Origin: Sorangium aterium
Lineage (GTDB): Bacteria; Myxococcota_A; Polyangia; Polyangiales; Polyangiaceae
Length of the DNA stretch: 64,000 nucleotides
Assembly (NCBI RefSeq): GCF_028368935.1
Contig: NZ_JAQNDK010000002.1
Location: forward strand, 2,418,001 to 2,482,000
Reading direction: 5' to 3'
Part shown: positions 1 to 64,000 of the stretch, piece by piece
Position numbering within the stretch: the first letter of the stretch is position 1
How the letters are laid out: the number at the start of each line of letters is the position of its first letter
The notes under the pieces: generated by a model
Database searches by the model: none
The model's input: the letters and a program-made list of their open reading frames with translations, nothing else
What the model was told of the DNA's origin: nothing
Position numbers and translations under genes: made by a program

Positions 1-81
1 ATGGGCTTCACCTGGGCGACCGAGCCCGCCCGGGCGGAGGAGGCGCGCGGCGGCGAGCTGCGCGCGCCGCAATCCTCCTGA
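1..81 (+). CDS. possible 3' end of a gene cut by the window edge
   Basis: Frame 1 is open from the first base to a TGA at 79-81. It encodes about 26 residues rich in Ala, Glu and Arg, with no recognisable domain. It could be the tail of an upstream gene or chance. Nothing convincing follows between 82 and the end of the next gene at 218. Confidence 0.2.
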   Translation: MGFTWATEPARAEEARGGELRAPQSS

Positions 82-217
82 GACGACGGCCGGCGCCGCC
101 AGAGCCCGATCCAGCACGACGGCCCCGCGGTGAGCTCGATGAGCTCGTCGTTCAGCCGGCAGTTCGGGGCGGCTCATGGTGTTGTCGCGGGAGGCGGCGT
201 GCGCCGGGTTGCCTGCG

Positions 218-1264
218 TCAGGGCGTCAGGGCGAAGCAGTAGATGCCGCCGTAGCCGCCGCCGCCGCCGACGGTGTTCGAGCCCTGCTGGGGGCCTCCTA
301 TGTCCACGATGGTGACCCCCGGCGCGCACCCCGGTGCATTGTGAGACGTTATCCAGTGGGACCCGCTCCCGCCCCCGCCCGGGCCGCCGCCGCCGCCCCG
401 CGGCCACGAGTGTCCAAGCTGCGGTCCACCCTCGGCCCTGTCTCCCGTCTTCGCCGTCCAGTCCTTGCACGTCGCCGTGGCGCCCTGGAGCTGCCCCTGG
501 GCGTTGGAGCCCGTCAGGGTGTCGTGGTTGTCGACCGCGGGTTGGTTCGGATCGGGCTGGTGGTTGGGGACGCCGTCCTCGTTCGGCAGATCGTTCATGA
601 TCGCCGCGTCGGCCCCGCTGGGACGCGTGTTGAGCAGCTCCTCCTTTTCGTTCGCGACCAGCCGGCCCAGCCGGTCGTACCAGGGCCCCTCGCCGATCCG
701 GTCGATTGCGTTGACCTGATTCCCGTCCTCGCCTGCCGTGGCGCTCAGGAACGCGCGCCACGTCTTGCCCCCTGCGCCCGGGAGGCTCTTCTCGGCGATC
801 GTCGCGCAGATCTTGTCCGCGCCGCGGAGACCGGCGCCCGGCCCCGTCTCCCCGAAGCGGAGGTCGCCCCCGAAGCCATCCTGGGAGCCCGACAGCTCCC
901 GCATGGCGGCGAGGCTGGTCACGAAGAAGCTGAATCTCTCGGTCGTCCCGCCGCTCGCGGTGGATGAGGTGGTATCGCCGCTCGAGGTGGACGAGGTGGT
1001 ATCGCCGCTCGCGGTGGATGAGGTGGTGTCGCCGCTCGAGGTGGACGAGGTGGTGTCGCCGCCGGAGGTGGATGAGGTGGTGCCGCCGCCGGAGGTGGAC
1101 GAGGTGGTGCCGCCGCCGGAGGTGGATGAGGTGGTGCCGCCGCCGGAGGTGGTCGAGCCGTCGCTCGAGGTGTCCGCATCCGAGCCTGAACCGGAGCAGC
1201 CGACCACGTGCGAGAAGAGCGCGAGGGTCAGAGGCAGCAGCAAGTGGCGATAAGTGCGTGTCAT
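218..1264 (-). CDS. lipoprotein with Thr/Ser/Gly repeat linker and endostatin/C-type-lectin-like domain
   Basis: This is a 348-residue secreted lipoprotein. The N-terminus has a signal peptide ending in a lipobox (HVVGC, Cys 23). Residues about 30-110 form a low-complexity linker of repeated TTSSTSGGG/TTSSTASGD units. The C-terminal 230 residues resemble the endostatin/C-type-lectin-like fold (DUF1554-like) found in secreted myxobacterial proteins: GLRGADKICATIA and TWRAFLSATAG motifs, a Gly-rich loop and a final IYCFALTP strand with paired Cys. The linker probably holds the domain away from the outer membrane. A ligand cannot be inferred. The family assignment is by motif only, and the substrate is unknown. 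Confidence 0.72.
   Translation of the reverse strand: MTRTYRHLLLPLTLALFSHVVGCSGSGSDADTSSDGSTTSGGGTTSSTSGGGTTSSTSGGGTTSSTSGGDTTSSTSSGDTTSSTASGDTTSSTSSGDTTSSTASGGTTERFSFFVTSLAAMRELSGSQDGFGGDLRFGETGPGAGLRGADKICATIAEKSLPGAGGKTWRAFLSATAGEDGNQVNAIDRIGEGPWYDRLGRLVANEKEELLNTRPSGADAAIMNDLPNEDGVPNHQPDPNQPAVDNHDTLTGSNAQGQLQGATATCKDWTAKTGDRAEGGPQLGHSWPRGGGGGPGGGGSGSHWITSHNAPGCAPGVTIVDIGGPQQGSNTVGGGGGYGGIYCFALTP
950..1150 (-). repeat. 27-bp in-frame tandem repeat encoding Ser/Thr/Gly linker
   Basis: About seven imperfect 27-bp units (GTGGATGAGGTGGTATCGCC-type core on the plus strand) sit inside the lectin-like lipoprotein gene. Each unit encodes nine residues of the TTSSTSGGG type. Units vary at Gly/Ser, Gly/Asp and Ser/Ala positions. 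The unit length keeps the frame, so copy-number change would only alter spacer length. Confidence 0.8.
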
Positions 1265-1925
1265 GGTCTCCGTTTCCTTTCTCGTGTTAAGCAGGAGGGC
1301 AGCCGCGCCGCGGGGCGGCGAGGCTCACTGGCATGGGAGGGCGCGCGGCAGGTCCTGCCCTCGGGGCGCTGCGAGCTGTCGCAGGAGGTGAGCCCCGCGA
1401 TCACCACCGGTCGTTCGAGCGGGGCCGAGATGACCCGATCGACCCGGCCGTGCGCGATCGCCATGGAGCCCACCGCCTTGCGCCCTCCGAGCCCGACGTG
1501 TCGTTGCTGCCAGCCGCACCCCCGAGGTCGAGCAGGCGAGAGACATGGGGATCACGGTCCAGCCGAGGGCGCCGGTGCCCCATCCGCCTGGCGGTGGGAA
1601 TTTCTCAATTCGGCAAACTTTTTGCAACACCCAGATGACTATGTGTCAGCGCCGCGGGATGGGAGGTCAATCTTTTTCGCGGGCTCTTGGATGGGATGTT
1701 CCGCCCAGAAGGTCGCGCTCTGTTGCGCGTGACGCCTTCTCCGCCACGAGCTCGCTCGCCGTCGGTCGGGCAGCATGGAGCTCCGAACGGACCCCGCGCG
1801 CGGCGCGTGCTCCCGCCCTCCAGAGCCGCTTTCCGTCATGCAACGCGGTCGTCCCGATTCGCGCCATCTGGTAAATTTGGAGTCGAGATCGATTCTTGGC
1901 CCCCTTTTGAACTTACGGAGGTTCC
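1265..1925. other. 661-bp divergent intergenic region
   Basis: This lies between the starts of two divergent secreted-protein genes and should hold both promoters. An AT-richer patch lies near 1600-1650 and another just upstream of 1926. A GGAGG ribosome-binding site at about 1917-1921 serves the downstream ATG. Open frames here have no recognisable content, and I see no RNA gene or palindrome worth calling. Confidence 0.5.
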
Positions 1926-3245
1926 ATGTCTTTGGGTTCCCGCGCATTCCCGCCCACGCTTGCCGCCCTCGGTGTCGCCGCCCTCGTCTCGCTGCCCGGC
2001 CAGGCGCGCGCCGACGATTCTTTTGCCATGTCGATCGGGGTCTCCGTGTCGGTCTCCTTCGGCCAGAAGCTCGCCTTCGGTCTTGGCGGCGACCTCCGCG
2101 CGACGTTCCTGATGGAGGGCAGCATGGCCGGAGTGTTCGATTCGGGTCGCATGGGATTCGGTCCGTTCGTGCAGGCGACATGGCTCGACTTCTCTGCCGG
2201 CCGCTTCGCGATAGGCAGCCATGGCGGCGGCGATACCTCGGGCAACTCCGACCAGGCCGTCGCCTGCAGCATCGACGGTGAGCTCGGCTGGACGTACCGC
2301 ACCCGCATCAGCGACGAGTTCCCGGCGCAGCACGGCCTCCACATCGGCGCGATGGCCAGCCTGTTCGAGCCTGTGGTCGTCGATTTTTCGGCGCGCGCGG
2401 TCATTCCGCTGTCGGGCGAGCTGTTCGTCCCCGAGGGGATGTTTGGCATGGGTGTCCGCGCCAATCGGCCTTTCGGAGAGCGGTCCCATGTCATCGACGG
2501 CCGGCCGCTGCGCACGGCGGATGGGGTCGTGCTCCCGCCGGTGCTCGGGCTGGGCCCCGCTGCATCGCGCCCCGCGCGGCTCGATCGCGCGACCCGGGCG
2601 GCGCTCGCGGGGGCGTGGCTGGACAGCGCGCGGGCCGAGTGCGGCTCCATCCCGGCGTTCCTCGCCCTCGCGCGGGACCTCATGGCGGTGGGCGCGCCCG
2701 CGTCGCTCGTGTCGCGGGCGCTCGGCGCGCTCGGCGATGAGGTCCGCCACACGGCGCGGTGCAGCGCGATCGCGAGCGCGCTCGCGGGGTGGCGCCTCAG
2801 GCCAGCGCTGCTCCCGCCTCCGGCGGCGCGCGACGCCGACCGCCAGGCGGCGCTCGTGCGGATGGCGCTCGAGGCGTGGCACGACGGCTGTCTTGGCGAG
2901 GGCACGGCGGCGGCCCGGGCGCGCCGGTCGCTCGCGGGGGCGAAGGACGCAGGCGTGCGCGCGGCGCTCGGCGAGATCGCGCGCGACGAGGCGCTGCACG
3001 CCGAGCTCGGGTGGCGCGTGCTCGCCTACTGCCTGGCCGAGGGCGGGCGCGAGGTGCGCGAGGCGGTCGGCGACGCGATGACGGGGCCGGCGCCGGCCCC
3101 GCCGGCGGACGACGCCGAGGTCGAGGGCGAGCGGAAGGAGGTGCAGGCCTTCGGCCGGCTCCCGCGCGCGGAGGCCGACGCCGCCTGGGACGAGACGTGG
3201 GCGGCGGCGCGGCGCGACGGGGAACGGATGCTCGTCGCCGCGTGA
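1926..3245 (+). CDS. exported protein fusing a barrel-like N-terminal region to a ferritin-like diiron domain
   Basis: This 439-residue protein has a signal peptide (1-29, cleavage after GQARA). Residues 30-180 alternate hydrophobic and Gly residues as in outer-membrane barrels or lipocalin-like sheets (SIGVSVSVSFGQ, FGPFVQATW, ELGWTY). Residues 215-370 are a ferritin-like four-helix domain with the classical diiron ligand set: E238, E272xxH275, E325 and E355xxH358. This domain is common in secreted myxobacterial proteins of unknown role, where an iron or oxygen function is assumed but unproven. The start is chosen at the ATG behind GGAGG. The tail is Ala/Glu-rich. The two halves in one exported chain are the unusual feature. 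Confidence 0.75.
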   Translation: MSLGSRAFPPTLAALGVAALVSLPGQARADDSFAMSIGVSVSVSFGQKLAFGLGGDLRATFLMEGSMAGVFDSGRMGFGPFVQATWLDFSAGRFAIGSHGGGDTSGNSDQAVACSIDGELGWTYRTRISDEFPAQHGLHIGAMASLFEPVVVDFSARAVIPLSGELFVPEGMFGMGVRANRPFGERSHVIDGRPLRTADGVVLPPVLGLGPAASRPARLDRATRAALAGAWLDSARAECGSIPAFLALARDLMAVGAPASLVSRALGALGDEVRHTARCSAIASALAGWRLRPALLPPPAARDADRQAALVRMALEAWHDGCLGEGTAAARARRSLAGAKDAGVRAALGEIARDEALHAELGWRVLAYCLAEGGREVREAVGDAMTGPAPAPPADDAEVEGERKEVQAFGRLPRAEADAAWDETWAAARRDGERMLVAA

Positions 3246-3350
3246 GCGGCCGCGGCGAGCGCGCCTGACGGCGAGCGCGCCTGAGGGAGAACCGCATCGG
3301 GCGGAATTTTCCGCTTGCGCTGCTTGTGCACGCTTTCGTCTACTGGGACG

Positions 3351-4542
3351 ATGCGCACGTGGACTCATCGCTCTTCAGTGCTGGTGATAACGATCCTTGC
3401 GACCTTGCCGGGATGTGGAGATGACGTAGAGCCGTTCGAGGGCGTGGTACTCGGCCTGACCGATCGGTACGTCACCGAGGGCGGCGAGATCACCGTGAGC
3501 CGGGACATGTCGGAGTACGAGTCCGTCGAGGCCCAGGTGGTCGCCGCGGACGGCGCGGCGCAGGTCTTCCCGGGCGCGCTGTCGGCCGACGGCTCGCGCT
3601 GGGAGATCCCGGCGGTGCCCGAGGGCGAGTACTGGATCGTGACGACCACCGCGCCGGACGAGCGCGCGACGAACGCGCCGAAGAGCCGCGCGATGCTGCA
3701 GGCGACGGCGCGCGGCCGACCTCCGGATATCGCGGTTCATCGCGCAGGTGACGGCGAACGCGCCGGTCGCCCTCTCGAGCACGGTCACCTCGATGGTGAT
3801 GTACCAGGAGCCCGGCACCGGCGTGCCCCTCTATGGAAGCACCCCCACGTTGCTCCAGGCGCAGGTCACGAGCGGCCAGGAGCCGGTCGACCCGACCTGC
3901 TTCTCGACGGACGACACGTGCGAGGCTGAGCTTTGCCCGGATGGGTGCAACGATGCGTTGACGACGTTCCACCCCGGCGACCACGCGGCGACGTACCGGT
4001 ATGGCAACCCGTACGCCGAGAGAGGCATGGAGCTGCTCGACGTGAGGGTGACGTTCCGCACGCGGGTGATGCATCCCGTCGATGAGGTCCAGGAGAGCCT
4101 GCGCGGCTTCATTGCGGTCGTCACGAGCGCCGAGGACGCGAACGGCGCGGCGGTGGAGGCGCTGCTCGGCTTGCCGCGGGACCCGCGGATCGACGGCGTG
4201 AGCCTGCCGGTGGACAAGGTGACCGAGGGCGCCGGCGCGACACCGACCATCACCTTCGAGCCGCCGGACCTGGGCGAGCCGGACGGGTATCGCGTCGTCG
4301 TCTTCCTGTATGATGACATCAAGGACGCGGACGGTGCGGTGTTGAGCCAGCGCACGAGCGTGCTCAGCGTCGATACCACGGCGACCACGGTCAAGGTGCC
4401 GGAGGGCGTGCTCGAGAGCGGGCGGTACTACAGCGTGCAGATCACCGCGTACCTGGGCGAGCACACGCGACAGGCGCCCTTCAAGTACCGAGGAGCGACG
4501 CTGGCCCAGGCTCAGACGTACACGGGCATGTTCACGCCCTGA
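3351..4542 (+). pseudogene. lipoprotein gene interrupted by one frameshift near 3700-3715
   Basis: The first part reads from the ATG at 3351 (MRTWTHRSSVLVITI...LPGCGDDVEPF: signal peptide and lipobox Cys) to about residue 118. The reading then continues only in the next frame (DLRISRFIAQVTANAPVALSS...), to a stop at 4542. Both halves look coding and together give a protein of about 395 residues: an Ig-like beta-rich N-terminal part, a Cys cluster (TCFSTDDTCEAELCPDGC), then a beta-sandwich-like tail. No known family is recognised. One extra base (or two missing) around 3700-3715 explains the break. It may be a sequencing error or a true inactivating mutation, and the sequence alone cannot tell. 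Confidence 0.6.
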
Positions 4543-4714
4543 GGGCGCGCGCTCGCTGGCGCGCACCAGGCCCAGGCACCGGCGGTCGGGCCCGGGTTGG
4601 AGCCACTCCTTCCCGACGCCCTGCGGGCTGGCGCAGCAGCCAGCCAGCCCTTGCGGGCACGGCCACGCCGAGAAGGGCGCAGATCGTCCCCTGGGGGCGA
4701 AACTTGCATCCCGC

Positions 4715-5269
4715 ATGGCCTCGATGGATCGGAATCGACGTCACGCGAACGCGAGCGAGCTGAACAACCTGGTTCGGCGCAATATAGAGACCCTGCTCGC
4801 CGTACGAGAGAAGATGGAACGTGGAAAGACCCATCGAGAGATGGTGGCAGACGCGATCACCCGCTTCGCGGGGAGCATGCCTTTCGTCTATATCCACGCT
4901 CTCCTGTTCGGGGGCTGGATCCTGTTGAACCTGGGCATCGTCCCCTGGATCCAGCCCTTCGACCCATTCCCGTTCGTGATGCTGGCGATGATCGCATCGG
5001 TCGAGGCGATCTTCCTGTCGACCTTCGTGCTCATCAGCCAGAACCGGATGCAGGCGCTCGCGGACAAACGGGCTGATCTGGACCTCCAGATCAACCTCCT
5101 CGCCGAGCACGAGGTCACGCGCTTGATCGGCCTCGTGGACGACATCGCTCGTCATCTCGGTGTCACCAGCGGACAGGACGCAAACCTGGACGAATTGAAG
5201 AGGGATGTCCGGCCCGAAGAGGTCATCGAGGAGATCGAGCGGGCGGCGCGCGACAGGCCCGGCACGTGA
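4715..5269 (+). CDS. DUF1003 family inner-membrane protein
   Basis: This 184-residue protein has the DUF1003 layout: a charged N-terminal helix (about 1-55), two transmembrane segments (about 57-78, FVYIHALLFGGWILLNLGIV, and 88-108), then the family signature SVEAIFLSTFVLISQNRM at the end of the second segment. A charged amphipathic helix and an acidic tail follow. DUF1003 proteins are widespread and of unknown function. There is no strong Shine-Dalgarno sequence, and ATG 4724 (MDRNRR) is a possible alternative start. Confidence 0.85.
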   Translation: MASMDRNRRHANASELNNLVRRNIETLLAVREKMERGKTHREMVADAITRFAGSMPFVYIHALLFGGWILLNLGIVPWIQPFDPFPFVMLAMIASVEAIFLSTFVLISQNRMQALADKRADLDLQINLLAEHEVTRLIGLVDDIARHLGVTSGQDANLDELKRDVRPEEVIEEIERAARDRPGT

Positions 5270-5442
5270 GGCCGCGTGAGCGCGCGAGGCCCGGATGAGC
5301 CCGGTGCGCAGCGTGGCGAGCCGAACATACCAAGTTCAGCATCACCTCGAGCGAATCCTTTTTGGGCAGCACCGGGGGAGGGAAGTCCAAATGCCTCGGA
5401 GGCGCCGAGCCCCCAGCTGCGGCGCCTGCGGCTCGGCGCAGC

Positions 5443-6609
5443 TCAGCGCTTGCCCTTGGCGCCGCCTGCCTTTGCCGCGCCGCCGCCGCTCCCATGCGCG
5501 TTCGCCTTGCCGCTGCCGCCATGGTCCTTGTCATGGATCATGACCTTGGTGCCGCCGCCGCCATGATCCTTGTCATGGATCATGACCTTGGTGCCGCCGC
5601 CGCCATGGTCCTTGTCATGGATCATGACCTTGACCTTGTCGCCGCCGCCATGGTCCTTGTCATGGATCATGACCTTGACCTTGTCGCCGCCGCGATCGTG
5701 GTCATGCACCTTCACGTGCACGTCGGCGCGCGCGCCGACGTGCACGTCGACGTCAGGCCCATCTGTGAAGCTCTTCACGAGGATGTTGACCCGCGGCGCC
5801 CGCGCGGCCGTCGCGATCACGCGCACGCCCGGCCGGTAGCCCCAGAGCGCCACGCGCGTCGTGCCGCGGAATCCGAGCGCGACCGTCAGTCGGAACGGGT
5901 TCACCACCGCCGCGAGCTTGCCCACGAAGTAGAACCCAGCAGAAGCCGGCGCGAGGACCAGCACCTCGGGTCGCTCGGCCACGAGACCCAGCTTGAGCGT
6001 TCGCCCCTCGATGGCGACCGGCTTGAGGTGAGCATCGAGCACATAGACGCGCACCTCTCCCGTGGCCTCGTTGGCGACCATCTCGAGCCGGTCGTCGCCG
6101 ACCACCTGGACGGAGCCGCCGTGGGGGCCCACCGTGACCTCGGACACCTTGCTCTCCACGCTCACCCTGGCGCTCGCCACGAGCTCCGCCGTGCCGCCCG
6201 CGGGCACGTGCAGCACGCCGCTCCACGCCTTGCCCGAGACCGTGAGCGTGTAGCTGATCTCCGTCAGGTCCGCCTCGAGCCTCGGCCCGGCCGCGACCAG
6301 GAGCCCCGTCCGCGCGTCGATCGCGAGCGGGATCGTCCGCGCCTCTCCGGACGGCAGCTTCCAGACGAGCGTGCCACCGACGTCCTCCTTGATGCGCACA
6401 CCGGAGCTGGCGGTGATCGCGGCCTTCACCTGGCCGTCCCCGTCGATGCGCCAGGCGACGTTCCCTTCGTCGTGCTCCTCGACCAGCGCCGCGGCGCCGA
6501 GCTCCTCGCTCAGGGCCATCTCCGCGCTGGCCGTCGCCGTGGCCTCGCCGCAGGCGGGCAGGTGCGCGAGTGTGAGAGCCACCAGCGCGATACGAGCCCT
6601 ACGGATCAT
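5443..6609 (-). CDS. lipoprotein with C-terminal His/Asp-rich tandem repeats
   Basis: Translation most likely starts at the ATG at 6609, because GGAGG lies five bases upstream (6615-6619). An upstream in-frame ATG at 6627 merely spans that site. The product has about 388 residues. It has a signal peptide with lipobox (LAHLPACGE), then about 250 residues of beta-rich sequence with no recognised family. The tail carries HVGARADVHVKVHDHD followed by four copies of a KVMIHDKDHGGG-type unit and ends in a basic Gly/Ala/Lys stretch. The HDKDH units look able to bind divalent metal; that is inference. The gene faces DUF1003 tail to tail. Confidence 0.7.
   Translation of the reverse strand: MIRRARIALVALTLAHLPACGEATATASAEMALSEELGAAALVEEHDEGNVAWRIDGDGQVKAAITASSGVRIKEDVGGTLVWKLPSGEARTIPLAIDARTGLLVAAGPRLEADLTEISYTLTVSGKAWSGVLHVPAGGTAELVASARVSVESKVSEVTVGPHGGSVQVVGDDRLEMVANEATGEVRVYVLDAHLKPVAIEGRTLKLGLVAERPEVLVLAPASAGFYFVGKLAAVVNPFRLTVALGFRGTTRVALWGYRPGVRVIATAARAPRVNILVKSFTDGPDVDVHVGARADVHVKVHDHDRGGDKVKVMIHDKDHGGGDKVKVMIHDKDHGGGGTKVMIHDKDHGGGGTKVMIHDKDHGGSGKANAHGSGGGAAKAGGAKGKR
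5521..5694 (-). repeat. 42/45-bp tandem repeat encoding HDKDHGG units
   Basis: Four units begin at 5521, 5563, 5605 and 5650 (spacing 42, 42, 45). The shared core contains ATGGTCCTTGTCATGGATCA on the plus strand. On the coding strand each unit gives KVMIHDKDHGG plus a Gly/Asp-Lys spacer. The two units nearest the N-terminus have an extra DKVKV segment. The near identity suggests recent duplication. Confidence 0.85.
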
Positions 6610-6879
6610 CGGTTCCTCCGTTGCCATCTGCGCCTCGCCGGCCAGCGCCGGCCCGGTCGTGGCATCCTCTCGACTTCCTGGACAGCAGTGCGCCCTCCGG
6701 GGCGCCGCGGCTCATCAATCTCGTGGTGGGGACGTGTGGGGCACCTTCGGGGTATGTCGATCAGCGTCTCAAGGAGGCGTTCCTGAGCCAGGCGCCGGGG
6801 CGGGATACGTCCGGCCGTCCGGCGGCGCTGAGGCGGCCGCGCCGCGCCATCCTGTCGATCGCTCGTCGCGAGAGCGCGC

Positions 6880-7806
6880 ATGCTACCGTCCGTTCCGATC
6901 ATGGAAGGTTCGATCCTTCGGCACATCGTCGCGAGCGATGGGACGCGCATCGCGTGGCACACGCACCAGCGCCCAGGCGAGGTGCAGCTGCGAGATCGAG
7001 CGCCCGTCGTCCTCACGAACGGCCTCAGCACGACGGAGAACTTCTGGAAGCACCTCGTCAGCGCGCTCGCAACGACGACCCACCTGGTCCACTGGAGCTA
7101 CCGGGGTCACGGGCAGAGCGAGACGGCGCGCTCGGGCGATTACGCCATTCCGACCCACGCAGACGACCTTCTCCGGGTGACGGAGGCGGTCCGTGCTCGT
7201 AGCGCGTTCGCCGGCGCGCCGGTGCACATCGGCTTTTCCATGGGCGTCACGGTGCTGCTCGAGCTCTATCGCCGCCGCCCCGATCTCGTGCGCGCGATGG
7301 TGCTCATCGCCGGCGGCGCCGATCACCCCTACGCATCGAGCGCCGCCTTCCGGATCCCCGGCGCGCGCGCGGCCCTCCGTGTGGCGCTGCGGACGGCGGC
7401 CCCCATCGTTCCTCGCATGGCGCCGGTCGTGCGCCGCGTTACGGCGTCCAGCGCCCTCTTCCCCCTGGGCCAGGCCGCGGGCGTCTTCGGGCCCGAGGCG
7501 CCTCGGGAGGAGCTGGAGCATTTCCTCCGCGCCGTCGGGACCATGGACCTTCGCGCTTACTGGGAGTCTCTGCGGTCGTTGATGGCGGCACGCGCTTCGG
7601 ACGTCCTCCCCCAGGTGCGGGTGCCGGTCCTGGTGATCGCGCCCGAGCGCGACGTGATGGCCCTGCGGGCCGATCTCGACATGCTGCGACGCCTCATCCA
7701 GGGTGCCGAGTGGATGATCGTGCCCCGCACAGGCCACGCGATGCTCCTCGAGGCAGGGGGCGTGGTATCGGCCCGCGTACAGGAGTTCTTGCTCGACCTG
7801 CAGTAG
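6880..7806 (+). CDS. alpha/beta hydrolase
   Basis: This 308-residue single-domain alpha/beta hydrolase has the full catalytic triad in order: nucleophile Ser120 in GFSMG, Asp258 in APERDVM, and His286 in PRTGHAM. The strand carrying LTNGLS (residues 45-50) and the HWSYRGHGQS turn (71-80) fit the family, the latter being the usual region after the oxyanion strand. There is no signal peptide, so it is cytoplasmic. The substrate is unknown; esterases, lactonases and dehalogenase-like enzymes share this pattern. ATG 6901 (MEGSIL) is an equally reasonable start. Confidence 0.82.
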   Translation: MLPSVPIMEGSILRHIVASDGTRIAWHTHQRPGEVQLRDRAPVVLTNGLSTTENFWKHLVSALATTTHLVHWSYRGHGQSETARSGDYAIPTHADDLLRVTEAVRARSAFAGAPVHIGFSMGVTVLLELYRRRPDLVRAMVLIAGGADHPYASSAAFRIPGARAALRVALRTAAPIVPRMAPVVRRVTASSALFPLGQAAGVFGPEAPREELEHFLRAVGTMDLRAYWESLRSLMAARASDVLPQVRVPVLVIAPERDVMALRADLDMLRRLIQGAEWMIVPRTGHAMLLEAGGVVSARVQEFLLDLQ

Positions 7807-7861
7807 CGCGCGCCGCCCGCGAGCAGATCGAGAAGCGAGGCGTCCGGATGAGGGCGGGCGA

Positions 7862-8200
7862 CTACACCGACCCGAGGTCGCTGGGAGAGGCGTTCGCCGG
7901 CGGAGACAAGCTGCCGGTGGCGCCCGGGATCGTGAAATAAAACGTGCTGCCCTCGCCGAGCCTGCTCTCCACCCAGATCCTGCCGGCGTGAGCCTCAACG
8001 ATGCTCCTGCAGATGTAGAGGCCGAGGACCAGGCCTCTCCTGTCCTTCCCACCGGCCTGCCAGAATCGCTCGAAGACGAGCTCCAGGAGGTCGTCGGGTA
8101 TTCCAGGGCCGGTGTCGTTCACCGACAAGCGAAGCTCGCCCCCAGCGCGCTCGCCGCGAACGCGGATCCTCCCGTGGCGTCGCGGCGGCCCTTGTTCCGC
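7862..8200 (-). pseudogene. 3' remnant of a histidine kinase (HATPase domain only)
   Basis: About 110 residues match the end of a sensor-kinase ATPase domain: RIRVRGERAGGELRLSVNDT, the G1 box DTGPGIP, F box FERFWQ, a G2-like box GLVLGLYICR and the terminal strand STFYFTIP. The reading breaks near 8175-8190, where a residual N-box-like stretch (ARNKGRRDAT) lies in another frame. No HisKA domain or sensor is found upstream. The G2 box has Val where Gly is usual. This is a decayed 5'-truncated gene. Confidence 0.65.
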
Positions 8201-8300
8201 GCGATGCCGGGCCGGGTGAGATGGACCGGCCGAAGCTGGGCGACCGAGGAGGCACGCGCCTGGTCTCGCGATGGAGCGTCGAGATCCTCAAGGCCTCCGG

Positions 8301-8914
8301 TCAGCGTGGTCGATCCGGCCGACCGGTCAGACGCTGCCGCTCACTTCGCGGTGCGGTGTTCCCGTCGAGCGATGACTCGATCGTGTACAGCGCTCCCTGA
8401 TAAAAGATGCTCCCGTCCTCGCTCAACTTTCCACCGCGCAGCACGTTGGCCGCGCTCTCGTACAGCAGAACGGGCGTCAGGCCCGCGGTAAGCGCGCTGG
8501 TGAGCATCCAGGTGCCCTCCGCACCCTGAACGCCGCGAACGCCTCTTCGAAATCGGCCTCGACCTCCGCGACCACCCAGGCCTCCTCCTGCGCAGAGAGC
8601 GGCGACGCCTCCCCGTCGAAGCGGAGCGCGAGCAGCGAGCTCAGGAGGAAGCCAGGCCACGATCGCACGGAGTCACCGGCGCCGCGGTGATGGTCTTGGG
8701 CCTGGATCAGCACGGCGAGCCCATCGCAGAGGGAGGCGAGGCGCCACCGCGCTCTGGACGAGAGGCCAGCAAAGGGGCCGCCGAGAGAGCGCGCCAGCGC
8801 GCGTAGATCGGTCGGCAGCCGCTCCGCGCGCGGCGGCGAGCCCAGAGCGAGGTCTGCGCCCGCGAGCGTGGGGCCTGGGGCGGGCATGGTACTTGGCGTA
8901 GACGCGTGGATCAT
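8301..8914 (-). pseudogene. hypothetical gene with a frameshift near 8520-8540
   Basis: The start is at ATG 8914 (MIHASTPSTMPAPGP), preceded by GGGAGA at good spacing. The first ~130 residues are helical and Arg/Leu/Ala-rich and include the acidic stretch EEAWVVAEVEADFEEAFAAFR. Coding character then passes to the next frame, AEGTWMLTSALTAGLTPVLLYESAANVLRGG..., to a stop at 8301. The two parts fit one protein of about 200 residues with a single frameshift. I recognise no family. It may be a sequencing error or a real lesion. Confidence 0.5.
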
Positions 8915-9210
8915 ATCGGCATTCTCCCGGGCGCGGGACGCACGCCGCGCGCGTGCCTCCCAGGTTCCGCAGGAGTCGCCTCGATCGTCGCTTGACGGCC
9001 TTGCTCGCCGCTCGTGGCCGACGGGGCCAGGCGGCATCTCCCACAGCTTCGCCGTGAATGTAAAGCGTAGCAGAACGAAGGCGGCAGCGCCCCATAAGTC
9101 GATGAAGCGCTTGCTGATTTTGCGGATGCTTGCGGATGCGAGGCTTTCCTACGAGCTTCTCACGAATCGCCCGACGGGCGCCGAGAGAGCTCTGCTCCGA
9201 AGCGGGCTGC

Positions 9211-9984
9211 CTACCCCTCGGCCCGCGTGACGTCGGCCTCCAGCCGGGCGACCTGACGCCTGTCGGGCATCCGGAGGACGCCCATCCAGGCCAGCACACG
9301 GATGACCTGATAGGCCGGATCGATCTCGAACCACCGCACCGCGAAGTTGGGGCTCATCGAGTACTTGTGGTGGTTGTTCTGGAAGAGCTCGCCGAGCGTC
9401 ACGATGTCGAGGGCGAGCGTATTGCGCGAGTCGTCGTCGCTGTTGAAGTTGCGGTAGCCGTAGCGGTGGCCGCACCAGTTCACGATCGCCCCGTGCAGCG
9501 GGCCCATGGTCCAGTGCAGCGGGAGGAACAGGAACTGCCACCAGTGCGAGGCGAAGGCCATGTAGAAGACCGTGTAACCCGCGCCCCACGCGATGCGGCT
9601 GATCCACGAGTTGCCGATGCGGTCGAGCGTGCGCCACTCGGGGTAGCCACCGAGGAAGCGCGGCTCCACGTCGGCGGTGCCGTCGCAGATGGCATCGTAG
9701 AGCATCTTGGTCCGCCACATCATCGAGGCGGGCTCGGCAAAGTACCGCGGCGAGTGGGGGTCCTTCGGCGTGTCGCTGTACGCGTGGTGCGCGCGGTGCA
9801 GGATCGCGTAGGCCCGGGGGACGAGGAACGAGGAGCCCTGCGTGAGGTACGTGAGAAGGTGAAACACTCGCTCTGAGCGCTTCGACATCGTAAACATCCG
9901 ATGCGACGCGTACCGGTGGAGGAAGAAGGTCTGGAAGAAGACCGCGAGTGTGGAGTGCGCGATGAGGACAACAACTAACTCCAT
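9211..9984 (-). CDS. membrane fatty acid desaturase (delta-9 type)
   Basis: This 257-residue integral membrane desaturase has the three His boxes of the acyl-lipid/acyl-CoA desaturase family: HRYASH (23-28), HRAHH (63-67) and the third box within ELFQNNHH (199-206), plus the accessory GPLHGAIVNWCGHR. These histidines bind the diiron centre that inserts a cis double bond in a fatty acyl chain. Hydrophobic segments lie near residues 2-22, 40-60 and 135-165. The ATG at 9984 gives the usual N-terminal membrane helix. An in-frame ATG at 10035 would add 17 residues without obvious value. The exact regiospecificity is inferred. Confidence 0.88.
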   Translation of the reverse strand: MELVVVLIAHSTLAVFFQTFFLHRYASHRMFTMSKRSERVFHLLTYLTQGSSFLVPRAYAILHRAHHAYSDTPKDPHSPRYFAEPASMMWRTKMLYDAICDGTADVEPRFLGGYPEWRTLDRIGNSWISRIAWGAGYTVFYMAFASHWWQFLFLPLHWTMGPLHGAIVNWCGHRYGYRNFNSDDDSRNTLALDIVTLGELFQNNHHKYSMSPNFAVRWFEIDPAYQVIRVLAWMGVLRMPDRRQVARLEADVTRAEG

Positions 9985-10968
9985 CCGCGGTTTATACAAC
10001 GAAGCGCGCCTGGCGGGAAGCCAGCTCACGATCATAATGCGAGCCCATTGGATACGATCCACCTGCCTCGTTTCATATGTCCCCGCAGCGCGCCGTTCCG
10101 TCCGTGACGACGAGCTGCGACCATCCATCCTACGGAGAGAGTTCCCGCACGGCATCGTGCTGGATCCTGCCCGCACCGGCCGCAGCGCGGGGCCGCTCCG
10201 CGAGGGGCCTGCGCTCGGGGGCCGCACGTCCTCGCGCCTGTTCGGACGATTCCGAGAGGAACGGCGACGGGCGATGGCTTGGCCATTGTCCCTGACATAC
10301 TGGCACGCCGCGGTCAGGATCATCGGTAGATTGATCGGGCGTCCGTTGGAGACGTTGGTGCGCTCGAGGACAACGTGCTCCTCGTGGCCTTGGGTCGATC
10401 GAAGCGGGCTCACCATTTCTAGGGAGGGCGGTCCGCTCGATCGCAGCAGGAGGCGTGTCGTAACCGGCCTGCGCGTGGCGGCTCGGTCGCCGAAGAGGGG
10501 GCCCGGGCGTACGAAGGAATTGACACCTCGACGGCCACCAGGACGCTCCCGAGGCGCTCGACTCGGCGTCCGCCGTATCTTTGTCTTTCGCGCCTGCGGC
10601 CCCAGATTCAGCTCCAGCTTGATTCCCGTCGTCCTCCCAGGAAGCAGCCATGTTCCTTGTCGAGCAGCCACCTGCCAAACTCCGTTCTGCCTTCGTATCG
10701 CGTCGAGAAGGGTGAGCACCTTGCGCATGCAGGCCGGGCCAGCAGGCCTCGAGCACCGACCAGGATAGGCTGGCAGCCACGGGCGAACAGCGGGCTTGAT
10801 GATCGGAACGAGCTTGCTCGCCTCCCCGGTGCTGGTGTCAGGCCGGGCAGCCGACCGATCGCCTCGTGAACTACCCGGGCCGCTACCTCCACCCGCCTGG
10901 CATGGATTCCCGATTTTGTTTTGACGGCGATGAGCGCCGGCGGTACGTTGGTCTGACCAAAGGGCAAC
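9985..10968. other. about 980 bp without an intact gene
   Basis: Several open frames run through this stretch but none has consistent coding character. The only recognisable trace is a minus-strand segment at about 10672-10812 resembling the end of an IS110-type transposase (separate entry). The region separates the desaturase start from the truncated regulator at 10969 and looks like decayed DNA. Confidence 0.5.
10672..10812 (-). mobile_element. possible remnant of an IS110/IS116-type transposase C-terminus
   Basis: About 47 residues include ACMRKVLTLLDAIRRQNGVW, which resembles the very conserved C-terminal ACMRKLLTILNAM segment of IS110-family transposases, preceded by a degenerate NP(I/V)I-like stretch (VPIIKPAVRPWL). 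No DEDD catalytic domain or terminal structure is visible nearby. If correct, only the last part of the transposase survives. Confidence 0.4.
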
Positions 10969-11139
10969 ATGACGAATGCCTCCCGCTTCCGAGAGGCGCT
11001 GCGGGCGCGCTCGTTCGCGACGATCCGCCCGCGGGTGGTCGAGGAGCACCGGGCGCTCCTTCGCGCCGTCGAGCGCGGTAACGCGAAGTCGGCCGCGACG
11101 CTCCTCAGGGCGCACCTCTCGGAGTTCTACGGCACATGA
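10969..11139 (+). pseudogene. 5'-truncated GntR-family regulator (end of FCD domain)
   Basis: This 56-residue reading frame contains RVVEEHRALLRAVERGNAKSA followed by ATLLRAHLSEFY. That is the typical final helix pair of the FCD ligand-binding domain of FadR/GlcC-type GntR regulators. The winged-helix domain and most of FCD are missing, and a TGA lies in frame at 10954. Its stop overlaps the ATG of the downstream FAD oxidase (ATGA at 11136-11139). This indicates an ancestral regulator-oxidase operon in which the regulator was later lost. Confidence 0.65.
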
Positions 11140-12494
11140 ACCCGCTCGACGAACTTGCCCTCATCCTGGGCGACGGCCTGGTGACGGATCGTGACATCAT
11201 GGAGGGCTATCGCCGCGATCAGGCCCTCTGGGCGCCCGGCGGCTGGCCCATTGCGGTGGCGCGGCCGGCCTCGACCGCCCAGGTGCAGGCGCTGGCGCAG
11301 TGGGCGACCCGGCACCGCACCGCGCTGGTGCCGCGCGGCGCCGGGACCGGGGTGGCAGGCGGCGCGACCGCCACCGACGGCTGCGTGGTGGTGAGCTTCG
11401 AGCGCATGAACCGGATCCTCGCGATCGACGAGGCCGCGATGCTCGCCGTCGTCCAGCCTGGGGTGCTCAACGGCGAGCTCAAGGCCGCCGCGCACGAACG
11501 GGGGCTGTGGTATCCGCCCGACCCGTCGAGTTACGCCGTCTCGACCCTCGGCGGCAACGTCGCCACCAATGCCGGCGGCCTGTGCTGCGTGAAATACGGT
11601 GTCACGTCCGATTACGTGCTCGGCCTCGAGGCGGTCCTCGCCGACGGGACGGTGCTCCGGACAGGCGGCAGGAGCCGCAAGGACGTCGCCGGCTACGATC
11701 TGACGCGGCTCCTGGTCGGCTCCGAGGGCACCCTCGCGCTCATCACCGAGATCACGCTGCGCTTGCGCCGGCGGCCCCCGCGGGCGACCACGCTTGTCGC
11801 GACGTTCACCTCGCTAGAGGCCTCGGGGCGGGCGGTCGCGGCGATCGTCCGGTCGGTCGATGCGTCGATGCTCGAGATCATGGACCGCACGGCCATCCGC
11901 GCCGTCGAGCGCTTCCGCCCGCTCGGCCTCGACACCGAGGCTGCCGCGATGCTGATCGCGCAGAGCGACGCGCCCGGGTCCGCCGAGCTCTCCTGCATGC
12001 AGGCGGCCTGCGAGGCCGCCGGCGGGACGGTGATCGCCACCACCGAGGACGAGAGCGAGGGGCAGATGATGCTCACCGCGCGCCGCCTCGCGCTCACGGC
12101 GGTCGAGCAGCTCGGCACGGTGCTCGTCGACGACGTCGCCGTGCCGCTGCCGCAGCTGCCGGAGATGCTCCGTCGAGTCGACGCGATCGCCGCCGCGACG
12201 CAGACCACCATCGCGACGGTGGCGCACGCGGGCGACGGCAACCTTCACCCTCTGGTCGTGTTCGACGGAAAGGACGCCGCGGCCGAGGCGCGCGCGGTCG
12301 CGGCTTTCAACGAGGTGATGGCGCAGGCGCTCGGCCTCGGCGGCACGATCACCGGCGAGCACGGCGTCGGCACGCTCAAGCGCGGCCTCCTCACCCGCCA
12401 GCTCGGCGCGGCGTCGCTGGCGCTGCACCGCCGCATCAAACACGCCTTCGACCCGGGCGGCATCCTCAACCCCGGAAAGGTGATCGACAGCTGA
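11136..12494 (+). CDS. FAD-linked oxidase, glycolate oxidase GlcD-like / D-lactate dehydrogenase-like
   Basis: This 452-residue flavoenzyme has an N-terminal PCMH-type FAD-binding domain: PRGAGTGVAGGA (66-77), PPDPSS and LGGNVATNAGGL near 130-145, and the GYDLTRLLVGSEGTLALIT stretch. The C-terminal FAD-oxidase domain carries HAGDGNLHP, GGTITGEHGVG and DPGGILNPGK near the end. These are the signatures of GlcD and related D-2-hydroxyacid dehydrogenases. No GlcE/GlcF subunits are adjacent, so the electron acceptor and exact 2-hydroxyacid are open. It overlaps the regulator remnant by ATGA, and its own ATG lacks a separate strong ribosome site. Confidence 0.88.
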   Translation: MNPLDELALILGDGLVTDRDIMEGYRRDQALWAPGGWPIAVARPASTAQVQALAQWATRHRTALVPRGAGTGVAGGATATDGCVVVSFERMNRILAIDEAAMLAVVQPGVLNGELKAAAHERGLWYPPDPSSYAVSTLGGNVATNAGGLCCVKYGVTSDYVLGLEAVLADGTVLRTGGRSRKDVAGYDLTRLLVGSEGTLALITEITLRLRRRPPRATTLVATFTSLEASGRAVAAIVRSVDASMLEIMDRTAIRAVERFRPLGLDTEAAAMLIAQSDAPGSAELSCMQAACEAAGGTVIATTEDESEGQMMLTARRLALTAVEQLGTVLVDDVAVPLPQLPEMLRRVDAIAAATQTTIATVAHAGDGNLHPLVVFDGKDAAAEARAVAAFNEVMAQALGLGGTITGEHGVGTLKRGLLTRQLGAASLALHRRIKHAFDPGGILNPGKVIDS

Positions 12495-12515
12495 CGTGGC
12501 GTGATGTCCGCGCTG

Positions 12516-12545
12516 CGCGGCGCCGCCTCGCTCGGCGGCGCCGCG
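12516..12545. terminator. GC hairpin between convergent genes
   Basis: A perfect 12-bp inverted repeat, CGCGGCGCCGCC / GGCGGCGCCGCG, with a six-base loop lies 22 bases after the FAD-oxidase stop and 20 bases beyond the stop of the opposing gene. There is no T-tract on either side. It is likely a bidirectional transcription barrier. Confidence 0.6.
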
Positions 12546-12564
12546 ATCACAGCCCATCACAGCA

Positions 12565-13158
12565 TCACAGCCCGGTGTAGATCGTGGCGAAGGAGGCCGC
12601 CTCGCCGCGGAGCAGCAGGCTGAGACGCGGGTTCGGCACCTTGAAGGTGTGGATCTTGGCGTTCCGCACGTCGAGCACCGCGAAGGCGCCGCCCGGCGTG
12701 CTCTCCGCGAGCCCGTTCATCAGCAGGTTCAGCACGACCGAGACGCGCTTGGACGACAGCGGCTCGCCGCGGAAATACATCTTGATGACGTGGGGCGTGC
12801 CATCGATGACGAGCCCGAGCTCCGGATTGACGTTGATCTCGAGATCGCCCAGGCGGTACGTCGACGCCGGCGGCTCGAACCACGTCATCTTCGCCGAGGC
12901 GAGGAACTTGCGATATCCATTCACGACCGACGGGTAGATGCGGCGGCGCCGCTCGTCGTGCTGCGCGGCGAGGAAGCCGTCGAGCACGCTGGTGGGCTTT
13001 CCGCTCCTGTGCATGTCAACGATCGCCTCTCGCACCTGCCTGTAAAAGTCCGTGTAGAGCTCGTCCTTCCGTTCCTTGAACTCCCTGACGCCGGTCAGCT
13101 TGGGCGTCCCGGCCTTGAGAACGAAGTCGACAAAGTACGTGAGCGAGATCTTTTCCAT
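12565..13158 (-). CDS. conserved-looking hypothetical protein
   Basis: This 197-residue protein starts at ATG 13158 behind AGGAGA. The N-terminal half is charged and helical (FKERKDELYTDFYRQVREAIVD), while the C-terminal half is beta-rich (LEINVNPELGLVIDGTPHVIKMYF, AFAVLDVRNAKIHTF). The mixed strand-helix layout with acidic strand ends recalls PD-(D/E)XK-type folds, but I cannot point to a firm catalytic set. There is no signal peptide, so it is probably cytoplasmic. The function is unknown. Confidence 0.6.
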   Translation of the reverse strand: MEKISLTYFVDFVLKAGTPKLTGVREFKERKDELYTDFYRQVREAIVDMHRSGKPTSVLDGFLAAQHDERRRRIYPSVVNGYRKFLASAKMTWFEPPASTYRLGDLEINVNPELGLVIDGTPHVIKMYFRGEPLSSKRVSVVLNLLMNGLAESTPGGAFAVLDVRNAKIHTFKVPNPRLSLLLRGEAASFATIYTGL

Positions 13159-13812
13159 GAAGTCTCCTGCAAAACGAAGCATTCGGGCGCGCCATCGACA
13201 CGCGTCGTACGAGAGACACGCCGTCGCGCCGCGTCCTTGGTGTCTACCATGGATAGTCATCTTCGACCCGTCGGGAAAGGGATCGGTCGGACGGACATTG
13301 TCCCAACCTGTCGAGGGCGGACGGATGCGCCGCGGGTCGAAAAAATATTGTGATTACAATAGTTTACGTGGGTGGTTGGGCGCGCTTCACCCGCCGGCGC
13401 GGGGCGCCTCCCGACCGCGCGAGTGGCCATGACGAGAGGTGGCGCGCGCGGCGAAGGTAATCGACAGAATCCAGCTGTTGTCCAGGGGATCTCCTGTGGA
13501 GAACCCCTGTGGAGAACTGGAGAGGAGGGGGCGTGATCGAGGCGTGGACCCGGTCGGACATGGTCTGTCATAACCACGTGCTCCTTGGCGCTTGACGCTG
13601 CCCGCGGGCGGAGGATGGGGCCGGAACGCCCCCGGAGCGTCTGGACTTCCCGCCCCCTCACGATGTGTTTGGCTCTGCGCTGAGCCTGTGTTTCGAGGTG
13701 GGCTCAGCGCGCGCGTGGTCGCGCCGTCGCGACGGAAGGATTCCTGCTCCGCTCTCCCTCGCCTCGGGCATTCCGCTTGCGTGCGGCGGTCGGCCGGCCA
13801 GACTACGCCGCC
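13159..13812. other. 654-bp divergent intergenic region
   Basis: This lies between the hypothetical gene and the ABC exporter operon. It contains an AT-rich island at about 13338-13370 with an ATTGT-N4-ACAAT palindrome (13347-13360). Two TGTGGAGAA motifs 13 bases apart (13495 and 13508) form a direct repeat. No gene-like frame is convincing. Confidence 0.5.
13347..13360. promoter_or_regulatory. ATTGT-N4-ACAAT palindrome in AT-rich island
   Basis: The sequence ATTGTGATTACAAT is a 5-bp inverted repeat around GATT, preceded by an A-run in otherwise GC-rich DNA. Position and base composition fit an operator or promoter for the minus-strand gene at 13158 or the exporter operon. No protein is assigned. 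Confidence 0.35.
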
Positions 13813-14745
13813 GTGCTCGCCATCGAAGCGTCCTCCGTGAGGAAGGTCTACCGCGGCTTCTTCCGCCGGAGCGGCGGGCAGACGGCGCTCGCAGGCCTCG
13901 ACCTTGCCATCCAGCGCGGCGCCGCGTTCGGGCTCATCGGCCTCAACGGCGCGGGCAAGACGACGTTCATCAAGACGCTGCTCGGCGTGGTGCGCCCGAC
14001 GAGCGGCGCCGTGCGCGTGCTCGGCGGCGAGCCGGAGGACCCGGGCGTGCGCGCCAGGATCGGGTACCTGCCGGAGCGGCTCTTCTTGCCCAGCGCGTTC
14101 ACGCCGCGGCAGTTCCTCGCGAGCGTGGCCCGCATGAAGGGCCTCTCGCCGGGCGAGGGCGCGCTGCGCGCGCTGGCCGAGAGGGTCGGGCTCGGGGTCG
14201 ACTCGGACCGCAAGATCGGCGGGTTCTCGAAGGGGATGCGGCAGCGCCTCGGGCTCGCCGCGGCCTTGCTCGGGCAGCCGGAGCTCCTCGTGCTCGACGA
14301 GCCCACCGACGGCGTCGACCCGCTCGGCCGCGCCGAGATCCGCAGGATCCTGGGCGAAGAGCGCGCGCGGGGGGCGACCTTGTTCCTGAACTCGCACCTC
14401 CTGTCGGAGACCGAGCGCATCTGCGATCGCATCGGCATCCTGGCGGGCGGGCGGCTCGTGCGCGAGGGCGCGCTCGTCGAGCTGTGCGGCAGCGAGACGG
14501 CCTACCGCGTGCGGTTCGCGGATGGCGTCGACGCGGCGAGGATCGCCGCGCTCGGGTTCCGTCAGGTCGACGGGGAGGGCGGGTGGCGCCTGGAGGCCGA
14601 GAGCCCCGCGGCGCTCAACGAGGCGCTCGATCAGGCGCGGCGCGCCGGCGCCCTGCTCGTCGAGCTGTCGCGGGACCTGCGCGACCTGGAGGACGTGCTG
14701 ACCGAGGCGCTGGGCGCGGGCGGCGCTCGCGGAGGTGCGGCGTGA
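13813..14745 (+). CDS. ABC transporter ATP-binding protein (ABC-2 exporter type)
   Basis: This is an ATPase of about 310 residues with a complete nucleotide-binding domain: Walker A GLNGAGKTT, a Q-loop segment near GYLPERL, the signature-like FSKGMRQRL, Walker B ELLVLDEPTDGVDP and the H-loop LNSHLLSE. The extra ~90 residues after the domain are typical of ABC-2 exporter ATPases of the CcmA/NatA/DrrA type. A GTG at 13813 (VLAIEASSVRKVYRG) starts right at the domain; a TTG at 13777 is possible. Its stop overlaps the permease start (GTGA), so the two are translationally coupled. Confidence 0.87.
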   Translation: MLAIEASSVRKVYRGFFRRSGGQTALAGLDLAIQRGAAFGLIGLNGAGKTTFIKTLLGVVRPTSGAVRVLGGEPEDPGVRARIGYLPERLFLPSAFTPRQFLASVARMKGLSPGEGALRALAERVGLGVDSDRKIGGFSKGMRQRLGLAAALLGQPELLVLDEPTDGVDPLGRAEIRRILGEERARGATLFLNSHLLSETERICDRIGILAGGRLVREGALVELCGSETAYRVRFADGVDAARIAALGFRQVDGEGGWRLEAESPAALNEALDQARRAGALLVELSRDLRDLEDVLTEALGAGGARGGAA

Positions 14746-15581
14746 GGGCGGCGCTGAGCGTCGCCGGCGACCTCCTGCGCGAGGCCTCGTCGCGGAGGTG
14801 GTTCCTCGCCCTCGGGATCGGCGTCACGATCGCGCTCGTGGTGATCGGGAGCGCGCTGCAGCTCGAGGTGGTGGACGGCGCGCTCGCGGCGACGCGGCTC
14901 TTCGGCAAGGAGGTCGGCCGCGGCGAGATCCGCTCGGTCGACGTCGCGCTCCGCTACGTGGGCCGCGCGCTGGCGTATGTGCTGTTTTACGGGGGGCTCG
15001 CGTTCGGGATCGTCTCCTGCGCCGATTTCGGCCCGAGCCTGCTGGCGCCGGGGCGCATCGAGCACCTGCTCTCGCTGCCCGTGCGGCGGTTCGAGCTCCT
15101 GCTCGGGACGTTCCTCGGCGTGCTCGCGCTCTCGCTCGTCAGCACGCTGTACGGCGCCGTCGGCATCACGGTCATCTTCGGGCTGAGGGCGGGCGTGTGG
15201 ATGGCGAGCCCGATCGTGGCCGCGTTCCTCGCGAGCGCGACGTTCGCCGGCATCTACGGGGCGATGCTCACGACCGCGGTGATGGTGCGGAGCGCCGCGC
15301 TGTCCGCGGCGGTGGGGATCGCGCTGTTCTTCCTCGGCATCATCGCGGGGTACCGCGAGCAGCTCGACTCGTTCTTCGAGCCCGGCCTGGCCCGCTGGGC
15401 CTTCCGCGCGGCGACGCTCGCGCTGCCGCGGGTGTCGGCGCTCGCCGACGCGTCGGCGGAGTTCGCGGTGGCGACGGCGATCAAGGGGGATGTGCTCGCC
15501 AGCCAGGTGGCAGGGCTGCTCATCTTCGGCCTGGCCGCGCTCGCGGTGGGCATCCACGTGTTCGAAGAGAAGGATTTCTAG
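14742..15581 (+). CDS. ABC-2 type transporter permease
   Basis: This 279-residue integral membrane protein starts at the GTG overlapping the ATPase stop. About six hydrophobic segments are visible: FLALGIGVTIALVVIGSAL, ALAYVLFYGGLAFGIV, LLLGTFLGVLALSLVSTLYG, IVAAFLASATFAGIYGAML, SAAVGIALFFLGIIAG and VAGLLIFGLAALAVGIHVF. The order and the cytoplasmic APGRIEHLLSLPVRRFELLLG loop match ABC-2 membrane subunits. The ligand (drug, lipid or peptide) cannot be read from sequence. Confidence 0.82.
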   Translation: MRAALSVAGDLLREASSRRWFLALGIGVTIALVVIGSALQLEVVDGALAATRLFGKEVGRGEIRSVDVALRYVGRALAYVLFYGGLAFGIVSCADFGPSLLAPGRIEHLLSLPVRRFELLLGTFLGVLALSLVSTLYGAVGITVIFGLRAGVWMASPIVAAFLASATFAGIYGAMLTTAVMVRSAALSAAVGIALFFLGIIAGYREQLDSFFEPGLARWAFRAATLALPRVSALADASAEFAVATAIKGDVLASQVAGLLIFGLAALAVGIHVFEEKDF

Positions 15582-15661
15582 GGTGGAGCGGCGATGCTCG
15601 ACGAGGCGGTGAGCGATCGAAATCGGCGGCTCCGCGGCGCCTGGGCGGGGGTGACGACCCG

Positions 15662-16798
15662 ATGAGACCGATGAAGAAGCGGGGCGTGTGGCTCGCGGCG
15701 GCGATGGTCCTGCTCGCGCTCGCCGCGTGGCTGATGTCGCGCGGGGACAAGGAGAAGCCCACGGTCCGGCCCCGGAAGATCGAGTTTCCGCGCTACCCGA
15801 AGCCGGCAGAGGTGGAGCGCGCCAGCCGTCGCCGCACGCTGCCGCCGCTGTCTGCCCCGCCGCCCGGCGTCGAAGCGCCGCAATGGAAGCGCGACCCGGT
15901 GCTCGCCGCCCTGCCCGCCGATCCGAAGCGCTCGGCCATGGTGTTCGAGATCGAGGCGCTCAAAGAGTCGCCGATCATGCAGATCTGGCTCGATTGCATG
16001 CTGGCGCGCGGCGACGAGCGCGCCGGCGTCGCGCGCTTGAAGGACCGATACGGGATCGACGTGCTGGAAGACGTGGAGCGCGTCGCCACGTCGAGCACGG
16101 GGCTCATGGTGCTCCAGGGATCGTTCGAGGGCGCAAAGTTCGAGCGCGAGCGATGGACCACGAGGACGTACGGGGAGAAAGGCATCCTCTACGAGGAGAA
16201 GGATACGGGCAGGGTCGTCGCGACGTGGGGGCCTGACGTCCTGCTGTTGAACCCGCGTGCCGAGCCCGATCTCGTCGAGGATGCGATCGATCGACTCGAA
16301 TCGACCGACCCTGCGCAGGGCTCCATCCTCCAGGAACACCAGGCCTACAGCGACGTCTATGGAGTGCTCTCGCCCGATGATCTCTCGAGGATGCTGCCGT
16401 CGGACCAGGACCAGCTCGCCGCGCGGATCCGAGAGACCGTAGAGCGGGTGGAGATCCACGTCGACGCTTCGGAGGATGTCGCCGTCGTCGCCGAGGTCGC
16501 CGGCCCCGCTGGCCAGGAGATGGAGGACCTGTCGAAGCTGTTTGGCGCCGCGCTCTCCATGGGGCGGCTCAACGCGAAGCGCGAAGACAACGACGAGCTC
16601 GCCGAGCTGCTCGACCACGCGAAGGTGGAGACGCAGACGCGGCGCCCTCCCTGGGCGAGCAAGCCGGAGGAGCAGCGCTTCTCGGTCGACGTGGCGCTTC
16701 CCGTCGAGCTGCTGAAGAACCTCGGCCCGTGTCGTCGAGACCGGCGCGATCCGGACGGCGACATCGAGGCCGAGCCCCAGCCAGCGCCGCCGCGGTGA
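15662..16798 (+). CDS. membrane-anchored periplasmic protein in the ABC exporter operon
   Basis: This 378-residue protein has one N-terminal hydrophobic segment (about residues 8-25, WLAAAMVLLALAAWLMSRG) after MRPMKKR, so most of the chain is periplasmic. A Pro-rich stretch (55-75) precedes an alpha/beta region with no known family. An acidic helical segment and a charged Pro/Ala tail end the protein. It follows the permease by 80 bases on the same strand and probably belongs to the same transcript, possibly as an accessory or substrate-handling factor. Function is not assignable. Confidence 0.68.
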   Translation: MRPMKKRGVWLAAAMVLLALAAWLMSRGDKEKPTVRPRKIEFPRYPKPAEVERASRRRTLPPLSAPPPGVEAPQWKRDPVLAALPADPKRSAMVFEIEALKESPIMQIWLDCMLARGDERAGVARLKDRYGIDVLEDVERVATSSTGLMVLQGSFEGAKFERERWTTRTYGEKGILYEEKDTGRVVATWGPDVLLLNPRAEPDLVEDAIDRLESTDPAQGSILQEHQAYSDVYGVLSPDDLSRMLPSDQDQLAARIRETVERVEIHVDASEDVAVVAEVAGPAGQEMEDLSKLFGAALSMGRLNAKREDNDELAELLDHAKVETQTRRPPWASKPEEQRFSVDVALPVELLKNLGPCRRDRRDPDGDIEAEPQPAPPR

Positions 16799-16849
16799 CG
16801 CGGGCCGCGCAATGCCTCGCGAGCCGCACATCCCTGGGCGACACCCTAT

Positions 16850-16868
16850 CAGGGCCAGGATGGCCCTG
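16850..16868. terminator. short hairpin between convergent genes
   Basis: CAGGGCCA-GGA-TGGCCCTG forms an 8-bp perfect stem with a three-base loop, 52 bases after the plus-strand stop and 12 bases before the stop of the opposing VOC gene. There is no T-tract. Confidence 0.5.
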
Positions 16869-16879
16869 GCGATGCGGTA

Positions 16880-17266
16880 TCAGAGCGGCTGATACAGCTG
16901 GATCAGGTTCCCGCAGGTGTCCGAGAACACCGCGATCATGACCGGGCCCATCGGCGTGGGCTCCTGGGTGAACGCGACCTGGTGCTCCTTGAGGCGAGCG
17001 AACTCGGCCTTGAGGTCCGACACCTCGAACGCGGTGAGCGGGATGTTCTGCGCGAACATCGCTTGTTGAAATGTCTTCGCCGCCGGGTTGGCGTTCGGCT
17101 CCAGGACGAGCTCCAGGTCGTCGGGACCCTCCGGCGAGACCACGGTGATCCACCGGTACTCCCCGACCGGGAAATCGCTCTTCTTCTTGAAGCCGAGCAC
17201 CTCCGTGTAGAACTTGAGCGCGCGTGTCTGGTCCTCGACCATGATGCTGTTGAGCTTGATCCTCAT
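16880..17266 (-). CDS. VOC (glyoxalase/bleomycin-resistance fold) family protein
   Basis: This 128-residue single-domain VOC protein shows two beta-alpha-beta-beta modules: MRIKLNSIMVEDQTRALKFY / EVLGFKKKSDF with a strand pair around WITVVSPEG and ELVLEP, then FEVSDLKAEFARLKEHQVAF and IAVFSDTCGNLIQLYQPL. The last strand has the usual D-xx-GN-x(I/L)xL(Y/F)QP ending. Metal ligands are not obvious, so it may act as a binding or resistance protein rather than glyoxalase I. It lies 53 bases downstream of the AraC-type regulator on the same strand, likely in one operon. Confidence 0.82.
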   Translation of the reverse strand: MRIKLNSIMVEDQTRALKFYTEVLGFKKKSDFPVGEYRWITVVSPEGPDDLELVLEPNANPAAKTFQQAMFAQNIPLTAFEVSDLKAEFARLKEHQVAFTQEPTPMGPVMIAVFSDTCGNLIQLYQPL

Positions 17267-17319
17267 CGATCGCCTCGCTGAGCTGATGGTTCGGGCCGAC
17301 TCTGCCAGGGCCGCCCGGC

Positions 17320-17763
17320 TCACGCTTCTCGAAAACTGCGAAACGCGCCCAGCGGCAGCTGGCCCATCAGGGTGAGACAGCCGGGGACGAGCTCCCACGG
17401 GAGCCTCCCCGGCACCTGGACCATCGCGCGCACGCGGCGCCGGTACGCCGACGGCGGCACGCCGATCCGCTGCGCGAACAGCGCGCTGAAGCTGCCGAGG
17501 CTGGAGAACCCGACCTCCATGCACACGTCGGTCACCGAGTGATGTCCAGCCGCCAGGAGCTGCTTGGCCAGATCAAGGCGCCACCGGATGCGGTACTGGT
17601 GCGGGGTCACGCCGAACACCGCCTCGAACTGCCGGATGAAGTGGTAGGGTGAGATCGCCACCTCCCGCGCCACGTCCTCGATCGAGAGCCTCGACTCGCG
17701 CACCTCGGAGAGCAGGTCCCGCGCCCGACAGAGGTTCCTCAGCGCGTCGTGTCCGAGCAGCAT
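17320..17763 (-). CDS. AraC-family regulator, DNA-binding domain only
   Basis: In this 147-residue protein, residues about 8-110 form the tandem helix-turn-helix domain: LSIEDVAREVAISPYHFIRQFEAVFG for the first HTH and VTDVCMEVGFSSLGSFSALFAQRIGVPPSAYRR for the second, with the usual GxSPxxYR-type ending. There is no separate ligand-binding domain, only a ~35-residue tail, as in short AraC proteins paired with VOC genes. It probably regulates its own operon with the downstream VOC gene. The ATG at 17763 is the first usable start. Confidence 0.85.
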   Translation of the reverse strand: MLLGHDALRNLCRARDLLSEVRESRLSIEDVAREVAISPYHFIRQFEAVFGVTPHQYRIRWRLDLAKQLLAAGHHSVTDVCMEVGFSSLGSFSALFAQRIGVPPSAYRRRVRAMVQVPGRLPWELVPGCLTLMGQLPLGAFRSFREA

Positions 17764-18054
17764 CGCCGGCGACCAGGATAGAGCGTGGCGGCGGCGGGCT
17801 CAAGCGACCCCGCCGGAGGGGCGCGCGAGGCGGGGCCGGGGAAGACGAGGAACCAGGCCGACCGGGCCGCGCGCGCCACAGAGCGAGTGTCGGCCTTGGC
17901 CGAAATTGCAGCTTCATTGTCTTTTGGGACAGACGCGCCGTCTGGTACCCACTGGCGACGCGGCCGCGGGCCGTCTGCGGGCTCGGGCGCTGCGCCGCCG
18001 TGACGGCGCTTCGTGACGTCCCGAGCCAGGCCCAAGCAAACCCGGGAGGAGCCA

Positions 18055-18687
18055 ATGAATGCGATCGAGCTACCCGAGATTCCGGACAGCAACCTTTGCG
18101 CCGAGGCGACCGAGCACGCCAGGGCCGTCAGCGCCCCGTTCCTCTTCAACCATGTGGCGCGCACGTACGTCTTCGGCGACGCGCTGGGGCAGCTCCGGGG
18201 GCTGTCGTACGACCGTGAGCTGCTCTATCTGGCGTGTGTGTTCCACGACCTGGGCCTCACCGACTCGGCCCCCGTCGAGACGCGCTTCGAGGTCGAGGGG
18301 GCCGACGCGGCGAGGGCTTTCCTGGCCGCGCGCGGGGTCGGCGCGCGCGAGCAGGAGATCGTCTGGGATGCGATCGCCCTGCACACCACCGTCGTGATAC
18401 CCCAGCGAAAGCGCCCCGAGATCGCCCTCTGCCAGATGGGCGCGGCCATCGACGTCGGTTACGCGCCCCGGACGCTCCTGCCCGATGGGCTCGTCGAGGA
18501 GGCGCTCGGGCGCTATCCGCGGCTCGGCTTCAAGGAGGCGATGACCTCCGCGCTCTGCGGGCTGCTCCGCCGAAACGAGGCGGCGGCCACCTCGTCGGTC
18601 GTGGCCGACGTCGGCGAGCGCAGGCTCGACGGGTTTCGACCCATCCACTTCTGCGACGTCATCGCGGGCGCGGCGTTCGACGAGTAG
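18055..18687 (+). CDS. HD-domain hydrolase, cyanamide-hydratase-like
   Basis: This 210-residue protein starts at an ATG behind GGGAGGA. Conserved positions of the HD superfamily are visible: His33 in FNHVARTYVFG, the His64-Asp65 pair in LACVFHDLGLTD, and His110 in WDAIALHTT. The order, and the phrase LLYLACVFHDLGLT, match the cyanamide hydratase / DDI2-like branch, which binds a divalent metal. The substrate is not inferable. It is divergent from the AraC operon, with a 291-bp region between. Confidence 0.8.
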   Translation: MNAIELPEIPDSNLCAEATEHARAVSAPFLFNHVARTYVFGDALGQLRGLSYDRELLYLACVFHDLGLTDSAPVETRFEVEGADAARAFLAARGVGAREQEIVWDAIALHTTVVIPQRKRPEIALCQMGAAIDVGYAPRTLLPDGLVEEALGRYPRLGFKEAMTSALCGLLRRNEAAATSSVVADVGERRLDGFRPIHFCDVIAGAAFDE

Positions 18688-18710
18688 CGCTCGGAGGAGC
18701 CCAGAGAGCT

Positions 18711-20228
18711 TCAGAGAGCGAACAGAAAATCGACGAACGAGCGGGTCGCGCCGTCGAGGCCGAGGTACTTCTTGCCGGCGGCGGGCTCGATGACGAAGTA
18801 TTCGTCCTTGGCGTGGGCGCCAGAGCCGTGCCCGAGGCCGACGTGGCCGGCGGGGAGCTCGAGCGGCTTTCCAGTGAAAAGGTAGCCGGGCCAGGAGCCG
18901 CCGAGGCGCGGCCAGATCACCGGGTCGAGGCCCGCGGCCTTGTAGACGGCGAGCTCGGTCTGGATGGGCCGCGCCTCGAGCGCGGTGTCCGTCGGGTCGT
19001 AGCTTCCGATGTTCTTGATAACGATGTCCTTGTAGCCGCGCCTGTCGAGGTGCTTGCGCAGCTTGGCGAGCACGTCCTTGGCGGTCATGTCCGGCACCAG
19101 CCGGATATCCATCTTGGCGAAGGCGCGGTGCGGCAGGATGGTCTTCGAGCCCTCGCCGATGTAGCCGGCATAGAGGCCGTCGATGTTCACCGACGGGCGC
19201 GAGACGTACCGCTCGAGCATGGCGCGCTCGTCGAGGTCGTTCACCCACCTGTCGACCCCGAAGACCCTCTTCCAGTCGGCCTCGTCCCAGCGCGCCGCCA
19301 GGTCGTCGAGCAGCTTCTTTTGCTGGCTGGAGACCGGGCGAACGGCGTCGGTGAGCCCGTCGATCATCGGCTCGTTGCCGTCCGCCGAGACAAGCGTGCC
19401 GAGCGCCTGCACCAGCCGCCAGGCCGGGCTGTCGACGACCGCCTTCATGCTGGAGTGGATCTCCCCGTCGCGCGGGCCGCGCCCCCACGCCTTGCCGCTC
19501 GCCTCCAGCTCGACGTAGACGATGCCCTTCGCGCCCAGGACGACGTTGACCGTGCCCGACAGCGATTGGTCCGCCGCCGGCATCATCACGCCCTGACATT
19601 TCTCGAGCGCCTTCATCACCTCATCGTTCCACACCACCTGCGAGAAATGCGGCGAGCCGAGCTCCTCTTCCCCCTCGGCGACCACCACCAGGTTGACCGG
19701 CAGCTTCAGGCCGGCGGCGCGCACCGCGTGCAGCGCGGCCAGGAACGCCCCCTGCGGTCCCTTCTGGTTGACCGCGCCGCGCCCCACGATGACCTTGCCG
19801 ACGCCGGCCTTGTCGACCAGCCTGGCGGCGAAGGGCGGCGAGGACCACTCCTTCTCTTCCACCGGCTGTACGTCGTACATGAAGTAGAAGCCCATGGTCT
19901 GCTTCGCGCCGGCGTCGAGCGTCGCGAAGATGCCCGGGTGTCCGTCGGTCTTCATCTTCTTGACCGCTCCGAAGCCGGCTTCGCGCAGGAGATCCATCGT
20001 CAGGTCGCAGCACTCGGCGATGCCGACGTTCTGCGCCGAGATCGACGGCTGCTGGATCCAGCGCTGGATGCGCTCGATCGACTGCCTCCGCTGCTCGGTG
20101 ATCTTGTCGTATACCGGGGAAAGGTCGACGGCCTTGCCACTCGCGCCCCTGGCGAGGCGGGGAAACGAGGCGAGCAGTCCGGAGGCCGCGGCGCCGGCGA
20201 TGAAGGTGCGGCGATCGATGTCCAGCAT
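18711..20228 (-). CDS. Tat-exported M20-family peptidase homologue with altered metal ligands
   Basis: This 505-residue protein has a twin-arginine signal (IDRRTFIAGAAAS) and the M20 (ArgE/DapE/carboxypeptidase) fold. The expected H-x-D site reads M117-Y118-D119 in YFMYDVQPV, and the bridging Asp region reads GRGAVNQKGP with Asn154. The acidic patch AEGEEELGS (near 185-191) and the late His in GAHAKDEY (near 475) are kept. The middle holds the lid/dimerisation domain. Loss of two canonical metal ligands suggests different metal use, or binding without classical hydrolysis. The start is the only one that gives a full Tat signal. Confidence 0.82.
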   Translation of the reverse strand: MLDIDRRTFIAGAAASGLLASFPRLARGASGKAVDLSPVYDKITEQRRQSIERIQRWIQQPSISAQNVGIAECCDLTMDLLREAGFGAVKKMKTDGHPGIFATLDAGAKQTMGFYFMYDVQPVEEKEWSSPPFAARLVDKAGVGKVIVGRGAVNQKGPQGAFLAALHAVRAAGLKLPVNLVVVAEGEEELGSPHFSQVVWNDEVMKALEKCQGVMMPAADQSLSGTVNVVLGAKGIVYVELEASGKAWGRGPRDGEIHSSMKAVVDSPAWRLVQALGTLVSADGNEPMIDGLTDAVRPVSSQQKKLLDDLAARWDEADWKRVFGVDRWVNDLDERAMLERYVSRPSVNIDGLYAGYIGEGSKTILPHRAFAKMDIRLVPDMTAKDVLAKLRKHLDRRGYKDIVIKNIGSYDPTDTALEARPIQTELAVYKAAGLDPVIWPRLGGSWPGYLFTGKPLELPAGHVGLGHGSGAHAKDEYFVIEPAAGKKYLGLDGATRSFVDFLFAL

Positions 20229-20305
20229 GGCGCGCAGCTTAAAGCGCGTCGGCCGGGAACGGTCCTCCCCCCGCTTTCATGGACACCCTCGTTGCGCGGC
20301 GGGGA

Positions 20306-20572
20306 TCAGCGTCTGATCTCTTCGTCCCCGTCTTCTGGAGGCGGAGAGCGCTCGCCCGCGGCGACCTGGAGCTCGCGGACGATCGAGAGGAGCGCTGGAC
20401 AGCAGAAGCGCTCGACCACGGAGCCGTCGGGCGCGAGCTCGAAGCTCGGCGGGTCGCCGTGCACCGGGCAAGCCACGTCGGCGTACCTCGACTCGAGATC
20501 TTTCAGGACGCTCTCGTCGACCTCGCGGACCTCGCCGCTCGCAGCCGCCCCCTCGTTCCCGTAAGTTGACAT
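20306..20572 (-). CDS. small Cys-containing hypothetical protein
   Basis: This 88-residue protein (MSTYGNEGAAASGEV...) has a core YADVACPVHGDPPSFELAPDG followed by SVVERFCCPALLSIV. The C-x2-H and CC motifs could form a small metal site, with an amphipathic helix between. It is highly acidic at the C-terminus. It lies 77 bases upstream of the M20 gene on the same strand. The start at ATG 20572 lacks a clear ribosome site. Function unknown. Confidence 0.55.
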   Translation of the reverse strand: MSTYGNEGAAASGEVREVDESVLKDLESRYADVACPVHGDPPSFELAPDGSVVERFCCPALLSIVRELQVAAGERSPPPEDGDEEIRR

Positions 20573-20953
20573 GCGGCGCACGGTAGCAGGAACGGCGCCG
20601 CGCCTCTCACGGTGCACGGGACCCAGGCGACCTCTGCCATCGATGCAGGGACGCCAGCGCCCACCGGCCTCGACCATCGAGGCGCCGCGACCAGAGCGGC
20701 TGCCCGAAATCAAGAGGACAAAATAGCAGCGCCGCCGGGCGCCTCGGGGGATTAGGCGGAGGCCGCCGGCGGAGCTGGTCCCCGATTAAGCATCCTCCGT
20801 ACCAAGTACACCCTTCGGAAAATCCCCTACTTATGTCTCGGGCGCCGATCGGGCGGGTTTCGATTCTGCGAGGAGCCGGCTTGCACGGTTGCAGGATCGC
20901 GACGTCGCTCGCCCTCTTCCGTGACCGCCCCGTCGCCGGCTAGCGTCGGCGAC
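20573..20953. other. 381-bp divergent region
   Basis: This lies between the small Cys protein and the prolyl oligopeptidase. An AT-richer segment at about 20785-20835 probably carries promoter elements. No gene, palindrome or RNA is recognised. Confidence 0.4.
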
Positions 20954-23203
20954 ATGAACCGCCTGCGCACCACCTCCGCCGTCACCCTGGCGCTGCCGCT
21001 GCTCGCAGCGTGCAGCGCCCCCGCGTCGAGGCCGCTGGACAAGCCGGCCGCGTCCCCGGCCGCTGCGACCTCGCCCCACGCCGCGCCGGAGGCGCCCCCC
21101 GGGCCGGGGCGGCTTCGTTATCCGGCGACCGCGAAGCGGCCCGTGGCGAGCGAGTACCATGGCACCCGGGTCGTCGACGACTACCAGTGGCTGGAGGACG
21201 CGAGCTCCCCCGAGGTGGAGCGCTGGGTCGCCGAGCAGAACCAGCTCTCGCGCTCCTACCTCGACGCCATGCCGGCGCGCGGCGCCATCCGGGCGCGCGT
21301 GCAGGAGATCCTGTCGGCGACCTCCGCGAACCACTACGCGCTCGACGAGGCCGGCGGGCAGATCTTCGCGCTCAAGAACCAGCCGCCGAAGCAGCAGCCT
21401 TTCCTCGTCGTCCTGAGCTCCGTGAACGACCCCGCCTCCGCGCGGACCCTCGTCGATCCAGAGGTCATCGACCCGAAAGGGCACACGACCATCGACTGGT
21501 TCGTCCCTTCGCGCGACGGCAAGAAGGTGGCTGTCTCCCTGTCCGAAGGCGGCACCGAGAGCGGCACCGTGCGCGTCTACGACGTGGCGACAGGCAAGGA
21601 GACGGGCGACACCGTCCCTTACGCGAACAGCGGCACCGCGGGCGGCAGCCTGGCGTGGACAGGCGACGGCAAGGGGTTTTACTACACCAGGCACCCTCGG
21701 CCCGGGGAGCGCCCGCCAGAGGACATGGGCTTCTTTCAGCAGATCTATTTCCACAAGCTCGGTACGCCGGACAAGGACGACAAGTACGCGCTCGGCAAGG
21801 AATTCCCCCGCATCGCCGAGGTGGAGCTCACGACGAGCGAGAGCGGCAAGCTCGTGCTCGCCAGCGTGCAGAACGGGGATGGAGGCGAGTACTGGCACTA
21901 TCTCCTCGACGCTTCGGGCAAGTGGACGCGCTTCGCCGACCTGCCCGACAAGGTCATCCGGGTCGTGTTCGGCGCCGACGACCGGCTCTACCTCCTGTCG
22001 CGCAAGGACGCGCCGCGCGGCAAGGTGCTGCGCCTCTCGCCGGGCAAGCTGGACCTCGCCAGGGCGGAGCTCGTCGTGCCCGAGAGCGAGGCGGTGATCC
22101 AGGACTTCTTGCCCACGACAGGGCGGCTCTACGTCCGCGATCTGCTCGGCGGCCCGTCGCAGGTCCGCGTCTTCGATCTGAAGGGCAAGGCGCTCGGGAC
22201 GGTGCCGATCCCGCAGGTCTCCTCGGTGCGGCAGCTCGTGCGTACGCAAGGCGACGACATGCTCTTTCGCGGCGTGAGCTACACCGAGCCGGCGGCCTGG
22301 TTCGCGTACTCGGCCAGGGACGGCAAGGTGGCGAAGACGCCGCTCGCGATGACGGCCCCTGTCTCCTATGCCGACGTCGACGTCGCCCGGGAGGCGTGCA
22401 CATCGAAGGATGGGACCAAGGTTCCCATGAGCATCCTGCGCCGGAAGGGCACACCCCTCGACGGGACCGCGCCGGCGCTCCTCACGGGATACGGCGGCTA
22501 CGGGACGAGCATGGCTCCCGGGTTCAACCCGCTCTGGCGGTTGTGGTTTGACCAGGGAGGGGTGGTCGCGATCGCCAACCTGCGCGGCGGCGGCGAGTTC
22601 GGGGAGGCGTGGCACCGCGGCGGCAACCTCACGAGGAAGCAGAACGTCTTCGACGACTTCGCGGCGTGCGCGCAGCACCTCGTCGACGAGCGGATCACGA
22701 GCCCACTGCGCCTCGCCATCCTCGGCGGCTCGAACGGCGGTCTGCTGATGGGAGCGCAGCTCACGCAGCACCCGGAGATGGTCAAGGCGGTGGTGTCGCA
22801 CGTCGGCATCTACGACATGCTCCGGGTGGAGCTCACGCCGAACGGGGCGTTCAACGTGACGGAGTTCGGCACGGTGAAGGATCCCGAGCAGTTCAAGGCG
22901 CTCCATGCCTACTCGCCGTATCACCACGTCGAGGCGGGCACCGCGTATCCGGCGATCCTGTTCCTGACCGGCGCGAACGACCCGCGGGTGGATCCATGGC
23001 ACTCGCGGAAGATGGCGGCGCGGCTGCAGGCGGCCTCGTCGGGCTCGGCGCCCATCCTGCTCCGGGCGAGCGGCTCGACGGGCCACGGGGCCGGGACGCC
23101 GCTCTCGGAGGAGATCGAGCAGCAAGCCGACGTGTTCGCGTTCCTCTTCAAGGAGCTCGGCCTCGACGCCCCGCCGGCCAAGGGGGACGCGGCGCCCCGG
23201 TGA
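20954..23203 (+). CDS. lipoprotein prolyl oligopeptidase (S9 family)
   Basis: This 749-residue peptidase has a signal peptide and lipobox (LPLLAACSA), an Ala/Pro linker, then the S9A arrangement. A short N-terminal catalytic-domain segment (RVVDDYQWLED) is followed by a seven-bladed propeller (roughly 115-450) and the alpha/beta-hydrolase domain. The catalytic triad is intact: Ser593 in GGSNGG, Asp676 in GANDPRVDP, His711 in STGHGAG. The TGYGGYG and RGGGEFGEAWH motifs are typical. It cleaves small proline-containing peptides, here at the cell surface or periplasm. The start at ATG 20954 gives the signal peptide directly; an upstream frame start at 20921 adds nothing. Confidence 0.9.
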   Translation: MNRLRTTSAVTLALPLLAACSAPASRPLDKPAASPAAATSPHAAPEAPPGPGRLRYPATAKRPVASEYHGTRVVDDYQWLEDASSPEVERWVAEQNQLSRSYLDAMPARGAIRARVQEILSATSANHYALDEAGGQIFALKNQPPKQQPFLVVLSSVNDPASARTLVDPEVIDPKGHTTIDWFVPSRDGKKVAVSLSEGGTESGTVRVYDVATGKETGDTVPYANSGTAGGSLAWTGDGKGFYYTRHPRPGERPPEDMGFFQQIYFHKLGTPDKDDKYALGKEFPRIAEVELTTSESGKLVLASVQNGDGGEYWHYLLDASGKWTRFADLPDKVIRVVFGADDRLYLLSRKDAPRGKVLRLSPGKLDLARAELVVPESEAVIQDFLPTTGRLYVRDLLGGPSQVRVFDLKGKALGTVPIPQVSSVRQLVRTQGDDMLFRGVSYTEPAAWFAYSARDGKVAKTPLAMTAPVSYADVDVAREACTSKDGTKVPMSILRRKGTPLDGTAPALLTGYGGYGTSMAPGFNPLWRLWFDQGGVVAIANLRGGGEFGEAWHRGGNLTRKQNVFDDFAACAQHLVDERITSPLRLAILGGSNGGLLMGAQLTQHPEMVKAVVSHVGIYDMLRVELTPNGAFNVTEFGTVKDPEQFKALHAYSPYHHVEAGTAYPAILFLTGANDPRVDPWHSRKMAARLQAASSGSAPILLRASGSTGHGAGTPLSEEIEQQADVFAFLFKELGLDAPPAKGDAAPR

Positions 23204-23221
23204 TGAAAGGTGATGGAACGG

Positions 23222-23254
23222 CCGCGGCCGCCCCCGCCCGGGGCGCGGCCGCGG
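23222..23254. terminator. GC hairpin between convergent genes
   Basis: CCGCGGCCG and CGGCCGCGG form a 9-bp perfect inverted repeat with an inner CCCC/GGGG pair. It sits between the oligopeptidase stop and the stop of the opposing protease gene, without a T-tract. Confidence 0.55.
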
Positions 23255-23276
23255 TTCGCTCGCTGCGCGTCTCCCT

Positions 23277-24638
23277 CTACCAGCTGGTGAAGTAGGCCCA
23301 CGCCTCGTTTCCGGCGGAGGCCTGGAAGCAGTATCCGCCGTTCCGCTTCGCGGGCAGGGTGATGTTGCCGCCGTTGCACGTCACGCTCGTGCCGTTGACC
23401 GCGAACGTGCGGCCGCCCGCGAAGTTGCCGCAGTTGGCGCCGCTCAGGCTCGCCGTGGTCTCGAAGCAGCGCGCGCCGGTGCCGAGGTTGCCCGAGCTGT
23501 AGCTCGCGCTCGAGTACACGGTGGGGCCCGTGCACAGGCTGCTGCACGGCGCCGTCCCGGTGCTGGGCTGGCAGACGCCGGCCACGCAGCTCAGGCTCGT
23601 GCAGTCCGCGCCGGTGACGCACGCCTTGCCGTTCGCGCAGTCGGCCGTGCACGTGCCGCCGCAGTCGACGTCCGTCTCGGTGCCGTTCTTGACGCCGTCG
23701 GTGCAGGTCGGCGCGGTGCCGCCGTTGATCACGCTCACGCCGAGGCCCTGGAGCCACGTCGTCACCGGGTAGCGCGCCGCGGTGTCGAGCCGCGTGTGCC
23801 AGTTGGTCTGCGAGGGAGCCGGGCCGCTCCAGCCGGACGGGAACGTGTAATAGGCGTTGACGCCCACGACCACGAGGTCGGTCGCGCTCTGGCGATAGAG
23901 CGGGCCGCCCGAGTCGCCGGGGCACAGGCTGGCATAGCTGGTGCTGCTGGCATAACCCGGCGTGAGCACGTACGCCGCCGCGACGTCGTTGATCGTGGGG
24001 CCGGAGACGTACGAGCCAGGGTGATCCAGGATCGAGGCAGGCGCCGCGTTGAGGTTCTGGAGCTTGAACAGGCCGCCGCCCCCGCCGCTGGGGTCCTCGC
24101 AGCCATAGCCGGTCGCCACGACGGGATCGCCCACCGCGACCGGCGCCCCGTCCACCACGGCCGCCGGGATCGTCGGCGAGAGCTCGTTGACGACGACCAC
24201 CGCGAGGTCGGGCGCGTTCCCCGGGTTGAGGACGTTGACCCCGCAATCGTTCGCTCCCCCCGCCAGCGCGGCGGCGCAGACCTCGAGCCACTTCGGGTGG
24301 ATGTATGTCTGCTGGATCGTCAGGTTGACGTACGGCGAGATCGGGGGCGTGTTGTCGGCGCTGACCGAGTAGGAGCCGCCCGGCCCGTAGCCCGCAGCCA
24401 CGGTGGCGGCGTATTCGTCGTCCACGCAGTGAGCCGCGGTGAGGAAGTGACGCGGTCCGACCTTCGCCGCGGTGCAGCCCGGGCCGAGGACCGTCGATGG
24501 ATACTGCGATTCGAGCGCCGGCTGCCCGCCGATCAGCGCGTCGTCCGCCGCGCCAATCTGCTCGGAGGTCTCGTCGTAGCCCTCCACGCTGCAGGCGACC
24601 AAGCACAATGAGAGCAAAGCATATACAGGTGCGCGCAC
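23277..24638 (-). CDS. trypsin-like serine protease lipoprotein with Cys module and C-terminal beta domain
   Basis: Translation probably starts at GTG 24638, nine bases after AGGAG; the in-frame ATG at 24692 lacks this site. The product has 453 residues. It has a lipobox (SLCLVACS), a short propeptide, and then an IGG-type N-terminus of the S1 domain. The triad is His70 (LTAAHC), Asp144 (PDLAVV) and Ser243 (CPGDSGGP). A six-Cys myxobacterial module (CTDGVKNGTETDVDCGGTC...) follows the protease domain. The last ~90 residues form a separate Cys-bonded beta domain ending WAYFTSW, possibly a surface-binding domain. A secreted or surface-bound predatory or degradative protease is a reasonable inference. 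Confidence 0.88.
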   Translation of the reverse strand: MRAPVYALLSLCLVACSVEGYDETSEQIGAADDALIGGQPALESQYPSTVLGPGCTAAKVGPRHFLTAAHCVDDEYAATVAAGYGPGGSYSVSADNTPPISPYVNLTIQQTYIHPKWLEVCAAALAGGANDCGVNVLNPGNAPDLAVVVVNELSPTIPAAVVDGAPVAVGDPVVATGYGCEDPSGGGGGLFKLQNLNAAPASILDHPGSYVSGPTINDVAAAYVLTPGYASSTSYASLCPGDSGGPLYRQSATDLVVVGVNAYYTFPSGWSGPAPSQTNWHTRLDTAARYPVTTWLQGLGVSVINGGTAPTCTDGVKNGTETDVDCGGTCTADCANGKACVTGADCTSLSCVAGVCQPSTGTAPCSSLCTGPTVYSSASYSSGNLGTGARCFETTASLSGANCGNFAGGRTFAVNGTSVTCNGGNITLPAKRNGGYCFQASAGNEAWAYFTSW

Positions 24639-25066
24639 TGGTTGCTTCTCCTGTCGCCCCGAGTGTCTCGACGCCCCGCGCCCCCGCGTCATATCGGTGC
24701 GACGGGCAGTGTTTATGGCGACGGTTGGCGCCCTTCCAACTCGAATGCATCATGGACCTCATGCAAGGCGTGCATGCCGTCGCCAGATCGCCACGACCGC
24801 GTCGCAGGAGCCAGGGGCCGGAGGCCAGCCGAAGGAGCGCCGCCCGCGCCCCCGCGGTTCGCCGCGCCGGCCATGGCGCCCCGGCGCCTCCACGGCCGCG
24901 ATCCCGGGTCGGGCGGGGCGCGCCGCCCGCTCACAGCGGTGAATTCTGAACCGATTAAGTCTTCTGCTCGCGCGCCGGCCTTGCGCTGCACGGGACGCGG
25001 CGCGGCCTGAACCTCACCGACCCGCCGTTCTCCATCTGGTTGACGGCGCCGTAGCCGGACGAGCGC
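24639..25066. other. 428-bp region with no recognised gene
   Basis: This lies upstream of the protease and downstream of the PAS-STAS gene stop. An AT-richer patch near 24940-24975 is the only visible feature. Open frames here lack coding character. Confidence 0.4.
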
Positions 25067-26128
25067 TCACCGCCTGCGGGAGGGAGCCTCTCCAGGGGGC
25101 AGCGCCGCCGGCCGATGCGCCGCTCCCCGTTCGCCTCGCTCGGGCGCGCGCGCCGCGACCGCCGCGCTCCGCTGCGCCGCCCCGCGGCGCGCGGCGAGGG
25201 CCCGGGTCAGCCCCTCGGCCAGCGTCGCCGCGGTGTCGAGGCCGCCGAGGTCGACGCCGAGCTCGACGAGCGTCTGCGCCAGCGCGGGCGAGACGCCCAC
25301 CAGGGTGCAGGACGCGCCGAGGAGCCGCGCTGCGGACGCCGCCCCGACGAGCTGCGCGGCGGCCCGGGCGTCGAGCGCCGGCACGCCGGTGATGTCGAGC
25401 AGCACCTGCGCCGCCTGCTGCGCGGCGATCGCCTCGAGCAGGCGCTCGAGGAGCGCGCTGGCCCGCGCGTCGTCGATCATGCCCACGATGGGGAGGCAGA
25501 GCACGCCGTCCGCGACGCGGATCACCGGGACGCTCATCGCCTGGATCGCGTCCCGCTGCGCCGCGATCACCCGCACCGTCTCTTCGAGCTCCCGGTTCCG
25601 CGCCTCCAGCGACGCCTGGAGCGCCCGCTGCTCCTCGATCAGGGCCTCGTATTTGTGCTGGATATCGGCCGCCTCCGGGACGGCGAACTGAAACAGCACG
25701 CCCTCGAAGCCGTCCCGTGCGTCGGGCACCGGCACGCCGAAGGAGCAGACCCACACCGCTCCGCCCGCCTTGCCCGTGAGGTCATCGACGAGATCGGTGT
25801 CGTAGCTGATCGGCGGGATCGCGACCTCCTCGCCGCGAAAGAACCGCTCGACGTGCGGCATGATGCCGTTCTCGACGAGCTGCCGGTCCTCCAGCATGTT
25901 GTAGTTCATTTGCAAGAAAACCTCGGCTGGGGCCCGCCAGAGCGCTTCCCAGCCGGGATTGACGGCGTGGGTCCTGCCGACGGGGTGGTGGATCGACACG
26001 CTGAAGCAGCGCGCCGCCATCAGCGCGCGCCATCTGCGTGCGTCCGCCCGCAGCGATTCCATTTCCTGCTCCATCGCCTCCAGGCGGCGAGCCAGCTGAG
26101 CGCTACCGTCGTCCCCCTCGTATCCCAT
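25067..26128 (-). CDS. PAS-STAS regulator (RsbR-like)
   Basis: This 353-residue cytoplasmic protein has a short N-terminal coiled coil (about 10-40) and a PAS-like sensor domain (about 40-160: FSVSIHHPVGRTHAVNPGWEAL ... FGVPVPDARDGFEGVLFQFAVPE). A coiled linker (165-200) precedes the STAS domain (about 205-310: MSVPVIRVADGVLCLPIVGMID, AQVLLDITGVPALD). This is the RsbR architecture of myxobacterial stressosome-like proteins. The first phosphorylatable Thr (DITG) is kept, while the position of the second reads ALDARAA instead of VDT. The tail is Arg/Ala-rich. It probably senses a signal and acts through an STAS kinase or phosphatase encoded elsewhere. Confidence 0.85.
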   Translation of the reverse strand: MGYEGDDGSAQLARRLEAMEQEMESLRADARRWRALMAARCFSVSIHHPVGRTHAVNPGWEALWRAPAEVFLQMNYNMLEDRQLVENGIMPHVERFFRGEEVAIPPISYDTDLVDDLTGKAGGAVWVCSFGVPVPDARDGFEGVLFQFAVPEAADIQHKYEALIEEQRALQASLEARNRELEETVRVIAAQRDAIQAMSVPVIRVADGVLCLPIVGMIDDARASALLERLLEAIAAQQAAQVLLDITGVPALDARAAAQLVGAASAARLLGASCTLVGVSPALAQTLVELGVDLGGLDTAATLAEGLTRALAARRGAAQRSAAVAARAPERGERGAAHRPAALPPGEAPSRRR

Positions 26129-26436
26129 ATGCCCGAGTGTTCCCCGAGCGGCGCCGCGCTGTCCAGCGCCGCATCGGGCGAACGGGCGAACGCTGCGCGG
26201 CCGGCGGCAGCGAGGGCGGGTTCCTGTTGCGCGATCGCCGCCTCGTCCAGGGGCTCACCGCGAGCGGTGAACATCGGACCGGTCGCGGCGGAACCGTGCT
26301 GTCGTCGGAAGATGAAGGAGGACCGACAGGTACGTGAGCGTGCGCCCCGCGGCGCCTCACCTGCTGATCAGCCCTTCTCCGGCGAGGGGACGGCTGGCGA
26401 GGGCGCCATCGGTCTTTGCCAGCTTCGAGGAGGCAC
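26129..26436. other. 308-bp divergent region
   Basis: This lies between the PAS-STAS gene start and the quinone-oxidoreductase stub. No gene, palindrome or RNA is recognised. Confidence 0.35.
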
Positions 26437-26520
26437 ATGAAGGCGAGCGTGTACACGGAATACGGCCCACCGGACGTTCTTCAGCTCGAAGAGGTCGATA
26501 TTCCTCCCGCCTTCATCTAG
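26437..26520 (+). pseudogene. 27-codon N-terminal stub of a quinone oxidoreductase (MDR family)
   Basis: An ATG behind GAGGAGGCAC starts MKASVYTEYGPPDVLQLEEV followed by DIPPAFI and a TAG. MKA-x-x-x-x-x-G-P-P-x-V-L-x-L-x-E-V is the hallmark N-terminus of zinc-type alcohol dehydrogenase/NADPH:quinone reductases, normally about 320 residues. The ribosome site is intact but the gene ends after one strand. It lies 58 bases upstream of the transglutaminase gene. It is the 5' end of a gene lost by deletion. Confidence 0.75.
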
Positions 26521-26578
26521 AGATCTCCGGGCAGACGACACCGTCTCCCCGGACGGTTCACCTCGTGGAGAACGAACG

Positions 26579-27460
26579 ATGACGACCCCCCGAGAGATCC
26601 TCGACTTCTACACGCGCCCTGCGGCGATGACGTCCGGCGGCGCGCACGCGCCCAGGTTCGACGAGCTGCCGGGCGACGTGGCCTCGCTCGTGCGCGTCGT
26701 ACAGGGCCTCTTGCTGCACCTGCACTGGGCGCAGGCCTATGGCGTGGAGCTCTCGGACGAGCGCCGCGGCGAGTCCCACCTCCGCCCGACGGACAGGATG
26801 CTGGATCGCCTCCTCGCGCACGACGATCGGCCGCTCTCCGCTGCCCGGCCGCTCGACACGCGCCTCGTCGGCACCTGCCGTGATTTCACGGTGCTCCTGG
26901 TCGCCCTGCTGCGCGCGAAGGGGATCCCTGCCCGCGCCCGCTGCGGCTTCGGCGGCTATTTCCACGCCGTCGACCTCGTGGACCACTGGGTCTGCGAGTA
27001 CTGGAACGCCGCCGAGGCGCGCTGGGTCCTCGTCGACGCGCAGATCGACGACGTTCAGCGTGCGGCGCTGAAGCCCGACTTCGACGTGCTCGACGTGCCG
27101 CGCCACCGCTTCGTGATCGCGGGCGACGCCTGGGCGCAGTGCCGCGCCGGGGAGGCCGATCCGTCGAAGTTCGGGATGTTCGACATGCGCGGCCTCTGGT
27201 TCATCAGCGGCAACGTCCTGCGCGATCTCGCCGCGCTCAACAACATGGAGATGCTGCCGTGGGACGACTGGGGTGCGATGATCGGATCCGACGAGCCGCT
27301 GCGGGACGACCAGCTCGCGCTGTTCGACCGGCTCGCGGCGATCACCCGCTCGCCCGACGCGCGCTTCGCCGAGCTGCGCCAGCTCTACGAGGGCGACGAG
27401 CGCCTGCGGGTGCCGGCGGTCGTCTTCAACGCCGTCCTCAACCGTCAGGATTCGCTCTAG
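26579..27460 (+). CDS. transglutaminase-like domain protein
   Basis: In this 293-residue protein the central part carries a transglutaminase/protease core. The Cys is in LVGTCRDFTVLLVALLRAKG (near residue 100), the His in DHWVCEYW (near 138) and the Asp in WVLVDAQID (near 150), in the right order and spacing. The N-terminal helical part and the long C-terminal helical region (FDMRGLWFISGNVLRDLAALN) are typical of standalone bacterial members. There is no signal peptide, so it is cytoplasmic. The substrate is unknown. The stop codon TAG lies inside the first copy of the 162-bp repeat. Confidence 0.85.
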   Translation: MTTPREILDFYTRPAAMTSGGAHAPRFDELPGDVASLVRVVQGLLLHLHWAQAYGVELSDERRGESHLRPTDRMLDRLLAHDDRPLSAARPLDTRLVGTCRDFTVLLVALLRAKGIPARARCGFGGYFHAVDLVDHWVCEYWNAAEARWVLVDAQIDDVQRAALKPDFDVLDVPRHRFVIAGDAWAQCRAGEADPSKFGMFDMRGLWFISGNVLRDLAALNNMEMLPWDDWGAMIGSDEPLRDDQLALFDRLAAITRSPDARFAELRQLYEGDERLRVPAVVFNAVLNRQDSL

Positions 27461-27617
27461 AGCGGCGGTCACCCGCTTCGGATACGGGCCCACCTCGACG
27501 TTTTCGGTGCTCAGCGCACCGGAGTGCGCTTGCGCGCCGAAAACGCCGATCTGGGCCCGTCTCCTGTGCGGGAGACCGCCGCTCTGCTCGGCATGGGGCT
27601 GAGGTGGGCGGAAACCG
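27456..27617 (+). repeat. 162-bp structured dispersed repeat, copy A
   Basis: It is nearly identical to 52823-52984 (6 mismatches in 162, five clustered in 27590-27600). Nested inverted repeats are AGAGCGGCGGTC (27459-27470) with 27574-27585, ACGGGCCCA (27484-27492) with 27552-27560, and CGTTTTCGG (27499-27507) with 27537-27545. An apical hairpin is GCGCAC-CGGA-GTGCGC. GCCCACCTC (27488-27496) can alternatively pair with GAGGTGGGC (27601-27609). A side hairpin GTCTCC/GGAGAC lies at 27559-27576. It starts on the stop codon of the transglutaminase gene and fills a convergent junction. It may be a REP/MITE-type element acting as a 3' structure. Confidence 0.9.
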
Positions 27618-27639
27618 GTACGGGCGCGCCGCGCTCGGG

Positions 27640-29010
27640 CTACCCGTGGCGGCTCGGAAAATCTCCCACGGCGGCCTCGCGCGCCCTGACCGCGCTGCGG
27701 AAGGCGGCGTAGCTCCAGCTCAGATCGCTCACGCTGCACTCATACCCGTTGTCGCGATCGAACTGCTCGCTCAGCTGGAGGCGATCGGAGTGGTAGATCA
27801 CCGCCTCGAGCATCCTGTCGCCCGCGTCGATCAGCTTCGCCGCGATGTCCGGATCGGCGGGATCACTCACGCCCACCTGCGCGAAGAACTTCTGCGTCGT
27901 GGCGTTCACGACCACGGCGCCCGGGGAGCTCTTGATCTTCGCCGCGAGCATGAAGTAGAGCTCCGCGAAGTTGCACGTCGTGAGCGCCCACGGGTGACCG
28001 GCGTCCGGACCAGCATCCGACTGGTTGCCGTCGTACGTATCCTCCGGGTACCGCCCGATCATCGGCCCCCTGCTCCGAGGCAGCGCCCGATCGGCGTCGT
28101 TGATGCGGTACCGCAGGTCGCCCTGGACGAACGCCTCGCGCACCAGCGCAGCCGTCGAGAGCAGCACCGGGTCCGCGCAGCTCGTGGATCCGTAGACGAC
28201 CGACATGACGACATCCACGTTGAGCGTCGCTCCCCTGCCATCGCTGGGTTTGCCGTTCGGTCCGGTGATGGACGCGTAGTACGGCTGCCCGTCGTAGGTG
28301 CCCTGGTGCGTCGCCATCTGGCTGCCCAGCCACTCTGCCGCCGCCCACATGTCGTTGGTGTACGGAGAGAGCCCGAGCTCGTCGGCGCGGCCGATCAGCG
28401 AGAGGAACGCCTTCCGCTGCACGGAGCGGGCATAGAAGCTGAATCCGGCCGTCTCCTCCCAGAGGTTGTGCGTCTGTTCCTTGTACGCCGAGAGGAGGTA
28501 CCGGGTGTCCTTCTCGATGATGGACCTGGCCGTGGCGAGCGCCTGCAGCGACAGCCGATCCTCGATGGCGAGGAGCGACAGGATGCGGTGCGCCGGGCCA
28601 TCCGTCTGCGAGGTCCAGTTGTCGCGCACGGTGCCGTCGATGTGGAAGCACGCCAGCGCGAACCTGCTCGCGCGCTCGGCGTTCTCCTGGCACAGCGCCG
28701 AGAACATCGTGTAATCCTCGCAGATGTTCCGCGCCATGAAGACCGGGTTGTCGAGCGCCTCCGGAATGCAGATGGCCGCGTCCCGGATCCAGTGGTGCAC
28801 ATAGTCCTGGTCGGTCTGACCCCTGTCGTCCGGCAGGGACGGGGACGCGAGCACGCACCCCTTGACGGACTGCATCGCGCCCTTGCTGAAGACCCAGGTC
28901 CCCGTCGCGAAGTTCCGCAGGAGGAGCACCTGCATGTACTTGCTGATCGCGTCGAACGATACGGACGAGACGTCGACGCTCGTGCTCAGGTAGTTGAATG
29001 AGCTGGCCAT
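27640..29010 (-). CDS. GH15 glucoamylase (fungal-type)
   Basis: This 456-residue (alpha/alpha)6-barrel enzyme starts at ATG 29010 behind a GAGAGGGGG purine run. Family signatures in order are: KGCVLASPS (50-58), DYVHHWIRDAAI (69-80), QTDGPAHRILSL (135-146), and LWEETAGFSFY (183-193) containing the catalytic acid Glu185. GRYPEDTYDG, GHPWALTTCNFAELYF, and SEQFDRDNG with the catalytic base Glu415 follow, then DLSWSYAAF. These match fungal glucoamylases rather than the usual bacterial GH15 layout with an N-terminal beta domain. There is no signal peptide, so it is apparently cytoplasmic and may act on internal glucan or maltooligosaccharides. No starch-binding domain is present. Confidence 0.85.
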   Translation of the reverse strand: MASSFNYLSTSVDVSSVSFDAISKYMQVLLLRNFATGTWVFSKGAMQSVKGCVLASPSLPDDRGQTDQDYVHHWIRDAAICIPEALDNPVFMARNICEDYTMFSALCQENAERASRFALACFHIDGTVRDNWTSQTDGPAHRILSLLAIEDRLSLQALATARSIIEKDTRYLLSAYKEQTHNLWEETAGFSFYARSVQRKAFLSLIGRADELGLSPYTNDMWAAAEWLGSQMATHQGTYDGQPYYASITGPNGKPSDGRGATLNVDVVMSVVYGSTSCADPVLLSTAALVREAFVQGDLRYRINDADRALPRSRGPMIGRYPEDTYDGNQSDAGPDAGHPWALTTCNFAELYFMLAAKIKSSPGAVVVNATTQKFFAQVGVSDPADPDIAAKLIDAGDRMLEAVIYHSDRLQLSEQFDRDNGYECSVSDLSWSYAAFRSAVRAREAAVGDFPSRHG

Positions 29011-29264
29011 GAAACCCCCTCTCTCGTGGTTTGTTCGTTTATAGCGGGGTGCCGATCCGCGCGCTAGGCGTACGGCGGTCGCGCACCGCGTCACTCGGCC
29101 ATGGGAGCGTCACGGCGTTGTCGTCTGGTCTCTGAGCATCGCGCTCCGCGAAGAGGCCCCGGCCGTCCGCCACACGGCGCCGCGTTCGCCGGGCGACCGC
29201 GGGCGACGCCGACCCCGGATGTTCGCCGTTGCGAACAATCCGCCCCGCCGTGCACAGTGGGCGC
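29011..29264. other. 254-bp divergent promoter region
   Basis: This lies between the glucoamylase and the LysR regulator. Besides the palindrome called separately (29221-29236) it shows no other structure. Confidence 0.4.
29221..29236. promoter_or_regulatory. palindromic operator upstream of the LysR gene
   Basis: GTTCGC-CGTT-GCGAAC followed by AAT lies 28 bases before the lysR-type ATG. It contains the T-N11-A frame expected for LysR binding. A second palindrome of the same kind (GTTCTC-CCCC-GAGAAC followed by AAT) precedes the doxX gene at 30177-30192. Confidence 0.65.
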
Positions 29265-30167
29265 ATGGTCGACCCGCTCTTCGACGATCTGCCCGCCCTG
29301 CTGTGCTTCGCGCGCGTCGTGGAGCGCCGCTCGTTCACCGCGGCCGCGGCGGAGCTCGGGGTGTCGAAGTCGATGGTGAGCACCCGGGTCGCGCGCCTGG
29401 AGGAGCGCCTCGGCGAGCGCCTGCTCGTGCGCACCACGCGCAAGCTCACCGTCACGGACGCCGGCATGAACCTCTATTCGCGCTGCGCGCGCGTGCTCGA
29501 GGAGGCCGCCGCCGCGGTGCGGGGCGCGTCCGACGCCGACCGGGGCCGCATCCGGCTCAACGCGCCGGTCAGCTTCGCGCAGATGTACCTGGCGGAGCCG
29601 CTCGCGCGGTTCCTCCGGGCGAGCCCGGGCGCGCACGTCGAGCTCATGCTGAACGACCGGCTCGTCGACCTGGTGGAGGAGCGCGTCGACCTGGCCATCC
29701 GGATCACGAAGCTCAAGGACTCGAGCCTCGTCGCGCGCCAGCTCGCCACGACGGCGCTGCACGTGGTCGGCGCGCCGGGCTACCTCGAGCGGCGGGGGCG
29801 GCCCGAGCAGCCGGGAGATCTCCTGCGCCACGACTGCCTGCGCTACCTCCACCTGCGCGTCGAGGACGAGTGGCGCTTCTACGGGGCCGGCGGGCGCATC
29901 TCCGTCCCCGTCTCCGGCCCGCTGACGGCGAGCAACGGGACGGCGCTCCGCGAGGCGGCCGTGTCCGGGATCGGCCTCGCGGTGCTGCCGCGCTTCATGG
30001 TCGACGAGGACCTCGCGGCCGGGCGCCTGGTCACGCTGCTCGACGCGTTCGCGCCCCGGCCCATGGGCATCTACGCGGTGCACGCGGCCGGCCGGCGCCC
30101 GCCCGCGCGGGTGCGGCGGCTCGTCGAGCACCTGGCGGCTGCGTTCCGCGGGATCTCATGGGCGTAA
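29265..30167 (+). CDS. LysR-family transcriptional regulator
   Basis: This 300-residue LysR regulator has a winged helix-turn-helix at residues 5-65 (LLCFARVVERRSFTAAAAEL GVSKSMVSTRVARLEERLG), the RTTRKLTVTDAG wing, then the periplasmic-binding-like effector domain with GRIRLNAPVSFAQMYLAEPL and the LVDLVEERVDLAIRI core. This belongs to the DNA-binding CrgA/DsdC-like group. It precedes doxX on the same strand by 97 bases. Matching palindromes before both genes suggest autoregulation and control of doxX. Confidence 0.9.
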   Translation: MVDPLFDDLPALLCFARVVERRSFTAAAAELGVSKSMVSTRVARLEERLGERLLVRTTRKLTVTDAGMNLYSRCARVLEEAAAAVRGASDADRGRIRLNAPVSFAQMYLAEPLARFLRASPGAHVELMLNDRLVDLVEERVDLAIRITKLKDSSLVARQLATTALHVVGAPGYLERRGRPEQPGDLLRHDCLRYLHLRVEDEWRFYGAGGRISVPVSGPLTASNGTALREAAVSGIGLAVLPRFMVDEDLAAGRLVTLLDAFAPRPMGIYAVHAAGRRPPARVRRLVEHLAAAFRGISWA

Positions 30168-30176
30168 CGGCAGATC

Positions 30177-30192
30177 GTTCTCCCCCGAGAAC
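30177..30192. promoter_or_regulatory. palindromic operator upstream of doxX
   Basis: GTTCTC-CCCC-GAGAAC followed by AATTCG shares its GTTC-N8-GAACAAT pattern and 16-bp size with the site at 29221-29236. It begins 10 bases after the LysR stop codon and 73 bases before the doxX ATG. Confidence 0.65.
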
Positions 30193-30264
30193 AATTCGTT
30201 CCCGGGCGCGCTCTACCGTGGCGCGGCGCCAGGGCTTACTCCTCGGGTCATGGAGGCATCACCC

Positions 30265-30687
30265 ATGAACCGTGTCGACACGATCCTCTCCGTTCCCCGC
30301 TCGGCCGAGCTGGCCGCGCTGACGTTGCGCCTCGGGCTGGGCGCCGTGTTCCTGGCGCACGCGCTCGCCAAGCCGCTCGTGTACACGCTGCCGGGCACCG
30401 TCGCGTTCTTCGCGGCGAGCGGCTTTCCGGGCTGGACGGCGTATCCGGTGTTCCTCGCCGAGCTGCTCGGCGGCGCGGCGCTCCTCGCCGGGCTCAGGAC
30501 GCGCCTGGTCTCGCTCTTGCTCCTGCCGGTGATGATCGGCGCGCTGCTCGTGCACCTGCCGAACGGCTGGATGTTCGCGGGCCAGGGGGGCGGCTGGGAG
30601 TACGTCGCCTTCCTGATGATCGCGCTCGGCGCGCAGGCCTTCCTCGGCGACGGCGCGTTCGCCGTGAGCCGGCTGCAGCGCAGCTAG
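30265..30687 (+). CDS. DoxX family membrane protein
   Basis: This 140-residue protein starts at ATG 30265 behind ATGGAGGC. It has four hydrophobic segments (ALTLRLGLGAVFLAHALAK, VFLAELLGGAALLAGL, LVSLLLLPVMIGALLVHL, YVAFLMIALGAQAFLG) and the GWEYVAF motif of the DoxX/SURF4-like family. Such proteins are linked to thiol or redox stress and quinone-related functions, usually under LysR or MarR control. Here the preceding LysR gene is the likely regulator. Confidence 0.88.
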   Translation: MNRVDTILSVPRSAELAALTLRLGLGAVFLAHALAKPLVYTLPGTVAFFAASGFPGWTAYPVFLAELLGGAALLAGLRTRLVSLLLLPVMIGALLVHLPNGWMFAGQGGGWEYVAFLMIALGAQAFLGDGAFAVSRLQRS

Positions 30688-30712
30688 CAGCTCGTCGCGC
30701 ACGGTCGAGGAG

Positions 30713-30733
30713 GGCCGCGCGATCTGCGCGGCC
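30713..30733. terminator. GC hairpin between convergent genes
   Basis: GGCCGCGC-GATCT-GCGCGGCC forms a perfect 8-bp stem with a five-base loop between the doxX stop and the cotH stop. There is no T-tract. Confidence 0.6.
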
Positions 30734-30745
30734 GCTCGCGCCGCG

Positions 30746-32446
30746 TCACGGCAGGTTGGCATCCATCCAGGCGAGTCGGGCCCGCAGGAAGTCGCGCATG
30801 CCCTGCAGCTGCCCCTCCCACGTCGGCGCGGTGGGGCCGCCGAGGAAGCCCTCGCTCGACTCGATGACGTCCGACACAGGCCACTTGGCGAAGTCGCGGA
30901 CGACGGCCTGCGAGAGCGGCGCGCTCAGCCTGTTCATGCGCTGCTCGATCGCGGCCTCGGACAGGTGCGTCTGGCGAAGCGCCGTGTAGCGCGCCTTCAC
31001 CTGCGCCATGAAGCTCGGATCCGCGGTGAGCTTCTGATACCAGTTGTTGACGTTTCTCGTGCCGCTGAAGCGCCAGCCGGTGTCGTCGCCCGATTGCGGC
31101 GTCGCGCTCTGGGCGCCCACGCCGCCGAGCGCGAAGTTGTAATCCCACAGCGGGCCGGCCTTGAGCTTCTGATCGCGATCCTTGAAGTAATAGGCGCTCC
31201 GCACGTAAGCGTCCACATTGAGCGTCAGCTCGCTGATGATCAGGTAGTCGATGAACGACGGCACGTCGATGTACGACGAGTAATCACCGATCGGCGTCTG
31301 ATGGACGCTGTCGTGGAACTCCTGGATGTACTGCGTCAGCCAGGTCTTCTGCTCGTCGTTCAGGGGATCGGGATCCACGACCTCGAGATCGATCCAGCAC
31401 GTGCCGCCCTCGTCGGGGCGGGGGCCGCCGAACCCGCCGAACGACGGGAGCGGATCCGAGCCGGTGCAGGCGAGCTTCGGCTCCTCGGCGGCCGCCTGGT
31501 CGAACTTGAAGATGTAGCCGCCGCTGATGTCCGGCAGTCCCCGGTCCGTCTCCTTGAGCTCCTTGAGATCGGTGCGGACCTTGTTGTTCTTGATGGTCTC
31601 CGAGACCCAGTAGATGCCCTGGTAATCCGCCTCGCCGATGGCGCGCGCATCGTAGTTCAGATAGACCTCGGCGAACTCGACGCGCGGCGCCTGGAGGCCC
31701 ATGTCGCGGCCCAGGGTGAACGTGAATGGATTCCGGATCAACGTGCGGTCGTAGTAGGGAGGGATCAGCGCCCAGTCCGAGTCGGCGGGCATGCCCAGCA
31801 CCGGGTAGTCGAGGTCCTTGTCGTCGTTGTCCCACAGCTCGAGCTTGTACGGCGTTTGCGGGAAGCTCTGCGACGATTGACCGCGCACGTGATACCCGCC
31901 GCGCATCGCCATCGTGGGCAGCGAGGCGATCGACGCCACGCCGTCGACCGGCTCCCAGATCATCACCGCCGCGTCGAAGTAGACCTCCTTGTCGGTCGGC
32001 TTGCCCATGCCGTAACCGTCCACGATCACGATGGGAATATCGGACGTCGCGTCGATGGTGCGCGCGATGTAGAGGCCGGTGCTCACCGCGCCGGTCGCGG
32101 CGCCTCCCACGAACGCCTGAGCGCGGACCTGCGTCGTGGCGGTGAGGGGCACGGGCTCGCCCGTGTACAACGTGGAGGACGCTGTCGGCAGCAGCCCGTC
32201 CAGCGTGTAGCGGATCTCGGCCCCCTCGATCGCCGTGGACATGCCCACCTGGATCTGATCCCTGAACGTCTGGCTGGGCGTGGAGAACGACACATCCCCG
32301 ATCAGGGACGGGGGCGGCGCCGCGTTGCCGTTGCCGTCGCCAGCCGGTGCCTGGCCGCAAGCGACGCTCAGAGAGATCAGGGCGAGCGAGATGGAACGGT
32401 GAAACCGGGCAAAGCGCCCTCGTTTGACCATGGTATGATTTTCCAC
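30746..32446 (-). CDS. CotH kinase-family lipoprotein
   Basis: This protein of about 566 residues has a lipobox (LSVACGQ) and a chitobiase-type beta-sandwich domain (about 50-115: SFSTPSQTFRDQIQVGM, IRYTLDGLLPT, ATTQVRAQAF). The CotH-like atypical kinase domain (about 135-520) follows: MRGGYHVRGQSSQSF, KLELWD, DWALIPPYYDRTLIRN, YQGIYWVSETIKNNKVR, SGGYIFKFD, GPLWDYNFALGG. CotH proteins phosphorylate secreted proteins in Bacillus and fungi; in myxobacteria they are abundant lipoproteins of unknown target. ATG 32431 is an alternative to the GTG at 32446. It is divergent from hcp. Confidence 0.85.
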   Translation of the reverse strand: MENHTMVKRGRFARFHRSISLALISLSVACGQAPAGDGNGNAAPPPSLIGDVSFSTPSQTFRDQIQVGMSTAIEGAEIRYTLDGLLPTASSTLYTGEPVPLTATTQVRAQAFVGGAATGAVSTGLYIARTIDATSDIPIVIVDGYGMGKPTDKEVYFDAAVMIWEPVDGVASIASLPTMAMRGGYHVRGQSSQSFPQTPYKLELWDNDDKDLDYPVLGMPADSDWALIPPYYDRTLIRNPFTFTLGRDMGLQAPRVEFAEVYLNYDARAIGEADYQGIYWVSETIKNNKVRTDLKELKETDRGLPDISGGYIFKFDQAAAEEPKLACTGSDPLPSFGGFGGPRPDEGGTCWIDLEVVDPDPLNDEQKTWLTQYIQEFHDSVHQTPIGDYSSYIDVPSFIDYLIISELTLNVDAYVRSAYYFKDRDQKLKAGPLWDYNFALGGVGAQSATPQSGDDTGWRFSGTRNVNNWYQKLTADPSFMAQVKARYTALRQTHLSEAAIEQRMNRLSAPLSQAVVRDFAKWPVSDVIESSEGFLGGPTAPTWEGQLQGMRDFLRARLAWMDANLP

Positions 32447-32756
32447 TTCGACCTCATTCAGAGTTCAAGGATCCTCCATTCTACTGACACACAGGGCTGC
32501 CGCGCTATCCGTTTCGGGCGCGCGCACCGTTTGCACTCCTACGCCGTGATTGCGCGTCGGCCGGCGCGGGGCAGCGCCGGAGAGCCCGGCCTCGTCCCGT
32601 TCTGGCCTCTCCGGATCCGGTGCGAGCCGGCGGCACGAACGTTGATTGACCTCGTGGCCGCCGAGGACGCGCCCTGCGCGGCTGCGCTGCCGCCACGCGC
32701 GCTCACCGGCCGGCGCCTGCGCTGCGCGCGTGGGCCCACAACCCTCGAGGTCCATC
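32447..32756. other. 310-bp divergent region between cotH and hcp
   Basis: The AT-richer half lies near the cotH start. I looked for FNR (TTGAT-N4-ATCAA) and HcpR-like (TTGTGA-N6-TCACAA) sites and found no clear match; the nearest is TTGATTGACC around 32642. Confidence 0.35.
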
Positions 32757-34064
32757 ATGACCATGTTCTGCAACCAGTGCGAGCAAGCATCCCACGGGAC
32801 CGGGTGCACCACGGCGGGCGTCTGCGGCAAGGACGAGGACGTGCAGTCGCTCCAGGAGCTCTTGATCTACGGCGTGAAGGGCGTCGCTGCCTACGCGCAC
32901 CACGCGCGAAAGCTCGGCATGCGCGACGAGCGGGTGAACGGCTTCCTCGAGGAGGCGCTCTTCTCCACGCTGACCAACGTGAGCTTCGACCCCGAGGCGC
33001 TCCTCGAGCTCTGCATGGAGTGCGGTCAGGTGAACCTCCTGGTGATGAGGCTGCTCGACGAGGGCCACCGCCTGCGCTTCGGCGAGCCGCAGCCGGCGAT
33101 GGTCCGGGAAGGCACCGTGGCGGGCCCGGGGATCCTCGTCTCGGGGCACGATCTCTCGGACCTCGCCGAGCTGCTCCGGCAGTGCGAGGGGACGGGCGTG
33201 AGGGTGTACACCCACGGCGAGATGCTGCCGGCGCACGCGTATCCGGAGCTCGCGCGCCACCCGAACCTCGTCGGGCACTACGGCTCCGCGTGGCAGCACC
33301 AGAAGATCGAGTTCCAGGCGTTCTCGGGGCCGATCCTGATGACCTCGAACTGCGTGCTCGTCCCGAAGGAGGCTTACCGCGATCGCCTGTTCACCTCCGG
33401 CGTCACCGCGGTGCCCGGCGGCCGGCGCGTGCGCGGCGGCGACTTCTCCGAGGTCATCCGGGCGGCCCTCGCGAGCCCGCCGCTGCCCGACCACTTCGTC
33501 CGCGAGACCGAGGTAGGCTACCACCACGAGGCGATCCTCGCGCACGCGGGCGCCATCGTGGAGGCGGTGAAGGCCGGGAAGATCAGCCGGTTCTTCCTGA
33601 TCGGCGGCTGCGACGGCCCCGAGGCGGCGCGCAGCTACTTCACGGACTACGCCGCGCAGACGCCTCGGGACTCGTTCATTCTGACGCTCGGTTGCGGCAA
33701 GTACCGTATTCGCAACCAGGACCACGGCACCCACCTCGGGCTGCCGCGGCTGCTCGACATGGGGCAGTGCAACGACGCCTACGGCGCCCTCCGCGTGGCC
33801 GGCGCGCTCGCCCAGGCGCTCGGCTGCGGGGTGAACGAGCTGCCCCTCACGCTGGTGATCTCGTGGCTCGAGCAGAAGGCGGTGGCGGTGCTCCTCACCC
33901 TGCTCAGCCTGGGCGTGAAGGGCATCGTGCTCGGGCCGCGCCTGCCGGCGTTCCTCTCGCCGAACGTGCTGCGGGTCCTGCAGCAGCGCTACGATCTCCG
34001 GCTGACCGGCAGGGCGCCGTCGAGGGACCTGCTGCAGCTCCACAGGGCGCCCGCGAGCGCCTGA
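32757..34064 (+). CDS. hcp: hybrid-cluster protein (hydroxylamine reductase, short class)
   Basis: This 435-residue protein starts at ATG 32757 (GAGG upstream). The N-terminal cluster motif is C-x2-C-x8-C-x5-C (CNQCEQASHGTGCTTAGVC), the spacing seen in classes with a [4Fe-4S] cluster. All hybrid-cluster ligands have counterparts: His in SGHDLSDL, Glu in THGEMLPAH, Cys in TSNCVLVP, GGCDG, LGCGKYR and GQCND, and Glu/Lys in SWLEQKAV. At about 435 residues it is shorter than the 540-550 of classes I and II, which fits class III lacking part of the helical domain. Hcp reduces NO or hydroxylamine under nitrosative stress. No hcr reductase gene is adjacent. Confidence 0.92.
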   Translation: MTMFCNQCEQASHGTGCTTAGVCGKDEDVQSLQELLIYGVKGVAAYAHHARKLGMRDERVNGFLEEALFSTLTNVSFDPEALLELCMECGQVNLLVMRLLDEGHRLRFGEPQPAMVREGTVAGPGILVSGHDLSDLAELLRQCEGTGVRVYTHGEMLPAHAYPELARHPNLVGHYGSAWQHQKIEFQAFSGPILMTSNCVLVPKEAYRDRLFTSGVTAVPGGRRVRGGDFSEVIRAALASPPLPDHFVRETEVGYHHEAILAHAGAIVEAVKAGKISRFFLIGGCDGPEAARSYFTDYAAQTPRDSFILTLGCGKYRIRNQDHGTHLGLPRLLDMGQCNDAYGALRVAGALAQALGCGVNELPLTLVISWLEQKAVAVLLTLLSLGVKGIVLGPRLPAFLSPNVLRVLQQRYDLRLTGRAPSRDLLQLHRAPASA

Positions 34065-34082
34065 GCGCGGGCGCGCCCGCGC
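34065..34082. terminator. 18-bp perfect palindrome between convergent genes
   Basis: GCGCGGGCGCGCCCGCGC begins at the first base after the hcp stop codon and ends 16 bases before the stop of the sugar dehydrogenase. There is no loop-specific sequence and no T-tract. Confidence 0.5.
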
Positions 34083-34097
34083 CCGACGTCTGCTGGC

Positions 34098-35651
34098 TCA
34101 GTGCGATGTCGTGTACTTGAACTCGAGGATCGCCCCCGGGTTGTCCAGGACCGTCGTGACGCCGCCGGTCGGCCCGCTCGTGTTCCCCGTGGTGTCCGTG
34201 ATGATGTAGAAGGTCTTGCGATCCGGGCTCATCGCGAGATCGCGGTACCGGTTCGTGGTCTGGAAGAGGACGACGGGCTCGCCCTCCACGGACTTCCCGT
34301 TCGGGCTCAGCTTCACCTGGTACACAGCGCCCTTCTTGAGGGAGGTCATCAGGAGAGAGTTCCCCCACCCGCGGATGCCGTGCCCGGCAGGGTAGTAGTG
34401 GAGCGAGGAGGGCGCGATCGTCGGCCAGCAGATGTACTGGCTGAACCCGCACGCCCAGTCGAAGAAGACGTAGTCGTTGGGGACGGTGTAGAAGGTGAGG
34501 AGCGGCTCCTTGAAGTCCGGATGGCTGAAGGCGCTCTCCAGCTGCCGCGGCACGGACGGGGGAGGAGCGAAGTCGCTCCAGGCGAGCTCGTTGCACGGCG
34601 TCGGGCTCGACGCCGACCAGTTGTCGTACGTGTACGCCTGGTCGTCCTTGTAGCCGGCGACGTACGGCCAGCCATAGTTCTTGCCGGCCTGGATGAGGTT
34701 CAGCTCGTCGTCGCTCTTCGGCCCGTGCTCGTTCGCGTAGAGCTTGTCGCCCCGGCCGAACGTGAGGCCCTGCGCGTTGCGATGGCCGTACGAGTAGATA
34801 TGGCTGCGGACCCCGTCGATCTTCGGGTTGTCCTTCGGGATCGAGCCATCGACGTTCAAGCGCAGGATCTTGCCGACGTATTTCGACCAGTCGTGCGCCG
34901 CGACCTCGGCCGCCGTGGGCAGCTCCTGCGCGCGGTTCGGGTTGCACATCCTGGCGAACTGATTGTTCCCCTGATCCCCGATGGTGTAATAGAGCTTCCC
35001 ATCGGGGCCGAACAGGAGCCGCGCGGAGTTGTGATCGTCGCTCCCCGGCAGGCCCGTGATGACGTCGACAGGGCTCCCGAGGGTCTCGGTCGCCCGGTTG
35101 TACGTGTAGCGGCGGATCTTCGTCCTGCGGTCCACCGCTGGATCTGCCGCGACGTTGTAGGTGAAGGACACGTACACATAGTCCTTCCCTTTGTGCTTGA
35201 GCAGATCCGGGTGCAGCGCCAGGGCCAGCAGCCCGTCCTGACCTCCCGACTGGAACGCCTCCGGGATGGTGATAGCGGTCTTCTGAAGGCCGTCCTCCGG
35301 CCTCACGCGCACGACCCGCTTCGCGGTGCGCTCGGTCAGCCACAGGTAGCCGTCCGGCCCCCAGACGATCCGCATCGGAAACGAGAGATCCCGTACGATC
35401 TCGCGCGAGGTGAACGCCGGCTCCTCGCCGGAGCACGCCTCGTCGCCATCGCCGAGATCCTCGGTATCACCGGCCTCGTCGGCCTCGTCGGCCTCGTCGG
35501 CCTCCTCGGTGACGATGGCCTGAGCATCGGATTCGAGCGGCTCGTCCACGTGACCCGCCTGATCACATCCGGTGAGGCTCCAAGAAGCCGTGGTAAGCAA
35601 ACCAACTTGAGCCAGAACGACAGCCAGGTTGCGTGAGATAAAGGGCGACAT
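34098..35651 (-). CDS. PQQ-dependent soluble aldose/glucose dehydrogenase (sGDH type), lipoprotein
   Basis: This 517-residue protein starts at ATG 35651 behind GGGAGGTGG. It has a signal peptide with lipobox (SLTGCDQ), an acidic linker with an EADEADEADEA repeat, then a six-bladed beta-propeller of the soluble quinoprotein glucose dehydrogenase family (GSDH). Landmarks are MRIVWGPDGYLWLTERTA, GQDGLLALALHPD, HNSARLLFGPDGKLYYTIGD followed by QGNNQ, YGHRNAQGLTF and NEHGPKSDDELN, plus the GYPY-like KNYGWPYV. It oxidises aldoses with PQQ and Ca2+ in the periplasm or at the surface. Substrate range and PQQ source cannot be seen here. Confidence 0.88.
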   Translation of the reverse strand: MSPFISRNLAVVLAQVGLLTTASWSLTGCDQAGHVDEPLESDAQAIVTEEADEADEADEAGDTEDLGDGDEACSGEEPAFTSREIVRDLSFPMRIVWGPDGYLWLTERTAKRVVRVRPEDGLQKTAITIPEAFQSGGQDGLLALALHPDLLKHKGKDYVYVSFTYNVAADPAVDRRTKIRRYTYNRATETLGSPVDVITGLPGSDDHNSARLLFGPDGKLYYTIGDQGNNQFARMCNPNRAQELPTAAEVAAHDWSKYVGKILRLNVDGSIPKDNPKIDGVRSHIYSYGHRNAQGLTFGRGDKLYANEHGPKSDDELNLIQAGKNYGWPYVAGYKDDQAYTYDNWSASSPTPCNELAWSDFAPPPSVPRQLESAFSHPDFKEPLLTFYTVPNDYVFFDWACGFSQYICWPTIAPSSLHYYPAGHGIRGWGNSLLMTSLKKGAVYQVKLSPNGKSVEGEPVVLFQTTNRYRDLAMSPDRKTFYIITDTTGNTSGPTGGVTTVLDNPGAILEFKYTTSH

Positions 35652-36310
35652 AGGACCACCTCCCTGTCTTGTTCAAGTGATTTTCAAATGTCGGTGCTGG
35701 CCAGATCCCACCGCGCCACGGCGTGGCGGACGCGCTGGGCAAATTTCGGCACGCAACCGGGGATCGCATGACGTCCGGTAGTGCCCTCCCCGGTTAGAGT
35801 AAGGTCTTTACTATAGCAAATCTGGAGCTCGTCTGCACTGACATCGTTGATTTGCGATACTGGTGGACGATATTGTGCGCAGACGAGCCACTGTGTCGTT
35901 CCTGGCGCAGACATGGATGCTCCGGTCGGCTCGAAGTCCCAGGGCGAAGCGCGACCTGCGTTGCGGCGATCCTCCGCTGACAGCGCGTGGCGCTGCGGAG
36001 GTGCTCTTGCGAGACGAAGACGGGGACTGGTCAAATTGGGATAGGGAGGCGGGGGGGCAGGGAGAAAAACTTAGTAAATCTCCCGCCTCCCCGTCTCCCT
36101 GTGATCGTCCTCGGCAAGGGCGACCACCATCCGGAGATGAGCCTCCGGGGCGCCGAGGAGCGAGCCCTTCTCGCTCTCGTGGCATCGCCTGCGCCTCGGC
36201 GGCCTTCGTGTCTGGGTCGCTGCGGCAGGCGGCCGAACGTCGCAGCGCGGCCGCGCTCGCGATGCCGCGCGCCGTGCGACGCTCGAAGGAGCGCTGGATC
36301 TCGGTGGGGG
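35652..36310. other. 659-bp region with no recognised gene
   Basis: This lies between the sugar dehydrogenase start and the stop of the GYF protein. It holds a 10-bp inverted repeat GGGAGGCGGG (36044-36053) / CCCGCCTCCC (36082-36091) flanking an AT-richer loop, which could be a terminator or RNA structure. An AT-richer patch at 35800-35880 may be the dehydrogenase promoter. Open frames here have no recognisable content. Confidence 0.45.
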
Positions 36311-37111
36311 TTACTTCGCCGGCGCCTGCTCTGCGGTCGCGCCGAGCTTCTCGATCGAGCGCGGGGTCCCGAAGCCGGGCCCGCCGAGCGCGGTCTCGAT
36401 CTTCAGATACTCACCCTGATGCCCGGAGGAGCGCGCGGCGTCGAGGAGGACGTCATTGCGGTAGAGCGTCACGATCAGCCCCGCCACGACCGACAGCGCC
36501 AGCGTCAGGCGCTGCGCCCGGCCCGTCTCGCGCGCGCGAGGCGCCGCGTAGGACACCTCATTCAGCAAGACCTGCTCCCGAACCTCCGGCATCCACGGCG
36601 GCGAGGTGGGCCGAGACGCCGCGAGCATCGCCGCGGGCGGCGCCTGCACCTCGGTCCGTGTCACGAGGTTGGGCGAGCTGTCGTCCAGCGCTCCGAGCGG
36701 CATCGTGTCGCCCAGCGACATCGGGGCGCCGAGCGGCATCGTGGAGGACATGTTCGACGCCACCGGCGTCGGATGGTCGGAGTCCATGTTCCGCCGCGCA
36801 GGGGCGCGCGGGGGCGGCGGAGGCGGGCCCCGACGCGCCGTGCTCGGCGGAGGACCCTGGACCTGCGCCGGCTCGGGCGGCGTCGGCTCGATTCCCGCCA
36901 CGACGCCGAGCGGCTGCCAGGCGGCCATCCCAGGGCGCCATATCTTCGTCGTCTCGTCGATCACGTCGAGACGGAACAGGTCGTCGAGCTTGTCCAACGT
37001 CAGCACCTTGATGTCGTCAGGCGCGATCGCGACATGCCAGAGACTCTCGCGATCATCGGTTGCCGGAACGGGCGGCGCCGGGCGCCTGGCCGGAAGGGGC
37101 GGCGGTTTCAT
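36311..37111 (-). CDS. GYF-domain (DUF4339-type) membrane protein
   Basis: This 266-residue protein starts at ATG 37111 behind GGGAGGA. A GYF_2 domain lies at residues about 24-68 (WHVAIAPDDIKVLTLDKLDDL, VIDETTKIWRPGMAAWQPL). A Pro-rich and Met/Pro/Leu repeat region (STMPLGAPMSLGDTMPLGA) is followed by one transmembrane segment near residues 203-220 (LTLALSVVAGLIVTLY) and a short exterior tail. GYF_2 domains bind proline-rich partners. Such proteins are frequent in myxobacteria beside signalling genes. Function unknown. Confidence 0.78.
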   Translation of the reverse strand: MKPPPLPARRPAPPVPATDDRESLWHVAIAPDDIKVLTLDKLDDLFRLDVIDETTKIWRPGMAAWQPLGVVAGIEPTPPEPAQVQGPPPSTARRGPPPPPPRAPARRNMDSDHPTPVASNMSSTMPLGAPMSLGDTMPLGALDDSSPNLVTRTEVQAPPAAMLAASRPTSPPWMPEVREQVLLNEVSYAAPRARETGRAQRLTLALSVVAGLIVTLYRNDVLLDAARSSGHQGEYLKIETALGGPGFGTPRSIEKLGATAEQAPAK

Positions 37112-37314
37112 ACAAAGTCCTCCCTTGCGCCCGCGAGGATGCCACGGCGCGCGCGCACCGTACACACCGACATGAGCCTCCGCGTGCTTTCGAGACGGTG
37201 CGGATTTTTGCAATGAGTGAGGTGTGAGCTGTAACGCTGTGACCCGTGGCGCTGGCGGGATCCTCGCCATGCCGGTATTCTCGCCGGCGATGGCGGCGGA
37301 GCATGGAGGCAGTC

Positions 37315-38109
37315 ATGAACATCGCGGATGAGGCGATCGGGGCCGGCAACAGCGCTGGATCGTCCAGCTTCCGACGCTGGATGCGCGTGATGCCGGCGCT
37401 CCTCCTCGTCGCGGCCGCGGCGTTCGTGGCGGCATATTACGTCCCGCTTCACCGCGCTCACGTGCTCTTGCTGGAGGAGCAGCGGAAGTCGAACCAGAGG
37501 GGCAAAGAGCTCGAACAGACGCTGAGCCAGGTGCGCGGGGAGCTCCAGGCGAAGACGGCGCAGATCGAGAAGAGCGAGGCGGAGCGGCAGCAGACCGAGG
37601 CCGCGAAGAAATCGGGCGTCGATCGGGTCGAGCAGATCAAGGCGGAGCTCGCGGGGAAGCTCGACAAGCACGTCAAGAAAGGGGTCGCGGCGGTCGCGGT
37701 CGCGGAGGGACAGGCGTTCGTCGCGCTCTCGGAGAGCGCGGTGTTCCTCCCCAACACGGTCGACGTGAGCCCGCAGGGGCAAGCCCTCCTCTGCCAGGTG
37801 TCGGGGGCGCTGTCCGCGAGCGGCGGCGGCCAGGCGCCGCTGCGCGTCGGCGCGGTCAGCGGTCCTCCGGCCTCGGTCCCTGCGCCCTTGCAGGCCGCCT
37901 ATCCGACGCCGTGGGAGCTCTCGGCGGTCCGGGCGGCGACCGTCACGCAGACCCTCCAGGACAAGTGCTCGGTGGCAGGGGCCCGGCTGTCGGCGGTCGG
38001 GCACGCCGAGCACGACCCCGCGGCCGCCGCGCTCGGGGAGACGAAGCTGCCTCCGGGGCGCGTCGAGATCTCCGTCGCGCTGCCGGGGGCCTCCCCCGCG
38101 GCGAAGTGA
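37315..38109 (+). CDS. OmpA/MotB-like cell-wall-binding protein with coiled coil
   Basis: This 264-residue protein starts at ATG 37315 (GGAGG six bases upstream; the in-frame ATG at 37303 sits in that site). It has one transmembrane segment (about 26-45, MPALLLVAAAAFVAAYYV), then a coiled coil (about 50-115, rich in Glu/Gln/Lys heptads). The OmpA/MotB domain follows: QAFVALSESAVFLPNTVDVS, PTPWELSAVRAATVTQTLQDK and RLSAVGHAEHDP. This is the standard fold for non-covalent peptidoglycan binding. Stator or structural role cannot be distinguished. It diverges from the GYF gene. Confidence 0.85.
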   Translation: MNIADEAIGAGNSAGSSSFRRWMRVMPALLLVAAAAFVAAYYVPLHRAHVLLLEEQRKSNQRGKELEQTLSQVRGELQAKTAQIEKSEAERQQTEAAKKSGVDRVEQIKAELAGKLDKHVKKGVAAVAVAEGQAFVALSESAVFLPNTVDVSPQGQALLCQVSGALSASGGGQAPLRVGAVSGPPASVPAPLQAAYPTPWELSAVRAATVTQTLQDKCSVAGARLSAVGHAEHDPAAAALGETKLPPGRVEISVALPGASPAAK

Positions 38110-38116
38110 CGGCCGC

Positions 38117-38151
38117 GGGGGCGCTCGACCTGCGCGTCGTCAGGCGCCCCC
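38117..38151. terminator. hairpin at convergent junction
   Basis: GGGGGCGC (38117-38124) pairs with GCGCCCCC (38144-38151), just after the OmpA-like stop and overlapping the last codons of the opposing cheA gene. There is no T-tract. Confidence 0.5.
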
Positions 38152-40314
38152 CAGGCTGGCCGCGATGATCCGGCGCAGCTCCTCCTCGACGAACCGCTGC
38201 TTCGACAGCACCGCCCGCACGCCGAGCCCGCGCAGCGCGGCCTCGCTCTGCTCCTGCGCCGCCGTCGTCAGCACGACGACCGGCACGCGGGCGAGCCCGG
38301 GCGAGCGCCTGAGCTCCGCCACCAGCTCCAGGCCGCTCATGTAGGGCATCTCCAGGTCGGTCAGCACCACGTCGGGCGGCGCCGCCCGCGCCCGCGCGAG
38401 CCCCTCCCGCCCGTCGGTCGCCTCCTCGACGCGCAGCCCGAGCGACCGCAGGATGCCGCAGAGCAGCTCCCGCGCGACGGGCGCGTCCTCCACGACCAGC
38501 GCGAGTGGCTCCCGCTTCTGCTCGGCGGCGGCGAAGGGCGCCTCCCGCGGCGCCTGCCGGGCGTACGCGAACAGCCGCTCCACGTCGAGGAGCAGCATCG
38601 CCTCGCCGTCCGCGGTCGGCGCCACCGCGCGCACGAGCGGCGAGGTGACGGGCATCTCCTCGGAGCGCACGAGCGCGACCAGCCGGGGGTTCTCGTAGCC
38701 GCCCACGCTCACCGCGAAGAGGCCCGCGGCGTGGTGCAGCACGAGCGCCGCGTCCCCGGGCTCGGGCTGGCCTCCGTCGCCGAGCACCGCCCCGAGCGCG
38801 TACAGCGGCGCGAGCTCGGCGCCGGCGCCGCTGGTCAGGCGCACGCGCGGCCCGTCGGGGGTGTGCAGGAGCTCCTCGTCCTCCAGCAGCACGACCGAGT
38901 GCACGGCGTGGGTCGGCACCGCGCACCGGAAGCGCCCGCTGGAGATGGGGACCACCTCCTCGCCGTGCAGGTTCTTCGGCACCACGAGCAGGATGGTCGT
39001 GCCGAGGCCGGGCTTCGAGTCGACCCGTACCTGCCCGCCCAGCGCGCCGATCTCGCGCGCCACGATGTCGAGCCCGACGCCCCGGCCCGAGATCGCGCCG
39101 ACGCTGCGGCTCGTCGTGAGCCCGTGCGCGAACAGGTACGGGATGAGCTCGGCGTCGTCGAGGGACCAGGCGCCCGGGACCGAGGGCGCGAGCACCTCGC
39201 GCAGGCGGGCGAAGTCGACCCCGCCGCCGTCGTCCTTCACCTCGATCCGCACGGCGGCGTCGGTCTGGATCACGGTCACCGCCACCGTCCCGCGCGCGGG
39301 CTTGCCGCGGCGCGCCCGGACGTCCGCCGGCTCGATCCCGTGGTCGATGGCGTTGCGCACGAGGTGCAGCAGCGCCGGCTCGAGGCGGCGCTCCACGGCC
39401 GCGTCGAGCAGCCCCGTCCCCTCGACCCGCGCCTCGACGTCCTTGCCCAGCATGCGCGCGGCGCTCCGGGCGGCGAGCGACACCTGGTTCAGCAGGCGCT
39501 CGGTGCGCACGACCGACGCCCTCCGGACCACCTCGTCGAGCTCGCCGAGCGCGCGCCCTGCCGCGAACTCGTTGCTGGACGAGTCCGCCCGGACGGCGCC
39601 CAGGAGGCGCTCGATCTCGGCACCATAGCCGAGCGTCTTCGCGATGCGCTCTGCAAAGCGGTCCGGCGCGCCCCGGGGGTCGATCTCGACGAGCAGCGCG
39701 CGGAGCATGCGCTGGGACTCGCGGAGGCGCCGCTGGATGACCTCCCGCTCGCCGTGGAGCCGCTGGAGCTCCTGCAAGAGCGCCCCGACGGCCTCGACGT
39801 CGAGGGCCGCGCGGGCGGTCGGCTGGGCGGGGTCGGGCGGCGCGTCGGGCGGGTCCAGCCGCGGCGGCAGGACGCTCTCGTGCACGGACTCAGGCGGCGG
39901 CGCGAGCGGCGGCGCGAGCTCGCCGGCGGGCAAGCCGCTGCCGCCGAGCTCCGCGCGCGCCGCGCGGAGGGTCTCCTTCACGATCTCGAGCTCGGGCGCG
40001 GCGTCGCCGCCGGGGCTCGCCGACAGGAGCCCCAGCCCCTCCAGCGCGCCGAGGAGGCTGTCGCCGGTGAGCTGCGTGGGGCGCGCGCCGCCCCGCACCG
40101 CGTCGATGACGTCCTCCGCCAGCTCGGCCAGGTCGCCGCACGCGGCGAGCTCCAGCATATGCGCTTCGCCCTTCAGCGTGTGCAGGAGCCGGCGCAGCAC
40201 CTGCAGGTTGCCGCTCTGGCCCTGCTCGTAGCCGAGCCACAGGTCGGTCGCCTGGGCCACGCGGTCCGGCATGGTCCGGTGGAACGCGGCGACGAGATCA
40301 GCCCGGCTCCTCAT
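38140..40314 (-). CDS. hybrid CheA-type histidine kinase with CheW-like and receiver domains
   Basis: This 724-residue protein has: Hpt (P1) domain with phosphorylatable His45 in LLHTLKGEAHM; a Pro/Ala-rich linker (about 115-165, no P2); a P3-like helical dimerisation region; a P4 ATPase with LVRNAIDHGIEPADVRARRGKP (N box), DDGGGVDF and SGRGVGLDIV (G boxes); and a CheW-like P5 domain (about 440-590). The receiver domain (602-724) has phosphoacceptor Asp653 (LTDLEMP) and Lys705. This FrzE/hybrid-CheA layout is common in myxobacterial chemosensory systems. It overlaps the end of the MCP gene by 17 bases. No cheB or cheR is in the cluster. Confidence 0.92.
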   Translation of the reverse strand: MRSRADLVAAFHRTMPDRVAQATDLWLGYEQGQSGNLQVLRRLLHTLKGEAHMLELAACGDLAELAEDVIDAVRGGARPTQLTGDSLLGALEGLGLLSASPGGDAAPELEIVKETLRAARAELGGSGLPAGELAPPLAPPPESVHESVLPPRLDPPDAPPDPAQPTARAALDVEAVGALLQELQRLHGEREVIQRRLRESQRMLRALLVEIDPRGAPDRFAERIAKTLGYGAEIERLLGAVRADSSSNEFAAGRALGELDEVVRRASVVRTERLLNQVSLAARSAARMLGKDVEARVEGTGLLDAAVERRLEPALLHLVRNAIDHGIEPADVRARRGKPARGTVAVTVIQTDAAVRIEVKDDGGGVDFARLREVLAPSVPGAWSLDDAELIPYLFAHGLTTSRSVGAISGRGVGLDIVAREIGALGGQVRVDSKPGLGTTILLVVPKNLHGEEVVPISSGRFRCAVPTHAVHSVVLLEDEELLHTPDGPRVRLTSGAGAELAPLYALGAVLGDGGQPEPGDAALVLHHAAGLFAVSVGGYENPRLVALVRSEEMPVTSPLVRAVAPTADGEAMLLLDVERLFAYARQAPREAPFAAAEQKREPLALVVEDAPVARELLCGILRSLGLRVEEATDGREGLARARAAPPDVVLTDLEMPYMSGLELVAELRRSPGLARVPVVVLTTAAQEQSEAALRGLGVRAVLSKQRFVEEELRRIIAASLGGA

Positions 40315-41863
40315 CCGCGTCCGCCTCCGCGCTTTCGGGCTTGCTGGCCCTCGCCCCCAGCGGCTTGACCCGGAAGGCCTTCGCCGTCGTCTTGAGCACG
40401 TGCGACAGCTGGAGCAGCGACTCGGCCGACCGCGTCGCGGCCACGCTGCTCGTCAGCGCGTCGTTCACCGCCCCGACGATGTCGACGATCGCCGTCTTGA
40501 CCCGCGCCGTCCCCTCGCGCTGGTGGTCCACCGCGTCCGAGATCTGCGCGGCGGCCGCGGCCGTGTCGCGGGCCAGCTTGATCCCGTCCTCGGTCGCGAG
40601 CACGGACGCGTGGGAGGCCGCGTGCATGTTCGCCACGAGCTTCCGGATGTCGCGCACCGAGTCCATGACGTGCTCGGACAGGCGGCGCATCTCGGCGGCC
40701 ACGAGCGAGAACCCGCGCCCCACCTCGCCGGCCTTCGTGCCCTCGAGCGCGGCGTTGAGCGCGAGCAGGTCCGACTTGTCGGCGATGCTCTGGATCAAGG
40801 ACAGGATCTCGCCGATGCGGTCCGAGTGGGAGCTGACGAGGCGCGTCTGCTCCGCGGTGTGCTGGACGCTGACGAGGCTCCGCTGCGCCATCTCGTGCAC
40901 GGTCGTCGCGTCCTTCGCGATGTGATCCGCGCTGGCGGTCAGGGCCTCGACGGTCCGCCGGATCTCCTCGAGCGCCGCGTTCTGCTGGCTCGCGCTCGTC
41001 TCCTGCTCGCGCACCGACGAGAACATGCCGGCGGCGGCCGACGCGACCTCCGCCGAGGTGTTGCCAATCCGCGAGGCGAGCTCCTGGAGGCTCGTCACCA
41101 TGGAGCGGAACGCGGCGAACAGCTCCCCGTCGCCGGTGATCTTGCACGTGAAGTCGCCGCCAGCGACCCGCGCGGCCGTCTCCTGGAGCTCGCGCAGCTG
41201 GGTGTTCATCCGCTCGAACGCGCTGGCCATGTCCCCGAGCTCGTCGTCGGAGATCCTGAGGGACAGCCGGGCCGAGACGTCGCCGCGGGCGATCCGGTCC
41301 GCCGCCTCCTTGATGTGCGCCATCGAGCGCGTCATGCGCGCCGAGATGACCCAGGCGAGGCCCAGGCCGAGCAGCGCGATCCCCGCCGATTGCAGGGCGA
41401 TGGTCTTGCGCGCGTCGGCGCGGCGCTCGGCGATCCGGTCGCTGCGCAGCCCGACGGCCAGCGTCCCGAGCTGGCGATCGCCGTTCCGCGACCGGATCGG
41501 GGCCTCGCTGACGACGACGCCGGCGTCGCCCCGGCCCCGCGCGCCCTCGGGCGCCTGCGCCGCGCCGATCGCGGCGATGCGCTGCCCCCTCGCGTCGTAG
41601 ACGGACACCCAGCTCACCAGGGGATCGGTCATCGCGGTGCGCAGGGTGTCCGGGAAGGTCTCCGGCGGCTGCTCGAGGTCCATGGCCACGCCGATGGGCT
41701 CCTTCAGCATGGTGGCGAGGATCCCGGCGCGCTCGCGCAGCTCGGCCTCGCTCGCCCGCGCGGCGTGCTCGGGGATCAGCCACAGATCCAGCGCCGACAG
41801 CACGATGGCCACCGACGCGACGAGGGCGGCGATCTTCCAGCGGATAGAGCGAAAGTTGAGCAT
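40298..41863 (-). CDS. methyl-accepting chemotaxis receptor with YfiN-like periplasmic sensor
   Basis: This 521-residue receptor has TM1 (11-30) and a short periplasmic domain (about 31-155), in which ELRERAGILATMLKEPIGVAMD and DPLVSWVSVYDARGQRIA resemble the CHASE8-like sensor of YfiN diguanylate cyclases. TM2 (about 156-175), HAMP (176-228) and a second HAMP-like segment (231-262) follow. The signalling domain has hairpin tip SDLLALNAALEGTKAGEVGR (363-382). Its close coupling to cheA (17-base overlap) and to a YfiR-like gene upstream suggests that the periplasmic partner gates it. The sensor resemblance is by pattern and needs profile comparison. Confidence 0.88.
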   Translation of the reverse strand: MLNFRSIRWKIAALVASVAIVLSALDLWLIPEHAARASEAELRERAGILATMLKEPIGVAMDLEQPPETFPDTLRTAMTDPLVSWVSVYDARGQRIAAIGAAQAPEGARGRGDAGVVVSEAPIRSRNGDRQLGTLAVGLRSDRIAERRADARKTIALQSAGIALLGLGLAWVISARMTRSMAHIKEAADRIARGDVSARLSLRISDDELGDMASAFERMNTQLRELQETAARVAGGDFTCKITGDGELFAAFRSMVTSLQELASRIGNTSAEVASAAAGMFSSVREQETSASQQNAALEEIRRTVEALTASADHIAKDATTVHEMAQRSLVSVQHTAEQTRLVSSHSDRIGEILSLIQSIADKSDLLALNAALEGTKAGEVGRGFSLVAAEMRRLSEHVMDSVRDIRKLVANMHAASHASVLATEDGIKLARDTAAAAAQISDAVDHQREGTARVKTAIVDIVGAVNDALTSSVAATRSAESLLQLSHVLKTTAKAFRVKPLGARASKPESAEADADEEPG

Positions 41864-42000
41864 GGCGGGTGAGGGACGGCGATGGCGGACGCGGAACGAG
41901 AAGCGCTGGCTGGGAGATGGGAGATCGCGAGTCGTGAGCCGTGAGCGGTGAAGTTGCGAGCGGCGATGCGCGGTGTCCGGTGGCGGACGTCGCGAGGGCC

Positions 42001-42582
42001 TCAGTCGACGATGCGGGCGAGCCGGAGGAGCTGCGGGTCGAAGCGGAGGCCGACGGCGTTGGCGTGCTTCACGTTCAGCAGGAGCTCGGGCTTGGCGCCC
42101 GAGAGCCCCACGGCGACGGCGCAGCCGCGCTTCGTGTCGTCGCCGTCGCCGCACACGACGATGCGGACGACGGCTCCCTCGCGTGACGGGATGTCCGGGA
42201 TGGCCGCGGCGAGCCCGCGCGCCACATAGACCACCTCGGCGCCGGCGGCGCGGAGCGCCTCCTGCAGCTGGGCCCTTCCGCTGTACGTCACGCGCAGGAC
42301 CGACGCCTGCCGCTTGGCCACGGTCGTCTTCGCGGCCAGCCTGGAGAGCACGGCCGCCATCGCGCTCGCGTCCTCTGCGCTCGCGCCCGACTCCGCCCCG
42401 ACGACCGCGAGCACGGCCGTGCCCGCGCGGCTCGCGAACCCGCTCTCGTAGCCGATCGATCGCAGGAGGATGGCGCCTCGCAGCTCGTAGGGGACGGAGG
42501 CGGCAGAGCGGCTCTCGGTGCTCACGGTCGTGAGGAGCGCCGCGGCCATCAGCATTCGAATCGACGAGATCGGAGATACCAT
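42001..42582 (-). CDS. YfiR-like periplasmic protein (DUF4154)
   Basis: This 193-residue protein has a signal peptide (cleavage near SRSA-AS). The mature part follows the YfiR/DUF4154 pattern: AILLRSIGYESGFASRAGTA, VLAVVGAES, ASVLRVTYSGRAQLQEALRA (strand plus helix), AEVVYVARGLAAAIPDI, a Cys pair in VVCGDGDDTKRGCAVAVGLS, and the family ending LLLNVKHANAVGLRFDPQLLRLARIVD. Known YfiR is a periplasmic, redox-sensitive inhibitor of the diguanylate cyclase YfiN. Here no cyclase is nearby; the next gene downstream is an MCP. ATG 42582 is the most natural start for the signal. Confidence 0.78.
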   Translation of the reverse strand: MVSPISSIRMLMAAALLTTVSTESRSAASVPYELRGAILLRSIGYESGFASRAGTAVLAVVGAESGASAEDASAMAAVLSRLAAKTTVAKRQASVLRVTYSGRAQLQEALRAAGAEVVYVARGLAAAIPDIPSREGAVVRIVVCGDGDDTKRGCAVAVGLSGAKPELLLNVKHANAVGLRFDPQLLRLARIVD

Positions 42583-42657
42583 GTTCCGCTGGCGAGCTTC
42601 GTAGGAGCGCGGACGGATCCTCGATAAGCGTGGCATCAGGCGACCGCGGACCCCACG

Positions 42658-43170
42658 TCAACGTTCCTTGGCGGCGAGCCGCTTGACCAGGGCCGGCAGA
42701 CGATCGAGGTGGCGCTTCGAGAGGACCGCGTCCGCCTGGACCTCCAGCTGCAGCTGTTCGAGCTCCCGCTCGGAGTGTCCGGACATCAGGATGACGCTGA
42801 GCTGCCCGAGCCGCTGGTTCTTCCGGAACAGGGTGAGCAGCCGGTCCCCACGGATGGTGGGCATGAAGACGTCGAGGACGACGACGCGCACCTGGTGCCG
42901 CACGATGGCCTGCGTCGCCCCGATGGGGGAGGGGAGCGCGAGCACCTGAAAACCGGCAGAGCGCAGCACGCGAGACACCTCTTCTCGGGCGATCTCGCTG
43001 TCGTCGATCACGAGCACAGGCGCGTTGGTCGGCGCGGTTGTCGGCGTGCTCGCCGGAGCGCTCGCCGGCGACCGCGACAGCGGGGCCCCGCTCGCCGGGG
43101 ACGCCTCGACGGCCGAATCGAGCGGCGGTCTGGGTTTGGACGCAGGCGATCGGGAGCTCGGAACGCTCAT
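42658..43170 (-). CDS. single-domain response regulator with Pro/Ser/Ala N-terminal extension
   Basis: In this 170-residue protein residues 1-50 are a disordered Pro/Ser/Ala/Thr segment. The receiver domain (51-165) has acidic Asp56/Asp57, phosphoacceptor Asp100 (VVVLDVFMP), Ser130 (LMSGHS) and Lys152 (VLSKRHL). There is no output domain, as in CheY-type regulators. Its start overlaps the cheW stop by four bases (ATGA read on the minus strand). It is probably the phospho-acceptor of the CheA encoded two genes downstream of the YfiR-like gene. Confidence 0.88.
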   Translation of the reverse strand: MSVPSSRSPASKPRPPLDSAVEASPASGAPLSRSPASAPASTPTTAPTNAPVLVIDDSEIAREEVSRVLRSAGFQVLALPSPIGATQAIVRHQVRVVVLDVFMPTIRGDRLLTLFRKNQRLGQLSVILMSGHSERELEQLQLEVQADAVLSKRHLDRLPALVKRLAAKER

Positions 43171-43667
43171 GGGTTCGACCAGATGGCCTGAGCTTCGCGC
43201 GTCGGCGCCGAGGGCCGAGGCGCAGCGTCCGAAGCGTCGACAAGGTGGGCTGCGTCGAGGAAGGTCACCGCTCCCTCGCTGGTGTCGACGACGGCGTTCG
43301 GCGCAGGCTCCCCGAACACCTCGACCGCGGCGACACACCGCGTCTTGCCGGCGGGCAATCCCAGGTAGCCGCGCGCAGCGCGGCAGACGACGATACGGAG
43401 CGGGGTAGCCGCCGGCTCCGCGACGGCGGGCGACAGGATCACGATGATCCTCCCCCGGTCCTGGAGGATGCCCATCACCCGGGGGTCGGCGCGCGGCAGC
43501 GGCAAGGGGGCGCGCCACGCGATCACCTCTTCGACCTGCTGCGCCCTGAGCGCGAAGGTCACCGCGCCCATGTCGAAGAGCAGGAAATCGACAACGGCCC
43601 TCTCGCGCAGGCCCTTGTCCGGGGCGTCGTCGCGCAGATCGTGAACCTGGCTGATTGCTTCGGACAA
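43167..43667 (-). CDS. CheW-like coupling protein
   Basis: In this 166-residue protein residues about 25-145 match the CheW fold: VDFLLFDMGAVTFALRAQQV, VEEVIAWRAPLPLPRADPRVMG, ILQDRGRIIVILS and a second beta subdomain with RIVVCRAARGYLGLPAGK, VAAVEV. It couples receptors to CheA. The C-terminal 20 residues are Pro/Ala-rich. It is the first chemosensory gene of the operon and lies 145 bases after the TonB-dependent receptor gene. Confidence 0.82.
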   Translation of the reverse strand: MSEAISQVHDLRDDAPDKGLRERAVVDFLLFDMGAVTFALRAQQVEEVIAWRAPLPLPRADPRVMGILQDRGRIIVILSPAVAEPAATPLRIVVCRAARGYLGLPAGKTRCVAAVEVFGEPAPNAVVDTSEGAVTFLDAAHLVDASDAAPRPSAPTREAQAIWSNP

Positions 43668-43812
43668 GGTGTCCTCGATTTACCACAAGGGCAGACGCCG
43701 GGGTGGTGCATTCGTATCGGGCTGCACGGTGTCAGGAGATTTCTGACGTCGGTTCTGCTGTCGCTGTCGTGTGTGCTCCTGCGTCTGCCTTCCCGTGCAT
43801 GCCCCGGCGGCA

Positions 43813-46152
43813 TCAGTAAGACGCCTCGACCGAGGCGCCCACGTAGGGGCGACCGGTGGTGATGATCAGCCGGTGCGAGGCGTAGGACGGCGGAGGGACC
43901 TTGTTGAACGTGAGGTTCTTGCCGAACACGGAGACCCAGACGCGATCGATCGGCGAGAAGGACACAGAGGCGTCGAGGTTGAACGCCGGGCGCGCCGCCA
44001 GCCGATCTCTGGGCGGCAGCTCGTCCGTGTCGTGGGCGGGCGCGTCCCTGGAGCCGTGGCTGTTCATGCCAGTCCGGAAGGTCGCGGCGAGCCCGGCGGT
44101 GAACCGGCTGGCGCTGTAGCTCAGGTGGCCTTTGACGAGGTGGATGGGGTAGTTGGCCCAGGTCTCGCCGTCCCAGTTGGTCAGGATGTTGAGGTCGCTC
44201 TCGGCGCCGAACGGCTTCGACACGCTGTACCAGAGGTCCCCCGCGAACCCGCCGCCGAGGTCGCCGATCGCGCCGATCTCGCCGCCGAGGGCGTCGACGT
44301 CCGCGGTGCTGTTCGCGAAGCTGCCCCACCAGCCGCCCGCGGACGGGTGCCTGGGGTTGTGGGCCACGTGGTCCTCGAAGTCCTCGGGCCGCACCTGATC
44401 CCACGACACCCAGCCAAGGGTATTCCTGTAGCGCTCATAGAAGACCGCGACGTCGAGGGCGAGGCGCTCGTCGAGCAGGCCCACGACATAGTCGAGCTCC
44501 ACGAGGTGGGAGGACTCCGGAACGAGCGAGGGCAGCGGCGCGATGGGCTCGTCCTCGAAGGCGGCGTTGAATTGCTCGAGCCAGTTGAAGTATGCGGCGT
44601 CCGGGAAGCGGAAGCCCTTCTGGTAGGACAGCTTGACGTTCTGCGTGTCGCTGATCGCGTAGGCGGCCGCGACGCGGTAGGAGGGGCTGTTCACCGGCTC
44701 GGGCTCGCGCGAGAGGCCCCCGCGGAGGTTCAGCTCTCCAAACTCGGTGTGATCGAAGCGCAGGCCCGCGGAGACGGTGAGATCGTGGAAGGTGGCCGTG
44801 CTCTCGCCGAAGGCGGCGAGCTCGGTCCACGAGAAGCTCTCCGGGGACTCGAAGGCGGTCCCGTAGAGCCGTCCCCAGCGGGATCTCTGGCCGCTGAAGC
44901 GCTTGTGGCTCGCCGACGCGCCGATGGCGATCTGGCTGTTCGGCAGCGCCGTCGTCTTGTAGACCGCCTTGATGTCCCGGTGCTCCTCGCCGAGGCCCCC
45001 GACCGGCAGGAGCCCTCCGCCCGGGACCGGATTGGACGCCTTCGCCATCTCGTCTGCGACCCAGTCGGCCGGGACGAGGGCCGTCTCGAAGGCCGAGAAG
45101 GTCGGGACCAGCTCGATCTTGTGCTGCTTGGACAGGTGGACGTGGATCTCCGGCGTGACGGCGAACGTCCTCTGCCGCACATGGCCGGTGTTGCTGTCGG
45201 ACCACTGGCCCGCGAGCTGCTCGCGGGTCATGGCCCTGTTCGGGGCGTTGCCCATCATCGACGTTTGCGCGTAGTCGAGCCGCAGATCGACGCTGACGGG
45301 GCTGCGCTCGGAGCCGTAGCGGAGGCGGCCGAAGCCCTTGTAGCTCGGCTCGCCGAGGGCGTCGACGCGCGTGTGGTGCAGGAAGGGAGACGTCGTGACG
45401 CCGGCGTAGCCCTTGCCATACAGCTCCGCCGTGTTTGGCCGGGGCGCCTGGGGCAGCTCTCCTTCGTTGTCGGCGTGGCCGAAGTAGAGGAAGAGATCGG
45501 CGTTGTGCTTCTCGCTGAGCAGGCCGCCGTAGCTGGCCTCCAGGGTGCGCGTGTCGCCGGAGGCATACGACGCCTTGCCCCAGAGCCCGGGGCGGGTGAT
45601 CCCCGTCGGCCTGAGGACGTTGACGAAGCCGCTGATCGCGCCGGAGCCGTGGACGATGGCGCCGGGGCCGAGGATCACCTCGACCCGCTCGATGTCTCCG
45701 GTGAGGGGCACGGCCAGCGTGCTCCCGATGGCGCCGAAATGGGCGCGCATGTTCGTGTTCACGCCGTCGACCATGACGAGCGTCTTGGCGTTGTTGTCGA
45801 TGAGCACGCCGCGCACGCCGATGAGGCGCGAGGTGCGCTCGTGCTCGCCGATCAGGACGCCGGGCTGGTGGGCTTGCAAGAGGTCGTCGAGGGAGCGCAC
45901 GGCATAGAGCTTCAGCGCGCGGGCGTCATAGAGGCGCGCCTGGCCGGTCGACGTCTTGCTCTCGGTCTCGAAGAAGCCAGTCGACGAGACCTTCACGTTG
46001 AGCAGCTCCTCGAGATCGAGCGAGAGGAACTGCCCCTGACCGCCGTCATCGCCGCTCGCCAGCGCCTCGCTCCCCGGGCTCTGCGCCCAGGCGGAGCCCG
46101 CCGCCCCGAGAGGGCACAGCAGCGAGCAGAGGAGCAAAGCCGACTTGCGCAT
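43813..46152 (-). CDS. TonB-dependent outer-membrane receptor
   Basis: This 779-residue protein starts at ATG 46152 (signal peptide to about GSAWAQ). The plug domain (about 30-170) contains LEELLNVKVSSTGFFETESK, LDDLLQAHQPGVLIGEHERT, LIGVRGVLIDNN, DIERVEVILGPGAIVHGSGAISGFVNV. A beta-barrel of about 20 strands follows, ending in the usual aromatic terminal strand (YVGASVEASY). There is no TonB box that I can define with certainty. Such receptors often sit with YfiR-type genes, so it may supply or sense the same ligand as the chemosensory operon behind it. Confidence 0.87.
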   Translation of the reverse strand: MRKSALLLCSLLCPLGAAGSAWAQSPGSEALASGDDGGQGQFLSLDLEELLNVKVSSTGFFETESKTSTGQARLYDARALKLYAVRSLDDLLQAHQPGVLIGEHERTSRLIGVRGVLIDNNAKTLVMVDGVNTNMRAHFGAIGSTLAVPLTGDIERVEVILGPGAIVHGSGAISGFVNVLRPTGITRPGLWGKASYASGDTRTLEASYGGLLSEKHNADLFLYFGHADNEGELPQAPRPNTAELYGKGYAGVTTSPFLHHTRVDALGEPSYKGFGRLRYGSERSPVSVDLRLDYAQTSMMGNAPNRAMTREQLAGQWSDSNTGHVRQRTFAVTPEIHVHLSKQHKIELVPTFSAFETALVPADWVADEMAKASNPVPGGGLLPVGGLGEEHRDIKAVYKTTALPNSQIAIGASASHKRFSGQRSRWGRLYGTAFESPESFSWTELAAFGESTATFHDLTVSAGLRFDHTEFGELNLRGGLSREPEPVNSPSYRVAAAYAISDTQNVKLSYQKGFRFPDAAYFNWLEQFNAAFEDEPIAPLPSLVPESSHLVELDYVVGLLDERLALDVAVFYERYRNTLGWVSWDQVRPEDFEDHVAHNPRHPSAGGWWGSFANSTADVDALGGEIGAIGDLGGGFAGDLWYSVSKPFGAESDLNILTNWDGETWANYPIHLVKGHLSYSASRFTAGLAATFRTGMNSHGSRDAPAHDTDELPPRDRLAARPAFNLDASVSFSPIDRVWVSVFGKNLTFNKVPPPSYASHRLIITTGRPYVGASVEASY

Positions 46153-46541
46153 GGATTTCCCCACGTTCGAGCGCCGGGCAGGGCGCACACGATCGGGGCG
46201 AGCCGACGTGCCGATGGCCCGAGGTCCTGGAGCCCGCCAGGATCGCCGGCCGTGGCTGTGCGCGACGGCGCCGGCGGGCGCGCGCTGCCCGGTTTCCCCC
46301 ACGAATCTGCGACGGAACTGTTCGCTGACTTGCTGTATTGCGCGAACATCCCGATGTTACACGAATGCCCGGATGCGTCAATGGCTGTCCTGAACGCTCG
46401 ACGTGGAGGGCCGCGAGCCCGCCGGCGTGCTCTCCAGAGCGCATCTTGGGAGCGGGGGTTGCTCCAGGGCGCGACTCGATGGGAGGTCGATGTGAGAAGG
46501 TGTGGTGTTTCCTCGGGGGCTGGCCGCGTGGGTGGCTGGCG
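46153..46541. other. 389-bp region with no recognised gene
   Basis: This lies between the start of the receptor gene and the stop of the membrane glycosyltransferase-like gene on the same strand. An AT-richer patch at about 46320-46390 may hold the receptor promoter. No gene or palindrome is recognised. Confidence 0.4.
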
Positions 46542-48818
46542 TCAGCGCCCGGCGATCCAGTAATGGAAGGCGTGGAATCCAGCGCCGCGGCGCAGGGTGA
46601 TCGCGATCGGGGTCGGCGTCGACAGGCGCGCGGCGGGGAGGGACAGCGCCCGCTCCACCCACGGTCCACGCGGCACGTCGACGGTGCCGATCTCCTCGCC
46701 CGCCACGGAGACGGCGAGCTCGGCGCCTTCGTCCGAGGCCACCCGGAGCACGAGGCGCGCCTCGGCGGGGGGCGCCGTGAGGCGGGCGACGAAGCGGTCG
46801 GCTGTGCGGTGCTGCCGGCCGCCGTCCGCGAGCTCCGGGCGCGTGGGGTCGAGCTCCCCCGGCGCGCTGCTCTCGGGCGCGGCGAGCGCGATCGCCATGT
46901 TGCGCTGGTCCGCGAGCGGATCGAGCGCGTAGGCGTGCGCCGCCTCGGACTCGAGGTCCGAGACGTCGAGCTCGTCGAGGATCCGCTCGCCGGGCGCGGA
47001 TCGCACCGGCAGCGCCCCTGAGCCGAGGAGGTCCCAGCGCGCCTCGTAGGCGATCATCGTGGTGCCGCCGAGGATGGCCTGGTCCTCGACGGTGGCATCG
47101 ACAAGCTCGCGGCCCAGCACCGGCGCGCACGCCATCCAGTGCGGGTAGACGATGAAGTGGGTCGGCCGGCGCTCCGGGGGCAGCTTCTCGTAGTGCTCGA
47201 ACCTGGAGCCGGCGCCGGCCACCCAGTAGCGCGCCTCGCCCTCGGTGGTCAGGCCCACGACGTCGAAGGTCCTGCGGCCGCTGAAATAGGCGAGCGCGCC
47301 CGTGTCGTTGACGCCGATCCTGGCGTCCTCCGGCAGGTGCTGCGCGGCCCAGCGGCCGAGCCAGACCTGCTGCCGATCGATGGCGCGGGCGGAGTTGGCG
47401 AGGTCGCCGATGGCCCACGGCAGCCGCGCGGCCAGGGCGCCGGCGAACGCGCCGGCGAGGAGGGGCGTGACGTAGTGGAGCGAGGGCCGGAGCCGCTGGG
47501 CGGCGTCGCCGAGCTCGCGCGTGAGGCAGGCGGCCATGACGATCCACGCCGGCGCGAAGGGCCAGACGTACCGCACGCGGTTCCAGAGGAAGCTGAGGTA
47601 CGTGCAGGGCAGCAGCGCCCCGAGCGCGAGGGCGCCCACGATCGCGGCGTGCGCGGGGCGGCCCCTCCGGTGCGCTGCCACGGCGAGCGCGACGGCGCCG
47701 AGGGCGATGACGGCGGCGGAGCCCTCGGGGAGGAAGACGGCCGTCCACTGGCCTCCGTCGATCACGTCGGTCACGAGCAGCCGGACGTTGTCGAGGAGCG
47801 CGGCTCGGAGCGTCGGTCCGTCGTAGTTGGGGTTGCCGATCAGCCACTTGACGGAGGTCGTCGAGGAGGTCGGGTGGCCCGCGAGCAGCTGGTTCAAGGC
47901 CGGGACGACGAGCGGACCGAGGAGCGGCGCGAGGGCGAGCAGGCGCCCGGCGGAGCGCGCGGAGTGCCAGAGAGCGCCGCCGCGGGAGGGCGACGGAGCG
48001 GGGAGGGGCGGCGCCGGGAGCGGTGCTGGAGGCGCGGAGCGTGACGCCGAGAAGGCGAGCGCGACCGCGGCGAGCAGGGAGGCGAGGGCGCCCTCCGGGC
48101 GAAGCAGGGGCGCGACGAAGCCGCAGAGCGCGAGGGAGCGGGCGATCGAGGCGCTGGGCGGCTGCGCGGGCGCGCTGGGCGGCTGCGCGGGCGCGCTGGG
48201 CGGCTGCGCGGAGGTGGTCGGCGGCTGCGCGGGCGCACTGAGCGGCTGCGCCGGGGCGGCGCTGTCCGTGGCGGGATCCGGCGGAGCTGGCTCGCAGAGC
48301 GCCGCCGCAAGGCGCGCGGTGCGGGTGAGGATCCAGGCGAAGGCGACCGTCTCCATCCCGCTCCAGGCGAACCACGCGAACGCGGCGAACCCGGCGCACA
48401 TCGCGCCCGCGCCGGCGGCGGCCGCGGGGCCGGCGAGGGGGCGCGCGAGGCGCGCGGTCTCGACGGCGAGCGCGGCGTGGAACACGAGCCCGAGCGCCCA
48501 GACCGCATAGACGAGCGAGAGATCGCGCAGGCCGAGCGCGTGGAAGGGGGCGAGCAGCACGGGCCAGAGCAGGCTGGTGGCGCCGCTCGAGTAGCCGTCG
48601 CCCGCGACGAAGCTGAAGAAGCCGCCCTCGGCGAGCCGCCGGGCGTATTGCATGTGGATGAACGCGTCGTCGAGCGGCAGGGCCGGGCCCCCGGCCTGCG
48701 CAAGGATCGCCCTGACGCAGAGCGCGCCGAGCGTGCCGCTCGCGGCGAGGGCGGGCGCATAGGGGAGGGCGCGCGCGGCGAGGGCGCGCAGCCGGGAGGG
48801 GGCCGGAGGAGCCGCCAT
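46542..48818 (-). CDS. large multi-pass membrane protein, GT-C glycosyltransferase-like
   Basis: This 758-residue protein starts at ATG 48818. Its N-terminal two-thirds hold about 10-12 hydrophobic segments. Near the N-terminus is GGPALPLDDAFIHMQYARRL, a DD/E pattern between the first two membrane segments that matches the GT-C fold of Arn-type and mannosyl transferases. The central stretch has a Pro/Gln/Ala repeat (AQPPSAP, five copies). The C-terminal ~200 residues are soluble and beta-rich and may lie outside the membrane. The likely role is a polyprenyl-phosphate-linked sugar transferase. The substrate is unknown. Confidence 0.7.
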   Translation of the reverse strand: MAAPPAPSRLRALAARALPYAPALAASGTLGALCVRAILAQAGGPALPLDDAFIHMQYARRLAEGGFFSFVAGDGYSSGATSLLWPVLLAPFHALGLRDLSLVYAVWALGLVFHAALAVETARLARPLAGPAAAAGAGAMCAGFAAFAWFAWSGMETVAFAWILTRTARLAAALCEPAPPDPATDSAAPAQPLSAPAQPPTTSAQPPSAPAQPPSAPAQPPSASIARSLALCGFVAPLLRPEGALASLLAAVALAFSASRSAPPAPLPAPPLPAPSPSRGGALWHSARSAGRLLALAPLLGPLVVPALNQLLAGHPTSSTTSVKWLIGNPNYDGPTLRAALLDNVRLLVTDVIDGGQWTAVFLPEGSAAVIALGAVALAVAAHRRGRPAHAAIVGALALGALLPCTYLSFLWNRVRYVWPFAPAWIVMAACLTRELGDAAQRLRPSLHYVTPLLAGAFAGALAARLPWAIGDLANSARAIDRQQVWLGRWAAQHLPEDARIGVNDTGALAYFSGRRTFDVVGLTTEGEARYWVAGAGSRFEHYEKLPPERRPTHFIVYPHWMACAPVLGRELVDATVEDQAILGGTTMIAYEARWDLLGSGALPVRSAPGERILDELDVSDLESEAAHAYALDPLADQRNMAIALAAPESSAPGELDPTRPELADGGRQHRTADRFVARLTAPPAEARLVLRVASDEGAELAVSVAGEEIGTVDVPRGPWVERALSLPAARLSTPTPIAITLRRGAGFHAFHYWIAGR
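48151..48255 (-). repeat. 21-bp in-frame tandem repeat (AQPPSAP)
   Basis: Five units of a 21-bp repeat (GCGCTGGGCGGCTGCGCGGG plus one base on the plus strand) lie inside the glycosyltransferase-like gene. They encode Ala-Gln-Pro-Pro-Ser/Thr-Ala/Ser-Pro units in a loop between membrane segments. The fourth and fifth units have diverged. Confidence 0.8.
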
Positions 48819-48929
48819 GGGGCCCGACGCATACCACCGTGCCGCCCGGGGACAGCGATTTCCCGCGCCCGGTGGCCGGCGGATTTCCCGCGCGGGGGCG
48901 GCCGGCATTTGGTAGAGCGCCGGGGCTCC

Positions 48930-49610
48930 ATGGTCTTCCAGCCGCGCCCGAACCACCCCTACGCCGACGCGCCTCGCTTCCCTGACGGCGACGACGTCTC
49001 CATCGACGCCTTGATCCCGGGCGCCGGCCCCGTCGAGATCGAGATCGGCCCTGGCCGCGGCGGCTTCCTGTTCGAGCGCGCGGCGGCGAGCCCCGAGGCG
49101 CGGCTGCTCGGGCTGGAGATCCGCCTGAAGTGGGCGGCGATCGTCGACGGGCGCTTGCGGAAAGGCGGCCTCGGCGGACGCGTGCGGGCGCTCAACGCCG
49201 ACGCGCGCGAGGCGCTCGCGCGGCTCCGGCCCGACGCGTCGATCGCGCGGTTCTTCCTGCACTTCCCGGATCCGTGGTGGAAGAAGCGCCACGCAAAGCG
49301 CCTCGTGATGGGCCCGGCGCTGCTCGACAGCCTCGCGCGCCTGCTCGTGGACGGCGGCGAGCTCTTCGTGCAGACCGACGTCGAGGAGCGCGGCGCGCTC
49401 TACGCCGAGCAGATCGGCGCGCACCCCGCGTTCGAGCCGGCGGGCGACGCGCCCGGCTCTCCGCACCTCGCCGAGAACCCCTACGGCGCGCGGAGCCCCC
49501 GCGAGCACCACGCGATCGCCGACGGGCTGCCGGTGAGCCGGCTGCTCTACCGGAGGCGGCCGCGGGCGGCGGGCGGAGCGCCGCTGGATCCTGGCCGCGA
49601 CGATGGTTGA
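48930..49610 (+). CDS. trmB: tRNA (guanine-N7-)-methyltransferase
   Basis: This 226-residue protein has the SAM-binding EIEIGPGRGGFL motif (about 36-47), LGLEIRLKWA, and the TrmB signature FFLHFPDPWWKKRHAKRL near residue 110-125. GGELFVQTDVEERGALY follows. It makes m7G46 in tRNA. The start ATG at 48930 is close to the gene's ribosome-binding region, and the protein begins shortly before the SAM domain as in short bacterial TrmB. This is a housekeeping gene in an otherwise accessory-looking window, divergent from the membrane protein gene. Confidence 0.92.
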   Translation: MVFQPRPNHPYADAPRFPDGDDVSIDALIPGAGPVEIEIGPGRGGFLFERAAASPEARLLGLEIRLKWAAIVDGRLRKGGLGGRVRALNADAREALARLRPDASIARFFLHFPDPWWKKRHAKRLVMGPALLDSLARLLVDGGELFVQTDVEERGALYAEQIGAHPAFEPAGDAPGSPHLAENPYGARSPREHHAIADGLPVSRLLYRRRPRAAGGAPLDPGRDDG

Positions 49611-50203
49611 GCCCGCTGGGCGCGGTGGATGAGGCGCGCGAGGCGGAAGGCGACAACGCTGCACGTCATGCCCTCGAACATCGAGAGCATCGCGGCCGCC
49701 GTCGCGATCCTCGCCCGGACATTCATCATGGCGCGCCTGCGGCGGGGCGATCTGTAGTCGGGTGATCAGAAGCTCCTGCGAAGCGCGCTGAGCTGGCCAT
49801 TGCCGGTCGCGGGAGGGGGCCGAGCCTGCGCGGCGAGCAGAGCCCATCGTCGCATGTGCGCCGCCGACCCTCGTCGTGGGCCGACACCGCCGTGGTGACG
49901 CAACAGTGGGAGTTGCGCGCCTCGTTGTCGAGGACGCGGCCGGTCGGCCGTTATCGAGGCTCAGGTGTGTCCTGCTGAATACGGGCGATCTTTCATGGGG
50001 ATGCGAGCGGCGAGCGAACGTGTCGTCCTGGGCTCTCCGTGGCTCCCCGAACAGAGACTGACGCTATCGGGACTCGAGATGAAAGAAAGCTGAGCCGCGC
50101 GCGCCGTCGGCAGCGACAGTGGTCCGTGGGAGTCGTCGAAGCTGCCCAGAGCAAGCCTCGATGTTGGCACGACTCCACTTACCTCTTACATCTGGAGGAC
50201 GGC
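49611..50203. other. 593-bp region with no recognised gene
   Basis: Short frames in this stretch lack consistent coding character. The part just before 50204 carries the GGAGG ribosome site of the next gene. No RNA or repeat is recognised. Confidence 0.4.
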
Positions 50204-50995
50204 ATGCATCGTGCGCGCGTGAATATGTGGATCCTGGGTTGGCTGGCGGGCGTGGGCGTCTGTTCGGCACCGATGGTCGGATGTAGCAGCAGCGAGAGCA
50301 CCCAGGAGGAGACGAGCGCCACGTCAGGCTCCACCACCACGAGCACGGCCAGCGCTACCGGCGGGGACGCGGGGAGTGGTGGAGACGTGCAGGGGGGCAC
50401 GGGCGGGCTCGGGGGCGCCGGAGGGCAAGGCGGGAGCGGTGACGGCGGCGCGGGTGGCACCGGCGCTGCGGGCGGGCTCGGGGGCGCTGGAGGGCAAGGC
50501 GGGAGCGGTGACGGCGGCGCAGGTGGCACCGGCGGGGCGGGCGGGCTCGGGGGCGCCGGAGGGCAAGGCGGGAGCGGTGACGGCGGCGCGGGGGGGCAGG
50601 GTGGGGCCAGCGAACCTCCGTGTCCCCCGACCCAGACGTTCTGTGATCCCGCGTGCGTCGATACGCAGACGGACAGCATGAACTGTGGGGCTTGCGGCAC
50701 CACGTGCAAAGCGGGCTCGACCTGCCATGCCGGCGCCTGCACATGCCCGCTGGCGGGGCAGACCTACTGCGATCCGCTCTGCGTCAACACGAAGCTCGAT
50801 CAGTTCAACTGCGGCGCGTGCGGCAACACATGCGGCGGCGGCTCCTTCTGCACCGCCGGCGAGTGCACGTGCAATGCGGGGCTGGCGTACTGCGGTAGCC
50901 GATGCGTGAATCTCAGCAACGACGAGAGCAACTGCGGAGGATGCGGTACGGCCTGCAACGATGGACAGAACTGCATCACGGGTATCTGCCGCTAA
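50204..50995 (+). CDS. lipoprotein with Gly-rich repeats and three Cys modules
   Basis: This 263-residue protein starts at ATG 50204 (TCTGGAGGAC upstream). It has a signal peptide with lipobox (PMVGCSS), a Ser/Thr linker (about 28-52), a Gly/Ala repeat region (three 23-residue units, GGLGGAGGQGGSGDGGAGG), then three tandem Cys modules of about 38 residues. Each has a C-x3-C ... NCG(A/G)CG-xx-C ... C pattern (QTFCDPACVDTQTDSMNCGA is the first). Such modules are typical of myxobacterial surface proteins that resemble EGF-like or disintegrin repeats. Role unknown. Confidence 0.78.
   Translation: MHRARVNMWILGWLAGVGVCSAPMVGCSSSESTQEETSATSGSTTTSTASATGGDAGSGGDVQGGTGGLGGAGGQGGSGDGGAGGTGAAGGLGGAGGQGGSGDGGAGGTGGAGGLGGAGGQGGSGDGGAGGQGGASEPPCPPTQTFCDPACVDTQTDSMNCGACGTTCKAGSTCHAGACTCPLAGQTYCDPLCVNTKLDQFNCGACGNTCGGGSFCTAGECTCNAGLAYCGSRCVNLSNDESNCGGCGTACNDGQNCITGICR
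50402..50608 (+). repeat. 69-bp x 3 tandem repeat encoding Gly-rich linker
   Basis: Three units of 69 bp start at 50402, 50471 and 50540 (GGCGGGCTCG core). They are nearly identical and encode 23 residues each, in frame with the lipoprotein gene. This suggests recent expansion. Confidence 0.85.
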
Positions 50996-51240
50996 CGGAG
51001 TGAAGGACACGTAAGAAGGGGCTGCTCCGGCGCGCACCGCGGGCCTCGAGAGCGTCCTCGGGCCGCCGAGGTCCGTGCGGAGGCGTGCGCCTCTCCAGGA
51101 AGGCGCGCGTCGCTCGCGGCGGCGGCGGCGTGGGAGCGCGGGCGCGCCGCCCCCAAGGCGCGAGGCGCGAGGCCGAGCCGCGTCCGCCGGTGGGCTCGGG
51201 AGACCGACCGGGTCATACTCCTCCCCGAGAAGCGGGCAGC

Positions 51241-52827
51241 ATGGATTTCGACGTCGACTTTGCCATCGTGGGTTCCGGCTTCGGCGGCAGCGTCTCGGCG
51301 CTGCGCCTCACCGAGAAGGGCTACAGCGTCACCGTGCTCGAGTGCGGCAAGCGCTGGCGCAAGGAGGATTTCCCGAAGACCAACTGGAATGTACGGAAGT
51401 TCCTCTGGGCGCCCAGGCTGCTCTGTCACGGCATCCAGCGGCTGACGCTGCTCAGGGACACGCTCATCCTCTCGGGCGCGGGCGTGGGCGGCGGCTCGCT
51501 GGTCTACGCCAACACCTTGCTGGTGCCCCCGCCCGAGGCCTTCACCAGCCCCGGCTGGCCGGCCGGTATGAGCTGGCGCGACGAGCTGATGCCCTTCTAC
51601 GAGCTCGCGAAGCGCATGCTCGGCGTGACAGCGAACCCGAAGCTGTGGCCGGCCGACCGGCAGCTCCGGCAGATCGCCGACGAGATGGGCCGGGGGGACA
51701 CGTTCCACGTCGCCAGCGTGGGCGTCCTCTTCGCGAAGGAGGGCGAGCAGGAAGGGCAGCGCGTGCCGGACCCGTTCTTCGGCGGCGAGGGCCCCGACCG
51801 CGCCACGTGCGTCCACTGCGGCGGCTGCATGGTGGGCTGCCGCTTCGGCGCCAAGAACACGCTCGACCTCAACTACCTTTATCTGGCCGAGAAGAAGGGC
51901 TGTACCATCCAGCCCGAGACGATGGTCACCGCCATCGACGCGCTCCCGGGCGGCGGCTACGAGCTCACCCTGGAGCGCTCCACCGCGCTGCTCAGGAAGC
52001 GCCGCCGCAGGCTCCGGGCGCGCGCGGTCGTGCTCAGCGCCGGCGTGCTGGGCACGGTGAAGCTCCTTCTGAAGGCGAGGGCCGAGGGCCGGTTACCCCG
52101 TCTCTCCCCGCAGCTCGGCCATTACGTGCGCACCAACAGCGAGGTCATCCTCGGGGTGACGGCCAGCGACGATCGGGTCGACTACTCCCGTGGCATCGCG
52201 ATCACGAGCGGCATCTACCCCGACGCGCGCACGCACATCGAGCCGGTGCGATACCCGGCCGGCTCCGACGTGATGGGCGCGCTGGGCACGGTGCTCACCG
52301 ACGACGCGCCGGGCCTGCCGCGCTGGCTGCGCTGGCTGGGGCGGCGGCTGCTCCACCCCATCGACCTGATCTCGGGGCTCCTGCCGTTCAAATTCGCCAG
52401 GCGCTCCACGATCCTCCTCGTGATGCAGACGCTGGACAATTACATGCAGCTCGTCTGGCAACGCGGCGGCATGACCACCCGCAGGCCGCCCGACCAGCCG
52501 AAGCCGCCGGCGTACATCCCCGTCGCCAACGAGGTCGGCAAGCGGCTCGCCGTGCTGATGGACGGCACCCCGCGCAACGCCATCAACGAAGCGGTGCTCA
52601 ACGTGCCGACCACGGCGCACATCCTCGGCGGCTGCGCCATCGCCGAGAGCCCCGAGCGCGGGGTGATCGATGAGCGCAACCAGGTGTTCGGCCACGAGGG
52701 CCTCTATGTGGTCGACGGCTCGATGGTGCCCTCGAACCTGGGCGTGAACCCGTCGCTCACCATCACCGCCATGGCCGAACGGGCGATGAGCAAGCTGCCC
52801 CCGAAGCGCGACAACCCCGCCTTCTAG
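51241..52827 (+). CDS. GMC oxidoreductase, cholesterol-oxidase-like
   Basis: This 528-residue flavoenzyme starts at ATG 51241, directly followed by the FAD-binding GSGFGGSVSALRLTEKG (residues 12-28). It also has LSGAGVGGGSLVYANTLL, a Cys-rich CVHCGGCMVGCRFGAKNTLD segment (about 197-216), RARAVVLSAGVLGTVKLLL, and the C-terminal FAD contact VVDGSMVPSNLGVNPSLTITA. The Cys-rich insert places it with cholesterol/3-oxosteroid oxidase-like GMC proteins. There is no signal peptide. The stop codon lies in the second copy of the 162-bp repeat. Confidence 0.87.
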   Translation: MDFDVDFAIVGSGFGGSVSALRLTEKGYSVTVLECGKRWRKEDFPKTNWNVRKFLWAPRLLCHGIQRLTLLRDTLILSGAGVGGGSLVYANTLLVPPPEAFTSPGWPAGMSWRDELMPFYELAKRMLGVTANPKLWPADRQLRQIADEMGRGDTFHVASVGVLFAKEGEQEGQRVPDPFFGGEGPDRATCVHCGGCMVGCRFGAKNTLDLNYLYLAEKKGCTIQPETMVTAIDALPGGGYELTLERSTALLRKRRRRLRARAVVLSAGVLGTVKLLLKARAEGRLPRLSPQLGHYVRTNSEVILGVTASDDRVDYSRGIAITSGIYPDARTHIEPVRYPAGSDVMGALGTVLTDDAPGLPRWLRWLGRRLLHPIDLISGLLPFKFARRSTILLVMQTLDNYMQLVWQRGGMTTRRPPDQPKPPAYIPVANEVGKRLAVLMDGTPRNAINEAVLNVPTTAHILGGCAIAESPERGVIDERNQVFGHEGLYVVDGSMVPSNLGVNPSLTITAMAERAMSKLPPKRDNPAF

Positions 52828-52984
52828 AGCGGCGGTCACCCGCTTCGGATACGGGCCCACCTCGGCGTTTTCGGTGCTCAGCGCACCGGAGTGCGCTTGC
52901 GCGCCGAAAACGCCGATCTGGGCCCGTCTCCTGTGCGGGAGACCGCCGCTCTGCTCTGCACGTAGCAGAGGTGGGCGGAAACCG
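52823..52984 (+). repeat. 162-bp structured dispersed repeat, copy B
   Basis: This is copy B of the element at 27456-27617 (offset 25367). It begins on the TAG stop codon of the GMC gene (TCTAGAGC shared with copy A) and lies in the convergent junction with the DUF1552 gene. All stem pairs are kept. The inner stem is longer here (TCGGCGTTTTCGG / CCGAAAACGCCGA, perfect 13 bp), because copy A carries an A in place of one G. The alternative pair GCCCACCTC / GAGGTGGGC is also kept. The divergent bases cluster in the spacer before the distal arm. Confidence 0.9.
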
Positions 52985-53030
52985 TCGTAGTCGCAGGAAC
53001 GGGGCGCGCTGAAGGAGCGTCGTACGCTTC

Positions 53031-54503
53031 TCACGGCAGCTCCGCGAGCGGGCCCTTCCTGTACGCCGTTTCATTTCCGAAGTGCTCGTCTTCGGAGCCG
53101 AAGGCGCGCAGGATCGATGTGTAGACGTTGTGCATCGAGGCGTCTGTCTCGTACTCGGACTGGGTGGGATCCGCGCTCGCGCGCTTGTTGTAGTTGACGT
53201 GGCGGCCGCCAGGCCACCTGCCGCCTGCCTTGCCGGCGAGCAGGACGGGGATATCGCGGGGCGAGTGCCCGCCTCCGCACCCGAACTCGCTCGTGAAGAG
53301 CACGACGCTGTTGTCGAGCATCGTGCCGTCGCCCTCGGGGGTGCTCTTCAGCCCGTCGAGCAGGCGTGCGAAGAGCTCCATACGCCAGTTGCGGTTCGCG
53401 AGGATGGTCGCGCGCCAGTCCTCGAGCCTGTCGGGCTCCGCGCCGCTCGGGCCGACGTCGAGGCCGGCATGGCCGAGGCTGTGGCCGAGGTCGGTGCTGT
53501 AGGGCTGGGGCAGCCAGCTCGTCAAAACGTCGGCGACCTGGAAGGTGGCCACGTGCGTAAGGCCGCACCGGAACGCATGCAGGAGGACGTCGACCAGCAG
53601 GGGAGCGGCCTCCTTGATCCCCCCTCCCGTGTAGGATCCGTATCCCTGGTACACGGGCGCTCCGCCGACGTCCGGCTTCGTGCAGGCCGCCAGGTTGGCG
53701 AGGCCCTCGAGCTTCTTCTCCAGGCTCCGGATGTGCTCGGCGTGCGCGTCGAGCAGGTGCCTGTCGGCCGCGCTCACGCGCCCCTTCAGGGCCGAGAGGT
53801 GCTCGCTCACACCGTCGAGCACGCTCTTCCGGTGGGCGCGGAGCCGGAGCTGTTCGGGCGTCGGACCCGCCCCGGTCTCCGTGACATCCTGGAAGAGCCG
53901 GTCGAAGGCGCTCGTCGGGTCCTTCTCGCTGGACACCTGCTCGCCCGCCGCGTTGTACAGCGGCTCTCCGTAGTTGTGCCCGTCGACCATGAGATCGATC
54001 GACGAGAACGGCGCCGGGCTCTCGCCGGCGAGCCGCTGCGCGATCACCTGATCGATCGATGGGTCGAGCGCCCTGGCGTCGTCGCCTCCCGAGGTCGTAT
54101 CGGCGCAGGTGAGCACGGTCGCGTTGGAGCAGCCGTGGTGACCGCCGTAGTCTCCCTGGAGCATCCCGGCGGCGTCGTCGACGCCGCGGAGCAGGGTGAG
54201 GTCGCCCTTGTGGGCCTCGAGCGGCGCCATCTCTTCGCCGAGGGCCTCGAGCGCCGACCCCTCGTCGCCGGGCGCCCAGAGGTCGAGCATGCTCCAGGCG
54301 CCCGGCTTCCAGGGATCCCCCTTCTCCCCGGAGGCGTGGCGGGACGTGATCGTGCCGCCGTGGCTGAAGAACACGATGAACCGCCTGGCCCTGCCGTTCG
54401 CGGCCCAGACGTCCCCATGGGTCGCCTCGAGGAACGGCAGGGCGACGCACAGACCGGTCGCGGTGCGGAGGAAATTCCTTCGGCTGAAAGCGGCGCGGCG
54501 CAT
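53031..54503 (-). CDS. DUF1552 family Tat-exported protein
   Basis: This 490-residue protein has a twin-arginine signal (SRRNFLRTATGLCVALPFLE). The chain matches DUF1552: RRFIVFFSHGGTITSRHAS, LTLLRGVDD, GGHHGCSNATVLTCAD, SIDQVIAQRL, FTSEFGCGGGHSPRDIPVLL and AGKAGGRWPGGRHVN near the end. The fold recalls the alkaline-phosphatase/sulfatase superfamily. Function is unproven. It starts four bases after the DUF1592 gene stop (54508), so the two form one operon, as seen in myxobacteria and planctomycetes. Confidence 0.87.
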   Translation of the reverse strand: MRRAAFSRRNFLRTATGLCVALPFLEATHGDVWAANGRARRFIVFFSHGGTITSRHASGEKGDPWKPGAWSMLDLWAPGDEGSALEALGEEMAPLEAHKGDLTLLRGVDDAAGMLQGDYGGHHGCSNATVLTCADTTSGGDDARALDPSIDQVIAQRLAGESPAPFSSIDLMVDGHNYGEPLYNAAGEQVSSEKDPTSAFDRLFQDVTETGAGPTPEQLRLRAHRKSVLDGVSEHLSALKGRVSAADRHLLDAHAEHIRSLEKKLEGLANLAACTKPDVGGAPVYQGYGSYTGGGIKEAAPLLVDVLLHAFRCGLTHVATFQVADVLTSWLPQPYSTDLGHSLGHAGLDVGPSGAEPDRLEDWRATILANRNWRMELFARLLDGLKSTPEGDGTMLDNSVVLFTSEFGCGGGHSPRDIPVLLAGKAGGRWPGGRHVNYNKRASADPTQSEYETDASMHNVYTSILRAFGSEDEHFGNETAYRKGPLAELP

Positions 54504-54507
54504 GGGT

Positions 54508-56256
54508 TCACTCCTCCTTCTGGCGCAGGTGCAAGAAGGCATTGCTGGTCGTGAGGGAGAGGATGAGATCACGCATGCTGCCGCCGCTCTCGGGCGTCGG
54601 CGTGGCCGCCTCGATCGACGCGAGATCCTGGTCGATCGGGACGCGCCGGAGCGCCGTCCGGAAGAAGCGCTTCGTGAGGCAAGCGCGCGCCGCGGGGCTC
54701 GCCGCGAGGGCCGCCGACATCCCGACGCCGCCGTCAACCTCCACGCCATCTTCGTCCGGAGCGAGCGCAGGGAGGCTGCCGCGTGCGTCGATGTCGAGTT
54801 TGTAGGGTGCCTGCGCGTCCCCGCCCGCCTCCTGCGACTGCCATCGTCCGAGCGCGTCGTAATGCTCGAACGCGAAGCCGATCGGGTTGATGATCCTGTG
54901 GCAGCTCGCGCAGGTGCCGCTCGACGTCTTGGCCTCGACGTCCTGACGGATCGTCCTGTGCACCACCTCGCCGTTTTCCTCGACGGCTCCGCCCTTGACC
55001 GGCACGTCGCTCGCGTTGGGGGGCGGCGGGCCGAGGGGGCGGCAGAGCACCTGCTCCAGGATGTACGCGCCGCGGCGGATCGGCGATTTGACCTCGATGC
55101 TGCCGAACACGCTCAGGAAGCCCGCCCGCGTGAAGATCCCCGCGCGCTGATCGCGGGGGAGGGAGACCCACGAGAACGTGCGCTCGTCGGCGGGGCCCTC
55201 CACCCCGTAGAGCGCGGCGAGGGGCCCGTTCACATAGGCGTCCGTCGTCGTGAGCAACGACTCGAACCTGCCGTCCCCCTCGAAGAGCACGCGCTCCGCG
55301 AGGGCCTCGAGCTCGGTGCGCATGGCAGCGCGCAGCGCCGGTGAATCCTCGGGATAGATCTCGGGGCTCTTCGGCGCGCTCTCGAGCGAAGCGTGCTTGT
55401 TCGTGCCGTCGAGCTCCAGCCAATCCGCGAAGAAGCGCCTCGCCGTGGCGCGGGCGCGGTCGTTCGAGAGGAGCCGCTCCGCCTGGGCGCGCACGCCCTC
55501 CGCCGTGTCGAGCGCGCCGGACTCCGCGGCGTCGAGCAGCGCGTCGTCCGGCGTCGTGTTCCAGAGGAAATACGACAGGCGCGACGCCCGCTCCCAGCCC
55601 GTGAGCGTACGGACGCCCGAGGCGAGCGGCTCGCTCCCGTCCCCGTCGCGGCCGAGCTCGACGAAGTAATAGACGTCGGGCGACTGGATCATGGTCTCGA
55701 GCACGACGAGGAGGGCGTCCTCGAACGACTGCTCCTCCCGCGCCCGGGCGTACTGGCCCTTGAGCATCGCGACCTCGGCCTCGTCGAGCGTGCGCCGGAA
55801 GGCGCGGCGCCCGAACGTCCGCACGAAGCTGTCCACACACGCCTCGTCTTCCGGGCCGCCCGTGTCGCACGGGAACACCCGTGTCCCCCACGACGCGCGC
55901 CGCGCGACGATCGCCTCCGCCGCGGCGTTGAGCTTGTCCACGGCGAGCAGCGAGGCGACCTCTCCCGCGTCCGGGTCGAGGTCGAGCTCGAGCCCCGGAT
56001 CGCCGAACAGGTCGCGCATCGAGCTCGTGAACTGCTCCGGCGTCATCCGGCGCATCCCCGCTGGAGCGACGTCGACCAGCCCGCTCGCGCTCGGCGACCC
56101 GCCGCGGTCGCCTCCGAGGTCGCCGACGCAGCCCGAGAGCAGGTGGGACGCCGCGAGGACAACCGCGCCGGCGGCAGCCGTCGCGCGCCGCCCTGGCGCG
56201 GTGACTCTATCGAGGACGTCGAGGGGTCTCACGCGGCTGGGCTTCGTTCGCTTCAT
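54508..56256 (-). CDS. DUF1592/DUF1588-type secreted multi-domain protein with c-type haem motif
   Basis: This 582-residue protein starts at ATG 56256 (signal with lipobox-like LLSGCVGD). The order is PSD1/DUF1587-like (RRMTPEQFTSSMRDLFGD), DUF1595/1592 (FGRRAFRRTLDEAEVAMLKG, ELGRDGDGSEPLASGVRTLT, RLSYFLWNTTPDDALLDAAE, RFFADWLELD), DUF1588 (SSGTCASCHRIINPIGFAFE with the CxxCH haem site, FEHYDALGRW) and DUF1585 near the C-terminus (FFRTALRRVPIDQDL). The combination with DUF1552 is a known pairing of unknown function, possibly an electron-transfer or degradation system in the periplasm. Confidence 0.87.
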   Translation of the reverse strand: MKRTKPSRVRPLDVLDRVTAPGRRATAAAGAVVLAASHLLSGCVGDLGGDRGGSPSASGLVDVAPAGMRRMTPEQFTSSMRDLFGDPGLELDLDPDAGEVASLLAVDKLNAAAEAIVARRASWGTRVFPCDTGGPEDEACVDSFVRTFGRRAFRRTLDEAEVAMLKGQYARAREEQSFEDALLVVLETMIQSPDVYYFVELGRDGDGSEPLASGVRTLTGWERASRLSYFLWNTTPDDALLDAAESGALDTAEGVRAQAERLLSNDRARATARRFFADWLELDGTNKHASLESAPKSPEIYPEDSPALRAAMRTELEALAERVLFEGDGRFESLLTTTDAYVNGPLAALYGVEGPADERTFSWVSLPRDQRAGIFTRAGFLSVFGSIEVKSPIRRGAYILEQVLCRPLGPPPPNASDVPVKGGAVEENGEVVHRTIRQDVEAKTSSGTCASCHRIINPIGFAFEHYDALGRWQSQEAGGDAQAPYKLDIDARGSLPALAPDEDGVEVDGGVGMSAALAASPAARACLTKRFFRTALRRVPIDQDLASIEAATPTPESGGSMRDLILSLTTSNAFLHLRQKEE

Positions 56257-56671
56257 GGCTTCAGTCCTCGCGCGGTCGCTGAACACAGCGGGCTGGATCG
56301 CAGGGGCGTCAACTCGATTCTCCTGGGAATTATCGAGCCGCGCTGTGCTGCGTGTTCGCCGCCCGCCGGGGATCGGCATCGAGCGATCGCCGAACCGGGG
56401 CTTCTATCCATCGTGGATAATCAACCAGCTCATCGGTGGGATCCAGCTCATAGGCCGCATGGAGCTCATGCACCCATTGCATATCCTACGTCATCGTCTC
56501 GAATGACGCGAAAGCGACATCGGGCGCGAGCCTGGATTACATCCTGCTACCTCAGGGGCGGAAGATGCGACAACAGCAATGTCCGGTCGCATGACAAAGT
56601 GCATCGGCGTGTCATCTTGCCTCACCGAGCCGAGAAGGGTTCGGAATGTGTAAAATTACAATGGAGCTTCT
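56257..56671. other. 415-bp divergent region with small palindrome
   Basis: This lies between the DUF1592 operon and the beta-helix gene. It carries TATCCA-TCG-TGGATA (56405-56419), a perfect 6-bp inverted repeat that could be an operator. A GGAG site precedes the ATG at 56672. No other gene is recognised. Confidence 0.4.
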
Positions 56672-58234
56672 ATGGCCCATATCGTGGAGAATTCTGTGAA
56701 GGTTCGAGCTTGCGTGACCGGATTGCTCCTCGCCGCCGGTTGCACCGGCGAGCTTGGCGGAACGACGTATGCCGACGGCGGTCCGGCGCCGCTCCCTCCG
56801 CCCGTCGTGAACATTCCGCCGATTCACGTCGATTGCAGCCACGTCGGAAGCGGCAAGGATTACCAGGTCGGCCCTGGCAAGGCGTTCGAGGCGATCGGCG
56901 ACGTCCCGCTCGAATCGCTCGTCGCCGGCGACACGGTGCGCATCTTCTGGCGTGCCGAGGGGTACCACGAGAAGATCATGCTCGGGGGCCAGGGGACGGC
57001 CGAGCAGCCGATCCGGCTCTGTGGCGTTCCGGGGCCGAACGGCGAGCTGCCGGTGATCGACGGTGAGGACGCGACCACCCGGCCCGAGCTCGATTTCCCC
57101 TTCGACGGCCACCAGGTGCGGGGGGTCGTGATCGTGGGTCACAAACACGACGACGCGTACGAGCTCGAGCCCACCCACATCACGATCGAGGGGCTCGAGA
57201 TCAAGAACGCAGCGCCCCCCCACGGGTTCACCGACAAGTCGGGGTCTCGGGCGACCTACGCGGATTTCGCGGCCGGCGTCTTCGTGGAGCGCGGCGATCA
57301 CGTGACCATCCGCGCCTGCGAGGTGCACGACAACGCCAATGGCCTCTTCGTCGGCACGGCCGGCGGGGATATCCTGACAACGAACGTGCTCATCGAGTCG
57401 AACTACATCCACGACAACGGCCTCGATGATTACAACGAGCACAACGTCTACAACGAGGCCTCGAACGTCATCTACCAGTTCAACCGCTTCGGCCCCACGC
57501 GCGGCGGCCACGGCAACAACATCAAGGAGCGCTCGGCCGGCGTGGTGATCCGGTACAACTGGATCGAGGACGGCGCCCACCTGATCGACCTCGTGGACGC
57601 GCAGGAGGCGACCGACTCGGTCGCGTTGCCGTCGTTCCACGAGACGTTCATTTACGGCAACGTGCTCCTGCGCAACGGCTACGGCCCGTCCATGATCCAC
57701 TATGGCGGGGACAGCGGGGAGACCGAGTACTACAGGAAGGGCACGCTCCACTTCTTCGCCAACACCGTCTTCGTCAACAACGACGACTACGAGGACTACG
57801 ATCGCTCTTCGATGTTCGAGGCCTCGACCAACGACGAGCGGATCGACGCCCGCAACAACGTGTTCGCCAGCAGCCTGGAGCCGACCGAGCTCCGCGCGGT
57901 GACCTTCCTCGGGGACCGCGACGGTGTGGCCGCCGGGGCACTCACCCTGTCCGGGAACTGGGTGACGAACGGATGGCTGCCGTTCGATCCGGTCCGGGAG
58001 GTGGTGAAGGTGGTCGGGCGGGTGGACGGCCTGGACGCCTCGATCTTCGGCGTCGATCCGGCGTTCGCGTCGGAGGCAGACCACGACTTCATGCCGGCCG
58101 CGAGCGCGCCGCTCATCGGCGCTGGCGCCTCGCTCGACGGCCTCCCGCCGGTGGAGCACCAGTACACGCCGCACCAGCAGGCCAGGGCGCGCAACGACGG
58201 CGCGAGCTTCACGATCGGCGCGTTCGGGCGGTAG
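56672..58234 (+). CDS. right-handed beta-helix lipoprotein
   Basis: This 520-residue protein has a signal peptide and lipobox (GLLLAAGCTG, Cys 24). A parallel beta-helix follows, shown by repeated turns (HITIEGLEIKNA, HVTIRACEVHDNANGLFVGTA, NVLIESNYIHDNG, GVVIRYNWIEDGAHLID). This fold is shared by pectate-lyase-like and polysaccharide-modifying proteins. It has no clear catalytic triad for a known lyase. The C-terminal Asn-rich turn is followed by a beta tail. It may bind or cleave a polysaccharide at the cell surface; this is inference. Confidence 0.78.
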   Translation: MAHIVENSVKVRACVTGLLLAAGCTGELGGTTYADGGPAPLPPPVVNIPPIHVDCSHVGSGKDYQVGPGKAFEAIGDVPLESLVAGDTVRIFWRAEGYHEKIMLGGQGTAEQPIRLCGVPGPNGELPVIDGEDATTRPELDFPFDGHQVRGVVIVGHKHDDAYELEPTHITIEGLEIKNAAPPHGFTDKSGSRATYADFAAGVFVERGDHVTIRACEVHDNANGLFVGTAGGDILTTNVLIESNYIHDNGLDDYNEHNVYNEASNVIYQFNRFGPTRGGHGNNIKERSAGVVIRYNWIEDGAHLIDLVDAQEATDSVALPSFHETFIYGNVLLRNGYGPSMIHYGGDSGETEYYRKGTLHFFANTVFVNNDDYEDYDRSSMFEASTNDERIDARNNVFASSLEPTELRAVTFLGDRDGVAAGALTLSGNWVTNGWLPFDPVREVVKVVGRVDGLDASIFGVDPAFASEADHDFMPAASAPLIGAGASLDGLPPVEHQYTPHQQARARNDGASFTIGAFGR

Positions 58235-58344
58235 CCCTCGCCGCGCAGTCCTGCGCGGCGAGGCTCACCCCGCAGCCCGCGGGGTCGACTCCCACAACCA
58301 GGTCCGCTCGCCCGTGAGGGCTCACGCCTTGCAGAGGGCGGCGC

Positions 58345-59817
58345 ATGCGCTGGATCGGATGCGCCTTGCCCCGCGCGAGGCGCAAAGGATGCGTGTCCTC
58401 GGCACGCTTTGCCGGAGAGGTTGCGGTCACCCTGTCGCTCGCGGGCCTGCTCGCGGGGTGCGGCGCGGAAGAGCCGCCGCCGGACCTCCGGCAGCCGGCG
58501 GGCTGGGACGACGCGCTGCGGCTGCCGGACGCCGAGGATCACGACCCCGCGCCCGACGTTGTCGAGGTGCACCTCGAGGCCAAGGTGGCCGAGATCGAGG
58601 TGGTCCCAGGCCTCACGACCGAGGTCTGGACCTACAACGGGATGCTCCCCGGTCCGACGATCCGCGCGAAGAAGGGCGATCGCGTGGTGGTGAAGTTCGA
58701 GAACCACCTGCCCGAGGCGACGACGGTCCACTGGCATGGTCTGCGCGTGCCGGCGGCCATGGATGGGACGCAGCACGTGCAGGAGCCCATCGAGCCGGGC
58801 GAGGGCTTCGAGTACTCCTTCACCGTGCCGGACGCGGGCACCTTCTGGTACCACCCGCACCTTCGCTCGAGCGCCCAGGTCGGCGCGGGCCTCTACGGCG
58901 CGTTCGTGGTCGAGGAGGCCGCGGAGGAGGCGCCGCTCGGCGACGAGCTGCTGCTCGTGATGAGCGACATCGGCATCGAGGAAGACGGCTCGCTCACCGC
59001 CGCCGACGAGAGCGGATGGTTCGGCGATTACTTCGGGCGCGAGGGGTCGAGGGTCCTGGTCAACGGGAAGATCCTGCCGACGGTCGCGGCGCGGGAGGGC
59101 GTTCCGCAGCGCTGGCGGGTGGTCAACGCCGCGCGCAGCCGGTACTTCCGCTTCGCCGTGCCGGGCCAGCCGCTCGTGAGCATCGGTGGAGATGGGGGCC
59201 TCTCGGAGAGCCCGCTACCGGTGGACGAGGTGACGCTCGCCCCGGGGGAGCGCGCCGAGCTCTACCTGCTGCCCGTCGAGGGCCGGTCGGTGGTGATCCC
59301 GCTCCTGGACGCGAATCGATTCCACCTGCCGAGCGAGAACGATCCCAAGGACCTCATGCGCCTCGAGCTGGCCGACGAGCCTCCGGGGCGCGGCGCGTCG
59401 GCGCTTCCCGAGCGACTGGCAGAGATCGCCTCGATCGACACCACGGGCGCGCAGCGGCAGGCGGTGGAGTTCATGGAGCAGGGCGACGCCGACGGAGCGG
59501 TGCTCGGGATCAACGGCCAGACAGGCGGCTCTCTCATGTTCTCTGCGAAGACGAACACGGTCGAGATGTGGACGCTGACGAACACCACCAACTACGATCA
59601 CCCGTTCCACCTGCACGGGTTCTTCTTTCAGGTGCTCGACATCGACGGCGCTGGGCCGCCCGTGCGCGCATGGCGCGATACCGTCAGCCTGGTGCCTGGA
59701 GAGACCGTGCGGATCGCGATTCCGTTCGACGACCGCGCCGGCATGTGGATGTTCCACTGTCACATCCTCGACCACGCGGATCTGGGGATGATGGCGATGC
59801 TCCACCTGATGCCGTGA
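58345..59817 (+). CDS. multicopper oxidase (laccase/CueO type)
   Basis: This 490-residue exported protein has a lipobox-like LAGCGAE (Cys39 from the ATG at 58345; a GTG at 58393 is possible). Copper ligands are complete: HWH (129-131), HPH (170-172), HPFHLHG near 420 and HCHILDHADLGM near 470, holding the T1, T2 and T3 sites. Cupredoxin domains follow the three-domain order. The Met in HADLGM provides the axial ligand seen in CueO-like enzymes. It may oxidise phenols or metals in the periplasm. Confidence 0.88.
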   Translation: MRWIGCALPRARRKGCVSSARFAGEVAVTLSLAGLLAGCGAEEPPPDLRQPAGWDDALRLPDAEDHDPAPDVVEVHLEAKVAEIEVVPGLTTEVWTYNGMLPGPTIRAKKGDRVVVKFENHLPEATTVHWHGLRVPAAMDGTQHVQEPIEPGEGFEYSFTVPDAGTFWYHPHLRSSAQVGAGLYGAFVVEEAAEEAPLGDELLLVMSDIGIEEDGSLTAADESGWFGDYFGREGSRVLVNGKILPTVAAREGVPQRWRVVNAARSRYFRFAVPGQPLVSIGGDGGLSESPLPVDEVTLAPGERAELYLLPVEGRSVVIPLLDANRFHLPSENDPKDLMRLELADEPPGRGASALPERLAEIASIDTTGAQRQAVEFMEQGDADGAVLGINGQTGGSLMFSAKTNTVEMWTLTNTTNYDHPFHLHGFFFQVLDIDGAGPPVRAWRDTVSLVPGETVRIAIPFDDRAGMWMFHCHILDHADLGMMAMLHLMP

Positions 59818-59853
59818 ACCGTCCCTCCGATGAGGTGCGAGGGCTGCAGGGCG

Positions 59854-62025
59854 TCAGACCCATGCCTGCGTCGAGGGATCCCAGCGCTTCCAGGTGCCTT
59901 TGTCGTCCATGTAGAGCTCGCTCTCCCCGGGGAGGGCGCGGAAGCGCGTGCTGCTGATCTTCAGATCGTCGATCCTCCCCGAGTAGTCGGTCTGCGCTTC
60001 GGCGCCCTTGATGCTCCGCATGTCGGCGACGAGCTCTTGCCCGCTCGCCTCGACCACCACATAGCCGTGGGCGTTGCTGTTGGCGTGGGCGAGGTGCGGG
60101 TTGATCTTCGTCTCTGCCGACGTGAGCAGCGAGTCGATGCTGAGGGCGAGCGCCGCGGCGCCCGGGAGCCCGCGCAGCGTCGGATCGCTCGCGACCTGGC
60201 TCGTCAGGATCTCGCGGAAGGACGCCGAGGAGACGGAACCGCCCACGAGCTCGACGATCTTCTTCGTGGGATCGCCGCTCGGGCCGGGCGTCCCCGCGTA
60301 GAAGGCGTGGACGTCGCCGGTGATCGCCACGACGCCCCCCAGCCCGACGAGCCTCTCGAGCAGCTCGTCCCGCTTGTTGCGGAAGCCGTCCCAGGCGTCG
60401 GTGGTCAGATAGAAGCTGCGCTTGAACTGGGCGGGGAGGGAATAGGGGCTGAGATCGACGGCGAGCTGGACGAGGCAGAACTCGTTGCCCCAGACCTTCC
60501 AGGTCGCCTTCGAGCCTTCCATGGTGTCGAGGAACCAGGCCTCCTGCTCGGCGCCCATCATGTCCTCGCTCGCGCCCTGCGTCTCCTTGTAGCGGATGGC
60601 AGCGTAGATATCGAAGGTGTCCTTGGCCGTGAAGTAGCGCGTACCGATCATGCCGTACGCGTTGATCTTGCCGAAATCCACGTAGGCGATGCCCCGCTCC
60701 AGGCCCGCTTCCGCGGGGTCGATGAGCGGGATCTGCATGTCCGCCGGCAGGCCCTCGTTGGCGGCGGCGACGATCTCGTTGATGAAGGCGACGCTGATAT
60801 TCCCCGTCACCTCGGCGGGATCGTAGCCCACGGCCTCCGCGGCCCCGATGAGGACCGGCGCATAGATGCCGTCGCCGTAGGTCTCCACGTCCACGTAGGG
60901 CAGGGCGGCCGCGGGCACCTCCCCGAGCTCGGCCACGAGCTTCGGCTGATCGAGCGCGACCCTGCCGGGGAAAGCGTCCTCGGGGATGAGGTGATCCGGC
61001 CGGTAGCTGCGTAGATCGGTCATCACCAGGTGGACGTGCCGGCCGAACACGAAGTCGCGGTAGATGTGGAATTCGTCCGGGAGCGAGGCGCCCGGGTCGA
61101 GCTCCACATCGTCGCCGTAATCGACGGGCTGGTACTCGAACCAGGCCTGGTTCGCGGCCTTGCGGCGGTCCGCGTCGGTCTCGTCCTGCCGGCCGTCGAA
61201 ATACGTGGCCGTGGCGCCGAAGCAGTCGTTCGAGAACTCGTGATCGTCCCACGTGGCGATCATCGGGAAGCTCTCGTGGACCTTCTGGAGGTTCGCGTCG
61301 GAGCGGTACGTCCTGTAGAGCTCGCGGTAGTTATCGAGCGATCTCGCCGCGTGGTAGGCGCCGTCGCCGTCACCGAGGGAGATGCTGCCGGCCACGTCGG
61401 TGAAGACGACGCGGCGCCCGCTCGTGCTCTGGAAGCTGGGATCGCCGTCCGTCTCGTAGATGTAATCGCCGAGGTGGACGAAGAAATCGAGCTCCTCCTG
61501 GGCGAGCGCCAGGTAGGGGTTGTAGTACCGCCCCACGTAATCCTGGCAAGACACGTAGGCGAAGCGGACCTTGACGTCGGCCCCCTCGGCCGGGGCGGTC
61601 TTGGTGCGCCCCACGCGAGACGCATAGCTGGTCTCGCCCTTCACGTAGATGAATCGGTAGTAGTAGACCGTGCCCGCCGCGAGGCCGCGGACCTTCACCT
61701 TCACGCAGTGATCGTGCCTCGCGAGCGCCTTCACCTTCGCCTGTCCGGCGTCGAGCGCCACCCGCTGCGCGAACCCGGCGTCGGTGGCGACCTCGACCTC
61801 GAGATCGAGATCCTCTGCGCCGTCCTGCACGCGGGTCCAGAGGACGACGCTGCCGGGGCGCGGATCGCCGGAGGCGACCGACTGGGGGAAGAACCCGGAG
61901 CCGTCTGCGAGCTCGCGCTCGTTATCGACCGGGTTGATCGTCTCGGGGTCGCCGCCGCAAGCCGGGACGACCAGCGCGCCGGCGGTGACGAGCGTGGCTC
62001 GGAGGAAATCTCTGCGCTTCAGCAT
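59854..62025 (-). CDS. PhoD-like alkaline phosphatase (Tat-exported)
   Basis: This 723-residue protein has a Tat signal (KRRDFLRATLVTAGALVVPAC). It matches the PhoD family: GDPRPGSVVLWTRV (N-terminal Ig-like domain), FAYVSCQDYVGRYYNPY, HLGDYIYET, IATWDDHEFSNDCFG, GDVHAFYAGT and the C-terminal beta domain. The DxH/GDxH/N-type metal ligands are all visible. PhoD hydrolyses phosphate mono- and diesters using Ca2+/Fe3+. It faces the multicopper oxidase tail to tail, with no obvious shared regulation. Confidence 0.88.
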   Translation of the reverse strand: MLKRRDFLRATLVTAGALVVPACGGDPETINPVDNERELADGSGFFPQSVASGDPRPGSVVLWTRVQDGAEDLDLEVEVATDAGFAQRVALDAGQAKVKALARHDHCVKVKVRGLAAGTVYYYRFIYVKGETSYASRVGRTKTAPAEGADVKVRFAYVSCQDYVGRYYNPYLALAQEELDFFVHLGDYIYETDGDPSFQSTSGRRVVFTDVAGSISLGDGDGAYHAARSLDNYRELYRTYRSDANLQKVHESFPMIATWDDHEFSNDCFGATATYFDGRQDETDADRRKAANQAWFEYQPVDYGDDVELDPGASLPDEFHIYRDFVFGRHVHLVMTDLRSYRPDHLIPEDAFPGRVALDQPKLVAELGEVPAAALPYVDVETYGDGIYAPVLIGAAEAVGYDPAEVTGNISVAFINEIVAAANEGLPADMQIPLIDPAEAGLERGIAYVDFGKINAYGMIGTRYFTAKDTFDIYAAIRYKETQGASEDMMGAEQEAWFLDTMEGSKATWKVWGNEFCLVQLAVDLSPYSLPAQFKRSFYLTTDAWDGFRNKRDELLERLVGLGGVVAITGDVHAFYAGTPGPSGDPTKKIVELVGGSVSSASFREILTSQVASDPTLRGLPGAAALALSIDSLLTSAETKINPHLAHANSNAHGYVVVEASGQELVADMRSIKGAEAQTDYSGRIDDLKISSTRFRALPGESELYMDDKGTWKRWDPSTQAWV

Positions 62026-62339
62026 CGGGCGACCAGGGAATCCTGGAACTTTCGCCGATGTCAATCTCCTCGTGGACCCAGCCGCTTCGCGCGCTGGCGG
62101 CCACGCCTGTAAAGCGCAAAGCGGGGCGTCCGATGGGTGAGGTAAGTGGGCGTGCTTACGCGTTGCCGAGCATGGCCGAGCGTTGACGGGCGTGGTCAAA
62201 CGTGACCAAACATGGTAGATAAGCTGTCGGGTGCTCGTGAGTCCTGTCCTAGGACCGCATTGGTCTTCAAGGGATAGATGAGCTAAGTTGAGCGTTTATC
62301 ATGCGGCAGCGGGGCAGGACACCGGAGGGCGAGTCCGAC
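62026..62339. other. 314-bp divergent region
   Basis: This lies between the PhoD start and the CheX-like gene. It contains several short GNGTG(G/A)-type direct repeats (around 62140-62215), but no clear operator. Otherwise I see no gene. Confidence 0.35.
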
Positions 62340-62999
62340 ATGAGGTCGGGGCACAGCGTCCCTGACCGTCCTGGCGCCGACCGCCGCGACTCGATCCCCC
62401 CGCCTCCATTCGGGCAGCCTTCCGGGCCCGGGCGTTCCGGCCCGTCCAGCGAGCGGTCGCCTGCTTCGAGGTCTGCTTCCTCGCGCAAGGTGCGGACCAT
62501 CGACGTCCTCGTTCAGGGCGCGACCGTGGAGCTCTTCCACTTTTACGGCGTCGCCATAGCGCCTGCGGACCTCGGGGAGCGCCGCGACGAGGCGCTCGTC
62601 CACAGCGATCCTGCGAGCACGGTCGAGTTCTCTGCGCCCGGCTTCTCCGGCCTGCTGGCCTTGTCGGCGCACCCTGGCGTATTTCGCGCGATGACGGGGC
62701 TGCCGCCCACGCTCGATAGCGTCGACGACTGGATGCGCGAGGTCGTCAATCAGCTCATGGGAAAGGTGAAGAGCCGCCTCGCGCGGTTCCAGATAGCGCT
62801 TCACGCAGAGCTGCCGCAGCTGCGCCGCGCGACCGACGTGGCGCGCCGGTACCGGGGCAGCAAACAGCAGTTCTGCTATGCCTTCCGGACGTTGAAGGGC
62901 GAGGTGGTCGTCACGCTGGGCGGCGACTTCGACGAGAGCTCGCTGGTGTTCTCGAACTCGTCCCCGCTTCCGCTCGATGGCAAGGTGATCCTGTTCTGA
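62340..62999 (+). CDS. CheX-like (CheC/CheX family) protein
   Basis: This protein of about 219 residues starts at ATG 62340 (GGAGGG upstream); ATG 62301 is an in-frame alternative. The N-terminal 50 residues are disordered. The core (about 60-219) has the CheX pattern: IDVLVQGATVELFHFYGVAI, VDDWMREVVNQLMGKVKSRL with the E-x2-N...G motif (EVVN..MG) of CheC/CheX phosphatases, and GEVVVTLGGDFDESSLVFSN. Such proteins remove phosphate from CheY-type regulators. No chemotaxis gene is adjacent except the partial receptor at 63690, so the partner is uncertain. Confidence 0.62.
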   Translation: MRSGHSVPDRPGADRRDSIPPPPFGQPSGPGRSGPSSERSPASRSASSRKVRTIDVLVQGATVELFHFYGVAIAPADLGERRDEALVHSDPASTVEFSAPGFSGLLALSAHPGVFRAMTGLPPTLDSVDDWMREVVNQLMGKVKSRLARFQIALHAELPQLRRATDVARRYRGSKQQFCYAFRTLKGEVVVTLGGDFDESSLVFSNSSPLPLDGKVILF

Positions 63000-63219
63000 G
63001 CCCTCTTGCGCGGCACAGCGCTGCCGCGGCGCCGCTGCCGGTGGCGGCAGGGGCGGCGGCAGGCGCTCCGGTCGCGGCGGGCGCCGGGGCGACGCCGGCG
63101 CCAGGGCTCTGCGCATGCGCGAGAGATGCCGTGACGAGCACTGCTCCGATGGACGCGCTCGACGCGCGCGCGAGGCGCCGTGCCGGCGCTCGCGGCAGTG
63201 AACTCCGACCCATCATCAT
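62911..63219 (-). pseudogene. 5' fragment of a secreted protein, truncated by the CheX-like gene
   Basis: ATG 63219 has GGGGAG at good spacing and starts a signal peptide (MMMGRSSLPRAPARRLARA followed by SSASIGAVLVTASLAHA) and an Ala/Pro/Gly mature start. Codon use is ordinary to about 63015. From there the frame runs antisense into the end of the CheX-like gene (stop at 62999) and codon use collapses (AGA, ACA, TCA). This indicates a gene cut off by a rearrangement at about 63005-63015. Confidence 0.55.
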
Positions 63220-63689
63220 TGATTTCTCCCCGTTCGCAGAGCCTTCGTTGCGGCTCCAGCCGACGTCGCACGCGCTCTTGCGGACTTGCGAACTTCACGC
63301 GTAGCATACACAGCGACGAGGACGGGCGGGGAACTCGACGCGCTCCATCACGCTCGCACCACAGTTGGGTGAGACATCACAACAGGAAAGAACGTGAATC
63401 AGGAGAGCACACATGGTGTGCGGGCGAACGTTGATGATGACTCCACGTGTGCACGCGTCGATTGTCGTTCGCGTCGTTCGCGTCGTTCGCGTCGTTCGCG
63501 TCGTTCGCGTCGTTCGCGTCGTTCGCGTCGTTCGCGTCGCGCGCGTCACGCGCGGGGCTCAGCTCGCCCGGTGCTCGTGCTGAGCGCGCCGCGCGCGGGG
63601 ACAGGCGTTCGCGCGAGATCCCTCGTCACGAAGCACACGAGATGCGCGCGGGCGCCGCGCCGCGCGGGCCACGCCGGAGGGACGGGGGC
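63220..63689. other. 470-bp gap with 9-bp tandem array
   Basis: Apart from the tandem repeat at 63465-63536 and the start of the truncated secreted gene at 63219, this stretch has no gene that I can support. The GGAGG before 63690 is the ribosome site of the receptor gene. Confidence 0.4.
63465..63536 (+). repeat. 8 x 9-bp tandem repeat (TCGTTCGCG)
   Basis: Eight perfect, contiguous copies of TCGTTCGCG are followed by a degenerate ninth unit (TCGCGCGCG). The repeat is identical in every unit, so it is probably young and copy-number-variable. It lies in a non-coding gap between the truncated secreted gene and the receptor gene. Confidence 0.9.
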
Positions 63690-64000
63690 ATGCCGACATT
63701 GCGTAGCGCTTCGATTCGACTGAAGCTGTGGTCGCTCGCCGGCGTCCCCGTCGCGGGGGCCCTGCTGCTGGCGGCGATGATCGTCGGCGACGCGCGGCAG
63801 CAGGCGGCGAGGGCGGCGGGGATAGGCTCCATCGAGGACCTCGCGCAGCTCTCCTCGATCATGGCGAAGCCGCTGCACGCCCTCCAGAAGGAGCGGGCGT
63901 GGACCGCGCTGGTCGAGGGGCTGGAGGCCCGGCCTCCGGAGACGATCGACGTCGAGGTCGAGCGGCGCGCCACGCCGCCGCTCAATCGCGCGGCGGAGCT
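63690..64000 (+). CDS. N-terminus of a membrane receptor with NIT-like sensor domain, cut by window end
   Basis: The ATG at 63690 is behind GGAGGGAC. The first 103 residues have a signal/transmembrane segment (about 13-32, LWSLAGVPVAGALLLAAMIV) and a periplasmic helix (about 43-75, GSIEDLAQLSSIMAKPLHALQ followed by KERAWTALV). The helix has the lxxLVHxLQxERG-like pattern of the nitrate/nitrite-sensing NIT domain at its start. The reading frame is still open at the last base, so the output domain (MCP, kinase or cyclase) lies outside the window. Confidence 0.72.
   Translation, partial: MPTLRSASIRLKLWSLAGVPVAGALLLAAMIVGDARQQAARAAGIGSIEDLAQLSSIMAKPLHALQKERAWTALVEGLEARPPETIDVEVERRATPPLNRAAE

Follow-up and report, generated by a model that had tools for sequence, protein, structure and literature searches.

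Here we describe a run of six genes in the soil myxobacterium Sorangium aterium in which a YfiR–CHASE8 envelope module is probably wired to a chemosensory kinase, with a TonB-dependent receptor (TBDR) as its likely input. The run is located on contig C2 (2.5 Mb) of the 13.47-Mb genome, within the 64,000-nt stretch of DNA that was analysed (hereafter, the window), and its genes, all on the minus strand, are ordered TBDR, CheW, REC, YfiR-like (DUF4154), MCP and hybrid CheA. Reading frames and Pfam domains bore out this content, order and single strand, which had been proposed in an earlier note on the same DNA, together with the overlaps claimed there, 4 bases between CheW and REC and 17 bases between MCP and CheA. 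The features of the locus are as follows.

46354–46381, minus strand: sigma-70-like promoter match ahead of the TBDR gene, weak and a consensus match only (pattern scan)
43813–46152, minus strand: TBDR, 779 aa (Pfam Plug 3e-11 and beta-barrel 2.5e-18)
43167–43667, minus strand: CheW, 166 aa, TTG start (Pfam CheW 2.3e-8)
42658–43170, minus strand: response regulator of 170 aa with a single REC domain and an N-terminus rich in Pro/Ser/Ala (Pfam REC 5.2e-16)
42001–42636, minus strand: YfiR-like periplasmic protein, 211 aa, with a possible later in-frame ATG at 42582 (DUF4154, PF13689)
40298–41863, minus strand: MCP, 521 aa, comprising TM1, a periplasmic CHASE8-like domain, TM2, HAMP and the MCP signalling domain
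41399–41773, minus strand: putative CHASE8/YfiN-like periplasmic segment of the MCP, about residues 31–155 (profiles and predicted fold)
41675–41689, minus strand: VAMDL, MCP residues 59–63, aligned with the AAVVF motif of YfiN (alignment)
38140–40314, minus strand: hybrid CheA, 724 aa (Hpt, HATPase_c and a C-terminal REC)

All reading frames of the cluster are open, and its remaining intergenic gaps measure 145 nt (TBDR–CheW), 21 nt (REC–YfiR) and 137 nt (YfiR–MCP). A promoter scan of positions 37900–46800 returned a single match, the one before the TBDR gene, with 0.1 expected by chance (consensus only), and a simple consensus scan of the same interval returned no terminator-like site; this pattern is compatible with one operon and is not proof of it. 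Rfam gave no match at gathering scores in 34000–50000. The Pfam search, for which the REC and MCP frames carried a few extra codons 5′ of the starts listed above, assigned HAMP (3.6e-13) and MCPsignal (9e-24) to the MCP, and the CheW-like domain of CheA is weak, its Pfam score lying under the cut-off. The MCP, CheW and a CheA with Hpt and ATPase domains, by which a chemosensory pathway is recognized, are all present. The absence of cheB and cheR from the cluster, pointed out in the earlier note, extends to the whole of contig C2, which contains no CheB or CheR match; matches to both are present on other contigs of the same genome. Within the 64-kb window there was no Pfam match to GGDEF. E. 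coli YfiB had no phmmer match at E ≤ 1e-3 in the window or in 40 neighbourhoods. An OmpA-like gene at 37309–38109 was considered as a YfiB substitute and rejected: it is convergent to cheA, its OmpA match is weak (7.8e-4, under the cut-off) and YfiB does not match it. This gene lies 2.2–2.7 kb from cheA in two of the related loci described below (L103 and L104); the stretch of a third, L105, showed no such gene.

YfiR-family proteins are small periplasmic factors known above all for shutting down an enzyme of biofilm signalling. The YfiR-like protein matches DUF4154 (‘YfiR/HmsC-like’) over the full length of the model (7e-11; 42.8 bits, with a cut-off of 24.9). It is 15% identical to E. coli YfiR and retains the C-terminal L-x-LAR segment, and the closest named relatives of its gene are from Sorangium. 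A profile that includes the E. coli row retrieves the PDB YfiR, and a profile lacking that row does not. The AlphaFold2 model of the protein is poor (mean pLDDT 58.6, with residues 122–170 below 50); a Foldseek search with this model yielded nothing at E ≤ 0.001, and none of the best 50 matches listed was a YfiR. The only other YfiR of the genome is encoded at C4:853779, in a run of CHASE8 kinase, REC, YfiR and TBDR, and the kinase in that run is the sole CHASE8 match of the genome above the cut-off.

The periplasmic domain of the MCP, which the earlier note had likened to YfiN, is by sequence comparison related to the CHASE8 domain of YfiN only via bridging relatives. The window MCP has no Pfam CHASE8 match at E ≤ 1. 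CHASE8 does match the corresponding MCPs of genomes G012 and G030, which are 58% identical to the window MCP, over positions 2–101 of 102 (E 5.1e-5 and 5.8e-5), their score of 26.5 bits just missing the cut-off of 27. The receptors near YfiR were gathered by iterating a profile whose seed was the window MCP; 15 of the 21 MCP-type and 29 of the 31 non-MCP receptors (the latter made up of 29 kinases and 2 unassigned) had a CHASE8 match at E ≤ 0.1, and the next commonest family besides HAMP was found in 5/21 and 4/31, respectively. In profile–profile comparisons run on membrane-trimmed alignments (membrane helices removed), the MCPs of the eight chemosensory loci introduced below scored 97.0% (E 9e-11) against the order-level kinases and 97.4% (E 9e-12) against receptors from outside the order. 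These outside receptors scored 96.7% (E 4e-10) against E. coli DgcN (YfiN), and the order-level kinases 44.8% (E 2e-4). Compared directly with DgcN, the chemosensory MCPs reached 0.6%, which is not significant, and the control, the periplasmic part of another MCP in the same genome (a single sequence of a different fold type), gave 0.1–0.2%. Scores obtained with a ‘YfiN_peri’ profile were not used as evidence because its seed contained HAMP. The likeness to YfiN is thus upheld through the bridging families and the predicted fold, and not by the window MCP on its own or by direct comparison with DgcN. With a YfiR gene near a CHASE8-type receptor, the Sorangium set appears to belong to the YfiR–CHASE8 modular receptor family.

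YfiR loci were then surveyed across the Myxococcota. Of 144 genomes of the order searched with the window YfiR, 23 had a match, as did 34 of 188 genomes of the phylum, a partly overlapping set, searched with DUF4154; named loci were added from a profile search of genome contigs with the YfiR alignment, which returned six loci, and neighbourhood domains were mapped by iterated profiles. The resulting count of 68 loci excludes L062, L063 and L064 (same contigs as L103, L107 and L108), L091 (an 88-aa frame, YfiR unconfirmed), L132 (partial YfiR) and G069:C499 (unfetched). A CHASE8-like receptor was present within 8 kb of YfiR in 52 of the 68 loci (29 histidine kinases, 20 MCPs and 3 other or cut). 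In 46 loci a TBDR was encoded no more than 6 kb from YfiR, on the same strand in 45, and 35 loci had both. The order set (n = 31, being 30 of the 32 places found with the window YfiR and one from the phylum search) had a receptor in 23, a TBDR in 26 and both in 20, and outside the order the counts were 26/34, 19/34 and 14/34. Sixteen loci were without a receptor and 22 without a TBDR within these distances, some of them on short contigs; L103 was counted as having no TBDR although its contig ends inside one. On the basis of Plug density in 22 order genomes (301 Pfam Plug matches in about 180 Mb, from this genome and 21 order genomes with YfiR), chance alone would place a TBDR this near YfiR about 2% of the time. 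The TBDR–YfiR neighbourhood across Myxococcota is strong.

Outside the order, TBDR, YfiR and MCP genes are consecutive on one strand in L097, L100, L109 and L111. No CheA or CheW was seen in the fetched stretches of these four loci, and L094, L097 and L111 carry GGDEF genes at most 8 kb from YfiR. Distance correlation over the whole set gave r 0.78 for YfiR–receptor and r 0.79 for YfiR–TBDR, values that are confounded by shared ancestry. Swapping paralogues within genomes was intended to take this ancestry out. In this genome, the YfiR–receptor distance profiles of matched pairs agreed much more closely (1.69) than those of pairs exchanged between its two systems (−0.40); over all testable pairs, the matched arrangement was better in 3/5 YfiR–receptor, 4/10 YfiR–TBDR and 3/3 receptor–TBDR comparisons, a mixed outcome that leaves the test weak overall.

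CheW, REC, MCP and CheA genes are found near YfiR in eight loci: the window, L103–L107, L066 and L068. Among the surveyed Myxococcota loci, the full chemosensory set is confined to one clade, formed by Sorangium and three relatives, and the receptor domains of the eight loci also form one clade, with support of 100/99. The receptor tree requires at least four label changes for the MCP group, and because its strongly supported branches force only one, a repeated origin of the MCP output is possible, not proven. The order CheW–REC–YfiR–MCP–CheA is constant in 5/5 Sorangium loci (the L106 contig ends inside CheA), and since the same five-gene order recurs in all four other Sorangium loci retrieved, the arrangement is not due to chance. 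These four are 74–88% (YfiR), 87–93% (MCP) and 80–85% (CheA) identical to the window. The synteny check that the earlier note had suggested therefore came out in favour of the block in Sorangium, and found it rearranged in three other Polyangiales loci: YfiR and TBDR are oppositely oriented to the MCP genes in L066 and L068, with YfiR about 5 kb from the MCP, and CheW is in reverse orientation in L107.

Guided by the likeness to YfiR–YfiN, we propose that exported YfiR would bind the MCP at its CHASE8-like periplasmic domain and that bound YfiR would lock the receptor in one of its signalling states. The input would come from the outer membrane, most probably from the adjoining TBDR when occupied or transporting, and would remove or alter YfiR, in analogy to the lipoprotein YfiB of Pseudomonas, which in the proposed YfiBNR scheme draws YfiR off YfiN (Malone et al. 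2012, PMC3375315). The MCP would switch via HAMP, MCP and CheW together would set the activity of the hybrid CheA, and CheA would pass phosphate to its C-terminal REC domain, to the single-domain REC protein or to both. The sign of the kinase control, the final output and the mode of adaptation we infer rather than observe. The earlier note had named two findings that would speak against such a module, a periplasmic domain with no relation to YfiN and a yfiR gene set apart with a cyclase of its own, and neither was encountered. With slightly more doubt than confidence, we extend the scheme to a general trans-envelope circuit of Myxococcota, in which TBDRs might act through YfiR on CHASE8 receptors with interchangeable outputs, the output in Sorangium being an MCP–CheW–CheA array that would report substrate uptake or binding.

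The TBDR of the window is one of 22 Plug matches in the genome, and at E ≤ 1 Pfam found only Plug and barrel in it, with no FecA-type N-terminal signalling domain (STN). Its kind is shared with L103 (75% across the 53 residues that the L103 contig retains); the L105 TBDR is of another kind, closest to those of L066 and L068, and around three of the eight chemosensory loci, L104, L106 (a short contig) and L107, none was seen. Within the chemosensory clade, the TBDR is the variable part; it may be an input that can be swapped or a neighbour with only a loose association. These differing kinds and TBDR-free loci would suit an arrangement in which YfiR controls the MCP and the TBDR, gained and lost over time, stands outside the circuit, with YfiR or the condition of the envelope serving as the input. 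In their Discussion, Malone et al. indeed propose a redox input via YfiR cysteines without YfiB, and their rule is four conserved YfiR cysteines (PMC3375315). The window YfiR has two cysteines instead of four, neither of them conserved in L066 or L068, which makes redox sensing by the proposed cysteine route unlikely. A TBDR outside the circuit also sits poorly with the 46 of 68 YfiR loci that have one close by, against the roughly 2% derived from Plug density, and we consider this alternative unlikely, though it is a serious one. We favour the neighbouring TBDR as the input of the YfiR–MCP module, by inference from this neighbourhood.

The AlphaFold2 model of the MCP (six sequences; mean pLDDT 57.8) has pLDDT 73–84 in residues 41–100 and 84–86 in residues 121–140, the membrane and HAMP parts being of low confidence, and the periplasmic segment is predicted to adopt a CitA/LapD-like single PAS/Cache fold. 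Foldseek with this model gave one match at E ≤ 0.001, the integrative WalK–YycH model, followed by a LapD-type match (1.3e-3) and CitA (2.4e-3). The nearest solved structure to the predicted fold is the periplasmic output domain of a LapD orthologue (Z 12.8, 2.5 Å over 112 residues); CitA PAS domains reach Z 12.3, many Cache-type sensor domains lie at Z 9–12, and the small-molecule-binding domains of DcuS and PctA are similar as well. Because so many Cache domains score in this range, the fold cannot separate protein from small-molecule ligands. LapD binds a periplasmic protein. YfiN was itself modelled on CitA (Malone et al., PMC3375315), and CHASE8 is placed in the Cache-like clan (PMC8846402).

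The motif proposed for the contact between YfiR and its receptor is altered in Sorangium. For YfiBNR, hydrophobic C-terminal residues of YfiR were proposed to bind AAVVF on the PAS-like domain of YfiN, and even conservative changes at its Phe abolish control, according to Malone et al. (PMC3375315). The aligned sequence of the window MCP, VAMDL, has Leu in place of this critical Phe, so that the position stays hydrophobic. The Phe is invariant in 31/31 non-MCP receptors and is kept in 15 of the 21 MCP-type receptors, being replaced by Leu in five Sorangium sequences and by Met in L107; the L066/L068 motif is APLEF. Given the replaced Phe and the effect of conservative changes, YfiR in Sorangium must make a different contact or have lost it. 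The missing Phe, and a predicted fold that resembles CitA, DcuS and PctA as well as LapD, would agree with an MCP that binds a small ligand directly by its PAS/Cache domain, YfiR having an unrelated role. Against this stand the presence of the receptor family near YfiR in 52/68 loci whatever the output, a top structural match that is LapD-like, though less than one Z unit above CitA, and a YfiR–MCP neighbourhood retained in G012 and G030 despite altered strand and spacing; direct ligand binding thus strikes us as quite improbable. A decaying or silent cluster, whose receptor has drifted from YfiR binding and whose operon lacks a strong role, would account for the lost Phe, for an MCPsignal score that is the lowest among the five MCPs of the genome and for a contig without cheB or cheR, and is very improbable in view of the open frames and the identities among Sorangium loci given above. 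Control of the MCP by YfiR, through a contact that would differ from that of YfiN, is the reading that we carry forward.

Accessory chemosensory pathways such as Wsp and Frz encode MCP, CheW, hybrid CheA and REC together, and the Sorangium cluster is like them and other Che-like clusters in this respect. It is unlike the Wsp/Frz-type clusters in having a CHASE8-like receptor with YfiR beside it and in having cheB and cheR outside the cluster; CheB and CheR are not part of all known chemosensory pathways. In FecA–FecR, a TBDR signals from the outer to the inner membrane, and by analogy the Sorangium TBDR would also report to the inner membrane, but, unlike FecA, it is without an N-terminal signalling domain and its supposed go-between would be YfiR and the MCP. 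The resemblance to LapD–LapG lies in the predicted periplasmic fold, with the output domain of a LapD orthologue as top match; LapD signals inside out, and, unlike LapD–LapG, the Sorangium MCP system has no c-di-GMP domain. As in YfiBNR of Pseudomonas and E. coli, a YfiR-family protein is encoded beside a membrane receptor with a CHASE8-type domain and HAMP. In contrast to YfiBNR, the output is MCP–CheW–CheA and not GGDEF, E. coli YfiB has no match in the window or the 40 neighbourhoods, and neither the motif Phe nor the four-cysteine pattern is kept.

A new output for YfiR control, as the earlier note had put it, is not what the locus provides. The passages of Malone et al. (2012, PMC3375315) describe a widespread and modular YfiR–YfiN[PAS] core whose outputs, as named there, include MCP domains, so that the Sorangium system is an instance of a thing already reported, similar to their divergent YfiR–YfiN[PAS] modules in having the same core with an exchanged output. 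It differs from the modules of those passages in its CheA/CheW operon, none being described there, and ‘TonB’ and ‘myxo’ have no occurrence in the main text of PMC3375315. Neither the triad of TBDR, YfiR and receptor nor its coupling to a full CheA/CheW pathway was found in the literature searched.

If the proposed circuit is correct, YfiR would be a general periplasmic adaptor that connects outer-membrane receptors to many inner-membrane signalling proteins, and not a regulator dedicated to a single c-di-GMP enzyme. Chemosensory arrays would gain a protein ligand that reports transport across the outer membrane, and TBDRs would gain a route to the cytoplasm distinct from that through FecR and anti-sigma factors. 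Because one Sorangium genome holds both a YfiR–histidine kinase and a YfiR–MCP system, the outputs of the two could be compared within one cell.

The signalling tip of the window MCP reads NAALEGTKAGEVGRGF, whereas the usual chemoreceptor tip is NAA(I/V)EAARAGEQGRGF; relative to the latter, Lys replaces Arg and EAA is altered. Two further window genes lie on the plus strand:
37309-38109, +: gene convergent to cheA, encoding a protein whose C-terminus is weakly OmpA-like
about 32700-34064, +: open frame
The product of the first has an apparent membrane helix at its N-terminus, as judged by eye, and the gene is also retained in the Sorangium loci L103 and L104. The N-terminus of the second presumably resembles hybrid cluster protein.

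Near YfiR in one other Sorangium locus (L105) and two related Polyangiales chemosensory loci (L066, L068), the TonB-dependent receptor (TBDR) is of a kind different from that of the window:
L105 6171-8492: TBDR
L066 12820-15276: TBDR
L068 3560-6010: TBDR
These receptors are nearest to one another and then to an unlinked TBDR in the window's genome (G000:C4:783606), and receptor replacement at one locus is possible. A Polyangiaceae MAG encodes two YfiR proteins of similar sequence; in the stretch fetched around the second, neither a receptor nor a CheA or TBDR was detected:
L108 (= L064) 3392-3925: second YfiR

The window's genome encodes another YfiR system on a different contig:
L078 (G000:C4:844500-863500), about 6370-12187: CHASE8 histidine kinase, REC, YfiR and TBDR in a single same-strand run
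Together with the window system, it is a natural within-genome comparison of histidine kinase and MCP outputs. Two loci outside the order encode REC-GGDEF proteins upstream of TBDR-YfiR-receptor triads:
L094 4807-6990: REC-GGDEF protein
L097 3548-5872: REC-GGDEF protein, gap to the triad about 1 kb
These upstream genes suggest that some such modules may still feed c-di-GMP via phosphorelay.
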